Assembly (NCBI RefSeq): GCF_029784135.1
Contig: NC_073745.1
Coordinates: 76,627,569-76,691,568, forward strand
DNA length: 64,000 nucleotides
Origin: Toxorhynchites rutilus septentrionalis
Taxonomy: Eukaryota; Arthropoda; Insecta; Diptera; Culicidae
Reading direction: 5' to 3'
This document shows positions 1-64,000 of this stretch, one piece after another. The translations under genes were made by a program, and so were the position numbers. Within the stretch, counting starts at the first letter, position 1; every line of letters starts with the position of its first letter. Under the pieces are notes generated by a model. The model did no database searches, was not told the origin of the DNA, and saw only the letters and a list, made by a program, of their open reading frames with translations.

Positions 1-679
1 AACGGCACCGAAGCTTTTACACACGAAAGCTAAGCTGCGCAGCATAACACATTGTCACGCTTTGTGCGAGCATGCAGGGAACAGTGTTGTCAAATAAGTT
101 ATTGTTATGGAAAATCGATAATATGTTTGAAAAAATGCTAAAAATTATCATATCAAAAATTACCATCTCCTATATTGTATGATCAATTTAAATTACGAAT
201 AAAGTATTAGTGAAGGGTATCAACAATAGTTGATATTTTTTTTCCAAAAAGTAATAGATATAAAACCAGCTGTAGATATGAATATAATTCAAATATAACG
301 AGAACTATTATGCTTTCTAAGAGATTTAAAAATTGAATTTAATATTATATTATTATTACCAAATCCTAGGTTTCCGTTGTTTTTCTTCCAAAATTTTACA
401 ACTAACCTTATTGTTTTGATCAACCCATTTGAATCATTTGAAGCAACGCTTGAAACTTTCTACAAACAATACCACGATGAGCTTGCTTCTAAGAAACATG
501 AGAGGAATACAAAAAAAATTATCTAAACTTAAAACATCATCAATCTTCGTAACATTTTTCAGTTCCATAGAGCCGGCTGGGTGAAGTAGTTAATACTGAC
601 GTTTGGTATTTCTCATGTAGGCATGGAACAAAAACTATGAAATAGAGGAGTTGATAATAGCATTACATTATACAGAGTG
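1..679. other. AT-rich stretch with no recognisable gene
   Basis: No reading frame with recognisable content is seen here. The sequence is AT-rich with short homopolymer runs, like the intergenic background elsewhere in the window. Confidence 0.5.
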
Positions 680-1300
680 GCAGATAGTTGACCCGGAAGA
701 TTTCAGAAAATGATAGAGAATCATATTTGATGAAAAGACTCCTTCTACGCATATGGTCGAATCTCAATCTCAAGGGTTATAAAATTTGAACTTTTCTTAA
801 ACTGGTTCTGATTCCAGAAGTACGCTACTTAGAGCAAATCTCCTTGTGGATACTGTTGTAAAACATTTGAATTAGCGTAAAGAGTCATATTTTAAAAGTA
901 AAAAATATGAAAGTTAGTATTCTATTCTTTTATATCCCGTTTATTTTTATAGACTCAGTTACATAAGGTTTAGGGATCCACATTCTTGACTATATTTTTG
1001 ATACTGTTATATATTGATATTTTCTATCTATGGAGAGTGAAATATGAAACCGATTACTCGCAGTCGACTCGAATTAGGATAGGGCCAGTTTTCTTCAGGA
1101 AGAGGAAGGGATAAAAGAGATTGAGACAATATTGGTGATTAAAAGAAATTTCCAATTCGTTCCCTTAGAAGTTATTATCAATTTTCTCCCAAAAATGCAT
1201 GATAAATTTATTTTTTCTCATCAACCAAATTGAAACTCTCTAACCACTATACAATTCGTCCTTTGATACCCAATCTATTTTTTTTAAATTTTCGCTGCAA
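680..1300 (+). repeat. Dispersed repeat fragment, related to about 44555-44990
   Basis: This stretch shares a diverged but continuous series of phrases with 44555-44990. Shared items include the segment around CATATTTGATGAAAA followed by CTACGCATATG, the AAGTACGCTAC motif, and the closing segment with TTTGAC/TTTGATAC then a T-rich tract. The second copy lies inside the pogo-like element at 44379-46274, so this is probably a fragment of the same non-autonomous family. No coding sequence is visible. Confidence 0.55.
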
Positions 1301-1307
1301 TATCATG

Positions 1308-1308
1308 T

Positions 1309-1340
<32 letters not shown>
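1308..1340. repeat. TTTA tetranucleotide microsatellite at the 3' end of a non-LTR element
   Basis: About eight perfect TTTA units lie just downstream (in minus-strand sense) of the reverse transcriptase stop. Non-LTR elements of the CR1/L2/Jockey group commonly end in short tandem repeats or A-rich tails, so this probably marks the 3' boundary of the element at 1309-4404. Confidence 0.7.
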
Positions 1341-1402
1341 ATCTGATTCATCTGACATCTGTGGTCTTAATGAATAAATATATAATAATATAGTACAATT
1401 AT

Positions 1403-2746
1403 TTATACAATCGACGAACTAGTTAATCTGTTTTTAAAGCGGCTGGATGTCTCGCCGAAATCAAATAGATCCTCCACCAATGTGAAAGTTCGAATCATCG
1501 ACGACAGCGGTTCGTTGTATCCGAATAAAGTACGATGAAATCTGTTCTGTAGCAAAGATCGCTGTCGGAGAGGTCGTTGAGCAGCACGAAGGTCCAGTAA
1601 TGAAAGTTGTCGAGGAGAATCAACTTCCCCATTGAACAGCTTTGATACGAAAACTGCCTGTTGTATTCTGCGTCTTCTCTCAAGAGTGTCCAGGCTTAAA
1701 AGTCTGCATCGATCCGGGTAAGCAGGAAGATTCAATGGATCGCGCCAAGGTAGATGACGCAAGGCCAACCGGATGAATCTTCGCTGTACACGCTCAATCC
1801 TCAAATTCCAGAAAATCACATTTGGAGTCCAAACAACGGCTGCAGTTTCGAAAATTGGTCGTACTAAAGCGCAATATAAGGACTTCAAGCAGTATGGGTC
1901 AGTGAAATCCTTCGCAATCTTCGAAATAAATCCGAGCTGTCGGTTTGCCTTGGCAATGATTGAGGTGTAATGAGCGTTGAAGTTCAATTTCTGATCCAGC
2001 ACTACTCCGAGGTCAGTAACTTTTTCAACTCTTTCAAGCAAAGCACCGTCGATGCAGTAATCAAACTGTAACGGACTTTTGGAACGATGGAACGTCATGA
2101 CGGAGCACTTCGGTACGCTGATAATCAGTTTGTTTAGATGGCACCAGTCAACAAACACATTCAGCAAATGTTGCAAGTGTTGGCAGTCTTCAGCTGAACG
2201 GATCATGCAGAATATTTTCAAATCATCAGCATAAATTAATTTGCAGTTCAACCCTAATTTCGCAGCAATGTCATTGAAAAATAATATGAACAACAAAGGG
2301 CCTAAGTTGCTTCCTTGAGGGACTCCAGAAGAATTGCAGAAGCACGAGGAAACGCAGCCATGAATTTTAACGCGCAGTTTTCTTTCCGTCAGGTATGATC
2401 TCATCCACGACACGAGTTTTGCAGATGATCCGAGACGTGATAGTTTAGCCAATAGTATGTTGTGGTCGATCCTATCGAAAGCCGCCTTCAGATCGGTATA
2501 GATGACATCGACTTGAGCCTTGCCCTCCATAGCAGTAATGCAGGTGTTGGTGAAGTTCAACAGATTCGTGGTGACCGACCTGCCGGGCATGAAGCCGTGC
2601 TGATCGGTAGAGATGTAACGCTTGGATTGAGTAAGAATAACTTCACTGACGATGATCTCAAATAGCTTGGACGCAGCCGACAAACTTGTTATTCCACGAT
2701 AGTTCCTGACGTTTCGTTTATCACCGTTTTTGAAGACAGGAAACAT
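1403..2746 (-). pseudogene. Reverse transcriptase part of ORF2 (non-LTR)
   Basis: A 447-residue open segment covers most of the RT. Visible blocks are NYRGI near residue 15, the DQHGF block near 48, DLKAAFDRIDH near 85, SSGVPQGSNLGPLLF near 140 and the catalytic YADD near 173. A thumb region and a C-terminal segment with several arginine-rich stretches follow. It would copy element RNA at a nicked chromosomal target. The start is not a true start: it is where the frame resumes after the frameshift from the endonuclease half at 2789-4396. The 447 residues look intact internally, so this is a fairly young but broken copy. Confidence 0.85.
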
Positions 2747-2788
2747 GAAAGACTCCTTCCAAATTTCAGGAAATACTCCATCATTGAG

Positions 2789-4396
2789 TCATCGGGTAAA
2801 GATGACAGAAAGTGGCTCGGCTAGATCAGCAGCGCAGCGGCAGAACAATACCGATGGTATGCCGTCAGGACCCGGCGAAAGCGAACTTTTCAATTTTTTT
2901 GCAGCGGAGATCACCATGGCAGGAGTGACCACGAACGTCGTCAAACTTATGACGTCCATAGGAACACCTAAGGAGGCAAACTTAACTTGAGCTTCACTGG
3001 CTGGTATATGGTCAAACACGGATGTAAAGAACTTGGCAAAAAGCTCACAGCATTCAGTATGAGTATTCGCTTCGACGTCGTTATAGAGCACGTTGCTTGG
3101 GAGGGTTGAGTTTTTCCTCTTACTGTTGACGAATTTCCAAAAGTTTCTCGGATTTTGTCGCAGATTGGTTTGCATTCTCAAGACGTGGGCCTTGTACAAA
3201 GTTGAATTCAGCTTACGATACGCATTACTTGCATGTTGAAACCTGAGTTTGCTGTCAGACGATTGTAGAACACGATGTTTTCGCTGACAGGCGTTTTTTT
3301 CGCGTTTCAGCTGTCGAAGTAAAGCCGTACTCCAAGAAGGCGAAACTGGACGCCTTCTGTGGGGTACATTCTCCCGCAACCAACGTTGAATGGTGAAACA
3401 GAAATCGGAGGCCATTTCATTAACATTTTGACAGGCATTCAGGTATGTCCAGTTAAGAGTGGGGAGGTGATAACCAAGTGCACCGTAGTCGATTTTTCCA
3501 AAATCGTGGGTGTATTCATCGGCAACAGGATACCCGTCACTGTACTGGCACGTACGAGGTACTGGTAGAGATATTTCCAATGGTGGATGATGCGTATCCA
3601 CGGGTAACAGTGCAACCACAGCTGTATTGACGATTACATTACAGCCATTTGAGCAAAAAACAAGATCAAGAGTTCGATCCAGTTGATTGCGGTGCCAATT
3701 GACTTGACTTAAATTCAAAAAGTCCATTCCATCGATCAGAGCAGCACTCGACGCAGATACCGTCGAAGCTCCTGCTGGTAAAACTTCGCCGCCAGCACTC
3801 TGCAACCACTGTAGGCGAGGTTGGTTGTAATCACCACAAAGCAGCACCTGATCTACACATGTAGCATTGTCACAAAGATCACGAACAGAGGCCACATGTT
3901 CATCTATCAACTCCACGTCGCGACTACGATCAGGTGGGATGTACACAGCACCGATTGCTAATCGTTTACTTCCGATGACAATGACGGCAAACACCTGTTC
4001 CAATCTTTCCCCGTGAGGCGTGTGGATTTGCGTACAAGAATAGCGATGGTGAACCGCTATTAATACGCCACCGAAGCTCGTTTTATTGCTATTTATACAA
4101 CTACGGTCGCAACGAAGAACGTTAAATGTCGATCCAAAGATTTGCAGAGAATCGATACAATCGTTTAATCCAGTCTCTGTTAATATGATGACGTCGTAGT
4201 TACAGTCCGTAACCGCCAAAAGCAAATCGTCGATTTTAGTCCTAACACCTCGGACATTTTGGTAGTACAGCCAAACACAATCGACAGGGGCAGCAACGGG
4301 TTGTGGTGGCAACCATACATTGGTTGCATCGCTAGAACCAGTGGACGGATGAGAATCTGAAGAACTAAAAACACTGTCGTACTTGCCGAGAAACAC
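2789..4396 (-). pseudogene. Apurinic-like endonuclease and RT-linker part of ORF2
   Basis: A 535-residue open segment. The N-terminal half is an exonuclease-endonuclease-phosphatase fold domain: YYQNVRG near residue 45, LTETGLND near 75, GGVLIAVHHRY near 110, YIPPDRS near 152, CGDYNQPRLQW near 187, LDRTLDLVF near 240 and a THHPPLE in place of the usual SDH-P motif near 270. The second half is the linker with FWKFVNSKRK near 415 and the SPGPDGIPS block near 510 that leads into the RT. The enzyme would nick target DNA to prime reverse transcription. The frame closes just before the RT continues in another frame. Confidence 0.85.
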
Positions 4397-4404
4397 TTAA
4401 ACAC

Positions 4405-5742
4405 TTCCTGATGAGCCTTTATTCATTTTAATTTAATTTTTCATTTTATCCATTCATATATACTTGCAGGATAAGGGCTTCTTGTTTTCAAATTTCAGAT
4501 CTTAAATTCTCGGCCGAATTTATAATTTCTTCCTTCTAACCAATCTCTACACTCTCGATTGAATCTTCAGCGTGGATGAAAGATTTTAATTTCAACTGGA
4601 AGCTGGTTGCACAGAATAATTGCTTACACAAAGAAAGAGTCCCTGAGATCAGAAGTGTTTACGTGAGGCAAAACATAGCTTCTGATTCGCGTGCCTCTAA
4701 AAGACGTCTTCTTATAATCACGTGTAACGTTGCTGCCTTGGGGCTTAAGAACAATTAAGCAATTTCACGCCAAATCAGCCAAAAACAGCCGAGTTTGAAG
4801 CTACCCTTTTCATTTTTTTAAACCCTGTACATAAGATGGCAGCTTCCCAGAAACACAATTTTCGTTATCAGATGACTTACTCCAACTACGACTGACTTTT
4901 ATTTAAAAGAGGGTATCCAGAATGACTAACCTTTATTTGTTAAAAATCGTAACTCGAAATCTATTAAATACCTAGATTTCGAGTTACGATTTTTATAAAT
5001 AAAGGTCAGTCATTCTGGATACATTCTGGATTAAAAAATAATTATTTCTATTCAGCAATTCCAAATGAAATCGGCAAATGACAAAACATGAGTATTTTTG
5101 ATTCGAATGAAAGTTTGTAGTTCGTTTGGGTTGGAGAAAATATGAGTTTTCCACAGCAATTGGGATTTTTTTTTGCTCAACTGTAACTTTCGAAAAGGGC
5201 GTATCGATTTCAATAACAGAAATCTTTGATAATTTATCTCTCAAAAACTATGAGTCGTACCAGAATAGTGTTTTAGAAAGAGTTATAGAGTATTGATGTT
5301 AAACCGAGAAAAAAATATACACAGAGAAAAAAATTAGTACTCTTTTTTTATTTACAAAAAAAACTTTAATTTTCAATATCTAAAACATATATATTTTAAT
5401 TTTTTAATGTTGTCATATAAAATAGAGGTCATGTAGAAAATTAAAAAAAAAATAGCTCAATATGGTAAAACTATTTTTGACGAACTTTGTAGAACATCGA
5501 ATTGTTATGAATTTTCGAAACTTCGAATTTTTGTATGCTAATAATCTTTTTTAGCCACAAATTATAAATCCTGATGTGATTTAAAATAAAAAAGCCCATT
5601 ATCAACCTCTTTCCAAATGCAATCATTCTCGAGATATTTAAAAAAACATTTCTAATTTATTGTCTTTTTTAATTTTTTTTTTAAATTTTTATATGTACTT
5701 TCTAAATGCAGCCATTCTTGTCTTTTTATAGTAATAATAAAT
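4405..5742. other. AT-rich spacer, no gene recognised
   Basis: Apart from the large hairpin at 4913-5022 I see no coding or repeat signature. The stretch 5280-5700 is very AT-rich with long A and T runs. Confidence 0.5.
4913..5022. repeat. Large near-perfect inverted repeat (about 50-bp arms, 9-nt loop)
   Basis: The left arm 4913-4963 starts GTATCCAGAATGACT and ends GAAATCTA. The right arm 4973-5022 is its reverse complement with only a few differences, and the loop is TTAAATACC. Such a structure could extrude as a cruciform or be the collapsed pair of ends of a short foldback element. Confidence 0.85.
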
Positions 5743-5979
5743 TTAACCCATTAGTGCCCAGCGTATGAAATTTAATACGCAAAAATGCCCATTTTTGAAA
5801 AAGACGGGTGGGTAATGTCGGGGACATAACCGGAGTGACGTAGGACTATACAAAGGGGACAGCTTTTGTTAAATATATATTTTAAATATTTTATTTTATT
5901 TTCTTCTCCTACGTGAATACCTACCTATCTACCTGAAAAATTGATTAGTTTACCGTTTACTCTTTATGAATATGTTGAT

Positions 5980-5995
5980 GGTTCTGAAAAGAACC
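5980..5995 (-). promoter_or_regulatory. Histone mRNA 3' stem-loop, unit B, perfect
   Basis: On the minus strand this reads GGTTCTTTTCAGAACC: a perfect 6-bp stem with a 4-nt loop, matching the metazoan replication-dependent histone stem-loop. It lies downstream of the H2A-derived unit B in the same orientation. In functional genes this element binds SLBP and directs U7-dependent 3' end cleavage. Confidence 0.85.
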
Positions 5996-6221
5996 GTTGG
6001 TGTTGTGTTTTTGTTATCACTCGATATTCCCATCTTGTTCGGTTAAACCTTCCTGTTTAGCTATTGCGTTTGCCACTCGCCACAGCTTTCACAGTTGGAA
6101 AATTTCTTCCCATCCAGCTTGTGACATGTTCAGTAAATTACATTTAATGCGACGTGCCGGAGAAACACTATGCCACTCGCTGAAACTAATTGTTGCCTTG
6201 ATGAACGCCGAACCGAAGCTG

Positions 6222-6465
6222 CTCTGTTCTTGATGCGGGTTTTCTGATCGTCGTGAGCAGCTTTGCAAGCCAACTCGAGCACTTCGACGGCCGAAACTCT
6301 ATAATCGCTGTTAGGTATACTGGTGCTCCGGCACCAATCCGTTCGGCCTTGTTACCCTTGCGGAGCAATCAGTAAATGCGACCAACAGGGATCTGGAGAC
6401 CTGCACGGTTCGAGTGAGACTTTGCCTTTCCCTTAACTTGTCCTCCTTTGTTACGTCCACGATGC
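6222..6465 (-). pseudogene. H2A: Histone H2A pseudogene (unit B, copy 1)
   Basis: The minus strand encodes a recognisable H2A N-terminal half. It runs from an RGRNKGG-like basic tail through [14 protein letters not shown], a PVGRI-like segment, [19 protein letters not shown] (6368 downward) and decayed remains of the EVLELAGKAAHD helix and the KTRI segment. In-frame stops and frame changes break it, and no C-terminal docking domain is clear. Functional H2A is about 124 residues, intronless, and pairs with H2B in the nucleosome. An upstream TATA-like box at 6534-6541 and a downstream stem-loop at 5980-5995 give it the layout of a complete replication-dependent histone gene unit. It cannot encode a working histone. 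Confidence 0.8.
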
Positions 6466-6533
6466 CGATGCCGTACAACCACACGGGTTTACGGTTTGAA
6501 AGAAAATAACATATTTTTTTGGGGACCGCGTGT

Positions 6534-6541
6534 TTTATACT
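6534..6541 (-). promoter_or_regulatory. TATA-like box of histone unit B
   Basis: On the minus strand the sequence reads GAGTATAAAACACGC. It sits upstream of the H2A-like coding remnant by about the distance expected for a TATA box plus a short 5' leader. The same box is conserved at 50201-50210 and about 60072-60080 in other copies. Confidence 0.6.
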
Positions 6542-6699
6542 CTAGCGGTACACACTCACAGGATAGAGACAAATCGGCAGATTCAGCCAAAGGGGCGAGT
6601 CCAACGAGACGAATGAATGAGCGTTAAAAGGGAGCGATGGCAAAAAAATACATTCATTACGATTTGTTCGCTCGTTGGATTCACATGCAGGCGAAAAAG

Positions 6700-6715
6700 G
6701 GTCCTTTTCAGGATC
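6700..6715 (+). promoter_or_regulatory. Second histone-type stem-loop, opposite strand
   Basis: The plus strand reads GGTCCTTTTCAGGATC, which folds into a 6-bp stem (one G-U pair) with the TTTC loop typical of histone stem-loops. It points opposite to units A and B. No histone coding sequence is recognisable immediately upstream on the plus strand. Equivalent sites are at 50027-50042 (minus) and 60240-60255 (plus). Confidence 0.6.
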
Positions 6716-7256
6716 ACAACATTATCTTCAATCTAAAGAGTTTATTGTTTTGTTATCACTCGATATCCCCATCTTGTTCGGCTAAACCTTTCTGTTTAGC
6801 GATTGCATTTGCCACTCGCCACAGCTTTCACAGTTGGAAATTTTCTTCCCATCCAGCTTGTGACATATTTTACAGTAAATTACATTCAATGGCACGTCGC
6901 ATTACCACCACTCAGTATCGGATTGGAGGTAATTTTAACCTGTAATTGAACATTTGCGATGACAGTGGTACAGTGTCGACTTTCAATGTGGGGTCATAAT
7001 TTGGACCCCGAACTCTATGTTTACAAAAATGTCCAACTAAATATGTCGAATTACAGGTCCGTCCAATTAGCTAAATGTCGAGATAAGTGTAAATTACTGT
7101 ACTTTCAATCTAGAAGCATTTCTGCCAAATTCACATACTCATCATATCCTGGCAAACAAATTATGAAAAAATCAATTTGTGTTTTATTATTAATTTGGAT
7201 ATTGTTTTAGAAAGCATTGAACTGTATTTCCTAAACTCTTTTTTGGAAGGTTTAAT

Positions 7257-7272
7257 GGCCCTGAAAAGTGCC
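7257..7272 (-). promoter_or_regulatory. Histone mRNA 3' stem-loop, unit A (one mismatch)
   Basis: The minus strand reads GGCACTTTTCAGGGCC, a histone stem-loop with a single stem mismatch, located about 450 bp downstream of the unit A start codon. Confidence 0.75.
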
Positions 7273-7499
7273 TTGTTTTATGGAATGGTTCCAATTTAGA
7301 AAACTTTGTACTCGTGGTTTTAAAAAAAAACCATTTCGAACGCCCTCGATGCCGCCTTGTTCTGGATTTGCCACCAAAGCAGTTTGAATAAAGAACAAAC
7401 TTTTTTCTTCTGCTACCTGATGCCGTTTTGCGATTGCGTTTGCCACTCGCCACTCGCTGCAACTACCTGTTGTCTTGATGTCCACCGAACCGAATGTGT

Positions 7500-7716
7500 T
7501 CTGTTCCGAATGCAGGTTTTCTTATCGTCGCGAGCAGCTTTGCCAGCTAACTCGATCACTTCGGCGGCCGAAGCTATATAACGCCGGCCAGGTGGACTGG
7601 TGCACTGGTACTAACGCGCTCGGCCTAGCTACCCTTGCGGGGAACTCCAGATCAACACGGTTCGAGCGGGATTTTGCCTTTCCCTTCACTTTTCCTCCTT
7701 TAACATGTCCGGACAT
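7500..7716 (-). pseudogene. H2A: Histone H2A pseudogene (unit A, copy 1)
   Basis: The start codon is at 7716 on the minus strand. The first residues match H2A with a few changes: MSGHVKGGKVKGKAKSRSNR, where H2A has MSGRGKGG. An internal deletion removes the region around the first histone-fold helix. Out-of-frame remains of the [12 protein letters not shown] and EVIELAGKAARD segments follow. A CTTAAAAA box (7810-7817) and an initiator-like TCATTCTCATTC lie upstream, and a stem-loop lies at 7257-7272. The gene layout is kept while the protein is destroyed. Confidence 0.85.
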
Positions 7717-8081
7717 GGCTGCTTGGGTTGGTTTGTTGATGTGTTGTGATGCGAACCGATGTGGTGTACGGTTTGAATGAGAATGATCGTTACGGCAGCG
7801 GAGCGGGGATTTTTAAGCTGACTGGCTGGCTCGAGAATTACGCATGTGTGAGACTGCGACCAATGTTTCGTTCATTTTTTTTCTTTTTCCTTTCCAATCG
7901 TGCTTCATTCTATTTCGCTGCTGTGTTTTACCTCTTAAAGGATTCTAAATTGCTTAAATCTGTAACACAACACTACTAGACGAGTGTAGAAAATTATATC
8001 TAGCAAAAAATCCGAAGAAAATTATGAAACCGCAAAAAAAAAAGTTTACTTTTGAGCGTATGAAATTTCATATGACATGTC

Positions 8082-8306
8082 ATGTTTCATGTGTCAACAA
8101 ATGATATTGACTTTGTCATCGTGCCCCCAAGCGGTGGAGACAGCGGTGTGGATGCTGGAGATAATGACTCGGAGGACGGCCCTTCCGGTTTTGGAAAACA
8201 AATGAATGTCGAGAGCAACATTGAACGAGGCCAATCACAAGAATGCTTCCTGGGGCAGCAGCAAGAAGCGGAGACACTGGGAAAAAATTACCTTAAATTC
8301 GGATGA
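8082..8306 (+). pseudogene. Possible N-terminal fragment of a piggyBac transposase
   Basis: A 74-residue open segment begins with a DIDFVIVPPSGGDSG motif and continues with an acidic run (DAGDNDSEDGPSGFG). Acidic, proline-containing N-termini of this kind are usual in piggyBac transposases. The segment lies inside the TTAA-flanked element, close to its right end. The DDBD catalytic core is absent. If this reading is right, the element is a deletion derivative of an autonomous piggyBac. The protein assignment rests on composition and context only. Confidence 0.4.
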
Positions 8307-8587
8307 GTGACATAAATCCAGCAAGGTTCATGCAGATCAAGCCTATACACTTTAACGGAGTTGAATATTATGAAATAAAACCGTTTTGTTCGATATTCAA
8401 ATGATTTCCATTTTTTATACTGTAATGGCTCAGCGTATGAAATTTCATACGTCAGATATCTCAACTTCCAAAGAACTCCAAACCAAAATATTGCGTTTCC
8501 CCCCGGTTTCGGGACAAACCTAGATAGACTAGAAAGTTTCATGCTATTTGGATCAAGTTCTTGTACACCTGGGCAGTAATGGGTTAA

Positions 8588-8945
8588 GGAGTACATTGAT
8601 CGGATCCAGACTGGCCTTAGAGAAAATCCATCATCTTTTTGGTCGTTTGTGAACTCGCGCATAAAAATCACCTGGTATTCCGCTTGACGTAACATATGGC
8701 AGCCAAAACTCCATCACCAGTGCGAATCTTTTTGCTGAATTCTTCCACAGCGTTTTCGAGCATTCTGAGATTCCTCCGTCGCATGTTGGTCAATTGTCAA
8801 GCTATAATATTCGCATGCAGCAGCCTCACTTCAGTCGCGCCGATATTTTTGAAGTTCTTCGTTCGGTTGATGCATCGAAATGTCCAGGTCCGGACTATAT
8901 TCCACCATCCTTCGTCAAGAACTGTGCAGCATCGATAGGACAACC
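8588..8945 (+). pseudogene. Non-LTR ORF2 linker fragment (CR1/Jockey-like)
   Basis: Immediately after the piggyBac TTAA, the plus strand encodes EYIDRIQTGLRENPSSFWSF and VNSRIK. This is the linker motif between endonuclease and RT. A segment ending SVDASKCPGPDYIPPS (about 8868-8915), the conserved block just before the RT, follows after a frame change. The fragment stops near 8945, where unrelated sequence begins. No catalytic block remains. Confidence 0.7.
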
Positions 8946-9098
8946 ATGGTGGGTTGGAGGTTCATCGAATGCTTTCGGGTCTTTACCGGAACCAAATCAT
9001 GGATTATTTCGTAAATGTTTTCATAAAACACGAATAAGGCTTCGTCCACGGAAGGAAGGTTTAGTAACAGTAGTAACCGTAATGCTTCTTATCTATCA

Positions 9099-9350
9099 AT
9101 GGCACAAGCGATGAGAAAAAGACGCTTCGATAGTTGCATAGTCAAATGGATCCAGGGCATGCTCACACATAGACGAATCACCTCGGAGCTGGGCGGATCG
9201 TCATATGTGATTTCAACGAAAGGTTGCCCACAAAGAGAGGTTTTATCACCCCTCCTTTGGTCACTTGTAGTTGACTACCTTCTGATAAGTTTAGAGGTAA
9301 AAGGATTCGAAGTTGTGGGCTTTGCCGATGATCTAGTCATAATGGTATGA
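9099..9350 (+). pseudogene. RT core fragment of the RNase H-bearing non-LTR element
   Basis: An 83-residue open segment contains the block TKGCPQREVLSPLLW, where the usual sequence is GCPQGGVLSPLLW, and ends with GFADDLVIMV. The glycine-to-arginine/glutamate change next to the PQG motif and a stop right after the FADD box suggest loss of function. Continuation of the thumb is in another frame from about 9410. Confidence 0.7.
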
Positions 9351-9796
9351 GCCAAGTTTGACGACGTGTTATCGAGCAGAATGCAGATGGCCTTAAATTT
9401 TACACAATCTTGGTGTATCACAGAAGGTCTGAGTATAAATCCCTCAAAAACAACAATTATTCCGTGAAATATCTAGGTGTAATCTTAGATGCTAAGTTAA
9501 ACTGGAACGCGCACTTAGATTCAAGAATCAGCAAGGCCAACTCAGCTCTATGGCATAGGTTATCCTATGCAATTGTGCGGCCTAGGATAACCTATGCCTC
9601 ACTTGTATGGTGGCCAAAGACTAAGGAGACTGTAGCTACAAAATAGTTAAACAAATTCCAACGACTAGCATGCGTTGCAATTACTGGAGCAATGCGAAGT
9701 ACACCCTCAAAGGCATTGGAGGCTATCCTTCACCTGGTACCTTTGAACCAATATGTTCAGCTAGAGGCTAAAAAAAAGCGCTCTAAAGCTTAAAAG

Positions 9797-10571
9797 ATGG
9801 AAAAAAATACTAGACGGGACAAAACTGGTCACTTGAGCATCCTGAATCTTTTACCCATTGGACCAGCCTCAGAGATGAAAAATGATTGGATGGAACCTAG
9901 GACCAATTATAACATTCCATACAGAGTGACCAACGTTCGTAATGGTTCAATCATGTTCTACACTGATGGGTCGAAAATAGGAATCCGAACAGGTGCCGGA
10001 GTATATGGTCCCAGAACAAAAATCTCTGTGGCTATGGGAAACTGGCCAACAGTTTTTCAGGCAGAAATAGCTGCAATAATAGAATGTCTAAATGTCTGCC
10101 TCAAAAGAAAGTACATATAGACATGCTAACATCTGCATATTCTCTAACAGTCAAGTGGCACTTGAAGCTCTAAATGCCTTCAAGTGCTCTTCAAAAATTG
10201 TCTGGGAATGCATTTCCCTTTTACGGCAATTAAGTCAGATAAGTTCGGTACAATTGTACTGGATTCCTGGCCATTGCGGTATAGAGGGCAACGAGCGAGC
10301 AGATGAACTTGCCAGGAACGGCTCAAACTCACCATTCACTGGTCCAGAACCATTCTGTGGACTCTCCGACTGTGTGTTGAAAAGCCAGCTGAAAAAATGG
10401 GAAGACCGGGAAGTGACAGCCAATTGGATGACTGCAAAACTTAAACAGGCGAAAAAATTTATTACGCCGAGTATTAAAATTACTCAACAGCTGCTAAGCC
10501 TTAATAAAAAAGACTTAAGCACATTCACTGGTCTTGTAACAGGACACTGCCCGAGTAAATACCATCTTTAG
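9797..10571 (+). pseudogene. RNase H domain remnant of the non-LTR element
   Basis: Two overlapping open frames encode an RNase H fold: YTDGSK (first catalytic Asp) near 9960, QAEIAAI (Glu) near 10058, then FSNSQVAL near 10140 and WIPGHCGIEGNERADELA near 10260-10315. The third acidic position, normally SDSQ, reads SNSQ, so a catalytic Asp is replaced by Asn. A frameshift at about 10100 separates the halves. RNase H would remove the RNA strand during element copying; this copy should be dead. Confidence 0.75.
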
Positions 10572-10748
10572 AACATTTTAGTAAATACCATATTTAGAAC
10601 ATAGACTTCAATAACTTGATAAAGCTATTCTGGAGCCCAAGAAAATTTGGTCTGCGTCGCCGATCAGGATTATAAATTTTATCAAACAGATTATTCCTGA
10701 TTGGCACCTGTGTGAGGCAAGACGTGCCGTCTCATATTCCACCATATA

Positions 10749-12041
10749 AAGGGTGTGTCACATCAAATTGCATCACGGAAAAAACGCTGTAGAAATTCGC
10801 CCAGTAGACCGATCCTTTTGAAAATTTTAGACAGTAAAATAAAAACTATTAAACAACTTTTGGCATTTTCTTTTTATTCATACTTCGAGCCCAAGCCCGT
10901 ATGCTCGCACCTTCCTCTTTACCCCGTCCATAAGGTTCTGTACAACGTCAGGTTGTAGTTTTTTTTTTAACAGAAATCCATTTTCTCTTGAAGTCCGCCT
11001 CCGATTTGACAACTTTTGGGTTCTTCCTGAGGGCCTGCTTCATAATCGCCCAATATTTCTCTATTGGGCGAAGCTCCGGCGCGTTGGGCGGGTTCATTTC
11101 CTTTGGCACGAAGGTGACCCCGTTGGCTTCGTACCACTCCAACACGTCCTTTGAATCCGAAGCGAGATCCGGCCAGAAGATGGTCGGGCCCTCGTGCTGC
11201 TTCAATAGTGGTAGTAAGCGCTTCTGTAGGCACTCTTTAAGGTAAACCTGCCCGTTTACCGTGCCGGTCATCACGAAGGGGGCGCTCCGCTTTCCGCAAG
11301 AGCAGATCGCTTGCCACACCATATACTTTTTGGCAAACTTGGATAGTTTCTGCTTGCGAATCTCCTCCGGAACGCTGAATTTGTCCTCTGCGGAGAAGAA
11401 CAACAGGCCCGGCAGCTGACGAAAGTCCGCTTTGACGTAGGTTTCGTCGTCCATTACCAGGCAATGCGGCTTCGTCAGCATTTCGGTATACAGCTTCCGG
11501 GCTCGCGTCTTCCCCACCATGTTTTGCCTTTCGTCGCGGTTAGGAGCCTTCTGAACCTTGTATGTACGCAGGCCCTCCTGCTGCTTGGTCCGCTGGACGA
11601 ATGAACTTGACAAATTCAGCTTATTGGCGACATCCCGGACCGAACTTCTCGGATCACGTCTAAACTGCTTAACTACGCGCTTGTGATCTTTTTCACTGAC
11701 GGAGCATCCATTTTTGCCGTTCTTCACCTTCCGGTCGATGGTTGGGTTCTCGAAGTATCGTTTTAGTACTCTGCTGACCGTGGATTGGACGATTCCCAGC
11801 ATCTTACCGATGTTCCGATGTGACAACTCCGGATTCTCGAAATGAGTGCACAGGATTAATTCACGACGCTCTTTTTCGTTCGACGACATTTTTCCAAATT
11901 TACGAAAAATTGACAGTGAAGCATGGCCAACGTGATCTATACACTCTTATCTGATTAAAAGCGAAAGCTGAAGGTATAATTCCTAAAAATTAAATTTCTA
12001 CAGCGTTTGTTCCATGATGCAATTTGATGTGACACACCCTT
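10749..12041 (-). mobile_element. DD37E Tc1/mariner (ITmD37E-type), copy 1
   Basis: The copy is 1293 bp with inverted ends starting AAGGGTGTGTCACATC and flanked by TA at 10747-10748 and 12042-12043. The same ends and internal sequence occur at 30516-31806, 41158-42445 and 51492-52764. The transposase is on the minus strand. DD37E elements of this type are known from mosquitoes. The copy sits between a non-LTR relic and a gypsy relic. Confidence 0.92.
10948..11889 (-). pseudogene. DD37E transposase, copy 1 (damaged)
   Basis: The frame encodes 313 residues: an N-terminal pair of helix-turn-helix segments (residues about 1-120) followed by a DDE catalytic domain. MDDETY carries the first Asp and PIEKYW the final Glu. 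A small deletion between them turns LASCHYSKDVLEW into LASDSKDVLEW, removing residues right after the second catalytic Asp and shortening the 37-residue spacing to 35. A second fault is a frameshift in an A-run near the 3' end that replaces the natural C-terminus (seen intact in copies 3 and 4) with ISVKKKTTT. The enzyme would cut and paste the element at TA sites; this copy is probably inactive. Confidence 0.88.
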
Positions 12042-12043
12042 TA

Positions 12044-13320
12044 TTATATGTCGTCTCGAGCTCGATCAATTATCACAACCGCAGCTCTCGTCAGAGAGAG
12101 TCAAACAGCCAACAAGGTAAGACGTGCATTCGTGATCCGGGTGCAATGGGTGATTCTCAGCGGCGGAATCAAGTTACACATTTGGCGACTGTAACAGGTT
12201 GTGTTTTGTTATCGCGTAATACAACTGTCAAAACAAAACAAAATATCCTGGAAATCACTCATTGGCATCCATTAAATAATCTGATGCGACCTTTGAGGAA
12301 GTGAATTCAAAGTAATGGATTTGTTGTGCTCAGGGAAAAGTGAGTAAGTTGAGTCGCAATTTTCTATGTGCGCTGCGAGAGGTGTATTGAGAGTACACAG
12401 TGAGTTGAGAGCAGCGCAAACATGAGTAAAAAAAGGCGAGTTGTGAGAACCGCCGATTTAAGTGTGCGCTGGAAGAGCCACATAAAGTAGTAACAGCTAT
12501 AGGAAGAAACAGCGTGTTGAGAGGACAGCTGGAATAAAATGCGTGTTGGGAGAACCGCAAATATTAATGAAAAAGCGAGCTGTGAGAAACCGCAATGCAG
12601 TGAGAGAGCTGCCTGAGGGAAAAACATGATTAGACAAGCGTCCGCAGAGAACCGCAAAAATCTGTGCCCTGGGAGAGCCACATAAAAGTAACGAAGGGAG
12701 AAACGCATACATACATAGCGAGCTAAGAAGGCCGCTCGCTTGATATATGCATGCAGAAGAAATACAAACACATCTTTACACAGATGTGCCAATCAAAATA
12801 GGTTGGTGGGGTAGAAGGAAAAAGGCGCAGACGAGTATGCGTAAAACGAACTTAGTTAAGTGGTGTTTATGAGAGCACCGAACAAAGCAATTAAGTGAGA
12901 ATATTTTCCGTACCCCTCATAGATGATACGGTCATTGTATGATGCAAACTGTACTTCGCCAAGCTCTATCTATCAGATGCATAAAGTGATGGATCGCGTG
13001 AAATTACCATATTTTTATCAGCAATCAGAATGTGTCGTTTCACTCGTATGATGTTCGGCATCAGTAGCGCACCGAATTGTTGCGTAAGGCTGTGGATAAT
13101 AATATTGTATATATTGATGTTGTTTTTTTATATGCAGAAACCAGATGAGAGAGACATTACCCAATTCCTGCAAATCATAGATCCAATAACCTTTCTCTAA
13201 ATTCACGTTCAATCAGACGCGTTTTAGATTTTTGGAACACGAGCCTAGTGAAAATGGTTTTAATATTGAAGTGTCAAAGATGAAAAATATCTAAACATTT
13301 CGACAGTTATCCGCTTCAAC
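12044..13320 (+). mobile_element. Probable LTR-retrotransposon (gypsy) leader remnant
   Basis: A segment ending in GGAATCAAGTTACACA is followed by TTGGCGACTGTAACAGG (about 12181), which looks like an LTR end plus a primer-binding site. The phrase GATTCTCAGCGGCGGAATCA recurs at about 15751. Between 12370 and 12760 there are diverged repeats in which GAGAACCGC and GAGAGCCACATAAA recur, the latter at about 12474 and 12672. The pol fragment at 13322-13603 supports a gypsy origin. LTR limits are not defined. Confidence 0.4.
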
Positions 13321-13321
13321 T

Positions 13322-13603
13322 GTGCTTACATCGAGAATTTTGCGTTGTCAGACAGCGTTGAAATGGAGCTGCGGCAAAGAACATAAAAGCGCATTCAAGC
13401 TCGATAAGCGACGCATGATTATTTCGGCGATATCTCTGGAATTCTGTTCGGAGTCGAACAAAACTATTTTGTCTCCAAATGTATATCCTAAGGCATTGGA
13501 CACTGTATTGATTCAAGTTAACAACGAAGATACATCACTAATAATAAGTTTTGTATGGAAATCATTCACAGCAACTGAGAGAAAATATGCTCAAAATCAG
13601 TAG
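13322..13603 (+). pseudogene. Ty3/gypsy RT-RNase H boundary fragment
   Basis: A 93-residue open segment matches the pattern at the start of gypsy-type RNase H: an AF-LDK helix, an LEF segment followed by an ILSPNVYP stretch where the usual catalytic LTTDAS is expected, then VLIQVNNED and a closing SFVWKSFTATERKYAQ that resembles IAFASRSLTATERKYAQ. The catalytic Asp segment is altered, so it is inactive. It lies between the putative gypsy leader and a family-2 histone repeat that may have cut the element. Confidence 0.6.
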
Positions 13604-13920
13604 GAGGGGTAGCACGGCAGTGAAAACAGTGGAGTAATTCTCATACTTTTTGTTGGGAAGGCACTTGGTGGATAATGTATTTTTCAAAAAAACAGGAAGT
13701 GGGTTATATCTATGGTATACCCGCAAGGGTGACGTAGGACTATCGTTGATTTAGAGATCATTTGTTTGAAGTTGAATCTAAATCCATTCTGAATGAATGA
13801 ATAAATGAATATTTGGGAGACTTCGAAAACGAGAGCGTTACGTTGGAGGCACAAGGTTTTATGCATCCAATATAGGATACGAAAAACCTTGTTCTGAAGA
13901 ATAATCTTCAGAAGCTAACC

Positions 13921-15025
13921 TGCTAACTGTACTTGATTGACAAATCACAAACCCAAATGTATTATATGGATATTTTATGGATAGAAAACATTCAAATAAA
14001 CTTTTTCACATGAATGTATTTTTAAATTCCCAGAGGAACTGGCAGATTATTTTCAGTAACGATTACATATTTCCACATTTTCCTCGATACTGGAAGCCCA
14101 CCAGTGGTTAAAACTAACTCGATAATCACCTGTTAATAGTACTTGAGTGAAAAATATTTGGTCACAGTGTTACATGAATAGAAAACATTCAAATAAACTC
14201 TTTCACATGAATGTATTTTTAAATTCCCAGAGGAACTGGCTGATTATTTCCCAGCAATGATTAGATCTTTCCGGAACTTTCTCGATGCTGAATGACATCC
14301 AAACGGAAAGAATTCTGCGCGTGTATGTGTCGATCCTTCGCCGTCCACCTCCTCCAGCACGTTAGGCAACGATGTTGTCTTGTCGATGTCCTCACGAAAA
14401 ATGAATGTGTCTCACCACCAGAATATCGCTTAAGTATGCTTTTTGTGTGTGATTGAATCGAGAGAAGGTGTGGTTTACGATGGCAATTTGGAAGGCAAAC
14501 TAGAGGGGAATAAACTCTCTGAGCTCGGAACTTTCGGCGACAGAGCAAGAATCGATTGCGGGCGCATACAATATTGGATACGGAAATATCCTACTGATGG
14601 GGAAAAATAATCTTCAGAAGCTATCCTGTTAATTGCGATTGATTGAAAAATCACAAAACCAAATGTATTTGGTCACAGTGTTACATGGATAGAAAACATT
14701 CAAATAAACTCTTTCACATGAATGTATTTTTAAATTCCCAGAGGAACTGGCAGATTATTTTCAGTAACGATTAGTTATTTCCACATTTTCCTCGATACTG
14801 GAAGCCCACCAGTGGTTAATACTAATTCGATAACCATCTGTTAATAGCACTTGCTTGAAACATATTTGGTCACAGTGTTACATGAATAGAAAACATTCAA
14901 ATAAACTCTTTCACATGAATGTATTTTTAAATTCCCAGAGGAACTGGCTGATTATTTCCCAGCAATGATTAGATCTTTCCGGAACTTTCTCGATGCTGAA
15001 TGGCATCCAAACGGTAAGAATTCCG
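13921..15025 (+). repeat. Direct repeat pair inside the family-2 element
   Basis: Unit 1 (13921-14320) and unit 2 (14627-15025) are about 95 percent alike by eye and are spaced 706 bp apart. Each contains two shorter repeats beginning TAGAAAACATTCAAATAAAC. In copy 2 the corresponding units (about 23278-23495 and 24672-24855) flank the H3 pseudogene. Confidence 0.8.
14325..14405 (+). repeat. Relative of a short insertion found in family-1 repeats
   Basis: The segment with TCGCCGTCCACCTC, TCCAGCA, CAACGATGTTGTC and TCGATGTCC resembles the reverse complement of the insertion at 28755-28968, the same phrase order seen at about 61510-61560. It links the two histone-repeat families or marks insertion of the same small element in both. 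Confidence 0.5.
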
Positions 15026-15173
15026 CGCGTGTATGTGTGTGTGTGTGTGTGTAGCGGCTGCTTCGAGATCTTCCCGGGGAACTGTTTGTGGCATCACTCT
15101 CCTCCTGATGGATTCATGTCTAGCCTAAGGTGCACAAACAGGCTCTTGGTGACACCGTTCATCAGTGCTTTCA

Positions 15174-15270
15174 TGATAAACGAAAAGCTTCACCACAACA
15201 GCGGCAACATGCTCCAATCGCTGTTCAATTAGAACTGAGTGGATTTCCGAGCGGCGCTCGCTTATATACC
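15174..15270 (-). promoter_or_regulatory. Core promoter (TATA plus initiator) and mini-ORF start in family 2
   Basis: On the minus strand GGTATATAAGCG (TATA at about 15262-15268) is followed after about 30 bp by an arthropod-type initiator CTCAGTT (15233-15239). An ATG lies at 15174. The same arrangement is conserved in copy 2, with TATA at about 25061-25067, initiator at 25031-25037 and ATG at 24970. The encoded short peptide starts MKALMNGVTKSLFVHLR in both copies and ends after 25-32 residues; I do not recognise it. Confidence 0.6.
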
Positions 15271-15750
15271 GATTGGTGCTTTCAATAGCCTGTTTTGAAA
15301 GCAATTTTAAGACTATTGAAACAAGTTTTTGGATCAAAAAGTAACAAGTATAGAACGCGTAGACATTTTATCTTTCGAATGAAGTGTTTATCATACCATT
15401 TCGTTCAGTTGTTTAGGAGCTATTAACGCTCAAAATCTCGGTCTCCGGCGTAACGCTTTCGTTTTCGAAACTTTGATTTTACACCCCGGTATAGAAATGA
15501 AAGACGTAGTCCTACGTCAAAATAAGTCCATATGAACATAGATTTGTGAATGCACGAAGCGAGACGAAACGTTATTCATGCCATGGAAACTCAAACGTGG
15601 CCGATGAGCTTGATGAAATTAAAATCCGTAGCGGCGATCTAGATTCCATAGGAGGAATCATAGTGGAAACTGGTTGTGTCGCCATTCCTCAAAAGTTTCA
15701 AGGCTAAACATTGGGGATAGCTCACGCAAAACATCCACTTAAAGCCAGTG

Positions 15751-15785
15751 AAGTGATTCTCAGCGGCGGAATCAAGTTACACAGC
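15751..15785 (+). repeat. Short repeat shared with 12152-12186
   Basis: GATTCTCAGCGGCGGAATCA followed by AGTTACACA occurs here and at about 12152. The flanking sequences differ. It may be the end of a second decayed LTR related to the gypsy leader at 12044. Confidence 0.45.
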
Positions 15786-15994
15786 ACCTATCACGCTATA
15801 GTCCACTCTTTCATCAATAAGTAGTAGATAAGCTTGAAGTGTAGTATAAAAAAGGGGTATACCACAATAGTTCAAAATAATGGACGCAGTGGTTCACACC
15901 CAACAGGGGGAAAAAACCGTTCCCAATCCAATGCCGCAATTGTCGAGTTAACCGCATCAAAATCCCACCGTGCAAAGTTATACTCACGGTATGC

Positions 15995-16690
15995 TCAGGA
16001 ATCGGACGACTGATGATCTTCAATACTGATGTCCCCTTTCAGTACGAACTGTTTATGGTGACGGTCAACATTTAGTATGGCGGAAAGCGGCTCGAATAGC
16101 TGAATGGGTTGCGGATCACTGACGAGTGGCATGTCGAGAAGCTTGCCATTCACGTCGGCAAGATCGTTGATTTGTCTGAGTCCTGTAGACAGTAAAGACT
16201 CAACCAGAGCAACCTCCTGTTCGGACGAGGCATTCAGCGGCAAAAATCCTTGCACATCTTCATCAAAATTCCAAACCAAATTTGGTAGGTTATTATAACT
16301 CAAGACGATAGTCGTGTCACGTGGGCTGGCCATTTCGAGTAGCTGAATGACGGTGTCGGCATGTTTTGTATAAATGTCGAGATGACTGCAAGGACGGATG
16401 ACTTGCACAGTAACTTGCTCGAGATTACCGCTGTCTTCGAGATGTATGGCTTTACAATTCACCTTAGTGTTCACGGCAATCAGAACACCACCACCTCGTC
16501 GGAGTGCACTAGTACCAGGATTCCGGTCAAAACGATAGATGGAATAATTTTTTGCGAGCTCAGCATTCGAGATGTTCGTGTTTAACCATGGTTCAGTGAA
16601 TACTACAACGTCGAAGTCACAAGAAAGTAGAGAATGAAGAAGTGCGTTTGTTTTTGTCCTTAACCACGAACGTTCTGGTAATAAATAGTC
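15995..16690 (-). pseudogene. Endonuclease domain remnant (non-LTR ORF2)
   Basis: The last 159 residues (16474 downward) form one open segment: KVNCKAIHLEDSGNLEQVTV, IRPCSHLDIYT, then a TTIVLSYNNLPNLVW stretch where the usual sequence is IILGDFNLP. The catalytic GD-N core is altered to SYNN. The upstream part (about 16690-16475) is in another frame and carries the NVRG and TEPWLN motifs. The domain is broken by at least one frameshift and probably lacks activity. Confidence 0.7.
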
Positions 16691-16757
16691 AAGTTATTAC
16701 GACTGATAGCAGAAACGATGACGTCCTCATGAGTGCTGATTGAGGGTGGCGGAGTTG

Positions 16758-17540
16758 TTACGTCGACGTTGATGCTCCCGGGTCGGCTGTTGGCGCAGGT
16801 TTCCAAAAATGCCGTGAGGTGGAGCCATTGTCCTCAAATTCTAGAAATTCAATCCCTTGCGGCCCAGTAGAGGGGTCCATTGCCTTTGTTTTCAAGTTTG
16901 GGTTGATACCCACCTTAAACGAAACGAACGTCAACGTGTTTAACGGTCGGCCCTTGGGGATGAGTGATTTTGCCACTACGTCATCCGTTAGCAAACATTC
17001 CTTGGCTAGGTTTTGGATGTCCGTTTCTGAGAACATCCAAAATCTGCTCTCTGTTCTTACGGCGGCCGCAATAGTTGCTCCGTTCGCCATCAACCCTGTA
17101 CCACGGAATATTTTCGTTGGCCGTTCGAGTCGTTCGGGTTCGTCGTCGCGGGCTCTCTTTGGTGATGATCAATTGCCTAATTGAAAATGTTGTGGCAAGG
17201 GGGATAAAACCGCTGGAGAAAGTTTACTGAAGTCTTCTTGTACAGGCAAACCTGTTTTTGTGCGGTCCCTTTTCGCGTGATTCCTCGTTTGCTCGACTCT
17301 TTTTGTGCGATTTTATTATGTCATCTGGTCTTGGGTCTTGAATCACACAAACTAATCGTACAAATAATAATATCGCACCTGAACAGTCACACAAATGAGA
17401 AATCGCACAAAAAGCAACCGCACAAAAACAGGTTTTCCTGTATCTCCAATTGCAGTTCTGTAATCAAGCTGTCGTTAATCTCCGTCTGCAGCTCTTCGAC
17501 AACCTTCTTACGCAGATCGTTCAATTTTTATCCCATTTTT
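16758..17540 (-). pseudogene. ORF1 remnant of the non-LTR element
   Basis: The clear part (17093-16758, 111 residues) shows MANGATIAAAVRTESRFWMF, VAKSLIPKGRPLNTLTFVSF and KVGINPNL followed by GPQGIEFLEFEDNG. This resembles the RRM-like C-terminal region of CR1-group ORF1 proteins (FVSFKVG, then a WP-GI-FR-F motif). Further upstream and across the MITE, the minus strand reads LNDLRKKVVEELQTEINDSL, a probable coiled coil, which fits the multimerisation segment of ORF1. ORF1 protein would bind element RNA. Stops and the MITE break the frame. Confidence 0.65.
17243..17440. mobile_element. 198-bp MITE with TA target duplication
   Basis: The inverted ends CAGGCAAACCTGTTTTTGTG and the reverse complement of CACAAAAACAGGTTTTCCTG match except for one base, and the match extends a few bases further. 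TA flanks both sides (17241-17242, 17441-17442). Inner repeats of TTTTTGTGCG recur. The size and TA duplication fit a Tc1/mariner-type MITE. Removing it rejoins the ORF1 coiled-coil segment. Confidence 0.88.
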
Positions 17541-17570
17541 CCATCACCAACATTTATTACTTTTGAACTA

Positions 17571-19437
17571 CTGGACTGATTTAGTTGATCGACATATCAA
17601 ATCAAAGCCAATAAGAATCAAAGCCAAGAATCAATCCGATGATCTAGGAAGATGGTTACAATCGATCATCTCCAAAGTTTAGAAGAAAGGCTGGTTTAAG
17701 GAGTTGAAGAGTTGATAGAGATTTTATCAAAATGATGTTCAGGTTGTTGTCCAAACATTCCGTGCTCAATGCACGCCACTATCGTGTCTTGCTGCTAGCA
17801 TTTTTTGTAATTGTGGTAAAGGATATCATGATATCGAACAAATGACGAATGAATACTCAGCTTATATCATTCAAAATAATTTTTTGCCGCTCTGAAGCAC
17901 AAAATGCTTGTTTACGCACCCAAACAAAATTTGAATCATCGTAAAACATTCCGTCCGTTCCCCCAGGAGACAATAACAAAAACAACAACTACAACAACAA
18001 CAACATGGTCGGCAATACGACCATTCTCTGACTAAACTACGCGCTAAATTTCTTTCCTTACTACAGCTAACGTGCGTAAAACCATCATCGCTCCACCCGC
18101 AATTTTCGCTATATTTAAATATAAAACACGCGAGAAACATTGCCATCCGCCCTATTCATCCCGGCGTCAACTTCGGTGCGAAATACGTGAAACGCTCGCA
18201 CCATCAGCAGTAACAGCAGCTTGTGGCAAGTGTTGACCGGTTGTCCCAAATGAAGGTTGGCGTAAAATGGTGCACTTCGTGGTCAGTACTTCCTTGTCAA
18301 AAGCATGAAACAATAAAAATATTTACATTGTTCAATGTGAACCTCCCCATCAGCAGGGATGCTCAGATTGTGGTTTACATGATTTGTTCGCGTGGTTTAG
18401 GATGAACGCGCGTCGGTGCTCTCAGGTGAGTTTAGCAGGCTGGTTCCCGACGGCATCGTCCACGGTTTATTATTTGAAACATCCATGCGTCGTGACGTTG
18501 ATATAGTTCACTGTTGGCTGAGATGAAATGTGGGAAGCACGATTCTCGAAACAATTAAGCATAAATCAAGAAAATGATTTCACGCGCGCAGTCTTAATTA
18601 TAACACCTACGATAGAGACGGATGCCAAACAGGAAGTTCGCATATTCTAAATGTGTTTTCTCAGACGAAATAGAGTGTCTCCTGCAAACAAACATCAAGT
18701 AATACCAGTAAGCTGACTATTCAATCCCGTTGTCATCGCCGTACTCGGCCATTTAATTTTAGAACCAATTCGAATGGTATCTCTCCTTTGGCGACCCGAC
18801 TGCCCTGGGGTGAATCATGCAAAAATGATTGCTCATAAGTGGACCGCGGATGTCCGTCGCGCGCTTTACTCTGAACATTGCCAATTTTGCCACCCCAACA
18901 AGATGCATCTCACTTTCGACCGGCAGTTCGGTTTCAACTGCTCGCAGTCAACTCGCTCGCTATTGCCTTCAGCAATGAATGAACCTAAGAGGAGCGAAAA
19001 AAAAACAAGTAAATACGGTTGTGTTCGCCAAGCGCCAAGAATGACGGAAAATAGTCATATTTATCCTAGCCAAAATTAAATAACCGGGATTTGGTTTCAA
19101 TTGAGTTGAGTCTAAATTTAGTGAAATGACTGCATGTATGTGTGATGTAACTCATTTATTTTTTTGGCTTCGCTATTGACTAATGACGGAAAGGTATTCC
19201 CACTAGACAGACGGTCCACATTCTGGGATAGAATTGAAAAAAGGTCAATAGACATGGCTAAGATAAATCACTTTGGACGCTACTTCATTTCTTACCTCCG
19301 GCAGAGAGTGTCAGCACTTTAGTTTTGTGTGTTGTGTTGATGTATCCCACGAACTCAACATTATTAAAAGGATAACGCCATATCTGCAAATCTGGAATAC
19401 TGTCATCCGAAGTTGAAAATTTTAAGCGATTTTTGGC
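17571..19437. other. No gene recognised
   Basis: The sequence is less AT-extreme than its neighbours. It holds a CAACAA-rich patch at about 17970-18005 and several short open frames without recognisable content, the longest 101 residues at 18774-19079. It may be single-copy non-coding DNA. Confidence 0.4.
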
Positions 19438-19627
19438 ATGCTGTAACTTCGTGATGAATCAGTCAGTAGAAGCGCCATTTTTCGGGGGATTTGGTTGCAG
19501 GCTCTCAGGGTGTTGCTGGGGGTCGTGTGTTTTATCGGTGAGGGGGGGGGGGGTGCTTTGGGGGCATGTAGTTGGGTTTTTTGAATGGATGCATTTTTCG
19601 ATTTTTGGCGGTTTTGTTGACAGTTGT

Positions 19628-19725
19628 TGTTATATTATATTATATTATGTTATATTGTGGTTTATTATATTATATTGTATCATATTATATTATATCATAT
19701 TATCTGATGTTATGTTACAATATGT
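19628..19725. repeat. Degenerate TTATA pentanucleotide tract
   Basis: Repeated TTATA/TTATG/TTGTA units over about 95 bp form a decayed pentameric microsatellite. A run of 13 G lies shortly before it at about 19540. Confidence 0.75.
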
Positions 19726-20200
19726 TTACTATAGTAGAATTCCACGTTTGTATTGGGCATGTCCCGAGGTGTTGCGATAATCATGAGCATAGCTCAAACT
19801 TCTGGAACCAAGTTTTTTTGGGATATCTATCGGTTTCACATGTTCTATTATGAATCAAGTTTCTAGATGTACATTTCTTCTTCTCCACAGCTTTTGAAGC
19901 AACAAAAAAAAAGGTGACATTCTATTATTTAATTTGGCATAATTTTATTTTATTTTTTCAATCTTCATAGATGTAGATGAATCTATGGAAAAGGGAATCT
20001 AACAGTTGAAGCACTCTCACATCAACTGATTTTTTTTTTATTAATATTTCAAATTCACCACAATTTCCTAAATTAATTATTTTCATACTGCTGCTAATGT
20101 GACAACGAACAGATGGCCAGAATGCTTTTGTAATATTCAACAATTTACTATCATATAATTTCATTAACCATTTCTTCTTCCAGCAGATACCACATGCATT

Positions 20201-20651
20201 TAGTAATAGTAATAGTAATAGTAATAGTAATAGTAATAGTAATAGTAATAGTAATAGTAATAGTAATAGTAATAGTAATAGTAATAGTAATAGTAATAGT
20301 AATAGTAATAGTAATAGTAATAGTAATAGTAATAGTAATAGTAATAGTAATAGTAATAGTAATAGTAATAGTAATAGTAATAGTAATAGTAATAGTAATA
20401 GTAATAGTAATAGTAATAGTAATAGTAATAGTAATAGTAATAGTAATAGTAATAGTAATAGTAATAGTAATAGTAATAGTAATAGTAATAGTAATAGTAA
20501 TAGTAATAGTAATAGTAATAGTAATAGTAATAGTAATAGTAATAGTAATAGTAATAGTAATAGTAATAGTAATAGTAATAGTAATAGTAATAGTAATAGT
20601 AATAGTAATAGTAATAGTAATAGTAATAGTAATAGTAATAGTAATAGTAAT
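20201..20651. repeat. Perfect TAGTAA hexanucleotide array, about 75 units
   Basis: About 451 bp of uninterrupted hexamers with no visible substitution. The repeat gives long open frames of Val-Ile, Ile-Thr and Tyr-Tyr in other phases; these are artefacts of the repeat, not genes. Perfect homogeneity at this length implies recent expansion. Confidence 0.98.
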
Positions 20652-21014
20652 TATCAAGTTCCACTATAGTATCAGTTATTAAAAGCTACGCCAGTAACAC
20701 CGGCTGAGTGTATCCTATGGCATACCTTCACTACTAACACATTCCAAAACTCCCGAGACATTTATGAGAGGTCGTAGAGTTCTCTTCATCTCTCTTAAGT
20801 AAATGTTGAACTAACATTTCTTCCTCTTCCTTAGCAGTTGCAAGGACGTGGCCAGGACAATTCTCAACTGTTGGAGAAAACATGCTTTCATCTAAGAGGT
20901 ATTACCAATCATCAGCAACGGATGGAGGCTAGTTTTTAACTTAACAGTTCTGAATTTGTACCACCTACGATATTGTGCGACTTGCTCAATGCTAAATGCT
21001 AATGCTAATGCTAA

Positions 21015-21040
21015 TGCTGTAACTTCGTGATGAATCAGTA
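21015..21040. repeat. Direct repeat of 19438-19463
   Basis: ATGCTGTAACTTCGTGATGA followed by ATCAGT occurs at 19438 and again at 21015. The two copies bracket about 1.55 kb that holds the TAGTAA array. Confidence 0.8.
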
Positions 21041-21057
21041 TATACAAATGGGATATA

Positions 21058-21245
21058 CAGTCAAAGCTCTCTATAACGACAATTTTTATAGCGACAATTC
21101 TCTCTATAACGACATGTTCAAAAGTCCCTTCAAAATCGCATATAAATTCTTTTCTTTATTAAGACATTTCTCTATAACGAACATCTCTATAACGACACGT
21201 TATCGGTTCCATTTACTAAAACATAATATTCTCTATTGCGACAAT
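21058..21245 (+). mobile_element. pogo/Tigger-like element end
   Basis: After a TA, the sequence CAGTCAAAGCTCTCTATAAC is followed by several copies of CTCTATAACGACA-type motifs. This layout resembles pogo/Tigger-type ends. A related fragment lies at 25583-25636. No opposite end is seen nearby. Confidence 0.5.
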
Positions 21246-21458
21246 TTTCAATTTCACTCCACTCATAGTGTGTGTGTGTGCCTCAATGTCAGTGCATACG
21301 AACGTAAATAGTCTATGTTGTGTATTATAAGGTTTTATCAACTGTGAACATCTGTTCACGCTCAACTGATTTAAATTTAGGATACTTACAAAAACAGAAA
21401 TTTAAGCATAAAAGATAGGGAAAGCTTCTTGAAACAAATTGATCGAAGAATTGTTGTA

Positions 21459-22619
21459 CAGGGTTAAATTATACTATAAAACTGATGAAAAACCGGCAAA
21501 TGTTTTTCGAGCATTACGGACGGATTTTGGTCGTCATGGGCGGCCTACAGAGCACACAATCGCTAATGTAGTGCGTAAATTCGAACAAACTGGATCCGTA
21601 GCGGATACTGTGAAACCTGTGCATCATCGTAATGTGCGTTCGGCCGAAAATATTGCTGCTGTTGCTGCCAGTGTGGAGGATGACCCGAATGTTTCGATTC
21701 CACGGCGTGCTCAGCAATTGGGCTTGTCAAACACATCATTGTGGCGAATTTTGCATTTGGACTTGCACCTACATCCATATAAAGTCCAACTGGTACAAAA
21801 ATTAGAGCGTGGTGATCATGGAATGCGTCGGGCATACGTCGATTGGATGAACGAACAACAGCAGCAAAATGCTGAATTTTCGCATCAAATTTTCTTCAGC
21901 GATGAGGCACATTTCGAGCTCGGTGGCTATGTGAACACCTAAATTCTCCGTATATGGGGCTCAGAAAATCCACACGTGATTGTTGAGAGGCCATTGCATC
22001 CGCCAAAAGTCACTGTTTGGTGCGCATTATGGCCTGGTGGAGTCATCGGGCCGTATTTCTTTGAGAATGAGGAAGGCGAGACGGTAACTGTGAATGGTGA
22101 GCGCTATGGCCGCATGTTAACCGATTTTTTTTTGCCACAAATTGAAGATATGGATACGGATGACATGTGGTTTCAGCAGGACGGCACCACGTGCCACATA
22201 ACACGACCGAACATGGCCATATTGCGAACGAAATTTGAGGGACGCATAATTTCGCGTTTTGGTGATGCCAATTGGCCGTCCAGATCATGCGATTTGAACC
22301 CGCTAGACTTTTTTTTTTGTGGGGTTATGCGAAAGACCGTGTCTATGCCAACTCTCCGCAAACTCTTGAACATTTGAAAGACAACATTCGTGGAGTTATG
22401 ACCGAGATACCGTCCCATATGTGCCGAAAAGTCATCGAAAATTACCTGTTCCGGATCAAGGTGTGCGAGGAAGCCCTAGGTGGACATTTGAATGATGTTG
22501 TATTTCACACATAATGGCATAAACCAAACTTTAATTTGAAGTAAAAGTTTCATCGAAATTCTAATTCTAAGTGTGTTTTATCTCAATTTACTTTCGGAAT
22601 TTAAAGTTGGAAAACCCTG
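21459..22619 (+). mobile_element. IS630-Tc1-mariner element, DD41D type by spacing, damaged
   Basis: The left end is TA then CAGGGT. The right end is GGAAAACCCTG then TA (22620-22621). A second copy of the left end at 29214 reads CAGGGTTTTCC, confirming the terminal repeat. Here the left end is joined directly to the coding region (CAGGGT then TAAATTATAC), so the leader between end and start codon is deleted. The transposase is interrupted twice. Confidence 0.85.
21462..22514 (+). pseudogene. Mariner-superfamily transposase (about 340 residues), two lesions
   Basis: An N-terminal helix-turn-helix region (FRALRTDFGRHGRPTEHTIA, then NTSLWRILHLDLHLHPYK) is followed by the DDE domain. FFSDEAHFELGGYVN carries the first Asp, FQQDGTTCH the second, and CDLNPLDFFF the third acidic residue, also Asp. 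Counting between the second and third gives 41 residues. An in-frame TAA at 21940-21942 and a frameshift in a T-run at about 22311-22319 inactivate it; the C-terminus resumes at about 22320-22514. The true start codon was lost with the leader deletion. A related N-terminus is found at 29327. Confidence 0.85.
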
Positions 22620-22621
22620 TA

Positions 22622-23052
22622 CAAGAATCCCGTCCTAAAGCAAAATCATAAATTGCATTTTGCAATAAATTTAAAAATGAATGTATTGTTTACGCAATTG
22701 TTATATGGATAAAGCTTTTAATATCGAATTCAGGCAATAGATTGAAGTATCGTTTGTTTCACTTTGAAAACATTCACTGCCTAAAATGAGCTGAAATACA
22801 CGAAAATCTTTAACGCTAAAAATAAATTGGACATAATTCAAAAGCTCGAAAAGGGCACTTAAAAGACAACATTGTATATTGAATTCAATGTGCCGCGCAA
22901 TGCGAATTCATTCATCATCGAAAATATGGACTAGAGTCGTGAACAGGGTAAGAATAATTGCTTCAATGATTTTCAATTTTGTCTGGCGATGAGATAAAAA
23001 AATCAATCATTCAATCAAGGGCCTATTAAATGTATTGAATAAATTGAAAAAA
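22622..23052. other. No feature recognised
   Basis: AT-rich sequence with no coding or terminal signatures seen between the mariner relic and the family-2 repeat. Confidence 0.45.
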
Positions 23053-23573
23053 CAGGAAGTGGGTTATATCTATGGTATAACCACAAGGGTGACGTAGGAC
23101 TATCGTTGATTTAGAGATCATTTGTTTGAAGTTGAATCTAAATCCATCCTGAATGAATTAATAAATAAATATTTGGGAGACTTCGAAAACGAGAGCGTTA
23201 CGTTGGAGGCTCAAGGTTTTATGCATCCAATATTAGATACAAAAAAACCTTGTTCTGAAGAATAATCTTCAGAAGCTTTCCTGCTAACTGCACTTGATTG
23301 ACAAATCACAAAACCAAATGTATGTGGTCGCAGTATTATATGGATAGAAAACATTAAGATAAACTCGCTTGAATGTAATTTTCAATTCCAAGGGGAACTG
23401 GCAGATTATTTTTCAGCAACGATCATTTCTTTCCAGGTTTCTTTTCGATAACCAGCAAACGAAAAGAGTTGCGCGCGTGTATGTGTGTGTGTGTTCGTTC
23501 ATTTCTTACTCTACTCTCGCACCGTGAGGACTCGAGCTCGTTAGTCTTTCGCAGACAGCTCGTTACTCTTTCA

Positions 23574-23900
23574 ATGGTAAGACACACGAAAGCAGCTCGG
23601 ATAAGCGCACCAGCAGCAGGATAGATGAAGAAGCCACATCGCTATCGACCTGGAACTTCGCATGAAATTCGTCGCTATCAGAAGTCGACCGAATTGCTGA
23701 TCCGCAAGCTACCTTTGCAGCATTTGGTTCGTGGAATTGCTCAGGACTTCCAAACCGACTTGCGCTTCCAAAGTTCCGCGGTTATGACGCTGCAGGAGGC
23801 TTATTAGAAGATACCAATTTGTGTGCTATCCATGTAAAACGCGTCACATCATGCCCAAGGACATCCAGCTGGCCCATCGTATCCGAGGAGAACGTGCTAT
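23574..23900 (+). pseudogene. H3: Histone H3 pseudogene
   Basis: The frame begins ATG at 23574, continues into TKAARISAPAAG after loss of about 20 N-terminal residues, then hits a TAG at 23622. It continues as [47 protein letters not shown] and QEAY (23625-23807). After a deletion and stop, remnants of EDTNLCAIH, KRVT, MPKDIQLA and RIRGERA reach about 23897. H3 (136 residues) is a core nucleosome histone; these blocks are its alphaN helix and histone fold. A histone stem-loop follows at 23933-23948. It is dead as protein-coding DNA yet keeps gene-like order. Confidence 0.93.
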
Positions 23901-23932
23901 ATTAGCTTAGCATATAATCAACGGCCCTTTTC

Positions 23933-23948
23933 AGGGCTCCAAATTTGA
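23933..23948 (+). promoter_or_regulatory. Histone mRNA 3' stem-loop of the H3 pseudogene
   Basis: GGCCCTTTTCAGGGCT folds into a 6-bp stem (terminal pair G-U) with a TTTC loop. It lies about 35 nt after the H3 stop position, the normal distance for replication-dependent histone genes. Confidence 0.9.
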
Positions 23949-24969
23949 TGGATTAGAGTTCAGAAAAGTTTTTTACAGGCCGAACTGAAAAGAGCATTTA
24001 GCGAAAATCGTGTTTTGATAATAATTCGATACCGATAAGTGCCATGGATATGGATTTCATAATGAAGAATATGAAATACATGACATGATGTAGTGAATAT
24101 ATCCGAAGAAATCACTGCATTATAAAATTATTTGTGTACGAATGCCGCAATCGATAGTCGACTCTAATTTGCGCTGGGTAATTTCCTCGGTGGACTCGAT
24201 TCCTCCTTTGAGCATTAATAATTTCTTTCTGGCAAAACGAAGTGGTATGAATCACATTATTTGAATGATAGAATGAAGAAGTTTTCTGCCAATTTCCTTC
24301 AACCTCCAAACGTATCTTTCTCCCGTTTGTCGTTTTCGCGTTCGCTAATCCTTTCTCACAACACCCATTTCTAGTTTGAGAAATTGTTGAGTAAACATTG
24401 TTTGTCAGTGCGCGTAGAGCGGGAATTCCTAAAGATTCATTGCACCTCTAATAAATTGCCGAAAGACGTGGTCTTACGTTGATCGCACTTGATTGAAAAA
24501 ATCAAAAACGAAATGTATTTGGTCGCAGCATTATATGAGTAGAAAGCAAATAATCGCTCGAAAATGACTTGATTTTCGCGATGTGAAACATTTTCCGTTT
24601 TTCATGTTATGCATCCAATATTGGATACGAAAATTTCCACTGATGGGGAAAAAAATATTCAGAAGCTTTTATGTTAATTGAGATTGATTGAAAAATCACA
24701 AAACCAAATGTATTTGGTTGCAGTGTTATATGGATAGAAAACATTAAAATAAACTCTTTCGCATGAATGTATTTTTCAATTCCCAGGGGAACTGGCAAAT
24801 TATTTTTCAGCAACGATGATAACAACGAGGATTCCGCGCGTGTGTGTGTGTGTGGCGGCTGCTCCGATGTTTTAAGCGGCACCGTGGTATCTCTCTCCTC
24901 CTGATGGATTCCCTTCTGGCCTTAGGTGCACAAACAGGCTCTTGGTGACACCGTTCATCAGCGCTTTCA

Positions 24970-25067
24970 TGATAAACGAAATTAGCTTCACAACAACAGT
25001 GACAACATGCTCCAAACGCTGTTCAATCATAACTGAGTGGGTTTACGAGCGGCGCTCGCTTATATAC
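24970..25067 (-). promoter_or_regulatory. Core promoter and mini-ORF start, family-2 copy 2
   Basis: The minus strand has TATATAAGCG at about 25061, an initiator CTCAGTT at 25031-25037 and an ATG at 24970. The downstream peptide starts as in copy 1 (MKALMNGVTKSLFVHLR) and ends after about 32 residues. Conservation of TATA, initiator and peptide start in both copies is the support. Confidence 0.6.
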
Positions 25068-25582
25068 CGATTGGTGATTTCAATAGCCTGTTTTGAAAGC
25101 AATTTTAAGACTATTGAAACAAGTTTTTGGATGAAAAAGTAACAAGTATATGACGCGTAGACATTTTATCTTTCGAATGAAGTGTTTATCATAACATTTC
25201 GTTCAGTTGTTTAAGAGCTATTAACGCTCAAAATCTCGGTCTCCGGCGTAACGCTTTCGTTTTCGAAAGATTGATTTTACACCCCGGTATAGAAATGAAA
25301 GACGTAGTCCTACGTCAAAACATTCAAAAAAATCAGAGACTGATGGAGCATTCAACAAGCCCACTATAAGCCCACCCTTTCAAAACCAGCAAGCAGGTGA
25401 TTCCAGATTATCTATTATCTATTTTCTATCTAGAGAAAAATTTGTATCGGACGAATGAGCTGAATTTCATATTCATTGTTTAATGTTTTTTGTTTCAGAA
25501 TGATTAGACAACAATTGCTTTTGTTTCTAATATAATTTGATAGGTTTTTGGGAGCTTTGGCGTTTCTCTCCGTACAGCGACA

Positions 25583-25636
25583 TCTGAGCTCTCTATAAAA
25601 ACAATCTTTTATAGTGACAATTCTCTATAACGACGG
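25583..25636 (+). mobile_element. pogo-like end fragment
   Basis: GAGCTCTCTATAAAAACAAT and CAATTCTCTATAACGACG match the repeated motifs at 21058-21130. It is a short remnant next to the third histone repeat. Confidence 0.45.
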
Positions 25637-26135
25637 TCGCAAATCTTGCATCTGCTCAAACTTGGAAGTATTAAAATATGTTAAGTAGGGGAGAGGGAGG
25701 GGGCATTCGGACACTTTTGACGTAGGACTACGTCTAACCGGAAGATATAGGGGGTGAAATGGAAATCTAGGCACTGAACAAGTAGGAAAAAATGCAAGAT
25801 TTGGAACGCTTATAACTCGAGCATTTCTCAATAGCTCGCAAAGGTTTTTGCATCAATTGATAGGAAATATATCTACGCATCTATCATAACGAATAACATT
25901 TCATTTTTCTTGAGATAAATAATTGAATAATTGTGAAATATCAAGCATTGTCAAAATGCCCTATGTGCCCATTTTTGATTGGTCCATTTTGTGCTCCTCA
26001 AATCGTACCGACCAAAACGGGCAACCAGAGCAGCAGCGAAATAGAATGAAGCACCATTGGAAAAGAAAAAGAAAAAAATGAACGAAACATTGGTCGCTGT
26101 CTCACACATGCGTAATTCTCGAGCCAGCCAGTAAG

Positions 26136-26143
26136 CTTAAAAA
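26136..26143 (+). promoter_or_regulatory. TATA-like box of histone unit A
   Basis: CTTAAAAA followed by CCCCGCTCCGC and an initiator-like CATTCTCATTC lies about 100 bp upstream of the H2A ATG at 26237. The arrangement is conserved in copies at about 7810 (minus), 48933 and 61590 (minus). Confidence 0.55.
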
Positions 26144-26236
26144 TCCCCGCTCCGCTGCCGTAACGATCATTCTCATTCAAACCGTACACCACATCGGTTC
26201 GCAACACAACACATCAACAAACCAACCCAAGCAGCC

Positions 26237-26470
26237 ATGTCTGGACATGGTAAAGGAGGAAAAGTGAAGGGAAAGGCAAAATCCCGCTCGAACCGTGTTG
26301 ATCTGGAGTTCCCCGCAAGGGTAGCTAGGCCGAGCGCGTTAGTACCAGTGCACCAGTCCACCTAGCCAGCGTTATATAGTTTCGGCCGCCGAAGTGATCG
26401 AGTTAGCTGGCAAAGCTGCTCGCGACGATAAGAAAACCCGCATTCGGAACAGAACACATTCGGTTCGGTG
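26237..26470 (+). pseudogene. H2A: Histone H2A pseudogene (unit A, copy 2)
   Basis: The start codon at 26237 opens MSGHGKGGKVKGKAKSRSNR, nearly identical to the H2A N-terminal tail, then VDLEFPARV in place of AGLQFPVGR. An internal deletion follows and a stop closes the frame near 26362. Out-of-frame remains of the GAGAPVYL and EVIELAGKAARD segments and a KTRIRN segment are visible to about 26455. The stem-loop at 26683-26698 (GGCGCTTTTCAGGGCC, one mismatch) follows. Confidence 0.85.
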
Positions 26471-27256
26471 GACATCAAGACAACAGGCAGTTGCAGCGAG
26501 TGGCGAGTGGCAAACGCAATCGCAAAACTGCATCAGGTAGCAGAAGAAAAAAGTTTGTTCTTTATACAAACTGCTTTGGTGGCAAATCCAGAACAATGCG
26601 GCATCGAGGGCGTTCGAAATGGTTTTTTTTTTCAAAACCACGAGTACTAAGTTTTCTAAATTGGAACCATTCCATAAAACAAGGCGCTTTTCAGGGCCAT
26701 TAAACCTTCCAAAAAAGAGTTTAGGAAATACAGTTCAATGCTTTCTAAAACATTATCCAAAATAATAATAAAACACAAATTGATTTTTTCATAATTTGTT
26801 TGCCAGGATCTGATGAGTATGAGAATTTGGCAGTTGTTCTGAGCTTATTGATAGTTGGGGACTTTCCTGATTATTCAATTTTCACCAATTCTTAAATTGT
26901 TTCCAGATTGAAAGTACAGTAATTTACAATTAGTTCGACATTCAGCTAATTGGACGGACATGTAATGCGACTTATTTAGTTGGACATTTTTGTAAACATA
27001 GAGATCCAAATTAGGACCCCACATTGAAAGTCGACACTGTACCACTGTCATCGCAAATGTTCAATTACAGGTTAAAATCGCCTCCAATGCGACACTGAGT
27101 GGCGCTTCGGCACGTCGCATTGAATGTAATTTACTGTACAATATGTCACAAAGCTGGATGGGAAGAAATTTTCCAACTGTGAAAGCTGTGGCTAAACAGG
27201 AAGGTTTAACCGAACAAGATGGGAATATCGAGTGATAACAAAAACACAACACCAAA

Positions 27257-27272
27257 GGTTCTTTTCAGAACC
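27257..27272 (+). promoter_or_regulatory. Histone mRNA stem-loop without its gene (unit B)
   Basis: GGTTCTTTTCAGAACC, a perfect 16-nt histone stem-loop, is kept although the H2A unit B upstream has been deleted in this copy. Confidence 0.85.
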
Positions 27273-27449
27273 ATCAACATATTCATAAAGAGTAAACAGT
27301 AAACTAATCCATTTTTCAGGCAGATAGGTAGGTATTCACGTAGGAGAAGAAAATAAAACAATATATTTAAAATATATATTTAATAAAAGCTGTCCCCTTT
27401 GTATAGTCCTACGTCACTCCGGTTATGTCCCCGACATTACCCACCCGTC

Positions 27450-28309
27450 TTTTTTTCCTTGATTTTTAATATTTTTTTGTAAACTTAAAAAAACTCTGAA
27501 TTCATCCTGGTTGTCATTCGGACATCAATGTATCATATGAGCGTGTTAGAGGTGTGCGTTGATGCGATCACGAATGGTTTATTCAAAAAAAAATTGCCTA
27601 TTTGTCCGAATGTGCCCCATGTGTGGGGCAGTTTCCAACAGTCCTGGGGCACTTTTGGACAACGAAAAAAAATTTTATAATTTAATTTTTATCAACAATT
27701 ACCTCCGTTTCCTCTTATTTCCAGCATATTCTGCATTTTTCTGTTTATCAGTATTTGTCTGAAAGAAACATTCTTGCTACGAGAGTCAGTAAAAAATCGT
27801 GATTTTGCTTTCTTCCGTTTCCGAGTGGTGGTTTTCCGCGGTGAAGTTTTTGGAAAAGGTCCAACCTTTTCCGGGGACAAAGTTGCCAACGTAAAATCTA
27901 GCTGTGCTGTGGATGCAATGTTTTGCAGCACTGATATATTCCCCTAAGAGTCAGTTGCTACCTCCGCTCCAGTAGGTGAAATCATTTGAGCATTCAAAAC
28001 CATTGTCCGAAAAAACCTTTCTTGAGAATGGATAGCAATCTGTCATTTAGAATCCAGCTAGTGATATTACTCAGATTTAAAGAAGCATTATATACCTTTT
28101 TGTAGTTTCGAACCATCATTAGGTCTGAGAATCAGACTGAATTGATGTTTATTGGTAAACAACAATCAGACACAAATTTTACAGTATTAAACAGTGTCCG
28201 AATGTGCCCCGTGAACGATGTCCGGTTGTGCCCCACCACAATCCGAAGACAAATCATAATTTTATCTATTAAATAAACCTTTATTTCCCCGTTGTATGCA
28301 CGTTTTTTT
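27450..28309. other. Host-side repeat between two histone repeats
   Basis: Phrases such as GAATGTGCCCCATGTGTGGG (about 27609), GGGGCACTTTTGGAC and GTGTCCGAATGTGCCCC (about 28195) recur with both orientations here, and a CATTCGGACAC segment precedes copy 2 at about 25704. This suggests a dispersed element of its own into which the histone repeat inserted. No coding sequence is recognised. Confidence 0.4.
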
Positions 28310-28754
28310 GACGTAGGACTACGTCTAACCGGAAGATATAGGGGGTGAAATGAAAATCTAGGCACTGAACAAGTAGGAAAAAATGCAAGATTTGGAACGC
28401 TTATAACTCGAGCATTTCTCAATAGATCGCAAAGGTGTTTGATCAATTGAAATATATCTACGCATCTATCATAACGAATAACATTTCATTTTTCTTGAGA
28501 TAAACAATTGAATAATTGTGAAATATCAAGCATTATCCAAATGCACTATGTGCCCATTTTTGATTGGTCCATTTTGTGCTCCTCAAATCGTACCGACCAA
28601 AACGGGCAATCAGAGCAGCAGCGAAATACAACGAAGCACGATTGGAAAGGAAAAAGAAAAAATATGAACGAAAGATTGGTCGCAGTCTCACACATGCGTA
28701 ATTATCGAGCCAGCCATTCAGCTTAAAAATCCCCGCTCCGCTGCCGTAACGATC

Positions 28755-28968
28755 ACATTCTTTGTGTGGACACCGACTGGACAACATCGTTGCTGGACGA
28801 GCTGGACGGCGAGGGATCGAGTGCCTTTCTCAAGGCAAGAGGGCGGAGGTGGTAGCGCTGGAGTAGAGTAGAGTAGAGTTTTCAAAGGGCCTTTCTCAAG
28901 GCTAGAGACGAATGAACTGCAAAAGTTTAAAGTCTCTATAATACAATACCTTCCTTCCTTTCTTCCTT
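28755..28968 (-). mobile_element. About 214-bp insertion with 12-bp target duplication
   Basis: CCGTAACGATCA occurs on both sides (28743-28754 and 28969-28980), and copies without the insertion have it once. The insertion contains GCCTTTCTCAAGGC hairpins twice and a CCTTCCTTCC-type simple-repeat end. The same insertion with the same duplication is at 61358-61560. I see no clear A and B boxes, so SINE identity is unproven. Confidence 0.75.
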
Positions 28969-29047
28969 CCGTAACGATCATTCTCATCCAAACCGTACAC
29001 CTTATCGTTTCGCATCACAACACATGAACAAACCAACACAAGCAGCC

Positions 29048-29212
29048 ATGTCTGGACATGGCAAGGGAGGAAAAGTGAAGGGAAAGGCAAAATCCCGCTC
29101 GAACAGTGTTGGTCTGCAGTTCTCCGTAGGTGTATCCGCCAATTGCTACGCAAGGGTAGCTAGGCCGAGTGCGTTAGTACCAGTGCACCAGTCCACCTAG
29201 CCGGCGTTATAT
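29048..29212 (+). pseudogene. H2A: Histone H2A pseudogene (unit A, copy 3, interrupted)
   Basis: Starts MSGHGKGGKVKGKAKSRSNS at 29048, followed by VGLQFSVGVS. This is slightly closer to real H2A (AGLQFPVGR) than the other unit A copies. It then decays and is cut at 29212 by the mariner end. Promoter elements upstream are separated by the 214-bp insertion. Confidence 0.8.
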
Positions 29213-29213
29213 A

Positions 29214-29970
29214 CAGGGTTTTCCATTTCGGGCTTCCGAAAGTATACAGCCCTGCGCTGACAACCGTTTGACATAGCTGTCAACCAAAGCGTCATATCGT
29301 TAGTTGAATGTCTGCCATTTTACAATATGGATCGTTTTAGCATCGCACAACGTGTTAATTTTGTTAAATTATACTATAAAAATGATGAAAAACCTGCAAA
29401 TGTTTTTCGAGCATTACGGACGGATTTTGGTCGTCATGGACGGCCTACAGAGCACACAATCGCTAATGTAGTGCGTAAATTCGAACAAACTGGATCCGTA
29501 GCGGATATTGTGGAACCTGTGTTGGAGTTTTTCACCGGCAAGAGCAAGTTCGACGTGGACGACAAATTTAAGAAGAAGAAAATGTCGAAGTTCGCCTCCG
29601 AATATCTCGTTTGGCAGGCCATCTGCTCTTGCGGACTGAGGAGTGAGCCTTTCGTGACAAGGGGCACAGTAAATGGCGAGGTCTACAAATCTGAGTGCCT
29701 CGAGAAGCGCATTTTGCCGTTCTTGCAGCAGCACGATGAAGCTCCGCTATTTTGGCCAGATTTGGCATCATGCCACTATTCTAAAAGTGTCCTGGAGTGG
29801 TATGAGGCCAATTCTGTCCATTTTGTTCCAAATGACATGAACCCGCCAAACTGTCCGGAGCTGCGCCCGGTGGAGCAGTACTGGGCAATAATGAAGCGGG
29901 AACTTCGGAAGAGCAAGAAGACAGTCAAAGACGAGAAGGACATGTTAAGAAAATGGAAAAAGGATACCAG
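29214..29970 (+). mobile_element. Chimeric mariner relic (DD41D front, DD37E back)
   Basis: The left end CAGGGTTTTCC after TA matches the right end of the 21459-22619 element. The first coding third belongs to that family. From about 29521 the sequence switches to a DD37E-type transposase related to the ITmD37E copies. No right terminal repeat is present. Confidence 0.8.
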
Positions 29971-30124
29971 AAATAGTAGAAGCAGTGAGGTTAGCGTCGC
30001 AATCTTGGAAACTTCGTTCCACTGCAAACGTAAAAAGAAATCGTTCATGAGAAAAACGCTCTCAGTAGTGTCGCAAAAGCGTTGTTGTGGACATATTTTC
30101 AATTCCGTTAGTATGGGAGGATGA
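29327..30124 (+). pseudogene. Fused transposase frame, DD41D N-terminus to DD37E C-terminus
   Basis: A single open frame of 265 codons. Residues about 1-65 (MDRFSIAQRVNFVKLYYK, then FRALRTDFGRHGRPTEHTIA) are the DNA-binding front of the DD41D family. Residues about 66-212 are the back half of a DD37E transposase: FASEYLVWQAICSCGLRSEP, FWPDLASCHYSKSVLEWYEA, NPPNCPELRPVEQYW, with second Asp and Glu 37 residues apart. The first catalytic Asp of the DD37E domain is missing because the join falls after it. From about residue 215 the frame runs into non-LTR sequence on the other strand. It is inactive as a transposase, but the join is in frame. Confidence 0.85.
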
Positions 30125-30514
30125 AGTCTACAGATTTTAACGAGCGGTGATGGAGCTTGCATAACCCTAACGTCCTGGCACAGCTCTTGACTAACGAAAC
30201 ACAAATCGAGCAAACGATTGTTTTCGTTTACGATTCCACTCATCTGTTTGAGTCCAGCAGTGCAGTATGCATCAAGCAATTTTCGCGATGTTAATCCAAC
30301 CGAGGATCGAGATTTGATCGGATAGAGCGATCCAACCGAATTGTGCTGCCACGATATCGTGCCCATGTTATAGTCGCCAATAATTATAATGTTATCTCTA
30401 GGTCCCATCTGCGAAATCACCCAGTATAGCGAGTCAAGATGATTCTCAATCAGATCCGCGTCATTCACAACGTAGAAAAACACAACTCGGGAGGAATAAA
30501 TACTAAAGGGTGTG
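29990..30514 (-). pseudogene. Non-LTR endonuclease fragment, middle and 3' part
   Basis: The minus strand encodes DADLIENHLDSLYWVISQMG, then IIIIGDYNMGTISW (GDYN catalytic motif), LLDAYCTAGLKQMSGIVNEN, NRLLDLCFVSQEL and a weak HPP segment. This is an apurinic-like endonuclease, and the sequence just upstream reads VFIPPE. The domain continues on the far side of the DD37E mariner at about 31809-31998 with EQLWITILTTDAILYLCV. The mariner therefore inserted just before the YIPP motif. Confidence 0.75.
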
Positions 30515-30515
30515 T

Positions 30516-31806
30516 CACATCAAATTGCATCACGGAAAAACCGCTGTAGAAATTTAATTTTTAGAAATTATATCTTCAGCTTTCGCTTATAATCAGATAA
30601 GAGTGTATAGATCACGTTGGCCATGCTTCACTGTCAATTTTTCGTAAATTTGGAAAAATGTCGTCAAACGAAAAAGAGCGTCGTGAATTAATCCTGTGCA
30701 CTCATTTCGAGAATCCGGAGTTGTCACATCGGGACATCGGTAAGATGCTGGGAATCGTCCAATCCACGGTCAGCAGAGTACTAAAACGATACTTCGAGAA
30801 CCTAACCATCGACCGGAAGGTGAAGAACGGCAAAAATGGATGCTCCGTCAGTGAAAAAGATCACAAGCGCGTAGTTAAGCAGTTTAGACGTGATCCGAGA
30901 AGTTCGGTCCGGGATGTGGCCAATAAGCTGAATTTGTCAAGTTCATTGGTCCAGCGGACCAAGCAGCGGGAGGGCCTGCGTACATACAAGGTTCAGAAGG
31001 CTCCTAACCGCGACGAAAGGCAAAACATGGTGGGGAAGACGCGAGCCCGGAAGCTGTACACCGAAATGCTGACGAAGCCGCATTGCCTGGTAATGGACGA
31101 CGAAACCTACGTCAAAGCGGACTTTCGTCAGCTGCCGGGCCTGTTGTTCTTCTCCGCAGAGGACAAATTCAGCGTTCCGGAGGAGATTCGCAAGCAGAAA
31201 CTATCCAAGTTTGCCAAAAAATATATGGTGTGGCAAGCGATCTGCTCTTGCGGAAAGCGGAGCGCCCCCTTCGTGATGACCGGCACGGTAAACGGGCAGG
31301 TTTACCTTAAGGAGTGCCTACAGAAGCGCTTACTACCACTATTGAAGCAGCACGAGGGCCCGACCATCTTCTGGCCGGATCTCGCTTCGTGCCACTATTC
31401 AAAGGACGTGTTGGAGTGGTACGAAGCCAACGGGGTCACCTTCGTGCCAAAGGAAATGAACCCGCCCAACGCGCCGGAGCTTCGCCCAATAGAGAAATAT
31501 TGGACGATTATGAAGCAGGCCCTCCGGAAGAACCCAAAAGTTGTCAAATCGGAGGCGGACTTCAAGAGAAAATTGATTTCTGTTCAAAAAAAAAACTACA
31601 ACCTGACGTTGTACAGAACCTTATGGACGAGGTAAAGAGGAAGGTGCGAGCATACGGGCTTGGGCTCGAAGTATGAATAAAAAGAAAATGCCAAAAGTTG
31701 TTTAATAGTTTTTATTTTACTGTCTAAAATTTTCAAAAGGATCGGTCTACTGGGCGAATTTCTACAGCGTTTTTTTCTGTGATGCAATTTGATGTGACAC
31801 ACCCTT
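30516..31806 (+). mobile_element. DD37E Tc1/mariner (ITmD37E-type), copy 2
   Basis: The copy is 1291 bp with ends AAGGGTGTGTCACATC and its inverse, flanked by TA (30514-30515, 31807-31808). It is inserted into a non-LTR endonuclease segment. It is the most complete copy in the window by reading frame. Confidence 0.93.
30658..31635 (+). pseudogene. DD37E transposase, copy 2 (nearly full length)
   Basis: A 325-residue frame. Residues 1-45 form the first helix-turn-helix (LSHRDIGKMLGIVQSTVSR) and 60-115 the second DNA-binding part. The catalytic domain has Asp148 in VMDDETY, Asp241 in FWPDLASCHY and Glu279 in RPIEKYW, giving exactly 37 residues between the last two. The only visible fault is a frameshift in an A-run at about 31587-31594 that replaces the last 30 or so residues (present in copies 3 and 4) with YNLTLYRTLWTR. 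All catalytic residues are retained. It would cut and reinsert the element at TA dinucleotides. Confidence 0.9.
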
Positions 31807-31808
31807 TA

Positions 31809-31998
31809 CACATAGGTAGAGAATAGCGTCAGTCGTGAGAATCGTGATCCATAATTGCTCCACCTTCGACGAACATTGTATGCAGGATGGCATTAACGAA
31901 TTTTCTCGGTAGCAAGAACTGCTTTCTTTGGTTGATAACTGATGTTGAAATTGACTGACGTTACATCTGTATTGTATAGAAACATAACTAAGGAGCAA
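31809..31998 (-). pseudogene. Non-LTR endonuclease fragment, upstream part
   Basis: The minus strand reads CIQCSSKVEQLWITILTTDA then ILYLCV just before the mariner end. This fits the strand before the YIPP motif of the endonuclease, which resumes at 30514 on the far side of the mariner. The rest of the element upstream is not clear. Confidence 0.55.
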
Positions 31999-32339
31999 TA
32001 CGATGAGCTATGCATTTCCTGCTGCTCTGTTCTTATTTTAGGACTTCAATCCGAAGGTCATCCGTCCCTGTATATACTGTTGGTTTTTCGGAACGCTTAT
32101 AGCTCGTCTATTTCCCGACAGATCGTAGAGTTCGTCACCAAAACCTTAGTTCTTTTTCATTTTCATTTACTTTGTTTGCGGAGACTATTAGACTATCACA
32201 GCCATCATTTTGATTGTACGATATGTGCATACGCCAAAAGATGCCCGGCGTTGAACATTTAATAAGTACAAAGCCTTCAGAAAAAAATCAAGAATCAACT
32301 ATAAGACAGTGAGAAAAAAATGAGAAAGTTTGTAAAAAA

Positions 32340-32552
32340 ACGCAAAAATACAACACCAAAGGTTCTTTTCAGAGCTCCCAACATGTTCATAAAGAGTAAA
32401 CAGTAAACTAATCCATATTTCAGGTAGATAGGTAGGTATTCAAGTAGGAGAAGAAAATAAAACAATATATTTAAAACATATATTTAGACAAAGCTGTATC
32501 TTTGCATAGTCCTACGTCACTCCGGTTATGTCCCCGACATTACCCACCCGTC
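32340..32552 (+). mobile_element. Distal end of a family-1 histone repeat (copy 3, right part)
   Basis: Contains the unit B stem-loop region (GGTTCTTTTCAGAGCT, 32361-32376), the AGTAAACAGTAAACTAATCC segment, the subterminal TAGTCCTACGTCA and the terminal CACCCGTC before a T-run. It has the same orientation as the left part at 28310-29212, so the two are probably halves of one element separated by later insertions. Confidence 0.75.
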
Positions 32553-33080
32553 TTTTTTTATTGTAGAATCATTTGACGATAATTGTTTGATGATTCATTC
32601 TTGTGCTCGCAGAACAATACATGCTGGAGATAAGCGCAGCTGTCATCCTTATTGAAGAATGTTTTGCTACTGGCAAGCGAAACCAAATCACATACAATAT
32701 TTCAGAACGACATTTACTTTCTTGGTGACTAAATAAACGAAATAAACTCTATCTGTTAATCTCAACAACCTCGAAAAGAGTAGCACTACTTCATTATGAT
32801 CAAGATTAGCGCAAATCCAATCCTAGTGCATGCGACTGGCACGCGAGCCCAAATAAATTAATAACTTAATATTACTTATTGTAAAACTTGGTATTCCCCA
32901 AATCATTTTTTGATGCACAGCTTTAACACCTGCTTCACCATAGCGTCAGTTCAATGCATTGATGACAGAAAACAAACAATGTTAACTGCTTGGAAAAAGG
33001 TTGAATATTTGCCTCAGCAGAGATTCATTACTAATACCCTAGCGTAAATATTTCCCTCCGGCCTTGTTTATATTTATCAC
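32553..33080. other. No feature recognised
   Basis: AT-rich DNA without coding or repeat signals that I can identify. Confidence 0.4.
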
Positions 33081-33200
33081 TAGCTGACCCGATAAACTTC
33101 GTCCCACCTAAAATTTATTTTTCGTTAACATATCCACGTTTTCTTACTAAGCGCACGTTCATAGGTCCAATCGCAGAACTGTTCATTGATTGATCTTCTA
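33081..33200 (+). repeat. Dispersed CCCGRCAAACTTCGTCCC repeat, copy 1
   Basis: AGCTGACCCGATAAACTTCG followed by TCCCACCTAAAA and, downstream, ACGTTCATAGGTCCAATCGC. The same order recurs at about 39386-39520 and 43999-44105. The repeat class is not identified. Confidence 0.6.
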
Positions 33201-33549
33201 ATCTACCATTTATAATTATTTTTTACGTCCGCGTTTAGTGTTGTGACGAATTAAATGCTTGAATGATTAAATGAAAATTAAATGAAATATCGATGTATCG
33301 ACAAAATAATTATAACAGTTTCGTTTTACTTTCAATCACAACCTAATAGTTTGAAATGATTAAATTATTTAATGATTTTTCAACAACACTCGTCTTAGGA
33401 GTCGGCAGCACAATCTCAGACAGTAGTGAAACGTTTTGGGTGTGAAGACATGAGTTATTTAAGCATCTTTACATACTTGAAGTATTCGAAAAAGAATTAA
33501 ATAATTTCTTAAAAATGGCCAAACATTTTTTAGTGATTTTTTACAAAAA

Positions 33550-33650
33550 ATTATAACTCAAAAACTGTGATACCTACAACATTCTGTATAAAGGGTAAAC
33601 TGTAGGAAATTGTTTCAAATTTTTAATGCAAAAATACGTAAATCTTTTTG
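33550..33650. repeat. Left arm of an inverted pair flanking the REL retrotransposon
   Basis: ATAACTCAAAAACTGTGATA and AGGAAATTGTTTCAA match in reverse complement the segment 36130-36225. The two arms bracket the element at 34150-36020. Confidence 0.6.
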
Positions 33651-34149
33651 AAATTTTTTGTTATTCTTTGTAGAATTACTATAAATGTTTAATTCGTAAC
33701 ATTTTTGTGTACAAATTATCACGATTTACATGCTCTGCTAACATTTTTCTGTTTAGAAACATGTGAAGAACATGTCAAACGCGAGAATTTACACACAACA
33801 ATGTTGCGAGTAAAACAACATTATTTTTTCAGTCTTCATTAAAAATGCCTTATATTCCAAAAACTATAAAAGATAGAAAGTTGACTTCTTCAACGAATGT
33901 TCATATTTTAATTAGATCTAAAACTTTGTTTAATACATTATATCGCTATCTTTACTTTTAAAAAATTAGGATCAGTTGTAATTTTTTCGAAGAAAACATG
34001 AAAAATTTGTTGTCAGAAAAACCTTTTCCCTGTAAAAGTGTCCATCTTCCTATGTATGGTGGACTTGTTGGAAATTGTAACATTCATATAGACTTTTTGA
34101 ACACTAAAAAAAACGTTTTTGAGAAAAACGAATTTTTGTTTTAGCAGAC

Positions 34150-36020
34150 TTATCTCACTTCTTAACTAGGCGAACCTAGCCAGAATTTTCACCTGCCCCC
34201 GGGCTTCTGAATGCCAAAGGGGGACTAGGCTCTGCGGAATGCACGTATCTGCATGCTCGTGCTGTTTCAGTCCTGACCGAGAAATTGTCGGACAATCGCG
34301 CAGGTGCTAAGGATAACCGACTTTTGGATGCCGGCCAATTCCTTCTCCATGTTCAACACCTTTAGCGCTTCCAGAAGTGTCTTCGGGACAATTCCAGTTC
34401 CAGAGAGAACGACTGGAACAATTCTTGGGACCTCCCTTAGCCCCCACAGTTCCTTGAGCTCCACGGCCAATGGTCGGTACTTGCAGATTTTGCGACCGTG
34501 GGTCTCCTCCAGATTCTGGTTCAGTGGAATAGCGACATCGATGATGGTGACTTTGCGGTCGCTCTTGTCGTAAACCATTATATCTGGGCGGTTGTGGTGG
34601 ATCGAGAGGTCGGTCAGAACAGTGCGATCCCAGTACAGCTTGAAACGGTCATTTTCCAGGACAGGTGCAGGCAGGTACCGGTAGTTTGGTACGCTGTCTT
34701 CCAGTAGAGCACATTGGAGCGCCAGTTGTCGATGAACAATACGGGCCACGTTGTTGTGGCGCTCGGTGTAGGCTGCGTTGGCCAAAACGGGACAGCCTCC
34801 CATAATGTGCTCTATGTTTTCACCTGGTTGATGGCACATCCGGCAAATGTCATCAACGTCTTGATGCCAGACGTACCGCCTGCAGTTTCTCGTCGGCATT
34901 ATCCTGTCCTGGATGGCTATCATGTCGGCTTCTACTACTGAAGAGAGTTCACCACGCGTTAGCCACAGATTAGATGCGGCCTTGTCGACGTGTGGCCGGT
35001 CCAGTTGATGGGGGTGGGCACCATGCACTGCCTTCTGCTTCCAAGCTACAATCTTCTCCTCCACTGTCTGCAGATTGCAGTTGAGTTGGTACTCCGCTTG
35101 CGCCAAGTGCAGAGCGCTGTATCCTCTGTCGGCGGCGCAGACAGCCCGGTATAGCGCGTTTTGGTTGGCGCGTTCTGCGAAGTACTCGCGCAGTTGTCGT
35201 ACCTGGGCAACACACAGTGCAGATATGTCGACTATTCCAAGTCCCCCTTCTTTGCGTGGCAGTGAAACTCTCTCCAGTGCCGATTGAGGATGATGCATTC
35301 CGGCCTCTTTGAATGCTTTCCTCATCCTCCTCTCAAGGTCCTCTAGGTCAGTTTTGCTCCATTTGACTACACCAAAACTGAAGGTCAGCAGGGGAACCGC
35401 GAATGTGTTGATCGCGCGTACCTTGTTCCCCGCGTTGAGGAAAGTCCTCAGGACACAGTTCACTCGACTCAAGAACTTGTCTCGCAGCTCCGTCTTGATG
35501 TCGGAGTGGCGAATCCCGGTGAGCTGTCGGAATCCAAGATATTTATAGGATTCGCCACGAACCATGTCTCTTATGAACTCGCCGTCATAGACCTCGTAAC
35601 CTCCGGATTCGGTAAGCTGCCCTTTCAGCAGATGGACACAGCGGCACTTGTCGAGGCCGAACTCCATGCAGATGTCCCTGCTTATGTCTTCGACAACCCG
35701 GATAGCTACACCTAGACGCTGACGTGAATCAGCGTAGACCTTGAGATCATCCATGTAGAAGGTATGGGTCACTTCTTCGTGGGCGCCGTCGCCATACCTT
35801 ATTTTATAGCCATGACCGTTTCTATTGAGCGTCCTACTGAGAGGGTTCAGTGCCAGACAAAACCAAAGCGGGCTGAAAGAGTCGCCTTGGAATATCCCCC
35901 TCTTTATCTGCAGCGTTCTAGACTGCAACACATTTTCCCCATCACTGAGGTGCAGAGACGTGCTCCACTGCCTCATCGCATGCTGCAGGAACCTAACGAC
36001 GACGGGATCAATCTTGTATA
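34150..36020 (-). mobile_element. R4/NeSL-like non-LTR retrotransposon with restriction-like endonuclease, 5'-truncated
   Basis: On the minus strand one long ORF encodes the RT from its middle onward, a CCHC-type zinc knuckle and a restriction-like endonuclease (REL). RT before endonuclease in the same ORF is typical of the R2/R4/NeSL group, unlike the EN-first elements elsewhere in the window. The first RT blocks are missing. GC content and reading frame are better preserved than in most neighbours, suggesting a relatively recent insertion. Confidence 0.85.
34267..35976 (-). pseudogene. RT plus REL endonuclease ORF (569 residues, 5'-truncated)
   Basis: Visible motifs in order: GIFQGDSFSPLWFCLALNPL near residue 28, FYMDDLKVYA near 72 (catalytic MDD), a thumb with YKYLGFRQ near 145, CRMCHQPGENIEHIMGGCPV near 385 (CCHC zinc knuckle), and the endonuclease core RPDIMVYDKSDRKVTIIDVA near 465 with the RPD and D-ID acidic residues and a KYRPL helix after it. 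The frame stays open to its natural stop. The enzyme would nick its target and copy RNA into DNA. The start at 35976 is arbitrary because upstream RT blocks are lost. Confidence 0.85.
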
Positions 36021-36129
36021 GTTTTTTTTATTTTTTAGTAATTTAGTAATTTAGTAAGTAAGTAATTTAGAAAGTAATTTAATTTTTAAAGTATTTTTTT
36101 TCCAGCCAATTTTTTTTCAAAACGATTCA

Positions 36130-36225
36130 CGGATTTTTTTTATGAAAATTGAAACAATTTCCTACATTTTATTCTTTGAACAGAATTTTGTGGGTATCAT
36201 AGTTTTTGAGTTATGACCAGTCTTC
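36130..36225. repeat. Right arm of the inverted pair flanking the REL retrotransposon
   Basis: Reverse complement match to 33550-33650, including TTGAAACAATTTCCTACATT and GTATCATAGTTTTTGAGTTA. Confidence 0.6.
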
Positions 36226-36502
36226 AGAAAACAAACGCAACGCTGCGCTTGAGTTTAATTTTCATCAGCACGCGCTCAAAAAAAAACTCGTTTTCTCTCT
36301 TGGTACGAAGAGCACAATATTCATAAGCTAAGCTCAGATACTAAACATTTCTTCTCACTTGTGTGATACGCGTCTCATTCTATACACACACATACACATC
36401 CAATTCTAGCACCCGCTTTGTCTTCGTTCGTTCTAAGCAAAGCATAAAAACAACAGCGCGCCCCCATTTGAACCGTAGGGGAACCGCGGGTAAGACGGAC
36501 TG

Positions 36503-36955
36503 TGGGGATATAATGGACAGGTGGTTGATTTGTATAGTTGCATTATGAATTTCAAATTCCTGTTGATGGGAAACTCTTCTACATGCTATTCTAGAATACT
36601 TAAACCATCATATGACAATAAATACTGATCAAAAGTGAAATAGAGAAACAGTAAATTCATTCGTAAGTGGTAAATTTAAATTATTTAAATAATTGCACTG
36701 GGGGGGGTGGGTGGTGAAATGGACAGTCACATTCATAATCACATCCAATGCATGATGGAAAGTGAAGGGAAGAATATTTAAGTCTTTTTTATATTGCTTT
36801 CTCTTTTTGTTCTATTTCAGTTACTGGACGCACAAACACTGGGAGAGAGTGAAATTATTCCTCTCGCGAGCGATAACTCTCTACGCTTCGTGTATTATGA
36901 ACACTGTCCATATCACCCCCCCCCCCCCCCACTACATGTCCATTATATCCGCACC
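36503..36955. repeat. Foldback-type repeat with G-run and C-run arms
   Basis: GGGGATATAATGGACAGG (36503-36521) is inverted at 36937-36955. A second inner pair is GGGGGGTGGGTGG with GAAATGGACAGT at about 36699-36726 against ACTGTCCATATCACCCCCCC at about 36903. The 36790-37110 part is related in reverse complement to 62970-63150 and 63850-63930. Confidence 0.6.
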
Positions 36956-37110
36956 GATAAGAATGTTCTACTTTATTTTCAGTAAAAACATGGAAAAACA
37001 CACTTTTATAGAACATTTGGCCAGTTATTTCAAAACCAGTACATTGAACTGTAAGAAACTGCTTTTAAATTTTTGAAAACATGAGTTCCCAAAGATACAA
37101 TTGAAGTTTT

Positions 37111-39385
37111 CCTTACCATGTTTACCTCCATCTCCCCTATACGCTGTGAAGAAAAATACCTCTACAGAGAGAGCAATCCAGATTCAAGCGCGCAGTATAG
37201 AAATACGGCGCAGGAACGGCGCAAATTTCAGCGTAAAACTCATTCGCCATGGCGCATGTGTGCACAAGGAGTGAGAGCTCAACTGGGTACAAAAATCTTG
37301 TTGCGCATCAGCACCGAGTTGCATTCTGAAGATTGGTTATGACTGTTTGTAAAAAATCAAAAAAATATTTTTTTTACCCTTTTCAAAAAGTTGTTTATTT
37401 CTTGTTGGCATGAAATTCGTCTATATTAGAAATCGATTCGTAATGAAAATTCCGAATGTCGAATTTGAGATGGTGAGAACTCGAATACAATTGAATACAG
37501 CAGATATTGAACAAACGCCATCCCGAACCGTTTTGCACAGCACCCACGGCGAATGAACATACATATCTCTGTGATGATCGAACATACCAAGCAGCATCCG
37601 AGCAAATGATCGCTCGGGGCACGAAAATGCCACAATGTCTAACTGACCAGCAACCGTACAAATCTGTCCACTCACTGCCAGACGATTGATGGTTCGATGA
37701 AATTTTCCAGGAAAAGTCAACACAACCGAGGAAAACCGATTGAAATGCGCATTGAATGGTTAATGTAACAGAGAGTTGTTCCAAGTGCATCAGTGGCAGC
37801 AGAAAAAAAAAAGATGCAATCCTGTCTCGCTGGAGAAATGCAACATTTTTCCCCACTGGGCATTCAACCCGCCGACGTTTCTCGTCGAACATCTTCGACT
37901 GCGTGTGCGCCCGCGAATGGAAGGTGGTGACTGATGGAAGGAGCTCTGGAAGACAACTCGGCGACACATTTCGTGATGTTTCCTTCTTTGGTCGTCCGTG
38001 TGCAGAAGTGCATACCGTACCGTGTTCCCTTTTTGGTTGTCCCCTGAGGTAATGATGCACTCTGCGTGTTAAATAATATTATATAGATGGTTAGATCGCG
38101 GAAAAAAGGTCCACTAGCGGTGTGCGGTGTTTCCGAGAATAGAAAGCATGCGAACAAATATGCTCCGGTGCAATACTGTTTCGTTTTTGGTTCAATCAGC
38201 GGGTAGTTATGAAAGTTACGACAGTTTCCAGCCAGCCCTTATATCGACGACATTTTAATGAAGCAGCACATTCCTCAGAAGTTATTAAATTAAATCCAGC
38301 ACATTTCACACCGCCGTTGGCGTTGGCTGTCTGCGAGCAATCACATTCGTCATGATGATATCTTCAAATTGATGCAATTCCAGAAACACTGTAAACGAGA
38401 GCGAGATGTAGTCTAATTGCAAGGTAGCTGAAAAAAATCACGTTCCAAAGGGGGGTGCAAGAGGGAGAAAGTTTGACCTCAAAAGTTTGTCGATGGGAGG
38501 AGGTGGGAGAGAGGGTGGAGAAGGACAACAAAACTCGGCACATTACCAGTTCGCGAGAATTTATAATTGCGTGTGATAAACGAGCGAACTTCGCGGGATC
38601 GATTTGATGTAACTGATCTGATTGGAATAACAATGACCCGTGGAATGACTTGCTCGCAGCATCCAGCGCATAGAGACTGGAAATAAATCAGAAAATATGT
38701 ATGCTTTCTTCTTCGATTGCCACTGCTTCTGCTCTTATCAAAATCGCAAAACGTGTTGCTGTCGAATGATGTCGTTTGAACAATATTGACAACCCAGAGA
38801 AACAGAGATATTACAACGACTAGAACGAAGAAGAAGATGATTGTGATCGGAGGAGTGATGTTATGTGAGAACAGTCCCGTCTTCAGCTTTTAATGAGTCC
38901 CGGCAATTGAATGTAATTACAGCACGCACTGAAAGGAATGAGGTGATGTTGGCTTCCCACTCGCGAAGCCATCGATATCAACACAATCGATCTAAGGGGT
39001 TCTGGTAGATTTAAAAACATAAAACATACATAAACATTTTGAATCAAAATATAAAACTTCTTGGAATGTTTTAGCCGGAGATCTATAAAAAAAAATACTA
39101 GGTTCGCTAGAATGTTATGCCTTTATTTAAGGTAAAACAAATGCTGAAACCCCTCCCAAATAACAAACTGGGGAGGTATATTCTGACTCATCGCGGTGGA
39201 ATATTTCAATTACAGACCCATTCGACTTAGTCAACGCGTTCAAGAATTGCATGTTGTCCAAATCGAACTGTGCAAAATCAAAAGCTACGTTCTCTTGGTA
39301 AAAACACTGAATTCACAGAAAAACGAACGGGTAATGTTCCAGTACTTTTCTTCAAGGTCGGAATATTATTATATATATATATTAC
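37111..39385. other. No gene recognised; possible single-copy DNA
   Basis: Higher GC than the flanks, with several overlapping open frames of 60-220 codons on both strands, none with recognisable domains. No repeat ends are visible. This and 54466-57404 are the best candidates for host intergenic or intronic DNA. Confidence 0.4.
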
Positions 39386-40330
39386 TAGCTGGCCCGGCAA
39401 ACTTCGTTCCGCCCAAAATGGATTTTTTTGTGATCAATACCTTGAAACATTCATGTTTTCTTGCTAAGCGAACGTTCATTGGCCCAAACGTGGAACTTTT
39501 AATTGATTGATCTTCTAATTGACCCTTTACAATTCCCTTCACTATAAATAATTCCTAGTACTTCTACCGAAACTCGTCATTGTAATATGAAATTTTTTTC
39601 AGACACATTTAACAAATAACATGTTTCGCCCTTACATGGAATACATATTTGATAGAGAAAATATACTAAAATTATGACATTTCAAATATGAGGATTGCTT
39701 CTTCAAGTTTTGTGCTTGTCTCTTTGCTTGATTAGTCCTCGGGATATGCAAAAAAATGTGTTTCATTTGTATGGCAGCCTCCCCTTAAAGAGAGGAAAGG
39801 AGTGTTGCACCACAATAAAAACATTTCTTGCCCCTTAAAACCTCCATACACCAAATTTGGCTCTGTTTGCTTGCTTAATTCTCGAGATGTGTGACCTCTC
39901 CCTCTTGGAGAGGGGGGAGAAGCGTCAAAACACCATAGAAACGTATCGTGCTCTCTAAAACCTACATATGACGAATTTGATCCCGTTTACTTAATTAGTT
40001 CTTAAGTTATGCAGAAATTTGTGTTTCATTTGTATGGTAGCCCCCCTTTAAAGAGAGGGGAGGAGTGTCGAATCACCATAAAAACATGTCTTACCTACTA
40101 AAACCCCCACATGCTAAATTTGGTTCCGTTTGCTTGCTTAGTCCTTGAGTTATGCAGAAATTTGTGATTCTTTGGTATGGCAGCCCCCCCTTAGAGAGGG
40201 GGGTGGAGTGTCTGACCACCATAGAAACATTTATTACACCCTAAAACTTTCATATGCCTAATTTGGTTTCATTTGCTTGATTAATTCTCGAGTAATGTAG
40301 AAATTCGTGAAAATTGGAGTTATATTTTTT
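39386..40330 (+). repeat. CCCGGCAAACTTCG repeat followed by diverged tandem units of about 120 bp
   Basis: GCTGGCCCGGCAAACTTCGT and ACGTTCATTGGCCCAAACG match copy 1 at 33081. From about 39720 four to five diverged units follow. Each runs GTTATGCAGAAATTTGTG, TTTGTATGG-CAGCC, a C-rich and AGAGAGGGG segment, GTGTC-ACCATA-AAACAT, and CCTAAAACC-CATAT. No protein is encoded. Confidence 0.7.
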
Positions 40331-40445
40331 ATTCTATTTTATTTTACAAGCATCAACAGGCTTAACATGTTTGCCCTAATGACCGAGAATTAATTATTAA
40401 ATAATAAAACTATAGAACTAAATATTAAACCTATAACAATTATAA

Positions 40446-41155
40446 CTACTTAAGAACAGCAGAATAGAGCGCTTTGAGGGACGAACGGGAAAGGTGATAA
40501 TCAAAAGACGAACTACAAAGATTGAACACACGACACATACTGGTTACGGGTTCATTGTAGCCGTAATTTGTTCGAGATGGTGGAAGGTACAAGTAGTTAC
40601 GGGTACGCAAATTGCGACGACTAATGTTAAAATTAATTAAGTATAGCAATTCGGGGCAATCGATATTTGATAAAATAATATCAGATACAAAAAGCGCTTT
40701 GGTAACATTCCTTCGAGAGCCCAATGAATCCAATCCTATGAGACTACAGCGATCCTCGTAGCTGGACAGATTAAATGGGTCATTCCATGGCAGACTTCGC
40801 AAGGAAAATCGAACAAATTTTCGCTGAATCGACTCAATACGTTGTACACTATTTTGGTAATATGGTGACCATACAACGCAAGCATATTCTAGAACGGATC
40901 GAACCAATGCACAATATAGGGCCTTGATGCAATGTACATCTGTGAATTGCTTCGTGACACGGAAAATAAAGCCGAGGACTTTGGATGCTTTAGAAGTAAT
41001 GTAAGCTATATGATCACAAAAGGTTAGTTTAGAGTCTAACATAACTCCAAGGTCTTTAATAATGTTCACACGTCTCGAAATATATTCAAAGCATATCAAT
41101 GTGCGCTTTCGAGAAAACGAAATAACCGAACATTTGGATGGATTTAAAATCATTC
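40446..41155 (-). pseudogene. Non-LTR RT thumb and C-terminus (downstream of the mariner)
   Basis: A 235-residue open segment: MILNPSKCSVISFSRKR, the IKDLGVMLDSKLTFCDHI block, ALYCALVRSVLEYACVVWSP, an RRNVTKALFVSDI segment and the natural stop at 40446. The frame continues directly from ATNK at the far side of the mariner, showing the insertion point. Little decay is visible in this part. Confidence 0.85.
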
Positions 41156-41157
41156 TA

Positions 41158-42445
41158 AAGGGTATGTCACATCAAATTGCATCACGGAAAAAACGCTGTA
41201 GAAATTCGCCCAGTAGACCGATCCTTTTGAAAATTTTAGACAGTAAAATAAAAACTATTAAACAATTTTTGGCATTTTCTTTTTATTCATACTTCGAGCC
41301 CAAGCCCGTATGCTCGCACCTTCCTCTTTACTCCGTCCATAAGGTTCTGTACAACGTCAGGTTGTAGTTTTTTTTGAACAGAAATCCATTTTCTCTTGAA
41401 GTCCGCCTCCGATTTGACAACTTTTGGGTTCTTCCGGAGGGCCTGCTTCATAATCGTCCAATATTTCTCTATTGGGCGAAGCTCCGGCGCGTTGGGCGGG
41501 TTCATTTCCTTTGGCACGAAGGTGACCCCGTTGGCTTCGTACCACTCCAACACGTCCTTTGAATAGTGGCACGAAGCGAGATCCGGCCAGAAGATGGTCG
41601 GGCCCTCGTGCTGCTTCAATAGTGGTAGTAAGCGCTTCTGTAGGCACTCCTTAAGGTAAACCTGCCCGTTTACCGTGCCGGTCATCACGAAGGGGGCGCT
41701 CCGCTTTCCGCAAGAGCAGATCGCTTGCCACACCATGTACTTTTTGGCAAACTTGGATAGTTTCTGCTTGAGAATCTCCTCCGGAACGCTGAATTTGTCC
41801 TCTGCGGAGAAGAACAACAGGCCCGGCAGCTGACGAAAGTCCGCTTTGACGTAGGTTTCGTCGTCCATTATCAGGCAATGCGGCTTCGTCAGCATTTCGG
41901 TGTACAGCTTCCGGGCTCGCGTCTTCCCCAGCATGTCCTGCCTTTCGTCGCGGTTAGGAGCCTTCTGAACCTTGTCTGTACGCAGGCCCTTCCGCTGCTT
42001 GGTCCGCAGGACGAATGAACTTGACAAATTCAGCTTATTGGCGACATCCCGGACCGAACTTCTCGGATCACGTCTAAACTGCTTAACTACGCGCTTGTGA
42101 TCTTTTTCACTGACGGAGCATCCATCTTCACCTTCCGGTCGATGGTTAGGTTCTCGAAGTATCGTTTTAGTACTCTGCTGACCGTGGATTGGACGATTCC
42201 CAGCATCTTACCGATGTCCCGATGTGACAACTCCGGATTCTCGAAATGAGTGCACAGGATTAATTCACGACGCTCTTTTTCGTTCGACGACATTTTTCCA
42301 AATTTACGAAAAATTGACAGTGAAGCATGGCCAACGTGATCTATACACTCTTATCTGATTATAAGCGAAAGCTGAAGATATAATTCCTAAAAATTAAATT
42401 TCTACAGCGTTTTTTCCGTGATGCAATTTGATGTGACACACCCTT
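41158..42445 (-). mobile_element. DD37E Tc1/mariner (ITmD37E-type), copy 3
   Basis: The copy is 1288 bp with terminal AAGGGTATGTCACATC at one side (one base off the usual) and the standard inverse at the other. TA flanks at 41156-41157 and 42446-42447. Inserted in the RT thumb of a non-LTR element. Confidence 0.93.
41287..42293 (-). pseudogene. DD37E transposase, copy 3 (broken N-terminal half)
   Basis: Residues 1-56 start MSSNEKERRELILCTHFENP at 42293, then a deletion removes the KNGKNG segment and shifts the frame. From 42027 a 246-residue frame runs through MDDETYVKADF, FWPDLASCHYSKDVLEWYEA and LRPIEKYW to the natural C-terminus LQPDVVQNLMDGVKRKVRAY and GLGLEV. The catalytic domain and C-terminus are intact while the DNA-binding half is not continuous. 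Confidence 0.88.
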
Positions 42446-42447
42446 TA

Positions 42448-43094
42448 TTCGTTGCGCACCATTCAGCAAAAATATTCAGCTGCTCTTGCAGAAACTTCGC
42501 ATCTTCAGTGGAATTCACACGGAAAAACAACTTGAAGTCATCGGCGTAGGAGAGCTTCAGGCACTTCAGATGAAAATTAATGTCATTAAGGTATAGCAGA
42601 AAAATATATGGGCCGAGGATGCTCCCTTGCGGAACACCAGACGTTAAACGAAAAGGAGAAGATATAGTGTCTCCAATTTTCACCGACATAATACGATCAG
42701 TGAGATAAGACCATAGCCAGAATAAGAAGGGACCTTTAAAACCAAGACGTTGAAGCTTAGCTACAGCGATGTTGTGGTTGATTTTGTCGAATGCTGCGCA
42801 GAAATCGGTATATACCGCATCGATTTGCTGTCGCAGCTCAAGTGAACGAGCGATGTATGATGTGTACAGAAGAAGATTCGTGGAAGTCGACCGTTTAGAC
42901 ACGAAACCATGTTGTTCCTCGACGATGTAATTGTTGCAAGCATGGGTGATAAAATCCAATACGATGATTTCGAATAGCTTGGAGATGGCACAAAGGCACG
43001 CGATTCCTCTATAATTAGTTACATCCTTCCTAGAGCATTTTTTGAAGACAGGGAAAACAAAAGAATTTTTCCAAGCAGTCCGGGAAAGTCCCAC
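42448..43094 (-). pseudogene. Non-LTR RT core (upstream of the mariner)
   Basis: Blocks in order: NYRGIACLCAISKLFE near residue 27, EQHGFVSKRSTSTNLL near 58, DAVYTDFCAAFDKINHNI near 90, TSGVPQGSILGPYIF near 150 and the catalytic YADDFKLFF near 183. The frame ends in the mariner terminal repeat. Upstream, the linker and RT N-terminus at 43515-43030 are in another frame, so at least one frameshift exists near 43030-43094. Confidence 0.87.
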
Positions 43095-43515
43095 TCAGGA
43101 TGGAGCGGTGGAACAAAATACTCAACGGTAGCGAGAGGCTACTGGAACACATCTTCAGTACGATAGATGGAATGCTGTCGGGTCCAGCATTCGTAGATTT
43201 CTTCAATCTAGAGCAGGCATCTTGTACAACATTACGATTAATCGTAGGGCTGGCTCCGACCGATGACAGGCTGGGTTCATTTTTAACGGTTGCACGAAAC
43301 AACTCGCAAATGCTTTCACTGGTGGAAGCTTCAGTATCGTTACGTGTCATCACGGTGGGTAAACCAAACTCTTTCCTTTGTTTATCGACGTATTTCCAGA
43401 ACCCACTTGGGTGAGCACGCAGATTCGTTTGAATGCGATTTAAATAGTCGACGTGTAAAACTTTGTTCAGGCGTTTGTAGGTTTTGTTCAAAAAAGAATA
43501 GTGACTACTCCACAA
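43030..43515 (-). pseudogene. Linker and RT N-terminal block of the split non-LTR element
   Basis: Contains YLNRIQTNLRAHPSGFWKYV near residue 23, then SICELFRATV and STNAGPDSIPSIVLKMC near 110, the blocks that lead into the RT. The endonuclease domain upstream is missing, so the element is 5'-truncated near 43560. Confidence 0.8.
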
Positions 43516-43998
43516 ATCATTGCGACACTTAGCAAATTTTCGAAGGTATTACCTTTTCAGTGACTTCAAGCGTTTGAGATTAGCATATATGTTCGTTTTA
43601 TATTGTTTTCATAGTCTCGGGACCAAAGGCGCTATATTTTTTTGTATTTTTTCTGGAAAGCTAAGGATTTTTCACATAACATTTTCGACATATGTTATGT
43701 GTCGAGAGGCGTTTTTTTCGGTTTTTGAGTTATGATTTTTCAAAGTTATTACGGATGGTCCAAAAAATCATGTTTTCCCCATTTTTTATTTAAAGTTGTG
43801 ATGAAACGGATAGTAGTTTGGCCGTATACCGGATACCAGATATCAGGTAAGCTTCGAGGCCGGATAGCCGAATATCCGGCGGCCAGATCTCCAGCTCTTC
43901 ATTTTCGAATACGAAACTGGGAGAAACTGCATATGTGCATGAAGAATAAAGAATTGCATTTTAGGGAGAAATAAACACATTTCATTTATTATTACTCG

Positions 43999-44105
43999 GG
44001 GCTAGACAAACTTCGTCCCGCCCAAAATTATTTTTTTGTTTTCAATACCTTCACGATAACGTTTGCTTAGTAAGCACATTCATGAGTCCAATCGCAGAAC
44101 TGTAA
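43999..44105 (+). repeat. CCCGRCAAACTTCGTCCC repeat, copy 3
   Basis: GGGGCTAGACAAACTTCGTC followed by CCGCCCAAAATT, and AGTCCAATCGCAGAACTGT downstream, match 33081 and 39386. Confidence 0.6.
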
Positions 44106-44378
44106 ATTTTTTCCAAACTTTCCCAATTTTCCTCCAGAGTTTTCAGAAAATTTTCAATTGTCATGTTTGGTTGAATATGCGTAATATTTGTATAGGACAC
44201 CCCATCCATTCCAGAAGAGGGAGGGGTGTCATACTATCATAGAAACAGTTCTCGTACTCAATACATAGTTCTTCGCTTTCAAAAAAGAGTGTATAATTGT
44301 AGATGTCAACCGATTTCCGGACGTTGTTTTATTGACGTCGTAAAGCGAGAATATTTACTCAACACACGCTGATGAATA

Positions 44379-46274
44379 CAGGTCGGACTCGATTATCCGG
44401 AGTATTGATTTTTTTTTCACTCCGGATAATCGAGTCAAAACTATTTTTTTCTTTATTTGTTTTTTTGCATGTATTTTTCGTTTTTTAAAAATAAAAGAGG
44501 AATTTGATTTTTGATTCACACACCTTTCTCACATGAAAAAGAATAATTTATCCAGATTCTCTCAGGAGGTGATAGACGATCATATTTGATGAAAAAAATC
44601 CTCCTACGCATATGTTCGAATTTCAACAATGACAGAGTTACAGAACGTTTTTTTTTGTTTCGGACTCTGTTGCTTCATACTGGCTCTACATTAAAAAGTA
44701 CGCTACGGAAGACGATTCTGAAGCTTTCATTTGAAAGATGAGAAAAATTTGTATAGGATATAGTAGTGGAACAACTAAATTAGTGAATTTTAATAACATT
44801 TTGGAAGTGAAACACTTAAAAGTTAATAATTTTTAATGTGTTATTATTAATTTTATCCTAAAAAATTATATTAAACTAGATTGTTTCTATCAATTAGAAT
44901 GAAGTTCTTTAACCGCTCAACAATTTGTTCTTTGACGCACAACTCCTATCTTTCTTAATTTGGCTGTAATATCGATATAAACAATTCCTGGTGAAAATTC
45001 AAGCAAAATCTTCAAAAATCACGATTTTTACCCCACTGTACATGTAATAGCCACTTAAACATCACCTTAACGTTGAAAGGTTACATTTCTTCATGCAATA
45101 AGTCAAATTTGAAATATAAAACAAATATTGTTATCCAAACTAAATATAATCGAGTCCAAAATTGTATATAATCGAATCAGATATAATCGAGTCTGTATAT
45201 AATCGAGTCCGACCTGTACTGTATTCTATTAGTCAAATCATTTCATTTGATACCAATATTGAAGGGATTGCAAAAAATACATATTGGAACATTTTGTGGC
45301 GGCGACCTTTTCGAATTTATGTTGTTCGTAATGTAGTGTATTCTCCAAAACAAGCCATTCAGTTGAATTTTTCAAGATCTTGGAATACGCAGTTTTATAA
45401 TGATAGTAAAATTAAATGTATGTTCCAAATTTCAGATCAATCATTCAACAGGTATGGGGTCAATTTTCTGTTAATGTGGGACAACCCAACAAACATTCAA
45501 ACATACATAGAAACAGGACAAGCTGAATGAAACCAATCAAAAAGTAATTAGTTGTTTGGGGACTGCGGCCATCTTGAAATTGGATTTTTCATTATCTGCT
45601 ATGTTCTACTAGTCGAGAACTTTCTTTTGATACTTTTTTGGGCAATTTTCATAAATAACTGTGTTCTACTAGTCAAGCCTTTTCATTTGGTACCCATATT
45701 GATGAGGTTCTGAGAAAACATATATGGACCCATTTTGTGGTGGTGGCCATTTTGGATTTGAATTTTTCATAAATAACTGTATTCTACTAGCCAAGCCCTT
45801 TCATTAGGTTCCCATATTGATGGAGTTCTAAGAAGGCATATAATCCGTCATTTTGTAGTGGCCGCCATTTTAGATTTGCATTTTTCATAAATAATTGTAT
45901 TCTACTAGCCTTTCATTTGATACCTATATTGATGGGGTTGTGAAAAAATATATATGGCGCCATCTTGCGGTGGCGGCCATTTTGAATTTGCATTTTTCGT
46001 AAATAACTGTTTTCTACTAGCCAAAGGGCTTTTTTTCATTTGATACCCATATTGATGGGGTTCTGAGAAAATATGAAATCCGCCATTTTGTAGTGGTCGC
46101 CATCTTGGATTTGCATTTTTAATTAATAACTGCATTGTACTAATCAATCCCTTTCTTTTGATCCCCTTATTAGCTATTCAATATAGAATTAATATACAAA
46201 TTATTCAAAATTTACGGTAATCAAAAATAAAATACTCCGGATAATCGAGTCTCCGGATAATCGAGTCCGACCTG
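44379..46274. mobile_element. pogo/Tigger-like non-autonomous element with possible inner end at 45216
   Basis: TA then CAGGTCGGACTCGATTATCC at 44379, and the inverse GGATAATCGAGTCCGACCTG then TA at 46274-46276. CAG-initial ends with a GATTATCCGG core are typical of pogo-type elements. An inner copy of the right end, with ATAATCGAGTCCGACCTG then TA, closes at 45216, with TATAATCGAGTC repeated before it. The element could therefore be an 838-bp unit plus an extension containing tandem repeats. Confidence 0.7.
45219..46190 (+). repeat. Diverged tandem repeats of about 120 bp
   Basis: Each unit follows the order CTGTATTCTACTAG-CAAGCCC, TTTCATTTGATACCCATATT, GATGGGGTTCTGA, ATATATGG, CGGCCATTTTGGATTTG and CATTTTTCATAAATAA. 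Five to six copies are visible. The reverse-complement unit also occurs at about 58795-59010. Confidence 0.8.
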
Positions 46275-46276
46275 TA

Positions 46277-47506
46277 TTATCAAAAAGTGTCTCACAAACG
46301 ACCTTAGCAATGGATACAAAAATTTCTCATAACGCCTTTTGACATCCAACATCTGTGGACCAAGTTATATCTGAGACACTCGATTTTTGCCCCACAAAAT
46401 TTACCTTGAGTAGCCTGAATTCGTTATCTAAGTCTTGTCTATTACCTGCTTCAACGAATTGAAAAAATTAGCACATCAAATCATTAAGGTTTGGTAGACG
46501 AACTTTTGAGGGTTTATCAAGGCCGCAGTTTTGATAACCGGATCGCTGAAATCAAATCTCTTTGAAATGTGTTTCACGAGCTCTGTTCAAGCACTGATTG
46601 CCGCAGTACTGATTTAATCACTTGCGGCACCTTCTTTCTCGTATTTTCACCAACTGGAAAACTTCGCGATCGACTCATAAACCTCCACCAATGTTCCGAA
46701 TAACTTCTTTAGCGATTAAAATAAACTTTCTCAACACCTTCCGTTCGCTTTTGCAATTCAACTTGTCTCGTTTCTATTTGTATACTCCTTTTCTTTTGTG
46801 TTCTATTTACAATCGTGTTTTTTGTTGGTTTGTGTATCGTAAACAATGCGTGTTTGACTGTCAGTCGTTGGGTTCGCACAGTGTGTGCGGCGTGTAAAAA
46901 CTGGTAAGTATTTCATTGCAGGTGTGTCTTATATTCTAGGTGTGGTGAGTGCGTCGTGTTAGTGAGTATTTATATATATTTACAAATTTCGTTTATATCT
47001 CTGGTGATTATTGAACAAACTCGATATAGGAATCACGACAAATAGATTTGAAGGTCAGGTTCTTAGTTGCATCCAATCATTTTTCAGTTTCCTCCGCATC
47101 GAAATTAACGTAAACATACTCAGGCTTTTTTCAGAAAGTCTTCAAAATCAAGGTCAGCATTAGTGAATCGTTGCACGGTGCTCTACAAACAAAAGTTACT
47201 CAACATGATCAACTAAAACATTCTTCTCTCATTATGAAGTTCGCAAAATTCAGAACTTTCTGATTGAAAAGAGCAATTGACGTTATCGATGAGCGGTAGA
47301 ACAAAGTTTAGGAACAGTATAATCGGTTTAGTCATAGGATCGTTGAAATAAGACAATATACAATTGGCGGATTGATTATGGTCACACTCAACTTGGAACG
47401 AATAGAATAGTTTAAGCTCTTTAAATCGATCAAGATTTCGCCTAACAACTGTCTCCACAAAGCCGTCTCGTTGCGTTGCATTCAATATTCTTATAAATCA
47501 TGGTAA
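46277..47506. other. No gene recognised
   Basis: Mixed-composition DNA without a recognisable coding region. A TCAGTCGTTGGG initiator-like motif at about 46860 followed by a donor-like CTGGTAAGTATT at about 46901 could mark a non-coding first exon; support is weak. Confidence 0.35.
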
Positions 47507-48386
47507 GGTAAGTGATTTTGGTTTGTCCAGTCGAAAATATGATGATGGTTTGTTCACTTTTTTGAATGCTCTATTTCAGCACACCTTTGTCAAATCAATT
47601 ATGCGAATGTTTCAAAACATATAAATGAAATTGTCTTTTTCATGATTACAGTAGTTTTATAGTATTTTTATACGGAATCACATGTTTTAAAGGATTGTAA
47701 AACACACCATCTGTTGGTGTCGACGCCCCTCATTCGAGCTAGCTTTAAATCGATCACCAGATGATTATTTGGCACGTATTCAGACCTTCTCTGGATTATA
47801 ACACTTACAAATATTGTAAACATCATTCTTGCACACCATTTGTATCAGATTAACATAGCTAAATCATTAAATTAACGAATTTTAATGAACTCAATTCTGA
47901 TCATGAGTTGTCCAATTCACTAATGTTGTTTTATCCACATGATTTCTATGGAAACCGCTTGGAGCGCTGCAGTTTGTTTAATGTGTCCTTCGCGCATAGC
48001 AGAAATAAAGTTTCGACCTTTTAAAATGCCCAAGAAAAGGCAATATTCTGAAGAAAGCCTAAATTATGAATGAATCAATATGATGACAGTAAACTCAAAC
48101 AAAGATAAATGCAACATCTACTTGAGAATTCGAATGTTTTCATTCAAAAATGGTGATTTCTAAAGCCGAACAAACCATGATCATTTTTTGGACAAACCAT
48201 GATCAGAGGAGGTCAAACTATGATCATAATTCCTCTTTGAGAAAAATCGTAAAAAACATAAAAAATTGAATAATTTCAACGTCTTATGGTAGTATTAGCA
48301 ACTAGAGACTTGGGGCTTTTCAACAAACCCAAACTCGTATCGATTATATATTATTTTCATGAAGAAAAATCAATTTGCATTAAGGG
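47507..48386 (-). mobile_element. GATCATGGTTTG MITE family, copy 1 (inverted relative to copy 2)
   Basis: Matches 53502-54463 in reverse complement over most of its length, from the GTGATTTTGGTTTGTCCA end to the AATCAATTTGCATT segment. It contains several CAAACCATGATCA motifs. The distal terminal repeat is lost. Confidence 0.75.
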
Positions 48387-49023
48387 GAAAAGCGGTTAAA
48401 ATGAACACCCTAAGCAATATGCATATTTACTTCGTCCACATACTGCTACAATTTCCGTTCTTCGAAGAATCTTATAGCTTAACTAACTGTTGTTCAAGAT
48501 ATCAAACGGTTTTGACGTAGGACTACGTCTAACCGGAAGATATAGGGGGTGAAATGGAAATCTAGGCACTGAACAAGTAGGAAAAAATGCAAGATTTGGA
48601 ACGCTTATAACTCGAGCATTTCTCAATAGATCGCAAAGGTTTTTGCATCAATTGATAGGAAATATATCTACGCATCTATCATAACGAATAACATTTCATT
48701 TTTCATGAGATAAATAATTGAATAATTGTGAAACATCAAGCATTGTCAAAATGCCCTATGTGCCCATTTTTGATTGGTCCATTTTGTGCTCCTCAAATCG
48801 TACCAATCAAAACGGGCAACCAGAGCAGCAGCGAAATAGAATGAAGCACGATTGGAAAGGAAAAAGAAAAAAAAATGAACGAAACACTGGTCGCAGTCTC
48901 ACACATGCGGAATTCTCGAGCCAGCCAGTCAGCTTAAAAATCCCCGCTCCGCTGCCGTAACGATCATTCTCATTCAAACCGTACACCACATTACAACACA
49001 TCAACAAACCAACCCAAGCAGCC

Positions 49024-49250
49024 ATGTCTGGACATGGTAAAGGAGGAAAAGTGAAAGGAAAGGCAAAATCCCGCTCGAACCGTGTTGATCTGGAGTTCCC
49101 CGCAAGGGTAGCTAGGCCGAGCGCGTTAGTATCAGTGCACCAGTCCACCTAGCCGGCGTTATATAGTTTCGGCCGCCGAAGTGATCGAGTTAGCTGGCAA
49201 AGCTGCTCGCAACGATAAGAAAACCCACATTCGGAACAGAACACATTCGG
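49024..49250 (+). pseudogene. H2A: Histone H2A pseudogene (unit A, copy 4)
   Basis: ATG at 49024 opens MSGHGKGGKVKGKAKSRSNR, then VDLEFPARV. After the same internal deletion seen in the other unit A copies, remains of GAGAPVYL and EVIELAGKAARD follow in other frames to about 49235. Promoter-like CTTAAAAA lies at 48933-48940 and the stem-loop GGTGCTTTTCAGGGCC at 49471-49486. The shared deletion shows that the unit was already defective when the copies spread. Confidence 0.85.
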
Positions 49251-50026
49251 TTCGGTGGACATCAAGACAACAGGCAGTTGCAGCGAGTGGCGAGTGGCAA
49301 ACGCAATCGCAAAACGGCATCAGTTAGCAGAAGAAAAAAGTTTGTTCTTTATACAAACTGCTTTGGTGGCAAATCCAGAACAAGGCGGCATCGAGGGCGT
49401 TCGAAATGGTTTTTTTTTTTCAAAACCACGAGTACTAAGTTTTCTAAATTGGAACCATTCCATAAAACAAGGTGCTTTTCAGGGCCATTAGACCTTCCAA
49501 AAAAGAGTTTAGGAAATACAGTTCAATGCTTTCTAAAACATTATCCAAAATAATAATAAAACACAAATGTTTTCATAATTTGTTTGCCAGGTTCTGATGA
49601 GTATGTGAATTTGGCAGTTGTTCTGAGCTTATTGATAGTTGGGGACTTTCCTGATTATTCAATTTTCACAAATTCTTAAATTGTTCCCAGAGAGAAAGTA
49701 CAGTAATTTACAATTAGTTCGACATTTGCCCACATTAGTTCGACATGACCCCACATTGAAAGTCGACACTGTACCACTGTCATCGCAAATGTTTAATTAC
49801 AGGTTAAAATCGCCTCCAATGCGACACTGAGTGTTGCTTCGGCACGTCGCATTAAATATAATTTACTGTACAACATGTCACAAAGCTGGATGGGAAGAAA
49901 TTTTGCAACTGTGAAAGCTGTGGCGAGTGGCAAATGCAATCGCTAAACAGAAAGGTTTAGCCGAACAAGATGGGGATATCGAGTGATAACAAAACAATAA
50001 ACTCTTTAGATTGAAGATAATTTTGT

Positions 50027-50042
50027 GATCCTGAAAAGGACC
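50027..50042 (-). promoter_or_regulatory. Opposite-strand histone-type stem-loop (copy 4)
   Basis: The minus strand reads GGTCCTTTTCAGGATC. It is conserved at 6700-6715 and 60240-60255. No histone coding sequence is recognised next to it on that strand. Confidence 0.6.
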
Positions 50043-50200
50043 CTTTTTAGCCTGCATGTGAATCCAACGAGCGAACAAATCGTAATGAATGTATTTTTTT
50101 GCCATCGCTCCCTTTTAACGCTCATTCGTTCGTCTCGTTGGACTCGCCCCTCTGGCTGAGTCTGCCGATTTGTCTCTATCCTGTGAGTGTGTACCGCTAG

Positions 50201-50210
50201 AGTATAAAAC
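50201..50210 (+). promoter_or_regulatory. TATA box of unit B (copy 4)
   Basis: AGTATAAAAC upstream of the H2A-like sequence by about 80 bp, with CGTTCGTCTCGTTGG upstream of it. Conserved in copies 1 and 5. Confidence 0.6.
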
Positions 50211-50284
50211 ACGCGGACCCCAAAAAATATCTTATTTTCTTTCAAACCGTAAATGCGTGTGGTTGTACGGCATCGGCATCGTGG

Positions 50285-50520
50285 AGGACAAGTTGAGGGA
50301 AAGGCAAAGTCTCACTCGAACCGTGCAGGTCTCCAGTTCCCTGTTGGTCGCATTCACTGATTGCTCCGCAAGGGTAACTAGGCCGAACGGATTGGTGCTG
50401 GAGCACCAGTATACCTAACAGCGATTATAGAGTTTCGGCCGTCGGAGTGCTCGAGTTGGCTTGCAAAGCTGCTCACGACAATCAGAAAACCCGCATCAAG
50501 AACAGAGCAGCTTCGGTTCG
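50285..50520 (+). pseudogene. H2A: Histone H2A pseudogene (unit B, copy 4)
   Basis: The plus strand encodes [20 protein letters not shown] and VGRIH, a stop, LLRKGN, a stop, then [15 protein letters not shown] and decayed [20 protein letters not shown]. This half is closer to genuine H2A than unit A because the region of the first fold helix is kept, but it has in-frame stops and has lost the first codons. The stem-loop GGTTCTTTTCAGAACC follows at 50737-50752. Confidence 0.87.
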
Positions 50521-50736
50521 GCGCTCATCAAGGCAACAATTAGTTTCAGTGAGTGGCAAAGTGTTTCTCCGGCACGTCGCATTAAATGTAATTTACTGAA
50601 CAACATGTCACAAGCTGGATGGGAAGAAATTTTCCAACTGTGAAAGCTGTGGTGAGTGGCAAACGCAATAGCTAAACAGGAAGGTTTAACCGAACAAGAT
50701 GGGAATGTCGAGTGATAACAAAAACACAACACCAAA

Positions 50737-50752
50737 GGTTCTTTTCAGAACC
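50737..50752 (+). promoter_or_regulatory. Histone mRNA 3' stem-loop, unit B, perfect (copy 4)
   Basis: GGTTCTTTTCAGAACC, perfect 6-bp stem and TTTC loop, identical to those at 5980-5995 and 27257-27272. Confidence 0.87.
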
Positions 50753-50931
50753 ATCAACATATTCATAAAGAGTAAACAGTAAACTAATCCATTTTTCAGG
50801 TAGATAGGTAGGTATTCACGTAGGAGAAGAAAATAAAACAATATATTTAAAATATATATATTTAACAAAAGCTGTCCCCTTTGTATAGTCCTACGTCACT
50901 CCGGTTATGTCCCCGACATTACCCACCCGTC

Positions 50932-51489
50932 TTTTTATTATAAAAAATAAAAACAGTACATTTTTCATTCAATAAAATAAGATGTAAAATGGAGCATTTT
51001 TTTATCGTGCAGTTAAAATGATCACATGGTTATAGTAAAATGAACAATTACACATTTCATGCTAAATGGGATAGATTTATGCGTTGTTCCTTATCTAAAT
51101 TTGTTTAAATCATTATTGAAATAGTAGGTGCATGTATGAATCAAGCTGAGCTTATTCACCTAGAGTAATAATTAGAATTTACTCATACGTGCGATAAAGT
51201 AGTAAGAAACACATAACGCTTCACATATTGAGGCTTGTTTTTGATCGAGGTGGCATATTTTTTCAGGGTCAAAGGCACAAAAGGAACCCATTGAAGAGCA
51301 ACATTTGATGAGGTAGATCGACTTTGGAAAACATTAAATTGTTAGTCGTTATCCAGTGGTGACTTATTTCACTGAAACCAACCAAAATTTCTGTTTACCT
51401 CTCATTGAATACGTGAACAGTTGTCCAAACTGATGATTTGTCGAAGATATCAGGTCGAATAGTTTAAATTTCACGGAAAATTCCTTAAA
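50932..51489. other. No feature recognised
   Basis: AT-rich DNA between a histone repeat and a mariner, with no visible coding or terminal signals. Confidence 0.45.
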
Positions 51490-51491
51490 TA

Positions 51492-52764
51492 AAGGGTGTG
51501 TCACATCAAATTGCATCACGGAAAAAAACGCTGTAGAAATTCGCCCAGTAGACCGATCCTTTTGAAAATTTTAGACAGTAAAATAAAAACTATTAAACAA
51601 CTTTTGACATTTTCTTTTTATTCATACTTCGAGCCCAAGCCCGTATGCTCGCACTTTCCTCTTTACCCCGTCCATAAGGTTCTGTACAACGTCAGGTTGT
51701 AGTTTTTTTTTAACAGAAATCCATTTTCTCTTGAAGTCCGCCTCCGATTTGACAACTTTTGGGTTCTTCCGGAGGGCCTGCTTCATAATCGCCCAATATT
51801 TCTCTATTGGGCGAAGCTCCGGCGCGTTAAGCGGGTTCATTTCCTTTGGCACGAAGGTGACCCCGTTGGCTTCGTACCACTCCAACACGTCCTTTGAATA
51901 GTGGCACCAAGCGAGATCCGGCCAGAAGATGGTCGGGCCCTCATGCTGCTTCAATAGTGGTAGTAAGCGCTTCTGTAGGCACTCCTTAAGGTAAACCTGC
52001 CCGTTTACCGTGCCGGTCATCACGAAGGGGGCGCTCCGCTTTCCGCAAGAGCAGATCGCTCGCCACACCATGTACTTTTTGGCAAACTTGGATAGTTTCT
52101 GCTTGCGAATCTCCTCCGGAACGCTGAATTTGTCCTCTGCGGAGAAGAACAACAGGCCCGGCAGCTGGCGAAAGTCCGCTTTGACGTAGGTTTCGTCGTC
52201 CATTACCAGGCAATGCGGCTTCGTCAGCATTTCGGTGTACAGCTCCCGGGCTCGCGTCTTCCCCACCATGTTTTGCCTTTCGTCGCGGTTAGGAGCCTTC
52301 TGAACCTTGTATGTACGCAGGCCCTCCCGCTGCTTGGTCCGCTGGACGAATCAACTTGACAAATTCAGCTTATTGGCGACATCCCGGACCGAACTTCTCG
52401 GATCACGTCTAAACTGCTTAACTACGCGATTGTGATCTTTTTCACTGACGGAGCATCCATTTTTGCCGTTCTTCACCTTCCGGTCGATGGTTAGGTTGGA
52501 CCGTGGATTGGACGATTCCCAGCATCTTACCGATGTCCCGATGTGACAACTCCGGATTCTCGAAATGAGTGCACAGGATTAATTCACGACGCTCTTTTTC
52601 GTTCGACGACATTTTTCCAAATTTACGAAAAATTGACAGTGAAGCATGGCCCACGTGATCTATACACTCTTATCTGATTATAAGCGAAAGCTGAAGATAT
52701 AATTCCTAAAAATTAAATTTCTACACCGTTTTTTCCGTGATGCAATTTGATGTGGCATTCCCTT
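51492..52764 (-). mobile_element. DD37E Tc1/mariner (ITmD37E-type), copy 4
   Basis: The copy is 1273 bp with ends AAGGGTGTGTCACATC and a slightly mutated inverse (GTGGCATTCCCTT), flanked by TA at 51490-51491 and 52765-52766. Confidence 0.92.
51622..52613 (-). pseudogene. DD37E transposase, copy 4 (broken N-terminal half)
   Basis: The N-terminus starts MSSNEKERRELILCTHFENP at about 52613 and ends early because a deletion removes the TVSRVLKRYFEN segment. The sequence then has a stop in the SSSFVQR region at about 52350. From 52269 a 215-residue frame runs intact through MDDETYVKADF, FWPDLAWCHYSKDVLEWYEA, LRPIEKYW and the natural C-terminus GLGLEV. Ser after the second Asp motif is changed to Trp. 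The enzyme is not complete. Confidence 0.87.
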
Positions 52765-52766
52765 TA

Positions 52767-53499
52767 CGATGCGCACAAAATTACATCAAAATGGCTACCG
52801 TGAGAAAAGTTTCTGTTTTATTTATTATTTTTTTACATTTGACAGTTTCATGTATGACAGGGTGTCTTAAACAACTTCAAATGTTCTAAGAATAGGATAA
52901 TGAAGAAGTATCAATTTGTTTATAGTTGAATTATCGAAGTTTGGGCACTGGTTCATTTTACCAACCCAGTTCATTTTAACCTCATTTCCCCATAATTCTG
53001 TACATACAGATTCTGTATCTGAAATTTGACGAAAAATCTGTAAAATAGAGAATATTTTGTATATGTATGTATTTGTATATGTATAATGTATTTGTATATG
53101 TATAATTTTGTCACGGACCTCCACAGTCCACAAAGAGGCATTGGGGTACTATAGACCATGCAGTTATTTATTTTGACTCGGAATTGTTGAAGAAGGAATT
53201 AAGTTGAGTGATGTTTTGAGAAATATTATGTATTGAGGTGTTATATTTCAATAGGAAGTAATCCTTGTGATAATGTGGAACTGAATAAAATATTGAATGA
53301 CTGAAGAAAACCTAGTCAATACATTTTAGATAAAACAGTTTAATTGTATGTAAACATAATAATGGTAAGATAAAGCACTAAAAGCTTGAAAAAAATAATT
53401 TGGAGATGCCAGGTACGAGTCACCACACCACTCTCCTAGTCAATCTAGGCCATTTATCAGAATAAAACAAATTTTATTGCACATTATCTGCATCGTTAC
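52767..53499. other. No gene recognised
   Basis: AT-rich DNA with a TATGTAT/TTGTATA-rich patch at about 53055-53105; no coding content seen. Confidence 0.4.
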
Positions 53500-53501
53500 T
53501 A

Positions 53502-54463
53502 GGGTAAATGATCTTGGTTTGTCCAATTTGGGGTGTTTTTACGCAACTAGTAAATGCAAATCGATTTTTCTTCATGAAAATCACACATAATCGATACGAG
53601 TTTGGGTTTGTTGAAAAGTCCCAAGTCTCTAATTGCTAATATTACCATAAGGTGTTGAAATTATTCAAATTTTTATGTTTTTATGTTTCCTTAAAGAAGA
53701 ATTATGATCATGGTTTGACCACCTCTGATCATGGTTTACCCAAAAAAATGATCATGGTTTGTCCGGTTTTAGAAATCTCCATTTTTGAATGAAAACATTC
53801 GAATTCACAATTAGATGTTGCATTTATCATTGCTTGAGTTTACTGTCATCATATTGATTCATTCATAATTTAGGCTTTCTTCAGAATATTGCCTTTTCTT
53901 GGGCATTTTAGAAGTGTTCACCTCAACACAATCAACACAGAAAAACCATACTTCTGCTATGCGCGAAGCACACCATAAACAAACATAAACAAACTGCAGC
54001 GCGCCAAGCGGTTGCCATAGAAATCATGTGGACAAAATAACATTATTGAATTGGACAACTCATGATCAGAATTGAGTTCATCAAAATTCGTTAATTTAAT
54101 GGTTTAGCTATGTAAATCCGATACAAATGGTGAGCAATCATGATGTTTACAATATTTATAAGTGTTGTAATCCAGAAAAGGTCTGAATACGTGCCAAATA
54201 ATCATCTGGTGATCAATTAAAAGTTAGCTCGAATGAGGGGCGCATTGACACAAATAGAAGGTGTATTTTACAATCCTTTAAAACATGTGATTTCGTAAAA
54301 ATATACTATCAAACTACTATAAATCATGTAAAAGGCAATTTCATTTATATGTTTCGAAACATTCGAAGGCCTTATTTGACACAGAAGCGCTGAATTAGAG
54401 CATTCAAAAAAGTGGGCAAACCATGATCATATTTTCGACTGGACAAACCAAGATCATTTACCC
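53502..54463 (+). mobile_element. GATCATGGTTTG MITE family, copy 2 (complete ends)
   Basis: The ends GGGTAAATGATCTTGGTTTG and the exact inverse lie inside TA (53500-53501 and 54464-54465). Internal GATCATGGTTTG-type motifs recur three times within 65 bp at 53700-53765. It is 962 bp with no ORF. TA duplication fits a Tc1/mariner-type MITE. Confidence 0.88.
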
Positions 54464-54465
54464 TA

Positions 54466-57404
54466 CATTTCCTGAAAATAAAACTGTTCATATATTTTCT
54501 TTTATTGTTTTTAATAGAATAAAGCGATGAGCCTAATAGCGCTGTCTCTTAACGAACGACAAAACATGTTTGATCATGTGATAAAAAGTTTTCAGTAGAA
54601 TTTCGTTGTTTTTTTTCAATCATGGAATGAAACCACGAATCTTTGAGTCTCAGTCAATATCCAGCCTGCAGAGCAAAACATTACTCCCATTTGCTCACAT
54701 TACCAATTCACCTCGCACCAGGAGCCAGTCATTACTGCCCATTTTTATAGCGCTCTTATCTAGCGCAATTTCTGCAGCGGCTAGCGTTTCCTTTTCCGGA
54801 ACACACATTTTATAACTTTCGGTGCCGTACCGATGATTGTCGCCAGCGCATATTATTACCTCAATCGTTCGGTTGTTCTACGATCCCCACGCCCCCGTCC
54901 ACTGGTTCTACACTTCCGGGTATAGCGGCGAAGACCCAAAGTTCGACCCAAATGGGTTAACGCAAACAAAGAATCGGTTATAATCGCACAACGGAATCTA
55001 TCGAGGTTCTGTTGTCTTTTTTTTTCGCAATTTGCGTCTTCCTCCCACACCGCGCGGTGACAGAATTGAAAGCCCTCGCAGCATAGGATTTGATTGAATG
55101 AATAGACAATTACCGCGATCCAACTACGGAAGGAAGTTGGGTTTGCTCGCACTGCACGTGCGAAGGTACTGTTATATGGAAATATTGCCACAAGTACAAG
55201 TAACAGCAACCGGTGATTGATGTTTAACCTGACCGGGTTAATCGATGTTCGATTGGCTGAATTGTGTTTTGTTTCGTGGGCATTGTTCTTTTTTTTCTTG
55301 ACGAAGGAAATAGAATTGCGGGTGCGGAAATCGAATCGGAACGAAGCTTCCTTCGACAGAGGGTAACGGAACCTGGACTCAAATCGAACGAATCGATAAA
55401 CATTGATGAATGTTGTATTTTAAGATTTTTGATTGAACATCCCATCAGCATTACTGCTCCCGATAGTCGTTCGAAACTCTCACAAGTGGACCAGCCGTCT
55501 GACAACTATTGCCTGCTGATTCCGAATTCATCGATCGTATCGACCCAGCGTTCCAATTTAAGGCAAACTCTCCCACGGTGCCTCCTGCACGTCTGCATCG
55601 GATGGATCGTTCATTGAAACTTTTCCTTTGGGTGGAGATGGCTGAGGTGAGAGCAGGAGCGGCAGATACAAACGCATCACGAAGAAAGTTTCATCCCAAA
55701 CAGAGCGAGTGTGTGCATTGAATAGAGAAAATACCGCAAATAGCTGCAAAGTCCGACTGCGGGTCTCCGATGATGGACCCATTGGAAGAAAAGCGAATGA
55801 AAAATGCGTCTGCCGGTACAAGAAAACTGTTCATGCTGTAGACGAGGAGAACTCTTGTCTAGCTGCGCAACGCAGGTTTCCCCCTGGGGGAGTGAGGAAC
55901 TGCAACAGATACTGCTGCTGCTGCTCCCCTCCCTACATCGCCGGGGGATGTCTTTGCGTGTCCGGCAGACGTGAAGATGTGGCCGAAGATGAATTACCGT
56001 TACCACATATCAATGCAACAGCGGTCGGAAAGGTAGCAGCCGAAGAATCATCACCAAGCGGATCTCGCACCGATCTTCGCTGCTAGGATGAATTTCACTG
56101 CGTTGGCCTTTGGGTGGGGAGGGAAGATTTTTCTCACACATCCAGTGGAATAAGCGCATAAAATTAGTGCGGGAAGTATGAAAAACGCACAAACTTGCGG
56201 GTTGTGATTTACCGCACTACCAAGAGTTGCCCCATGCGCGGCGCGAATGTCCGTCAGATAAATGGTTTCGATTTGTTCAGCTAGAAGAAGCTTTCCTCCG
56301 ATGATTTATGCTCGCGGTTTGGTTTTGATCGGACGCGAAAACTGAGCTAGAAGATTGATACTCTTGTTGAACGAAGTAGACAATTGTTGACGATGGAATA
56401 GTTTGCAGAAAATAGTTGCTTTAGTTGTTTGGTTAGAATATATATAATTTAACAACATCAATATATGTATCATGATTCATTTTTATTTTCGTGAGAATAA
56501 CACGAGATTTTTCATGATCACTCCATGCGCAGAATAGAAACTGAGGGTGCCACTTCAAAAACGAAAACGAAATAAAGTCTATATAACCTTACATAAAATT
56601 AATTTCGCTTTTATCGTGATGTGGCAATGATTGTTCCATGCAAAAGCAGAACAGGCACTAGTTTCTGTTCTTTACGTTACGTTACTTTACGTTAGATTTA
56701 CAACCAGATGGCGCAGCAAGTAAAATGATGATGTTTTGATTTTTTTGGTCGTTAATTTTTTTTAGAAAAATCAGAATTCATCTTTTAATTTCCCGGTTTA
56801 ACGTATTCTTTCTACGCTAAAATGATTAGACAATCGCTATTTTACAATGTGGTATGTATATTTTGAAGAATGGCTTAGTATAAGTGTTGTAACTTTATTT
56901 TTTTTTCAACTAGATAAACGATGAGTAGCATGTGTTGCGCTGAAAATACTGCAAATCCTTCTTGTATCGGCCCTTACATTATCTATTATATAATCCAACT
57001 TGATATGATATCGATTTCGTCACCATTATCCACAGTATTCATAACCTGTATGCATTGTCAAACTCAAAAATTTCGAAGATTATCAATGACTTTGATCCAA
57101 TCGCGTGTTGAAATCATCGTAAATATACAAAGCCCTAACTTTCTTACCATATACTGAAGACATTTAATGGTTGAAATGAATCTAAATAGAAATAAAATCA
57201 ATAATCACAACCGAATCTTGCTTTTCAGTGCGTAGAATAAACAAACACTTCACTTTTGTGGTTCTGAACTCTTATGTAGGTGTCGCATGAGCTGATTCAG
57301 CTTTGCGTAAATTCGTCAATTGGATTGCGTCACGGGAACACCAAGTCGAATGCGTAAATGCGAATATTCCTTCGATTGGACGCATTTACACGCAAACAAT
57401 TTTT
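54466..57404. other. No gene recognised; possible single-copy DNA
   Basis: The part 54800-56300 is higher in GC with overlapping open frames up to 125 codons on both strands, including one at 55709-56086. None has a recognisable domain. The phrase TTCCATGCAAAAGCAGAACA at about 56635 recurs at about 57928, the only internal repeat noticed. Confidence 0.4.
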
Positions 57405-57410
57405 CATTAC

Positions 57411-57690
57411 TGGGGGGTCTCCGTAGCCACATTGGTTGCGCGTTCGCTTAGTAAGCGATCGATCGTGAGTTCAAAACTCAGGGCCCTCATTGACCATCTT
57501 TGTGTTGTTACAGAATAACTACGTCCACGCAACAATCATCAGCGATGGAGATCGGTCCACGGTCGAAATAAGATCGATTCATCCATACAACTGCTCTGCT
57601 CTGCAAGAAACATCGGGCTGCTGTTCTATAAATAACTCAACAATAATCAATCAACAACTGTCTCCGTTGTCCGGTCTAACTGGATAATGA
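57411..57690 (+). mobile_element. tRNA-derived SINE (Feilai-like class possible)
   Basis: After GGGGTCTCCG, an A-box-like TAGCCACATTGG (57424-57435) and a B-box-like GAGTTCAAAACTC (57467-57479) lie about 43 bp apart, as in a tRNA-type RNA polymerase III promoter. A non-tRNA body rich in CAACAA motifs follows. The tRNA-like part is not a functional tRNA. Assignment to a named family is a guess. Confidence 0.6.
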
Positions 57691-58129
57691 AAGAACAGAT
57701 AGAAAACTCTTACGCCTAAATGGCTACTGTGTAAAAATGTGTACCATATGCAATGGTATAGAAGGGAATATTCTAACGCCTAAAATGGCAACTGTGTAAT
57801 GTGCTAATTTAGATATGATAAACATGTGACATGTACACGATTAAAAATTTGGCTCTGTTACAGCGAAAAATGCTAATGAGCCTAAAATAAACAAAAAGGA
57901 TAAAAAAATTTTTTTTTTTCATTACTGTTCCATGCAAAAGCAGAACAGAAACTGATGCGAGTAAAAGTACTCACGCCTTGCATGTGTCCGCTATGGTTTC
58001 CCAAACACTAATGCAAGCGAGCAAAAGAAGTCACAGCTTGCTTGTATTCGTTATGACGGTTTCTCCAGATGCCTAGATTTTGCGATCGTGTTTGGGAACA
58101 CATTGCGATCACCAATCATCATCAATGAG

Positions 58130-58387
58130 CAATGATGATTTCAATAGCTTGCTTTCAAAGCAATTTTTAAGCTATTGAAACGATTTTTAGGACCAATAAT
58201 TGACAATCATATAACTCGTTGCCATTTTATCTTTCGGATGAAGTGATTATTATACCACTCCATTCAGCCGGTAAAGAGGTATTAACGTGCAGAACCTTGC
58301 ACTCCAGCGTCACTCTCTCGTTTTCGAAACTTTGAACTTACACACCGGTACAGAAATGTACAGAAATGAAGGACGTAGTTCTACGTC
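58130..58387 (+). mobile_element. Family-2 histone-type repeat, right-end fragment
   Basis: Matches 25063-25316 with moderate divergence: TTTCAATAGC, CATTTTATCTTTCG, GAAGTG-TTAT, CTCGTTTTCGAAACTTTGA and the terminal GACGTAGTTCTACGTC followed by AAAA. It has neither an H3 unit nor a left end, so it is a truncated, older copy. Confidence 0.7.
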
Positions 58388-58416
58388 AAAACTTATTCGG
58401 ATTTACCAAGAACTTG

Positions 58417-58500
58417 TTAACACTTTGAACGTCCCGTCACCCAGATCTGGGTGACGGGTGTATTTCCTGGGAGGCCCCGTCACCCAGATGTGGGTGACAC
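58417..58500 (+). mobile_element. Possible piggyBac-like left end with palindrome
   Basis: TTAA (58417-58420) then CACTTTGAACGTCC and a 22-bp perfect palindrome (58435-58456, core CACCCAGATCTGGGTG). A near-identical second palindrome lies at 58478-58499. This layout parallels the other TTAA element at 5743. No matching right end was found; a histone repeat may have displaced it. Confidence 0.45.
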
Positions 58501-58794
58501 TTTTCTCGTTCAAATTGAATAGGATTTTTAAACAAAATTTAATGGAATGGGCACTTAAATGTAAATATGGGTTATGTAGAATAATCAAAAAATCAAAAAC
58601 ATAATAATATAGTTTTTATACTATTCTTTCAAACGGTTTTATTTACCATTACCTACTGTAAATATGTTTGTATGTTTATCTGCAGGGTTGTCCCACATAA
58701 CCTGAAATTTAACCTCCTTCCTGTTGACCGATTGATCTGAAATTTGAGGCACGCCTTTATCTCTGCTGTCGTTATAAAACTGCATATTCTATAA

Positions 58795-59010
58795 TCTCGA
58801 AAATGGCGGCCGCAACAAAATGACGGACTACATATTTCAGCAAAACCCCATCAATATGGGTATCAAATGAAAGGGCTTGACTAGTAGAACTCACTTATTT
58901 ATGAAAAATGTAAATCCAAAACGACCGCCATCACAAAATGGGACATTTTTTTCATTTTATCAATATGGCTATCAAACGAAATGGCTTGAATAGTAGAACA
59001 TACTTATTTG
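58795..59010 (-). repeat. Reverse-orientation units of the 45219-46190 tandem repeat
   Basis: CAAAACCCCATCAATATGGG, TATCAAATGAAAGGGCTTGA and CTAGTAGAA are the reverse complement of the 120-bp unit. About one and a half units are present. Confidence 0.7.
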
Positions 59011-59039
59011 TGAAAAATCACATTTTAAAATGTACTGTT

Positions 59040-59240
59040 GAAAAATCAATTTCTTTATGTCGTCTATAGTGAGTTCTTCTAACATGTCGTCCAGGTCCCC
59101 ACTTGCGTATAGTTCCTCAATATCCAAATCGGAACTCGATGAGATAATACTCGAAACTTTTCTTCTAACGCTTCGCACTATTTCGTCGTTACTAATATCC
59201 TCGCTTTCAAATTTACTATTACGCCGTCCGGTGAACATTT
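59040..59240 (-). pseudogene. Short acidic ORF, perhaps a piggyBac N-terminus
   Basis: From an ATG at about 59238 the minus strand encodes MFTGRRNSKFESEDISNDEI, then VRSVRRKVSSII, SSSSDLDIEELYASGDLDDM and LEELTIDD. Acidic and serine-rich low-complexity starts are frequent in piggyBac transposases, and a TTAA palindrome end lies nearby at 58417. No catalytic part is present. It could equally be an unrelated small ORF. Confidence 0.35.
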
Positions 59241-59529
59241 TAAGAATGAAAAAACACGTGTGTCCAAAAAAACATAACAAACATATTGTTTTTTGGAATA
59301 AACAGGGGCTTCTCCGCGTTGCGCAATTATTATTCTCTTTCTCAGAAAAAAAGACGGGTGGGTAATGTCGGGGACATAACCGGAGTGACGTAGGACTATA
59401 CAAAGGGGACAGCTTTTGTTAAATATATATTTTAAATATATTGTTTTACTTTCTTCTCCTACGTGAATACCTACCTATCTACCTGAAAAATGGATTAGTT
59501 TACTGTTTACTCTTTATGAATATGTTGAT

Positions 59530-59545
59530 GGTTCTGAAAAGAGCC
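59530..59545 (-). promoter_or_regulatory. Histone stem-loop, unit B, copy 5 (one mismatch)
   Basis: The minus strand reads GGCTCTTTTCAGAACC, differing from the perfect form in copies 1, 2 and 4 by one stem base. Confidence 0.8.
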
Positions 59546-59739
59546 TTTGGTGTTGTGTTTTTGTTATCACTCGATATTCCCATCTTGTTCGGTTAAACCT
59601 TCCTGTTTAGCTATTGCGTTTGCCACTCGCCACAGCTTTCACAGTTGGAAAATTTCTTCCCATCCAGCTTGTGACATGTTGTTCAGTAAATTACATTTAA
59701 GGCGACGTGCCGGAGAAATACTTTGCCACTCACTGAAAC

Positions 59740-60000
59740 TAATTGTTGCCTTGATGAGCGCCGAACCGAAGCTGCTCTGTTCTTGATGCGGGTTTTCTGA
59801 TTGTCGTGAGCAGTTTTGCAAGCCAACTCGAGCACTCCGACGGCCAAAACTCTATAATCGCTGTTAGGTATACTGGTGCTCCGGCACCAATCCGTTCGGC
59901 CTAGTTACCCTTGCGGAGCAATCAGTGAATGCGACCAACAGGGAACTGGAGACCTGCACGGTTCGATTGAGACTTTGCCTTTCCCTCAACTTGTCCTCCA
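59740..60000 (-). pseudogene. H2A: Histone H2A pseudogene (unit B, copy 5)
   Basis: The minus strand carries [20 protein letters not shown] and VGRIH, then [21 protein letters not shown], and [20 protein letters not shown] in decayed form. Stops fall at the same places as in copy 4. A TATA box lies at about 60074 and an opposite-strand stem-loop at 60240-60255. Confidence 0.85.
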
Positions 60001-60819
60001 CGATGCCGATGCCGTACAACCACACGCATTTACGGTTTGAAAGAAAATAAGATATTTTTTGGGGTCCGCGTGTTTTATACTCTAGCGGTACACACTCACA
60101 GGATAGAGACAAATCGGCAGACTCTGCCAGAGGGGCGAGTCCAACGAGACGAACGAATGAGCGTTAAAAGGGAGCGATGGCAAAAAAATACATTCATTAC
60201 GATTTGTTCGCTCGTTGGATTCACATGCAGGCTAAAAAGGGTCCTTTTCAGGATCACAAAATTATCTTCAATCTAAAGAGTTTATTGTTCTGTTATCACT
60301 CGATATCCCCATCTTGTTCGGCTAAACCTTCCTGCTTAGCGATTGCGTTTGCCACTCGCCACAGCTTTCACAGTTGGAAAATTTCTTCCCATCCAGCTTG
60401 TGACATGTTGTACAGTAAATTACATTCAATGGCACGTCGCATTACCACCACTCAGTATCGGATTGGAGGTAATTTTAACCTGTAATTGAACATTTGGTAC
60501 AGTGTCGACTTTCAATGTGGGGTCATAATTTGGACCCCGAACTCTATGTTTACAAAAATGTCCAACTAAATATGTCGCATTACAGGTCCGTCCAATTAGC
60601 TAAATGTCGAGATAAGTGTAAATTACTGTACTTTCAATCTAGAAGCAATTTGAGAATTGGTGAAAATCAATAAGCTCAGAACAACTGCCAAATTCACATA
60701 CTCATCATATCCTGGCAAACAAATTATGAAAAAATCAATTTGTGTTTTATTATTATTTTGGATATTGTTTTAGAAAGCATTGAACTGTATTTCCTAAACT
60801 CTTTTTTGGAAGGTTTAGT

Positions 60820-60835
60820 GGCCCTGAAAAGCGCC
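60820..60835 (-). promoter_or_regulatory. Histone stem-loop, unit A, copy 5
   Basis: The minus strand reads GGCGCTTTTCAGGGCC, one mismatch in the stem, as at 26683-26698. Confidence 0.75.
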
Positions 60836-61059
60836 TTGTTTTATGGAATGGTTCCAATTTAGAAAACTTAGTACTCATGGTTTTGAAAAAAACCATTTCG
60901 AACGCCCTCGATGCCGCCTTGTTCTGGATTTGCCACCAAAGCAGTTTGTATAAAGAACGAACTTTTTTCTTCTGCTACCTGATGCCGTTTTGCGATTGCG
61001 TTTGCCACTCGCCACTCGCTGCAACTGCCTGTTGTCTTGCTGTCCACTGAACAGAATGT

Positions 61060-61278
61060 GTTCTGTTCCGAATGCGGGGTTTCATATCGTCGCGAGCAGC
61101 TTTGCCAGCTAACTCGATCACTTCGGCGGCCGAAACTATATAACGCCGGCTAGGTGGACTGGTGCACTGATACTAACGCGCTCGGCCTAGCTACCCTTGC
61201 GGGGAACTCCAGATCAACACGGTTCGAGCGGGATTTTACCTTTCCCTTCACTTTTCCTCCTTTACCATGTCCAGACAT
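61060..61278 (-). pseudogene. H2A: Histone H2A pseudogene (unit A, copy 5)
   Basis: ATG at 61278 on the minus strand opens MSGHGKGGKVKGKVKSRSNR, then VDLEFPARV, with the unit A internal deletion and out-of-frame GAGAPVYL and EVIELAGKAARD remains. The promoter region is separated from it by the 203-bp insertion. Confidence 0.83.
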
Positions 61279-61357
61279 GGCTTCTTGGGTTGGTTTGTTG
61301 ATGTGTTGTGATGCGAACCGATGTGGTGTACGGTTTGAATGAGAATGATCGTTACGG

Positions 61358-61560
61358 AAGGAAGGAAGGTATTGTATTATAGAGACTTTAAACTTTTGCA
61401 GTTCATTCGTCTCTAGCCTTGAGAAAGGCCCTTTGAAAACTCTACTCTACTTTACTCCAGCGCTACCACCTCCGCCCTCTTGCCTTGAGAAAGGCACTCG
61501 ATCCCTCGCCGTCCAGCTCGTCCAGCAACGATGTTGTCCAGTCGGTGTCCACACAAAGAA
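61358..61560 (+). mobile_element. About 203-bp insertion with 12-bp duplication (sister of 28755-28968)
   Basis: TGATCGTTACGG flanks it at 61346-61357 and 61561-61572. Content matches 28755-28968 in reverse complement, including two GCCTTGAGAAAGGC hairpins. Confidence 0.75.
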
Positions 61561-62089
61561 TGATCGTTACGGCAGCGGAGCGAGGATTTTTAAGCTGATT
61601 GGCTGGCTCGAGAATTACGCATGTGTGAGACTGCGACCAATGTTTCGTTCATTTTTTTCTTTTTCCTTTCCAATCGTGCTTCATTCTGTTTCGCTGCTGC
61701 TCTGGTTGCCCGTTTTGGTCGGTACGATTTGAGGAGCACAAAATGGACCAATCAAAAATGGGCACATAGTGCATTTTGACAATGCTTGATATTTCACAAT
61801 TTTTCAATTATTTATCTCAAGAAAAATGAAATGTTATTCGTTATGATAGATGCGTAGATATATTTACTATCAATTGATGCAAAAACCTTCGCGATCTATT
61901 GAGAAATGCTCGAGTTATAAGCGTTCCAAATCTTGCATTTTTTCCTGCTTGTTCAGTGCCTAGATTTCCATTTTACCCCCTATATCGTCCGGTTAGACGT
62001 AGTCCAACGTCAAAAAAACTTGCAACTTGCTTCTTCTTTTAGATTTTTAACTACCAAGCGCAAAGAACGATGAAAACGAATTAAGGCCG

Positions 62090-62505
62090 TTTTATATTAT
62101 CCAGCACGTAGTGTAAACGGCACGTACCGACACCGGCAGACATATACATGATGTATTCATATCATCAGGCATAGCAACTTCTCTGTACGGACCGGCAGCG
62201 CAGACGGAGCGGAGAAATGCTACTGGTGATTGAACCGATGTCGTACCGAAGAGCGACGAACGCACCCATACCACGAACTTCGATGTTTGATTTGTATGTA
62301 TGGTGCTACTCGCCCGTGTAGTTCGTGCCCGGCACCGGCAAAATATTCTTTTCGAGAATTCCTTCATGCATTTGTCTGAAACGTGCTGTGTATGTCCGGA
62401 GCCGTTCCGCTATATATACGCAAACACATTTGAAACACACGCAATAATATTTGTCTTGCATGAAACGTGCCGTGCCGGTTACGCTACGTGCCTGATAATA
62501 TAATA
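62090..62505. mobile_element. Foldback MITE with about 30-bp inverted ends
   Basis: TATATTATCCAGCACGTAG followed by GTAAACGGCACGT (left, about 62091-62124) is inverted at 62466-62505 (ACGTGCC, GGTTACGCTACGTGCC, TAATATAA). Several further CGTGCCG-type motifs occur inside. There is no ORF of note. Target duplication is unclear. Confidence 0.6.
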
Positions 62506-63148
62506 TTACCTCTACGTGAAAAATCGGAGTTGCCAAATGTGATATATTTAGTTTATGACGATTATTTTCCCACAAATGTGACACATGTTCTCAGTATGAC
62601 ATATTCACAGAATCTTCGCAATCGATTGAACAGAATAGTCCATATTCTCCAATAAAATTGTAATTATTCATCGCGATCCAATATAGTACATAAAGTAAGT
62701 ACGTTCGGTTAAATTTCATTTTTATTATCATTTCCAACACTGTATAATTGACTGAGAACTTATTTTTATAAGTTTTCTAATCAGCAGTCGTTTGATTTCA
62801 TTCGGATTCAACAGAAAAGTAGTCCTGAATCGAACCCGAATTCATTATTATCGTTGCACGCTTATTTCTCTAGTGCACCGACAGTTGAATTTGGGCCCCG
62901 CAAGCAACTGGACCGAATCGCTAAGGGCGACGAAGGTGTTAAATGAGAAGTTGAGAAGAACTTCAATTATGTCTTTGGAAACTCATGTTTCCCAAAACTT
63001 TGATGCAGTTTCTTGCAATTCAATATACTGGTTTTTCTATCTATTTGGCCAAATATTTCACAAAAAATGTGTTTTTCATTGCTTTTTACTGAAATTAAAC
63101 AGACCGTAAAGTACAACATTTTTTTCCATGCGGGTAATACGGACATTA

Positions 63149-63843
63149 GGGTGGCAGCGAAAATGGTCATGTTAAATTTCAAAAACCGACCATGACCATG
63201 CTCAATCGCACATGATTTAGGGGTGCCTCAAAGCACTCAAAGTTTTGATTTTTTCATCTTCGAAAATCTTCCAAGGGGGGAGTAAAGGAAATTTAGAAAA
63301 TCGAAATTATTTATTCGATGCCAAATGACTTAAAAATGCATAAAATGCACGGAAATGGCCGAAAAACTACTTTTTCAGACTTAGCATAAGTGGCCACAAA
63401 ATCAAAACTTTGAGTGCTTTAAGGCACCCCGAAATCATGTCCGATTGAGCTGAAATTTTGCACAGGTGATTTTTTTGTACATGGTCGGTTCTTTAAATTC
63501 GATAATTTTTTTTGCCATACCTTCATTGCCTCTCAGTCCCAAAAGGTCGATTTTCGGCCAAAACTTTTTTTTTCGGTATGACACCAGATCTCGATGTTTC
63601 ATGTATTTTTAAGTCATTTGGCATCGAAAAAAAAAATCGATTTTCCAAATTTCCTTTACTCCCCTTTTGAGTGATTTTCGAGGATCAAAAAATCAAAACT
63701 TTGAGCGCTTTGAGGCACCCCTAAATCATGTCCGATCGAGCTGAAACTTTGCACAGATCATTTTTTGGACCAAAAAACAAAATGTACATGATCGGTTTTT
63801 GAAATTCGATGATGAAATTTTTCCCATACATCCATTGCCACCC
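63149..63843. mobile_element. Foldback MITE with TA duplication and internal repeats
   Basis: GGGTGGCA (63149) and TGCCACCC (to 63843) lie inside TA (63147-63148, 63844-63845). The interior has repeated blocks such as AAAATCAAAACTTTGAG, TGAGGCACCCC, AATCATGTCCGAT and GCTGAAA in both orientations, so the single strand would fold extensively. It interrupts a repeat that reads GGGTAATACGGACA on both sides. Confidence 0.75.
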
Positions 63844-63845
63844 TA

Positions 63846-64000
63846 ATAGACATATAGTGGGGGTAATACGGACAGGTTTGTAATATATGAAGCGTAGAGG
63901 TTTATCGTTCACGAGAGGAATAATATTATTCAACCAAGGTCTGAAATCATCACGAATCTTCGTTAAATGATGAAAAAATCGAATTAATCCATCTAGAAGT
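63846..64000. repeat. Dispersed repeat related to 36790-36925
   Basis: GGGGGTAATACGGACAGG, AAGCGTAGAGG and GAGAGGAATAATATTATTC correspond in reverse complement to the segment around 36840-36925. Confidence 0.5.

Follow-up and report, generated by a model that had tools for sequence, protein, structure and literature searches.

Helentrons have non-autonomous partners, the HINEs, for which palindromic subTIRs, a 3' palindrome, insertion into T-runs, a variable number of T and an unmodified target have been described (Thomas, Vadnagara, Pritham 2014, PMC4067079). By the rule given in the same paper, elements sharing an identical subTIR of at least 11 bp form one family, and those at least 80% identical over the last 60 bp form one subfamily. 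One element described there, Helentron-Cq-32A of Culex quinquefasciatus, carries two broken histone fragments and is present in eight copies.

Here we describe a repeat of Toxorhynchites rutilus septentrionalis that we assign, with a probability of roughly 90%, to the HINEs, that is, a non-autonomous Helentron moved by rolling circle into T-runs, with cargo that was taken up from a histone locus, broken and amplified to thousands of copies. A sequence-only reading of this DNA had recognized no named element of the kind. That claim was mistaken, since the type is Helentron/HINE and histone capture in C. quinquefasciatus had been published (PMC4067079).

The window, the whole 64-kb stretch that was analyzed, comprises positions 76627569-76691568 of contig C2 in an assembly of 902.6 Mb. 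Self-BLAST of the window found five copies of one repeat (A to E), in agreement with the sequence-only reading. Copy D (48514..50931, plus strand) is a full-length H2A-type element and served as the reference. Copy A (5803..7923, minus strand) is without the first 312 bp, and copy B (25719..27449, plus strand) has an internal gap of 748 bp, the ends of which fall within two direct repeats; because of this gap, B is without unit 2 (see below) except for the unit-2 stem-loop. Copy C is split into a left part (28310..29213) and a right part (32343..32552), both on the plus strand; around other insertions it retains the beginning of unit 1 and the final part of unit 2. Copy E (59353..62011, minus strand) carries a nested insert of about 200 bp that is also found in C. 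The expectation of common ends was therefore fully borne out on the right, where the end is common to all five copies, but on the left only in four, copy A being the exception. Likewise, two H2A units per full copy were present in A, D and E but not in B or C. The flanking DNA of the window copies is unrelated.

Relative to D, substitutions numbered 40/1659 in B, 80/2371 in E, 77/2025 in A, and 33/631 and 15/210 in the two parts of C, giving an overall rate of 245/6,896. The last 46 bp showed no substitutions in A, B, C or E (184 bases compared), and the chance of such an invariant stretch is near 0.001. A 24-bp deletion is common to A, B, D and E and is not found in C. The inserts of about 200 bp at 28761-28960 in C and 61358-61557 in E are 99.5% identical and have a 12-bp flanking duplication, which together with a CCTT-rich tail looks like the signature of a short retroposon; their first 60 bp resemble the stretch 14330-14398 of element F (75%), described below. 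Because the insert and its 12-bp duplication are the same in C and E although the two copies sit at unrelated places, the loaded element must itself have been copied.

At the left end, T4-T7 is followed by the 16-nt repeat GACGTAGGACTACGTC, in which a 7-bp palindrome is arranged around two bases; in D this 5' subTIR lies directly after T4 (48514..48529, plus strand). The right end is made up of TAGTCCTACGTC, a 34-bp tail that includes a hairpin, and then T5-T7. The 3' subTIR, a 12-nt inverse of the left repeat (50886..50897, minus strand in D), is 34 bp from the right end in A to E and 38 bp in two sister elements, F and G; the distance in A to E becomes 39-41 bp if the T-run is counted, the published range being 38-60. 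The 16-nt repeat stands directly behind the T-run in B, C, D, F and G, with one change in E. Folding of the 5' palindrome compared with shuffles gave a z of -2.58, and that of the 3' hairpin gave -1.70 (D), -1.80 (G) and -0.66 (F), values that are weak taken alone. The hairpin of D (50903..50923, plus strand) has 3+5 pairs and ends 8 nt before the right end, and that of G has a 7-bp stem 9 nt from the end; the hairpin of F is degraded and differs from the predicted fold. These ends show the HINE traits of a palindromic subTIR of 12-15 bp beside the 5' end and, in D and G, a palindrome of 5-10 bp located 8-35 bp from the 3' end. The junctions read TTTT/GACG and CGTC/TTTTT (element boundary at the slash) and thus differ from the 5' TC, 3' CTRR and A/T insertion of canonical Helitrons.

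In the window, T4-T7 precedes all six complete left ends and T5-T7 follows all seven right ends; in the background, T4 precedes 1.7% of positions and T5 follows 0.7%. The best genome matches to D, loci L002-L031, were then considered; these include two window copies (L002 and L011), and L003 and L004 represent one insertion within an inverted duplication. T2-T8 precedes the left end in all 30, and in 24 of them the right end is present as well, followed by T4-T11. For the 24 two-ended loci, the flanks were joined and used as queries for empty sites. Four insertions (L018, L010, L015 and L021) have an unfilled paralogue that is clean across the junction. The host of L018 is a transposase-type element of which four unfilled copies are present in the window, and L021 is inserted inside another copy of the same repeat family. 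For L014 a fifth spanning match was obtained, but its divergence made it unreadable; L016 also gave spanning matches. No target duplication beyond T was observed at the four paralogous empty sites, consistent with the HINE trait of a T-rich target that is otherwise unchanged, with variable T on both sides. The proposal that this is a mobile, dispersed element with defined ends and histone cargo was thus upheld by the constant ends and the empty sites, the latter having been suggested as a check on the flanks.

These findings bear on whether the copies might instead have arisen from a histone cluster by segmental duplication, or have strayed from one, without a transposon. L003 and L004 do share flanks as an inverted duplication, and the cargo is clearly histone-locus DNA. 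Apart from that pair, however, common flanks and confinement to one cluster were not seen: the flanks of the window copies are unrelated, and the scored genome hits are spread over C1, C2, C3 and a small contig; clustering beside a single histone array, which the sequence-only reading had named as grounds for refutation, was not seen. The nearest intact H2A on C2 among the matches listed is about 25 Mb from the window, and the four empty sites contradict duplication directly. We therefore regard this origin as extremely improbable.

Another possibility is a MITE-like DNA transposon that moves by cut-and-paste, has inverted repeats and duplicates a short target of T only. In its favor, an inverted 12-nt repeat lies near both ends, T is found at both flanks, and filled sites differ from empty ones by the element plus 2-8 extra T, which may be part of the element or a T-only duplication. 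The repeats are, however, unequally placed (0 and 34-38 bp from the ends) rather than terminal at both ends, and the T counts are unequal on the two sides in many copies, which does not fit a fixed duplication. The layout of a Helentron agrees better with the repeat, and the genome contains Helentron-type Rep frames (see below); a MITE-like element is very unlikely.

The four elements that supply the empty sites for L018 are at 10948-11946, 30601-31635, 41287-42207 and 51622-52350. We take them to be Tc1/IS630-like; one is open for 344 codons, and Pfam DDE_3 was detected in two. A separate open frame at 29261-30124 combines a DUF4817 helix-turn-helix start with a DDE_3 part and, judged from its domains, is possibly a fusion of two transposase genes. 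Elsewhere in the window, long hairpins at 4912-5023 and 17247-17436 gave Rfam matches below the cut-offs to MIR9563 and MIR2606 and are more likely to be MITE-type palindromes than miRNA, and a long microsatellite at 19958-20685 is open in several frames (poly-SN, poly-VI, poly-Y and poly-L).

The cargo was searched for by tblastn of the window with typed H2A, among five typed histones in all, and every match at E <0.01 fell inside A to E or G. The units match H2A as predicted: unit 1 does so in all five copies (E between 4e-11 and 1e-16), unit 2 in A, D and E (6e-25 to 1e-24). In D, unit 1 has a TATA-like TTAAAAA (48934..48940), a broken H2A (49024..49231) covering residues 1-26, 35-55 and 59-78 in different frames with one TAG, and a histone-type stem-loop with one mismatched pair (49471..49486), all on the plus strand. 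Unit 2, on the same strand, has a TATAAAA box (50203..50209), a broken H2A (50274..50497) covering residues 4-61 and 59-78 with stops and a frameshift, and a stem-loop with a perfect 6-bp stem (50737..50752; Rfam, 1.2e-8). Both boxes were read by eye, and both units end in the stem-loop plus a purine-rich downstream element. Unit 1 opens with ATG, and its TAG stop lies at the same codon in all five copies. Unit 2 in A, D and E runs from residue 3 or 4 to residue 78. The TATA-like boxes and stem-loops of the sequence-only reading were therefore found, as was the H2A start of unit 1, but in unit 2 the start codon is unrecognizable. Its description of whole histone transcription units does not stand, because the H2A bodies in the window are broken and matching stops at residue 78. 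Pfam did not recognize the 26-residue H2A start of unit 1, a short piece.

The gathering score of Rfam RF00032 was passed by the unit-2 loops of A, B and D (1.2e-8 to 1.7e-8), and those of E (33.2 bits) and C (24.4 bits) fell below the cut-off of 34. With the same model the unit-1 loops of A, B and E scored 24.0-25.8 bits; the unit-1 loop of D, recognized by its motif, was unreported by Rfam even at E 10. A further histone-type stem-loop lies on the opposite strand between units 1 and 2 (50027..50042, minus strand; motif, Rfam 18 bits) and is also present in A and E. The tblastn search with typed histones gave no H2B coding trace in the window at E <0.01. In insects, H2A and H2B genes are often divergent, and for this reason the opposite-strand loop is probably the tail of a lost H2B gene.

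A search with the left repeat revealed two complete sister elements, F (13693..15518) and G (23053..25316), together with a 5' fragment of an F/G-type element in which the left repeat is altered (58133..58387), all on the minus strand. Element G contains a broken H3 gene (23586..23898, plus strand; tblastn 8e-38) running opposite to the element, with a stem-loop about 25 nt past the coding match (23918..23963, plus strand; Rfam E 0.027, below the cut-off). The model cited for the Culex cargo, smart00428, is presumably the H3 model, and that cargo would then resemble G. The 16-nt left repeat of F/G is identical to that of A to E, and the last 60 bp are 62% identical between the two groups, compared with 92-100% within A to E and 97% between F and G. 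According to the rule in PMC4067079, A to E and F/G are thus one family with two subfamilies. Beyond the repeat, alignment of D with F scored 56 against a shuffle mean of 37 and a maximum of 68 in 500 shuffles, which is not significant.

A linker-histone (H1) piece in F and G was also considered, on the basis of a single match of 26 residues to a Drosophila H1 domain that 12 of 2000 shuffles equaled or bettered. It was rejected, as no support came from a profile of 120 H1 homologues run on 2,088 six-frame pieces from the window, from Pfam or from a PDB sequence search. In F and G, short repeats that a purine-rich element follows could be eroded histone 3' ends; up to E 10, Rfam did not report them.

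The extent of the family was determined by exact counts across the 902.6-Mb assembly. TT plus the left repeat occurs at 22,455 sites, a 26-base H2A-type left end in 7,642 copies and the first 23 bases of the cargo H2A in 3,994 copies, the reversed control being 0 in each case. With D as the query, at least 47 matches were found on C1, C2, C3 and C228 (40 of 4,289 candidates scored). Among the first 30 left-repeat sites on C1 by coordinate, five are H2A-type and all five have H2A within about 1.5 kb; among the other 25, H3 was found within about 1.5 kb of one (L067) and H2A at E 0.01 near none. At seven of the 30 sampled sites (L053, L061, L071, L072, L073, L076 and L080) the sequence behind the 16-nt repeat is unlike both D and F/G, which suggests that more subfamilies may exist. 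Rfam at the gathering threshold gave 0 hits in 20 of the 30 sampled loci, where coverage of about 1.5 kb per element put the strong unit-2 loop out of reach. Scans of IMG/VR for the element ends returned 0, 0 and 1 stretch (17-letter pattern), and the one hit may be due to chance.

Intact H2A genes were also found, with at least 59 at 100% when 150 of 20,767 candidates were scored; among the matches listed, they are located on C2 (101.6-102.7 Mb), C3 (233.6 Mb) and small contigs. Within the same 150, five further full-length open frames were 92-98% identical, and most of the remaining matches had stops, commonly one TGA and one TAG. On contig C113 and at C2:101.62-101.74 Mb, intact H2A genes are found on both strands, with most neighbors separated by 8-25 kb, a spacing much wider than a compact histone unit, and one broken H2A lies amid intact ones at C113:24473-24766.

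Proteins that could act on the repeat were looked for with Helitron_like_N, which gave at least 132 matches in the genome (150 of 1,313 candidates scored). The Helentron Rep signature (the motif preceded by F-K-R, with S placed between G and P) was present in 11 of the 20 loci read; the remaining nine had M at that place in four, L in three and no motif in two. The 11 Helentron-type loci include two pairs of near-identical or identical sequences (99.97% and 100% over 3.5 kb), whose open frames span 1,674 and 1,564 amino acids. Helentron-type Rep frames lie, among other places, at C2:320571306, C3:178037638, C2:6603193 and C2:26079453. Across the 20 Rep loci, each of 3.2-3.5 kb, none of the Helentron proteins proved to lie within an element bearing the ends of this repeat. 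The 12-nt repeat occurred in one of these loci, L050, as a D-type right end before a Rep fragment, and comparison of the terminal 250-300 bp of D and G with the 11 Helentron-type loci gave no convincing match (best E 0.08). We nevertheless infer that the Helentron-type proteins of this genome move the family. According to this model, autonomous Helentrons would supply the proteins and the repeat would move by rolling circle into T-runs. An ancestral copy would have taken up part of a replication-dependent histone locus, presumably through the rolling-circle process itself, capturing H2A sequence that now forms two units, together with the end of a gene, probably H2B, transcribed in the opposite direction. 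In master copies the coding parts would then have broken, before the block was amplified to thousands of copies. Such a capture, followed by decay and the spread of a few masters, would account for the defects that copies share, for the nested insert and for the number of copies.

Next, we considered whether the repeat is a Helentron whose histone parts are kept as working S-phase promoters or 3' end signals of element RNA. Promoter-like boxes and stem-loops persist, the stem being intact in 20 of 22 instances of unit 2 and in 21 of 22 on the opposite strand, and fewer changes have accumulated in the opposite-strand loop than in its flanks (P = 0.03; three loops pooled, P = 0.049). Histone pieces are also borne by two subfamilies here and by the Culex Helentron (PMC4067079). 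However, the unit-2 loop changes like its flanks (P = 0.80), and the unit-1 stem is mispaired in 35 of 36 instances. The loop-versus-flank tests, with counts worked back from means, are uncorrected for multiple tests and compare related copies, and the conservation of the stem-loops is a weak sign of use. Working cargo is accordingly very unlikely, and the histone parts of this HINE are better viewed as passengers. There is a similarly small chance that culicid Helentrons repeatedly capture replication-dependent histone genes because a histone promoter and 3' end close to the element's left end link its expression or copying to S phase. The captures in question would be H2A with an H2B-type tail and H3 in this genome and two other fragments in Culex. 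If this were so, thousands of dispersed histone promoters and stem-loops would burden stem-loop binding protein and U7 processing.

Whatever their use, these copies have consequences for other work, as histone gene counts and surveys of H2A or H3 in this genome will be swamped by transposon copies. A preference of mosquito Helentrons for histone loci and S-phase transcription from the dispersed promoters and stem-loops have both become testable questions. Among the open-licence papers listed by our searches, we recognized no further report of such histone capture.

Among known systems, HINE-Mo of Metaseiulus occidentalis and DINE-1/INE-1 of Drosophila are similar in having subTIRs near both ends, a 3' palindrome and TT insertion; according to PMC4067079, no gene fragment was found in the mite elements and the DINE-1 subTIRs, unlike those found here, are not palindromic. 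Canonical Helitrons of maize and bat are likewise described there as rolling-circle elements with gene pieces as cargo (PMC4067079). They differ in their termini and A/T insertion, which are absent here. Histone orphons are likewise isolated pieces of histone genes that lie outside the tandem arrays, but the pieces found here are carried by a transposon with defined ends. The closest known parallel is offered by the Culex Helentrons, which share palindromic subTIRs, a 3' stem-loop and T-run insertion; the cargo of Helentron-Cq-32A was named as H4 superfamily and H15 (linker histone) (PMC4067079). Histone capture by Helentrons is thereby extended from the eight published Culex copies to another genus, in which the H2A start is present in no fewer than 3,994 exact copies; the gene set is different, and promoters and 3' signals are still attached to the H2A units. 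What is new is the host, the cargo (two H2A units, a probable H2B tail and, in the sister subfamily, H3) and the scale, and together with the Culex case these elements hint at repeated histone capture by mosquito Helentrons.
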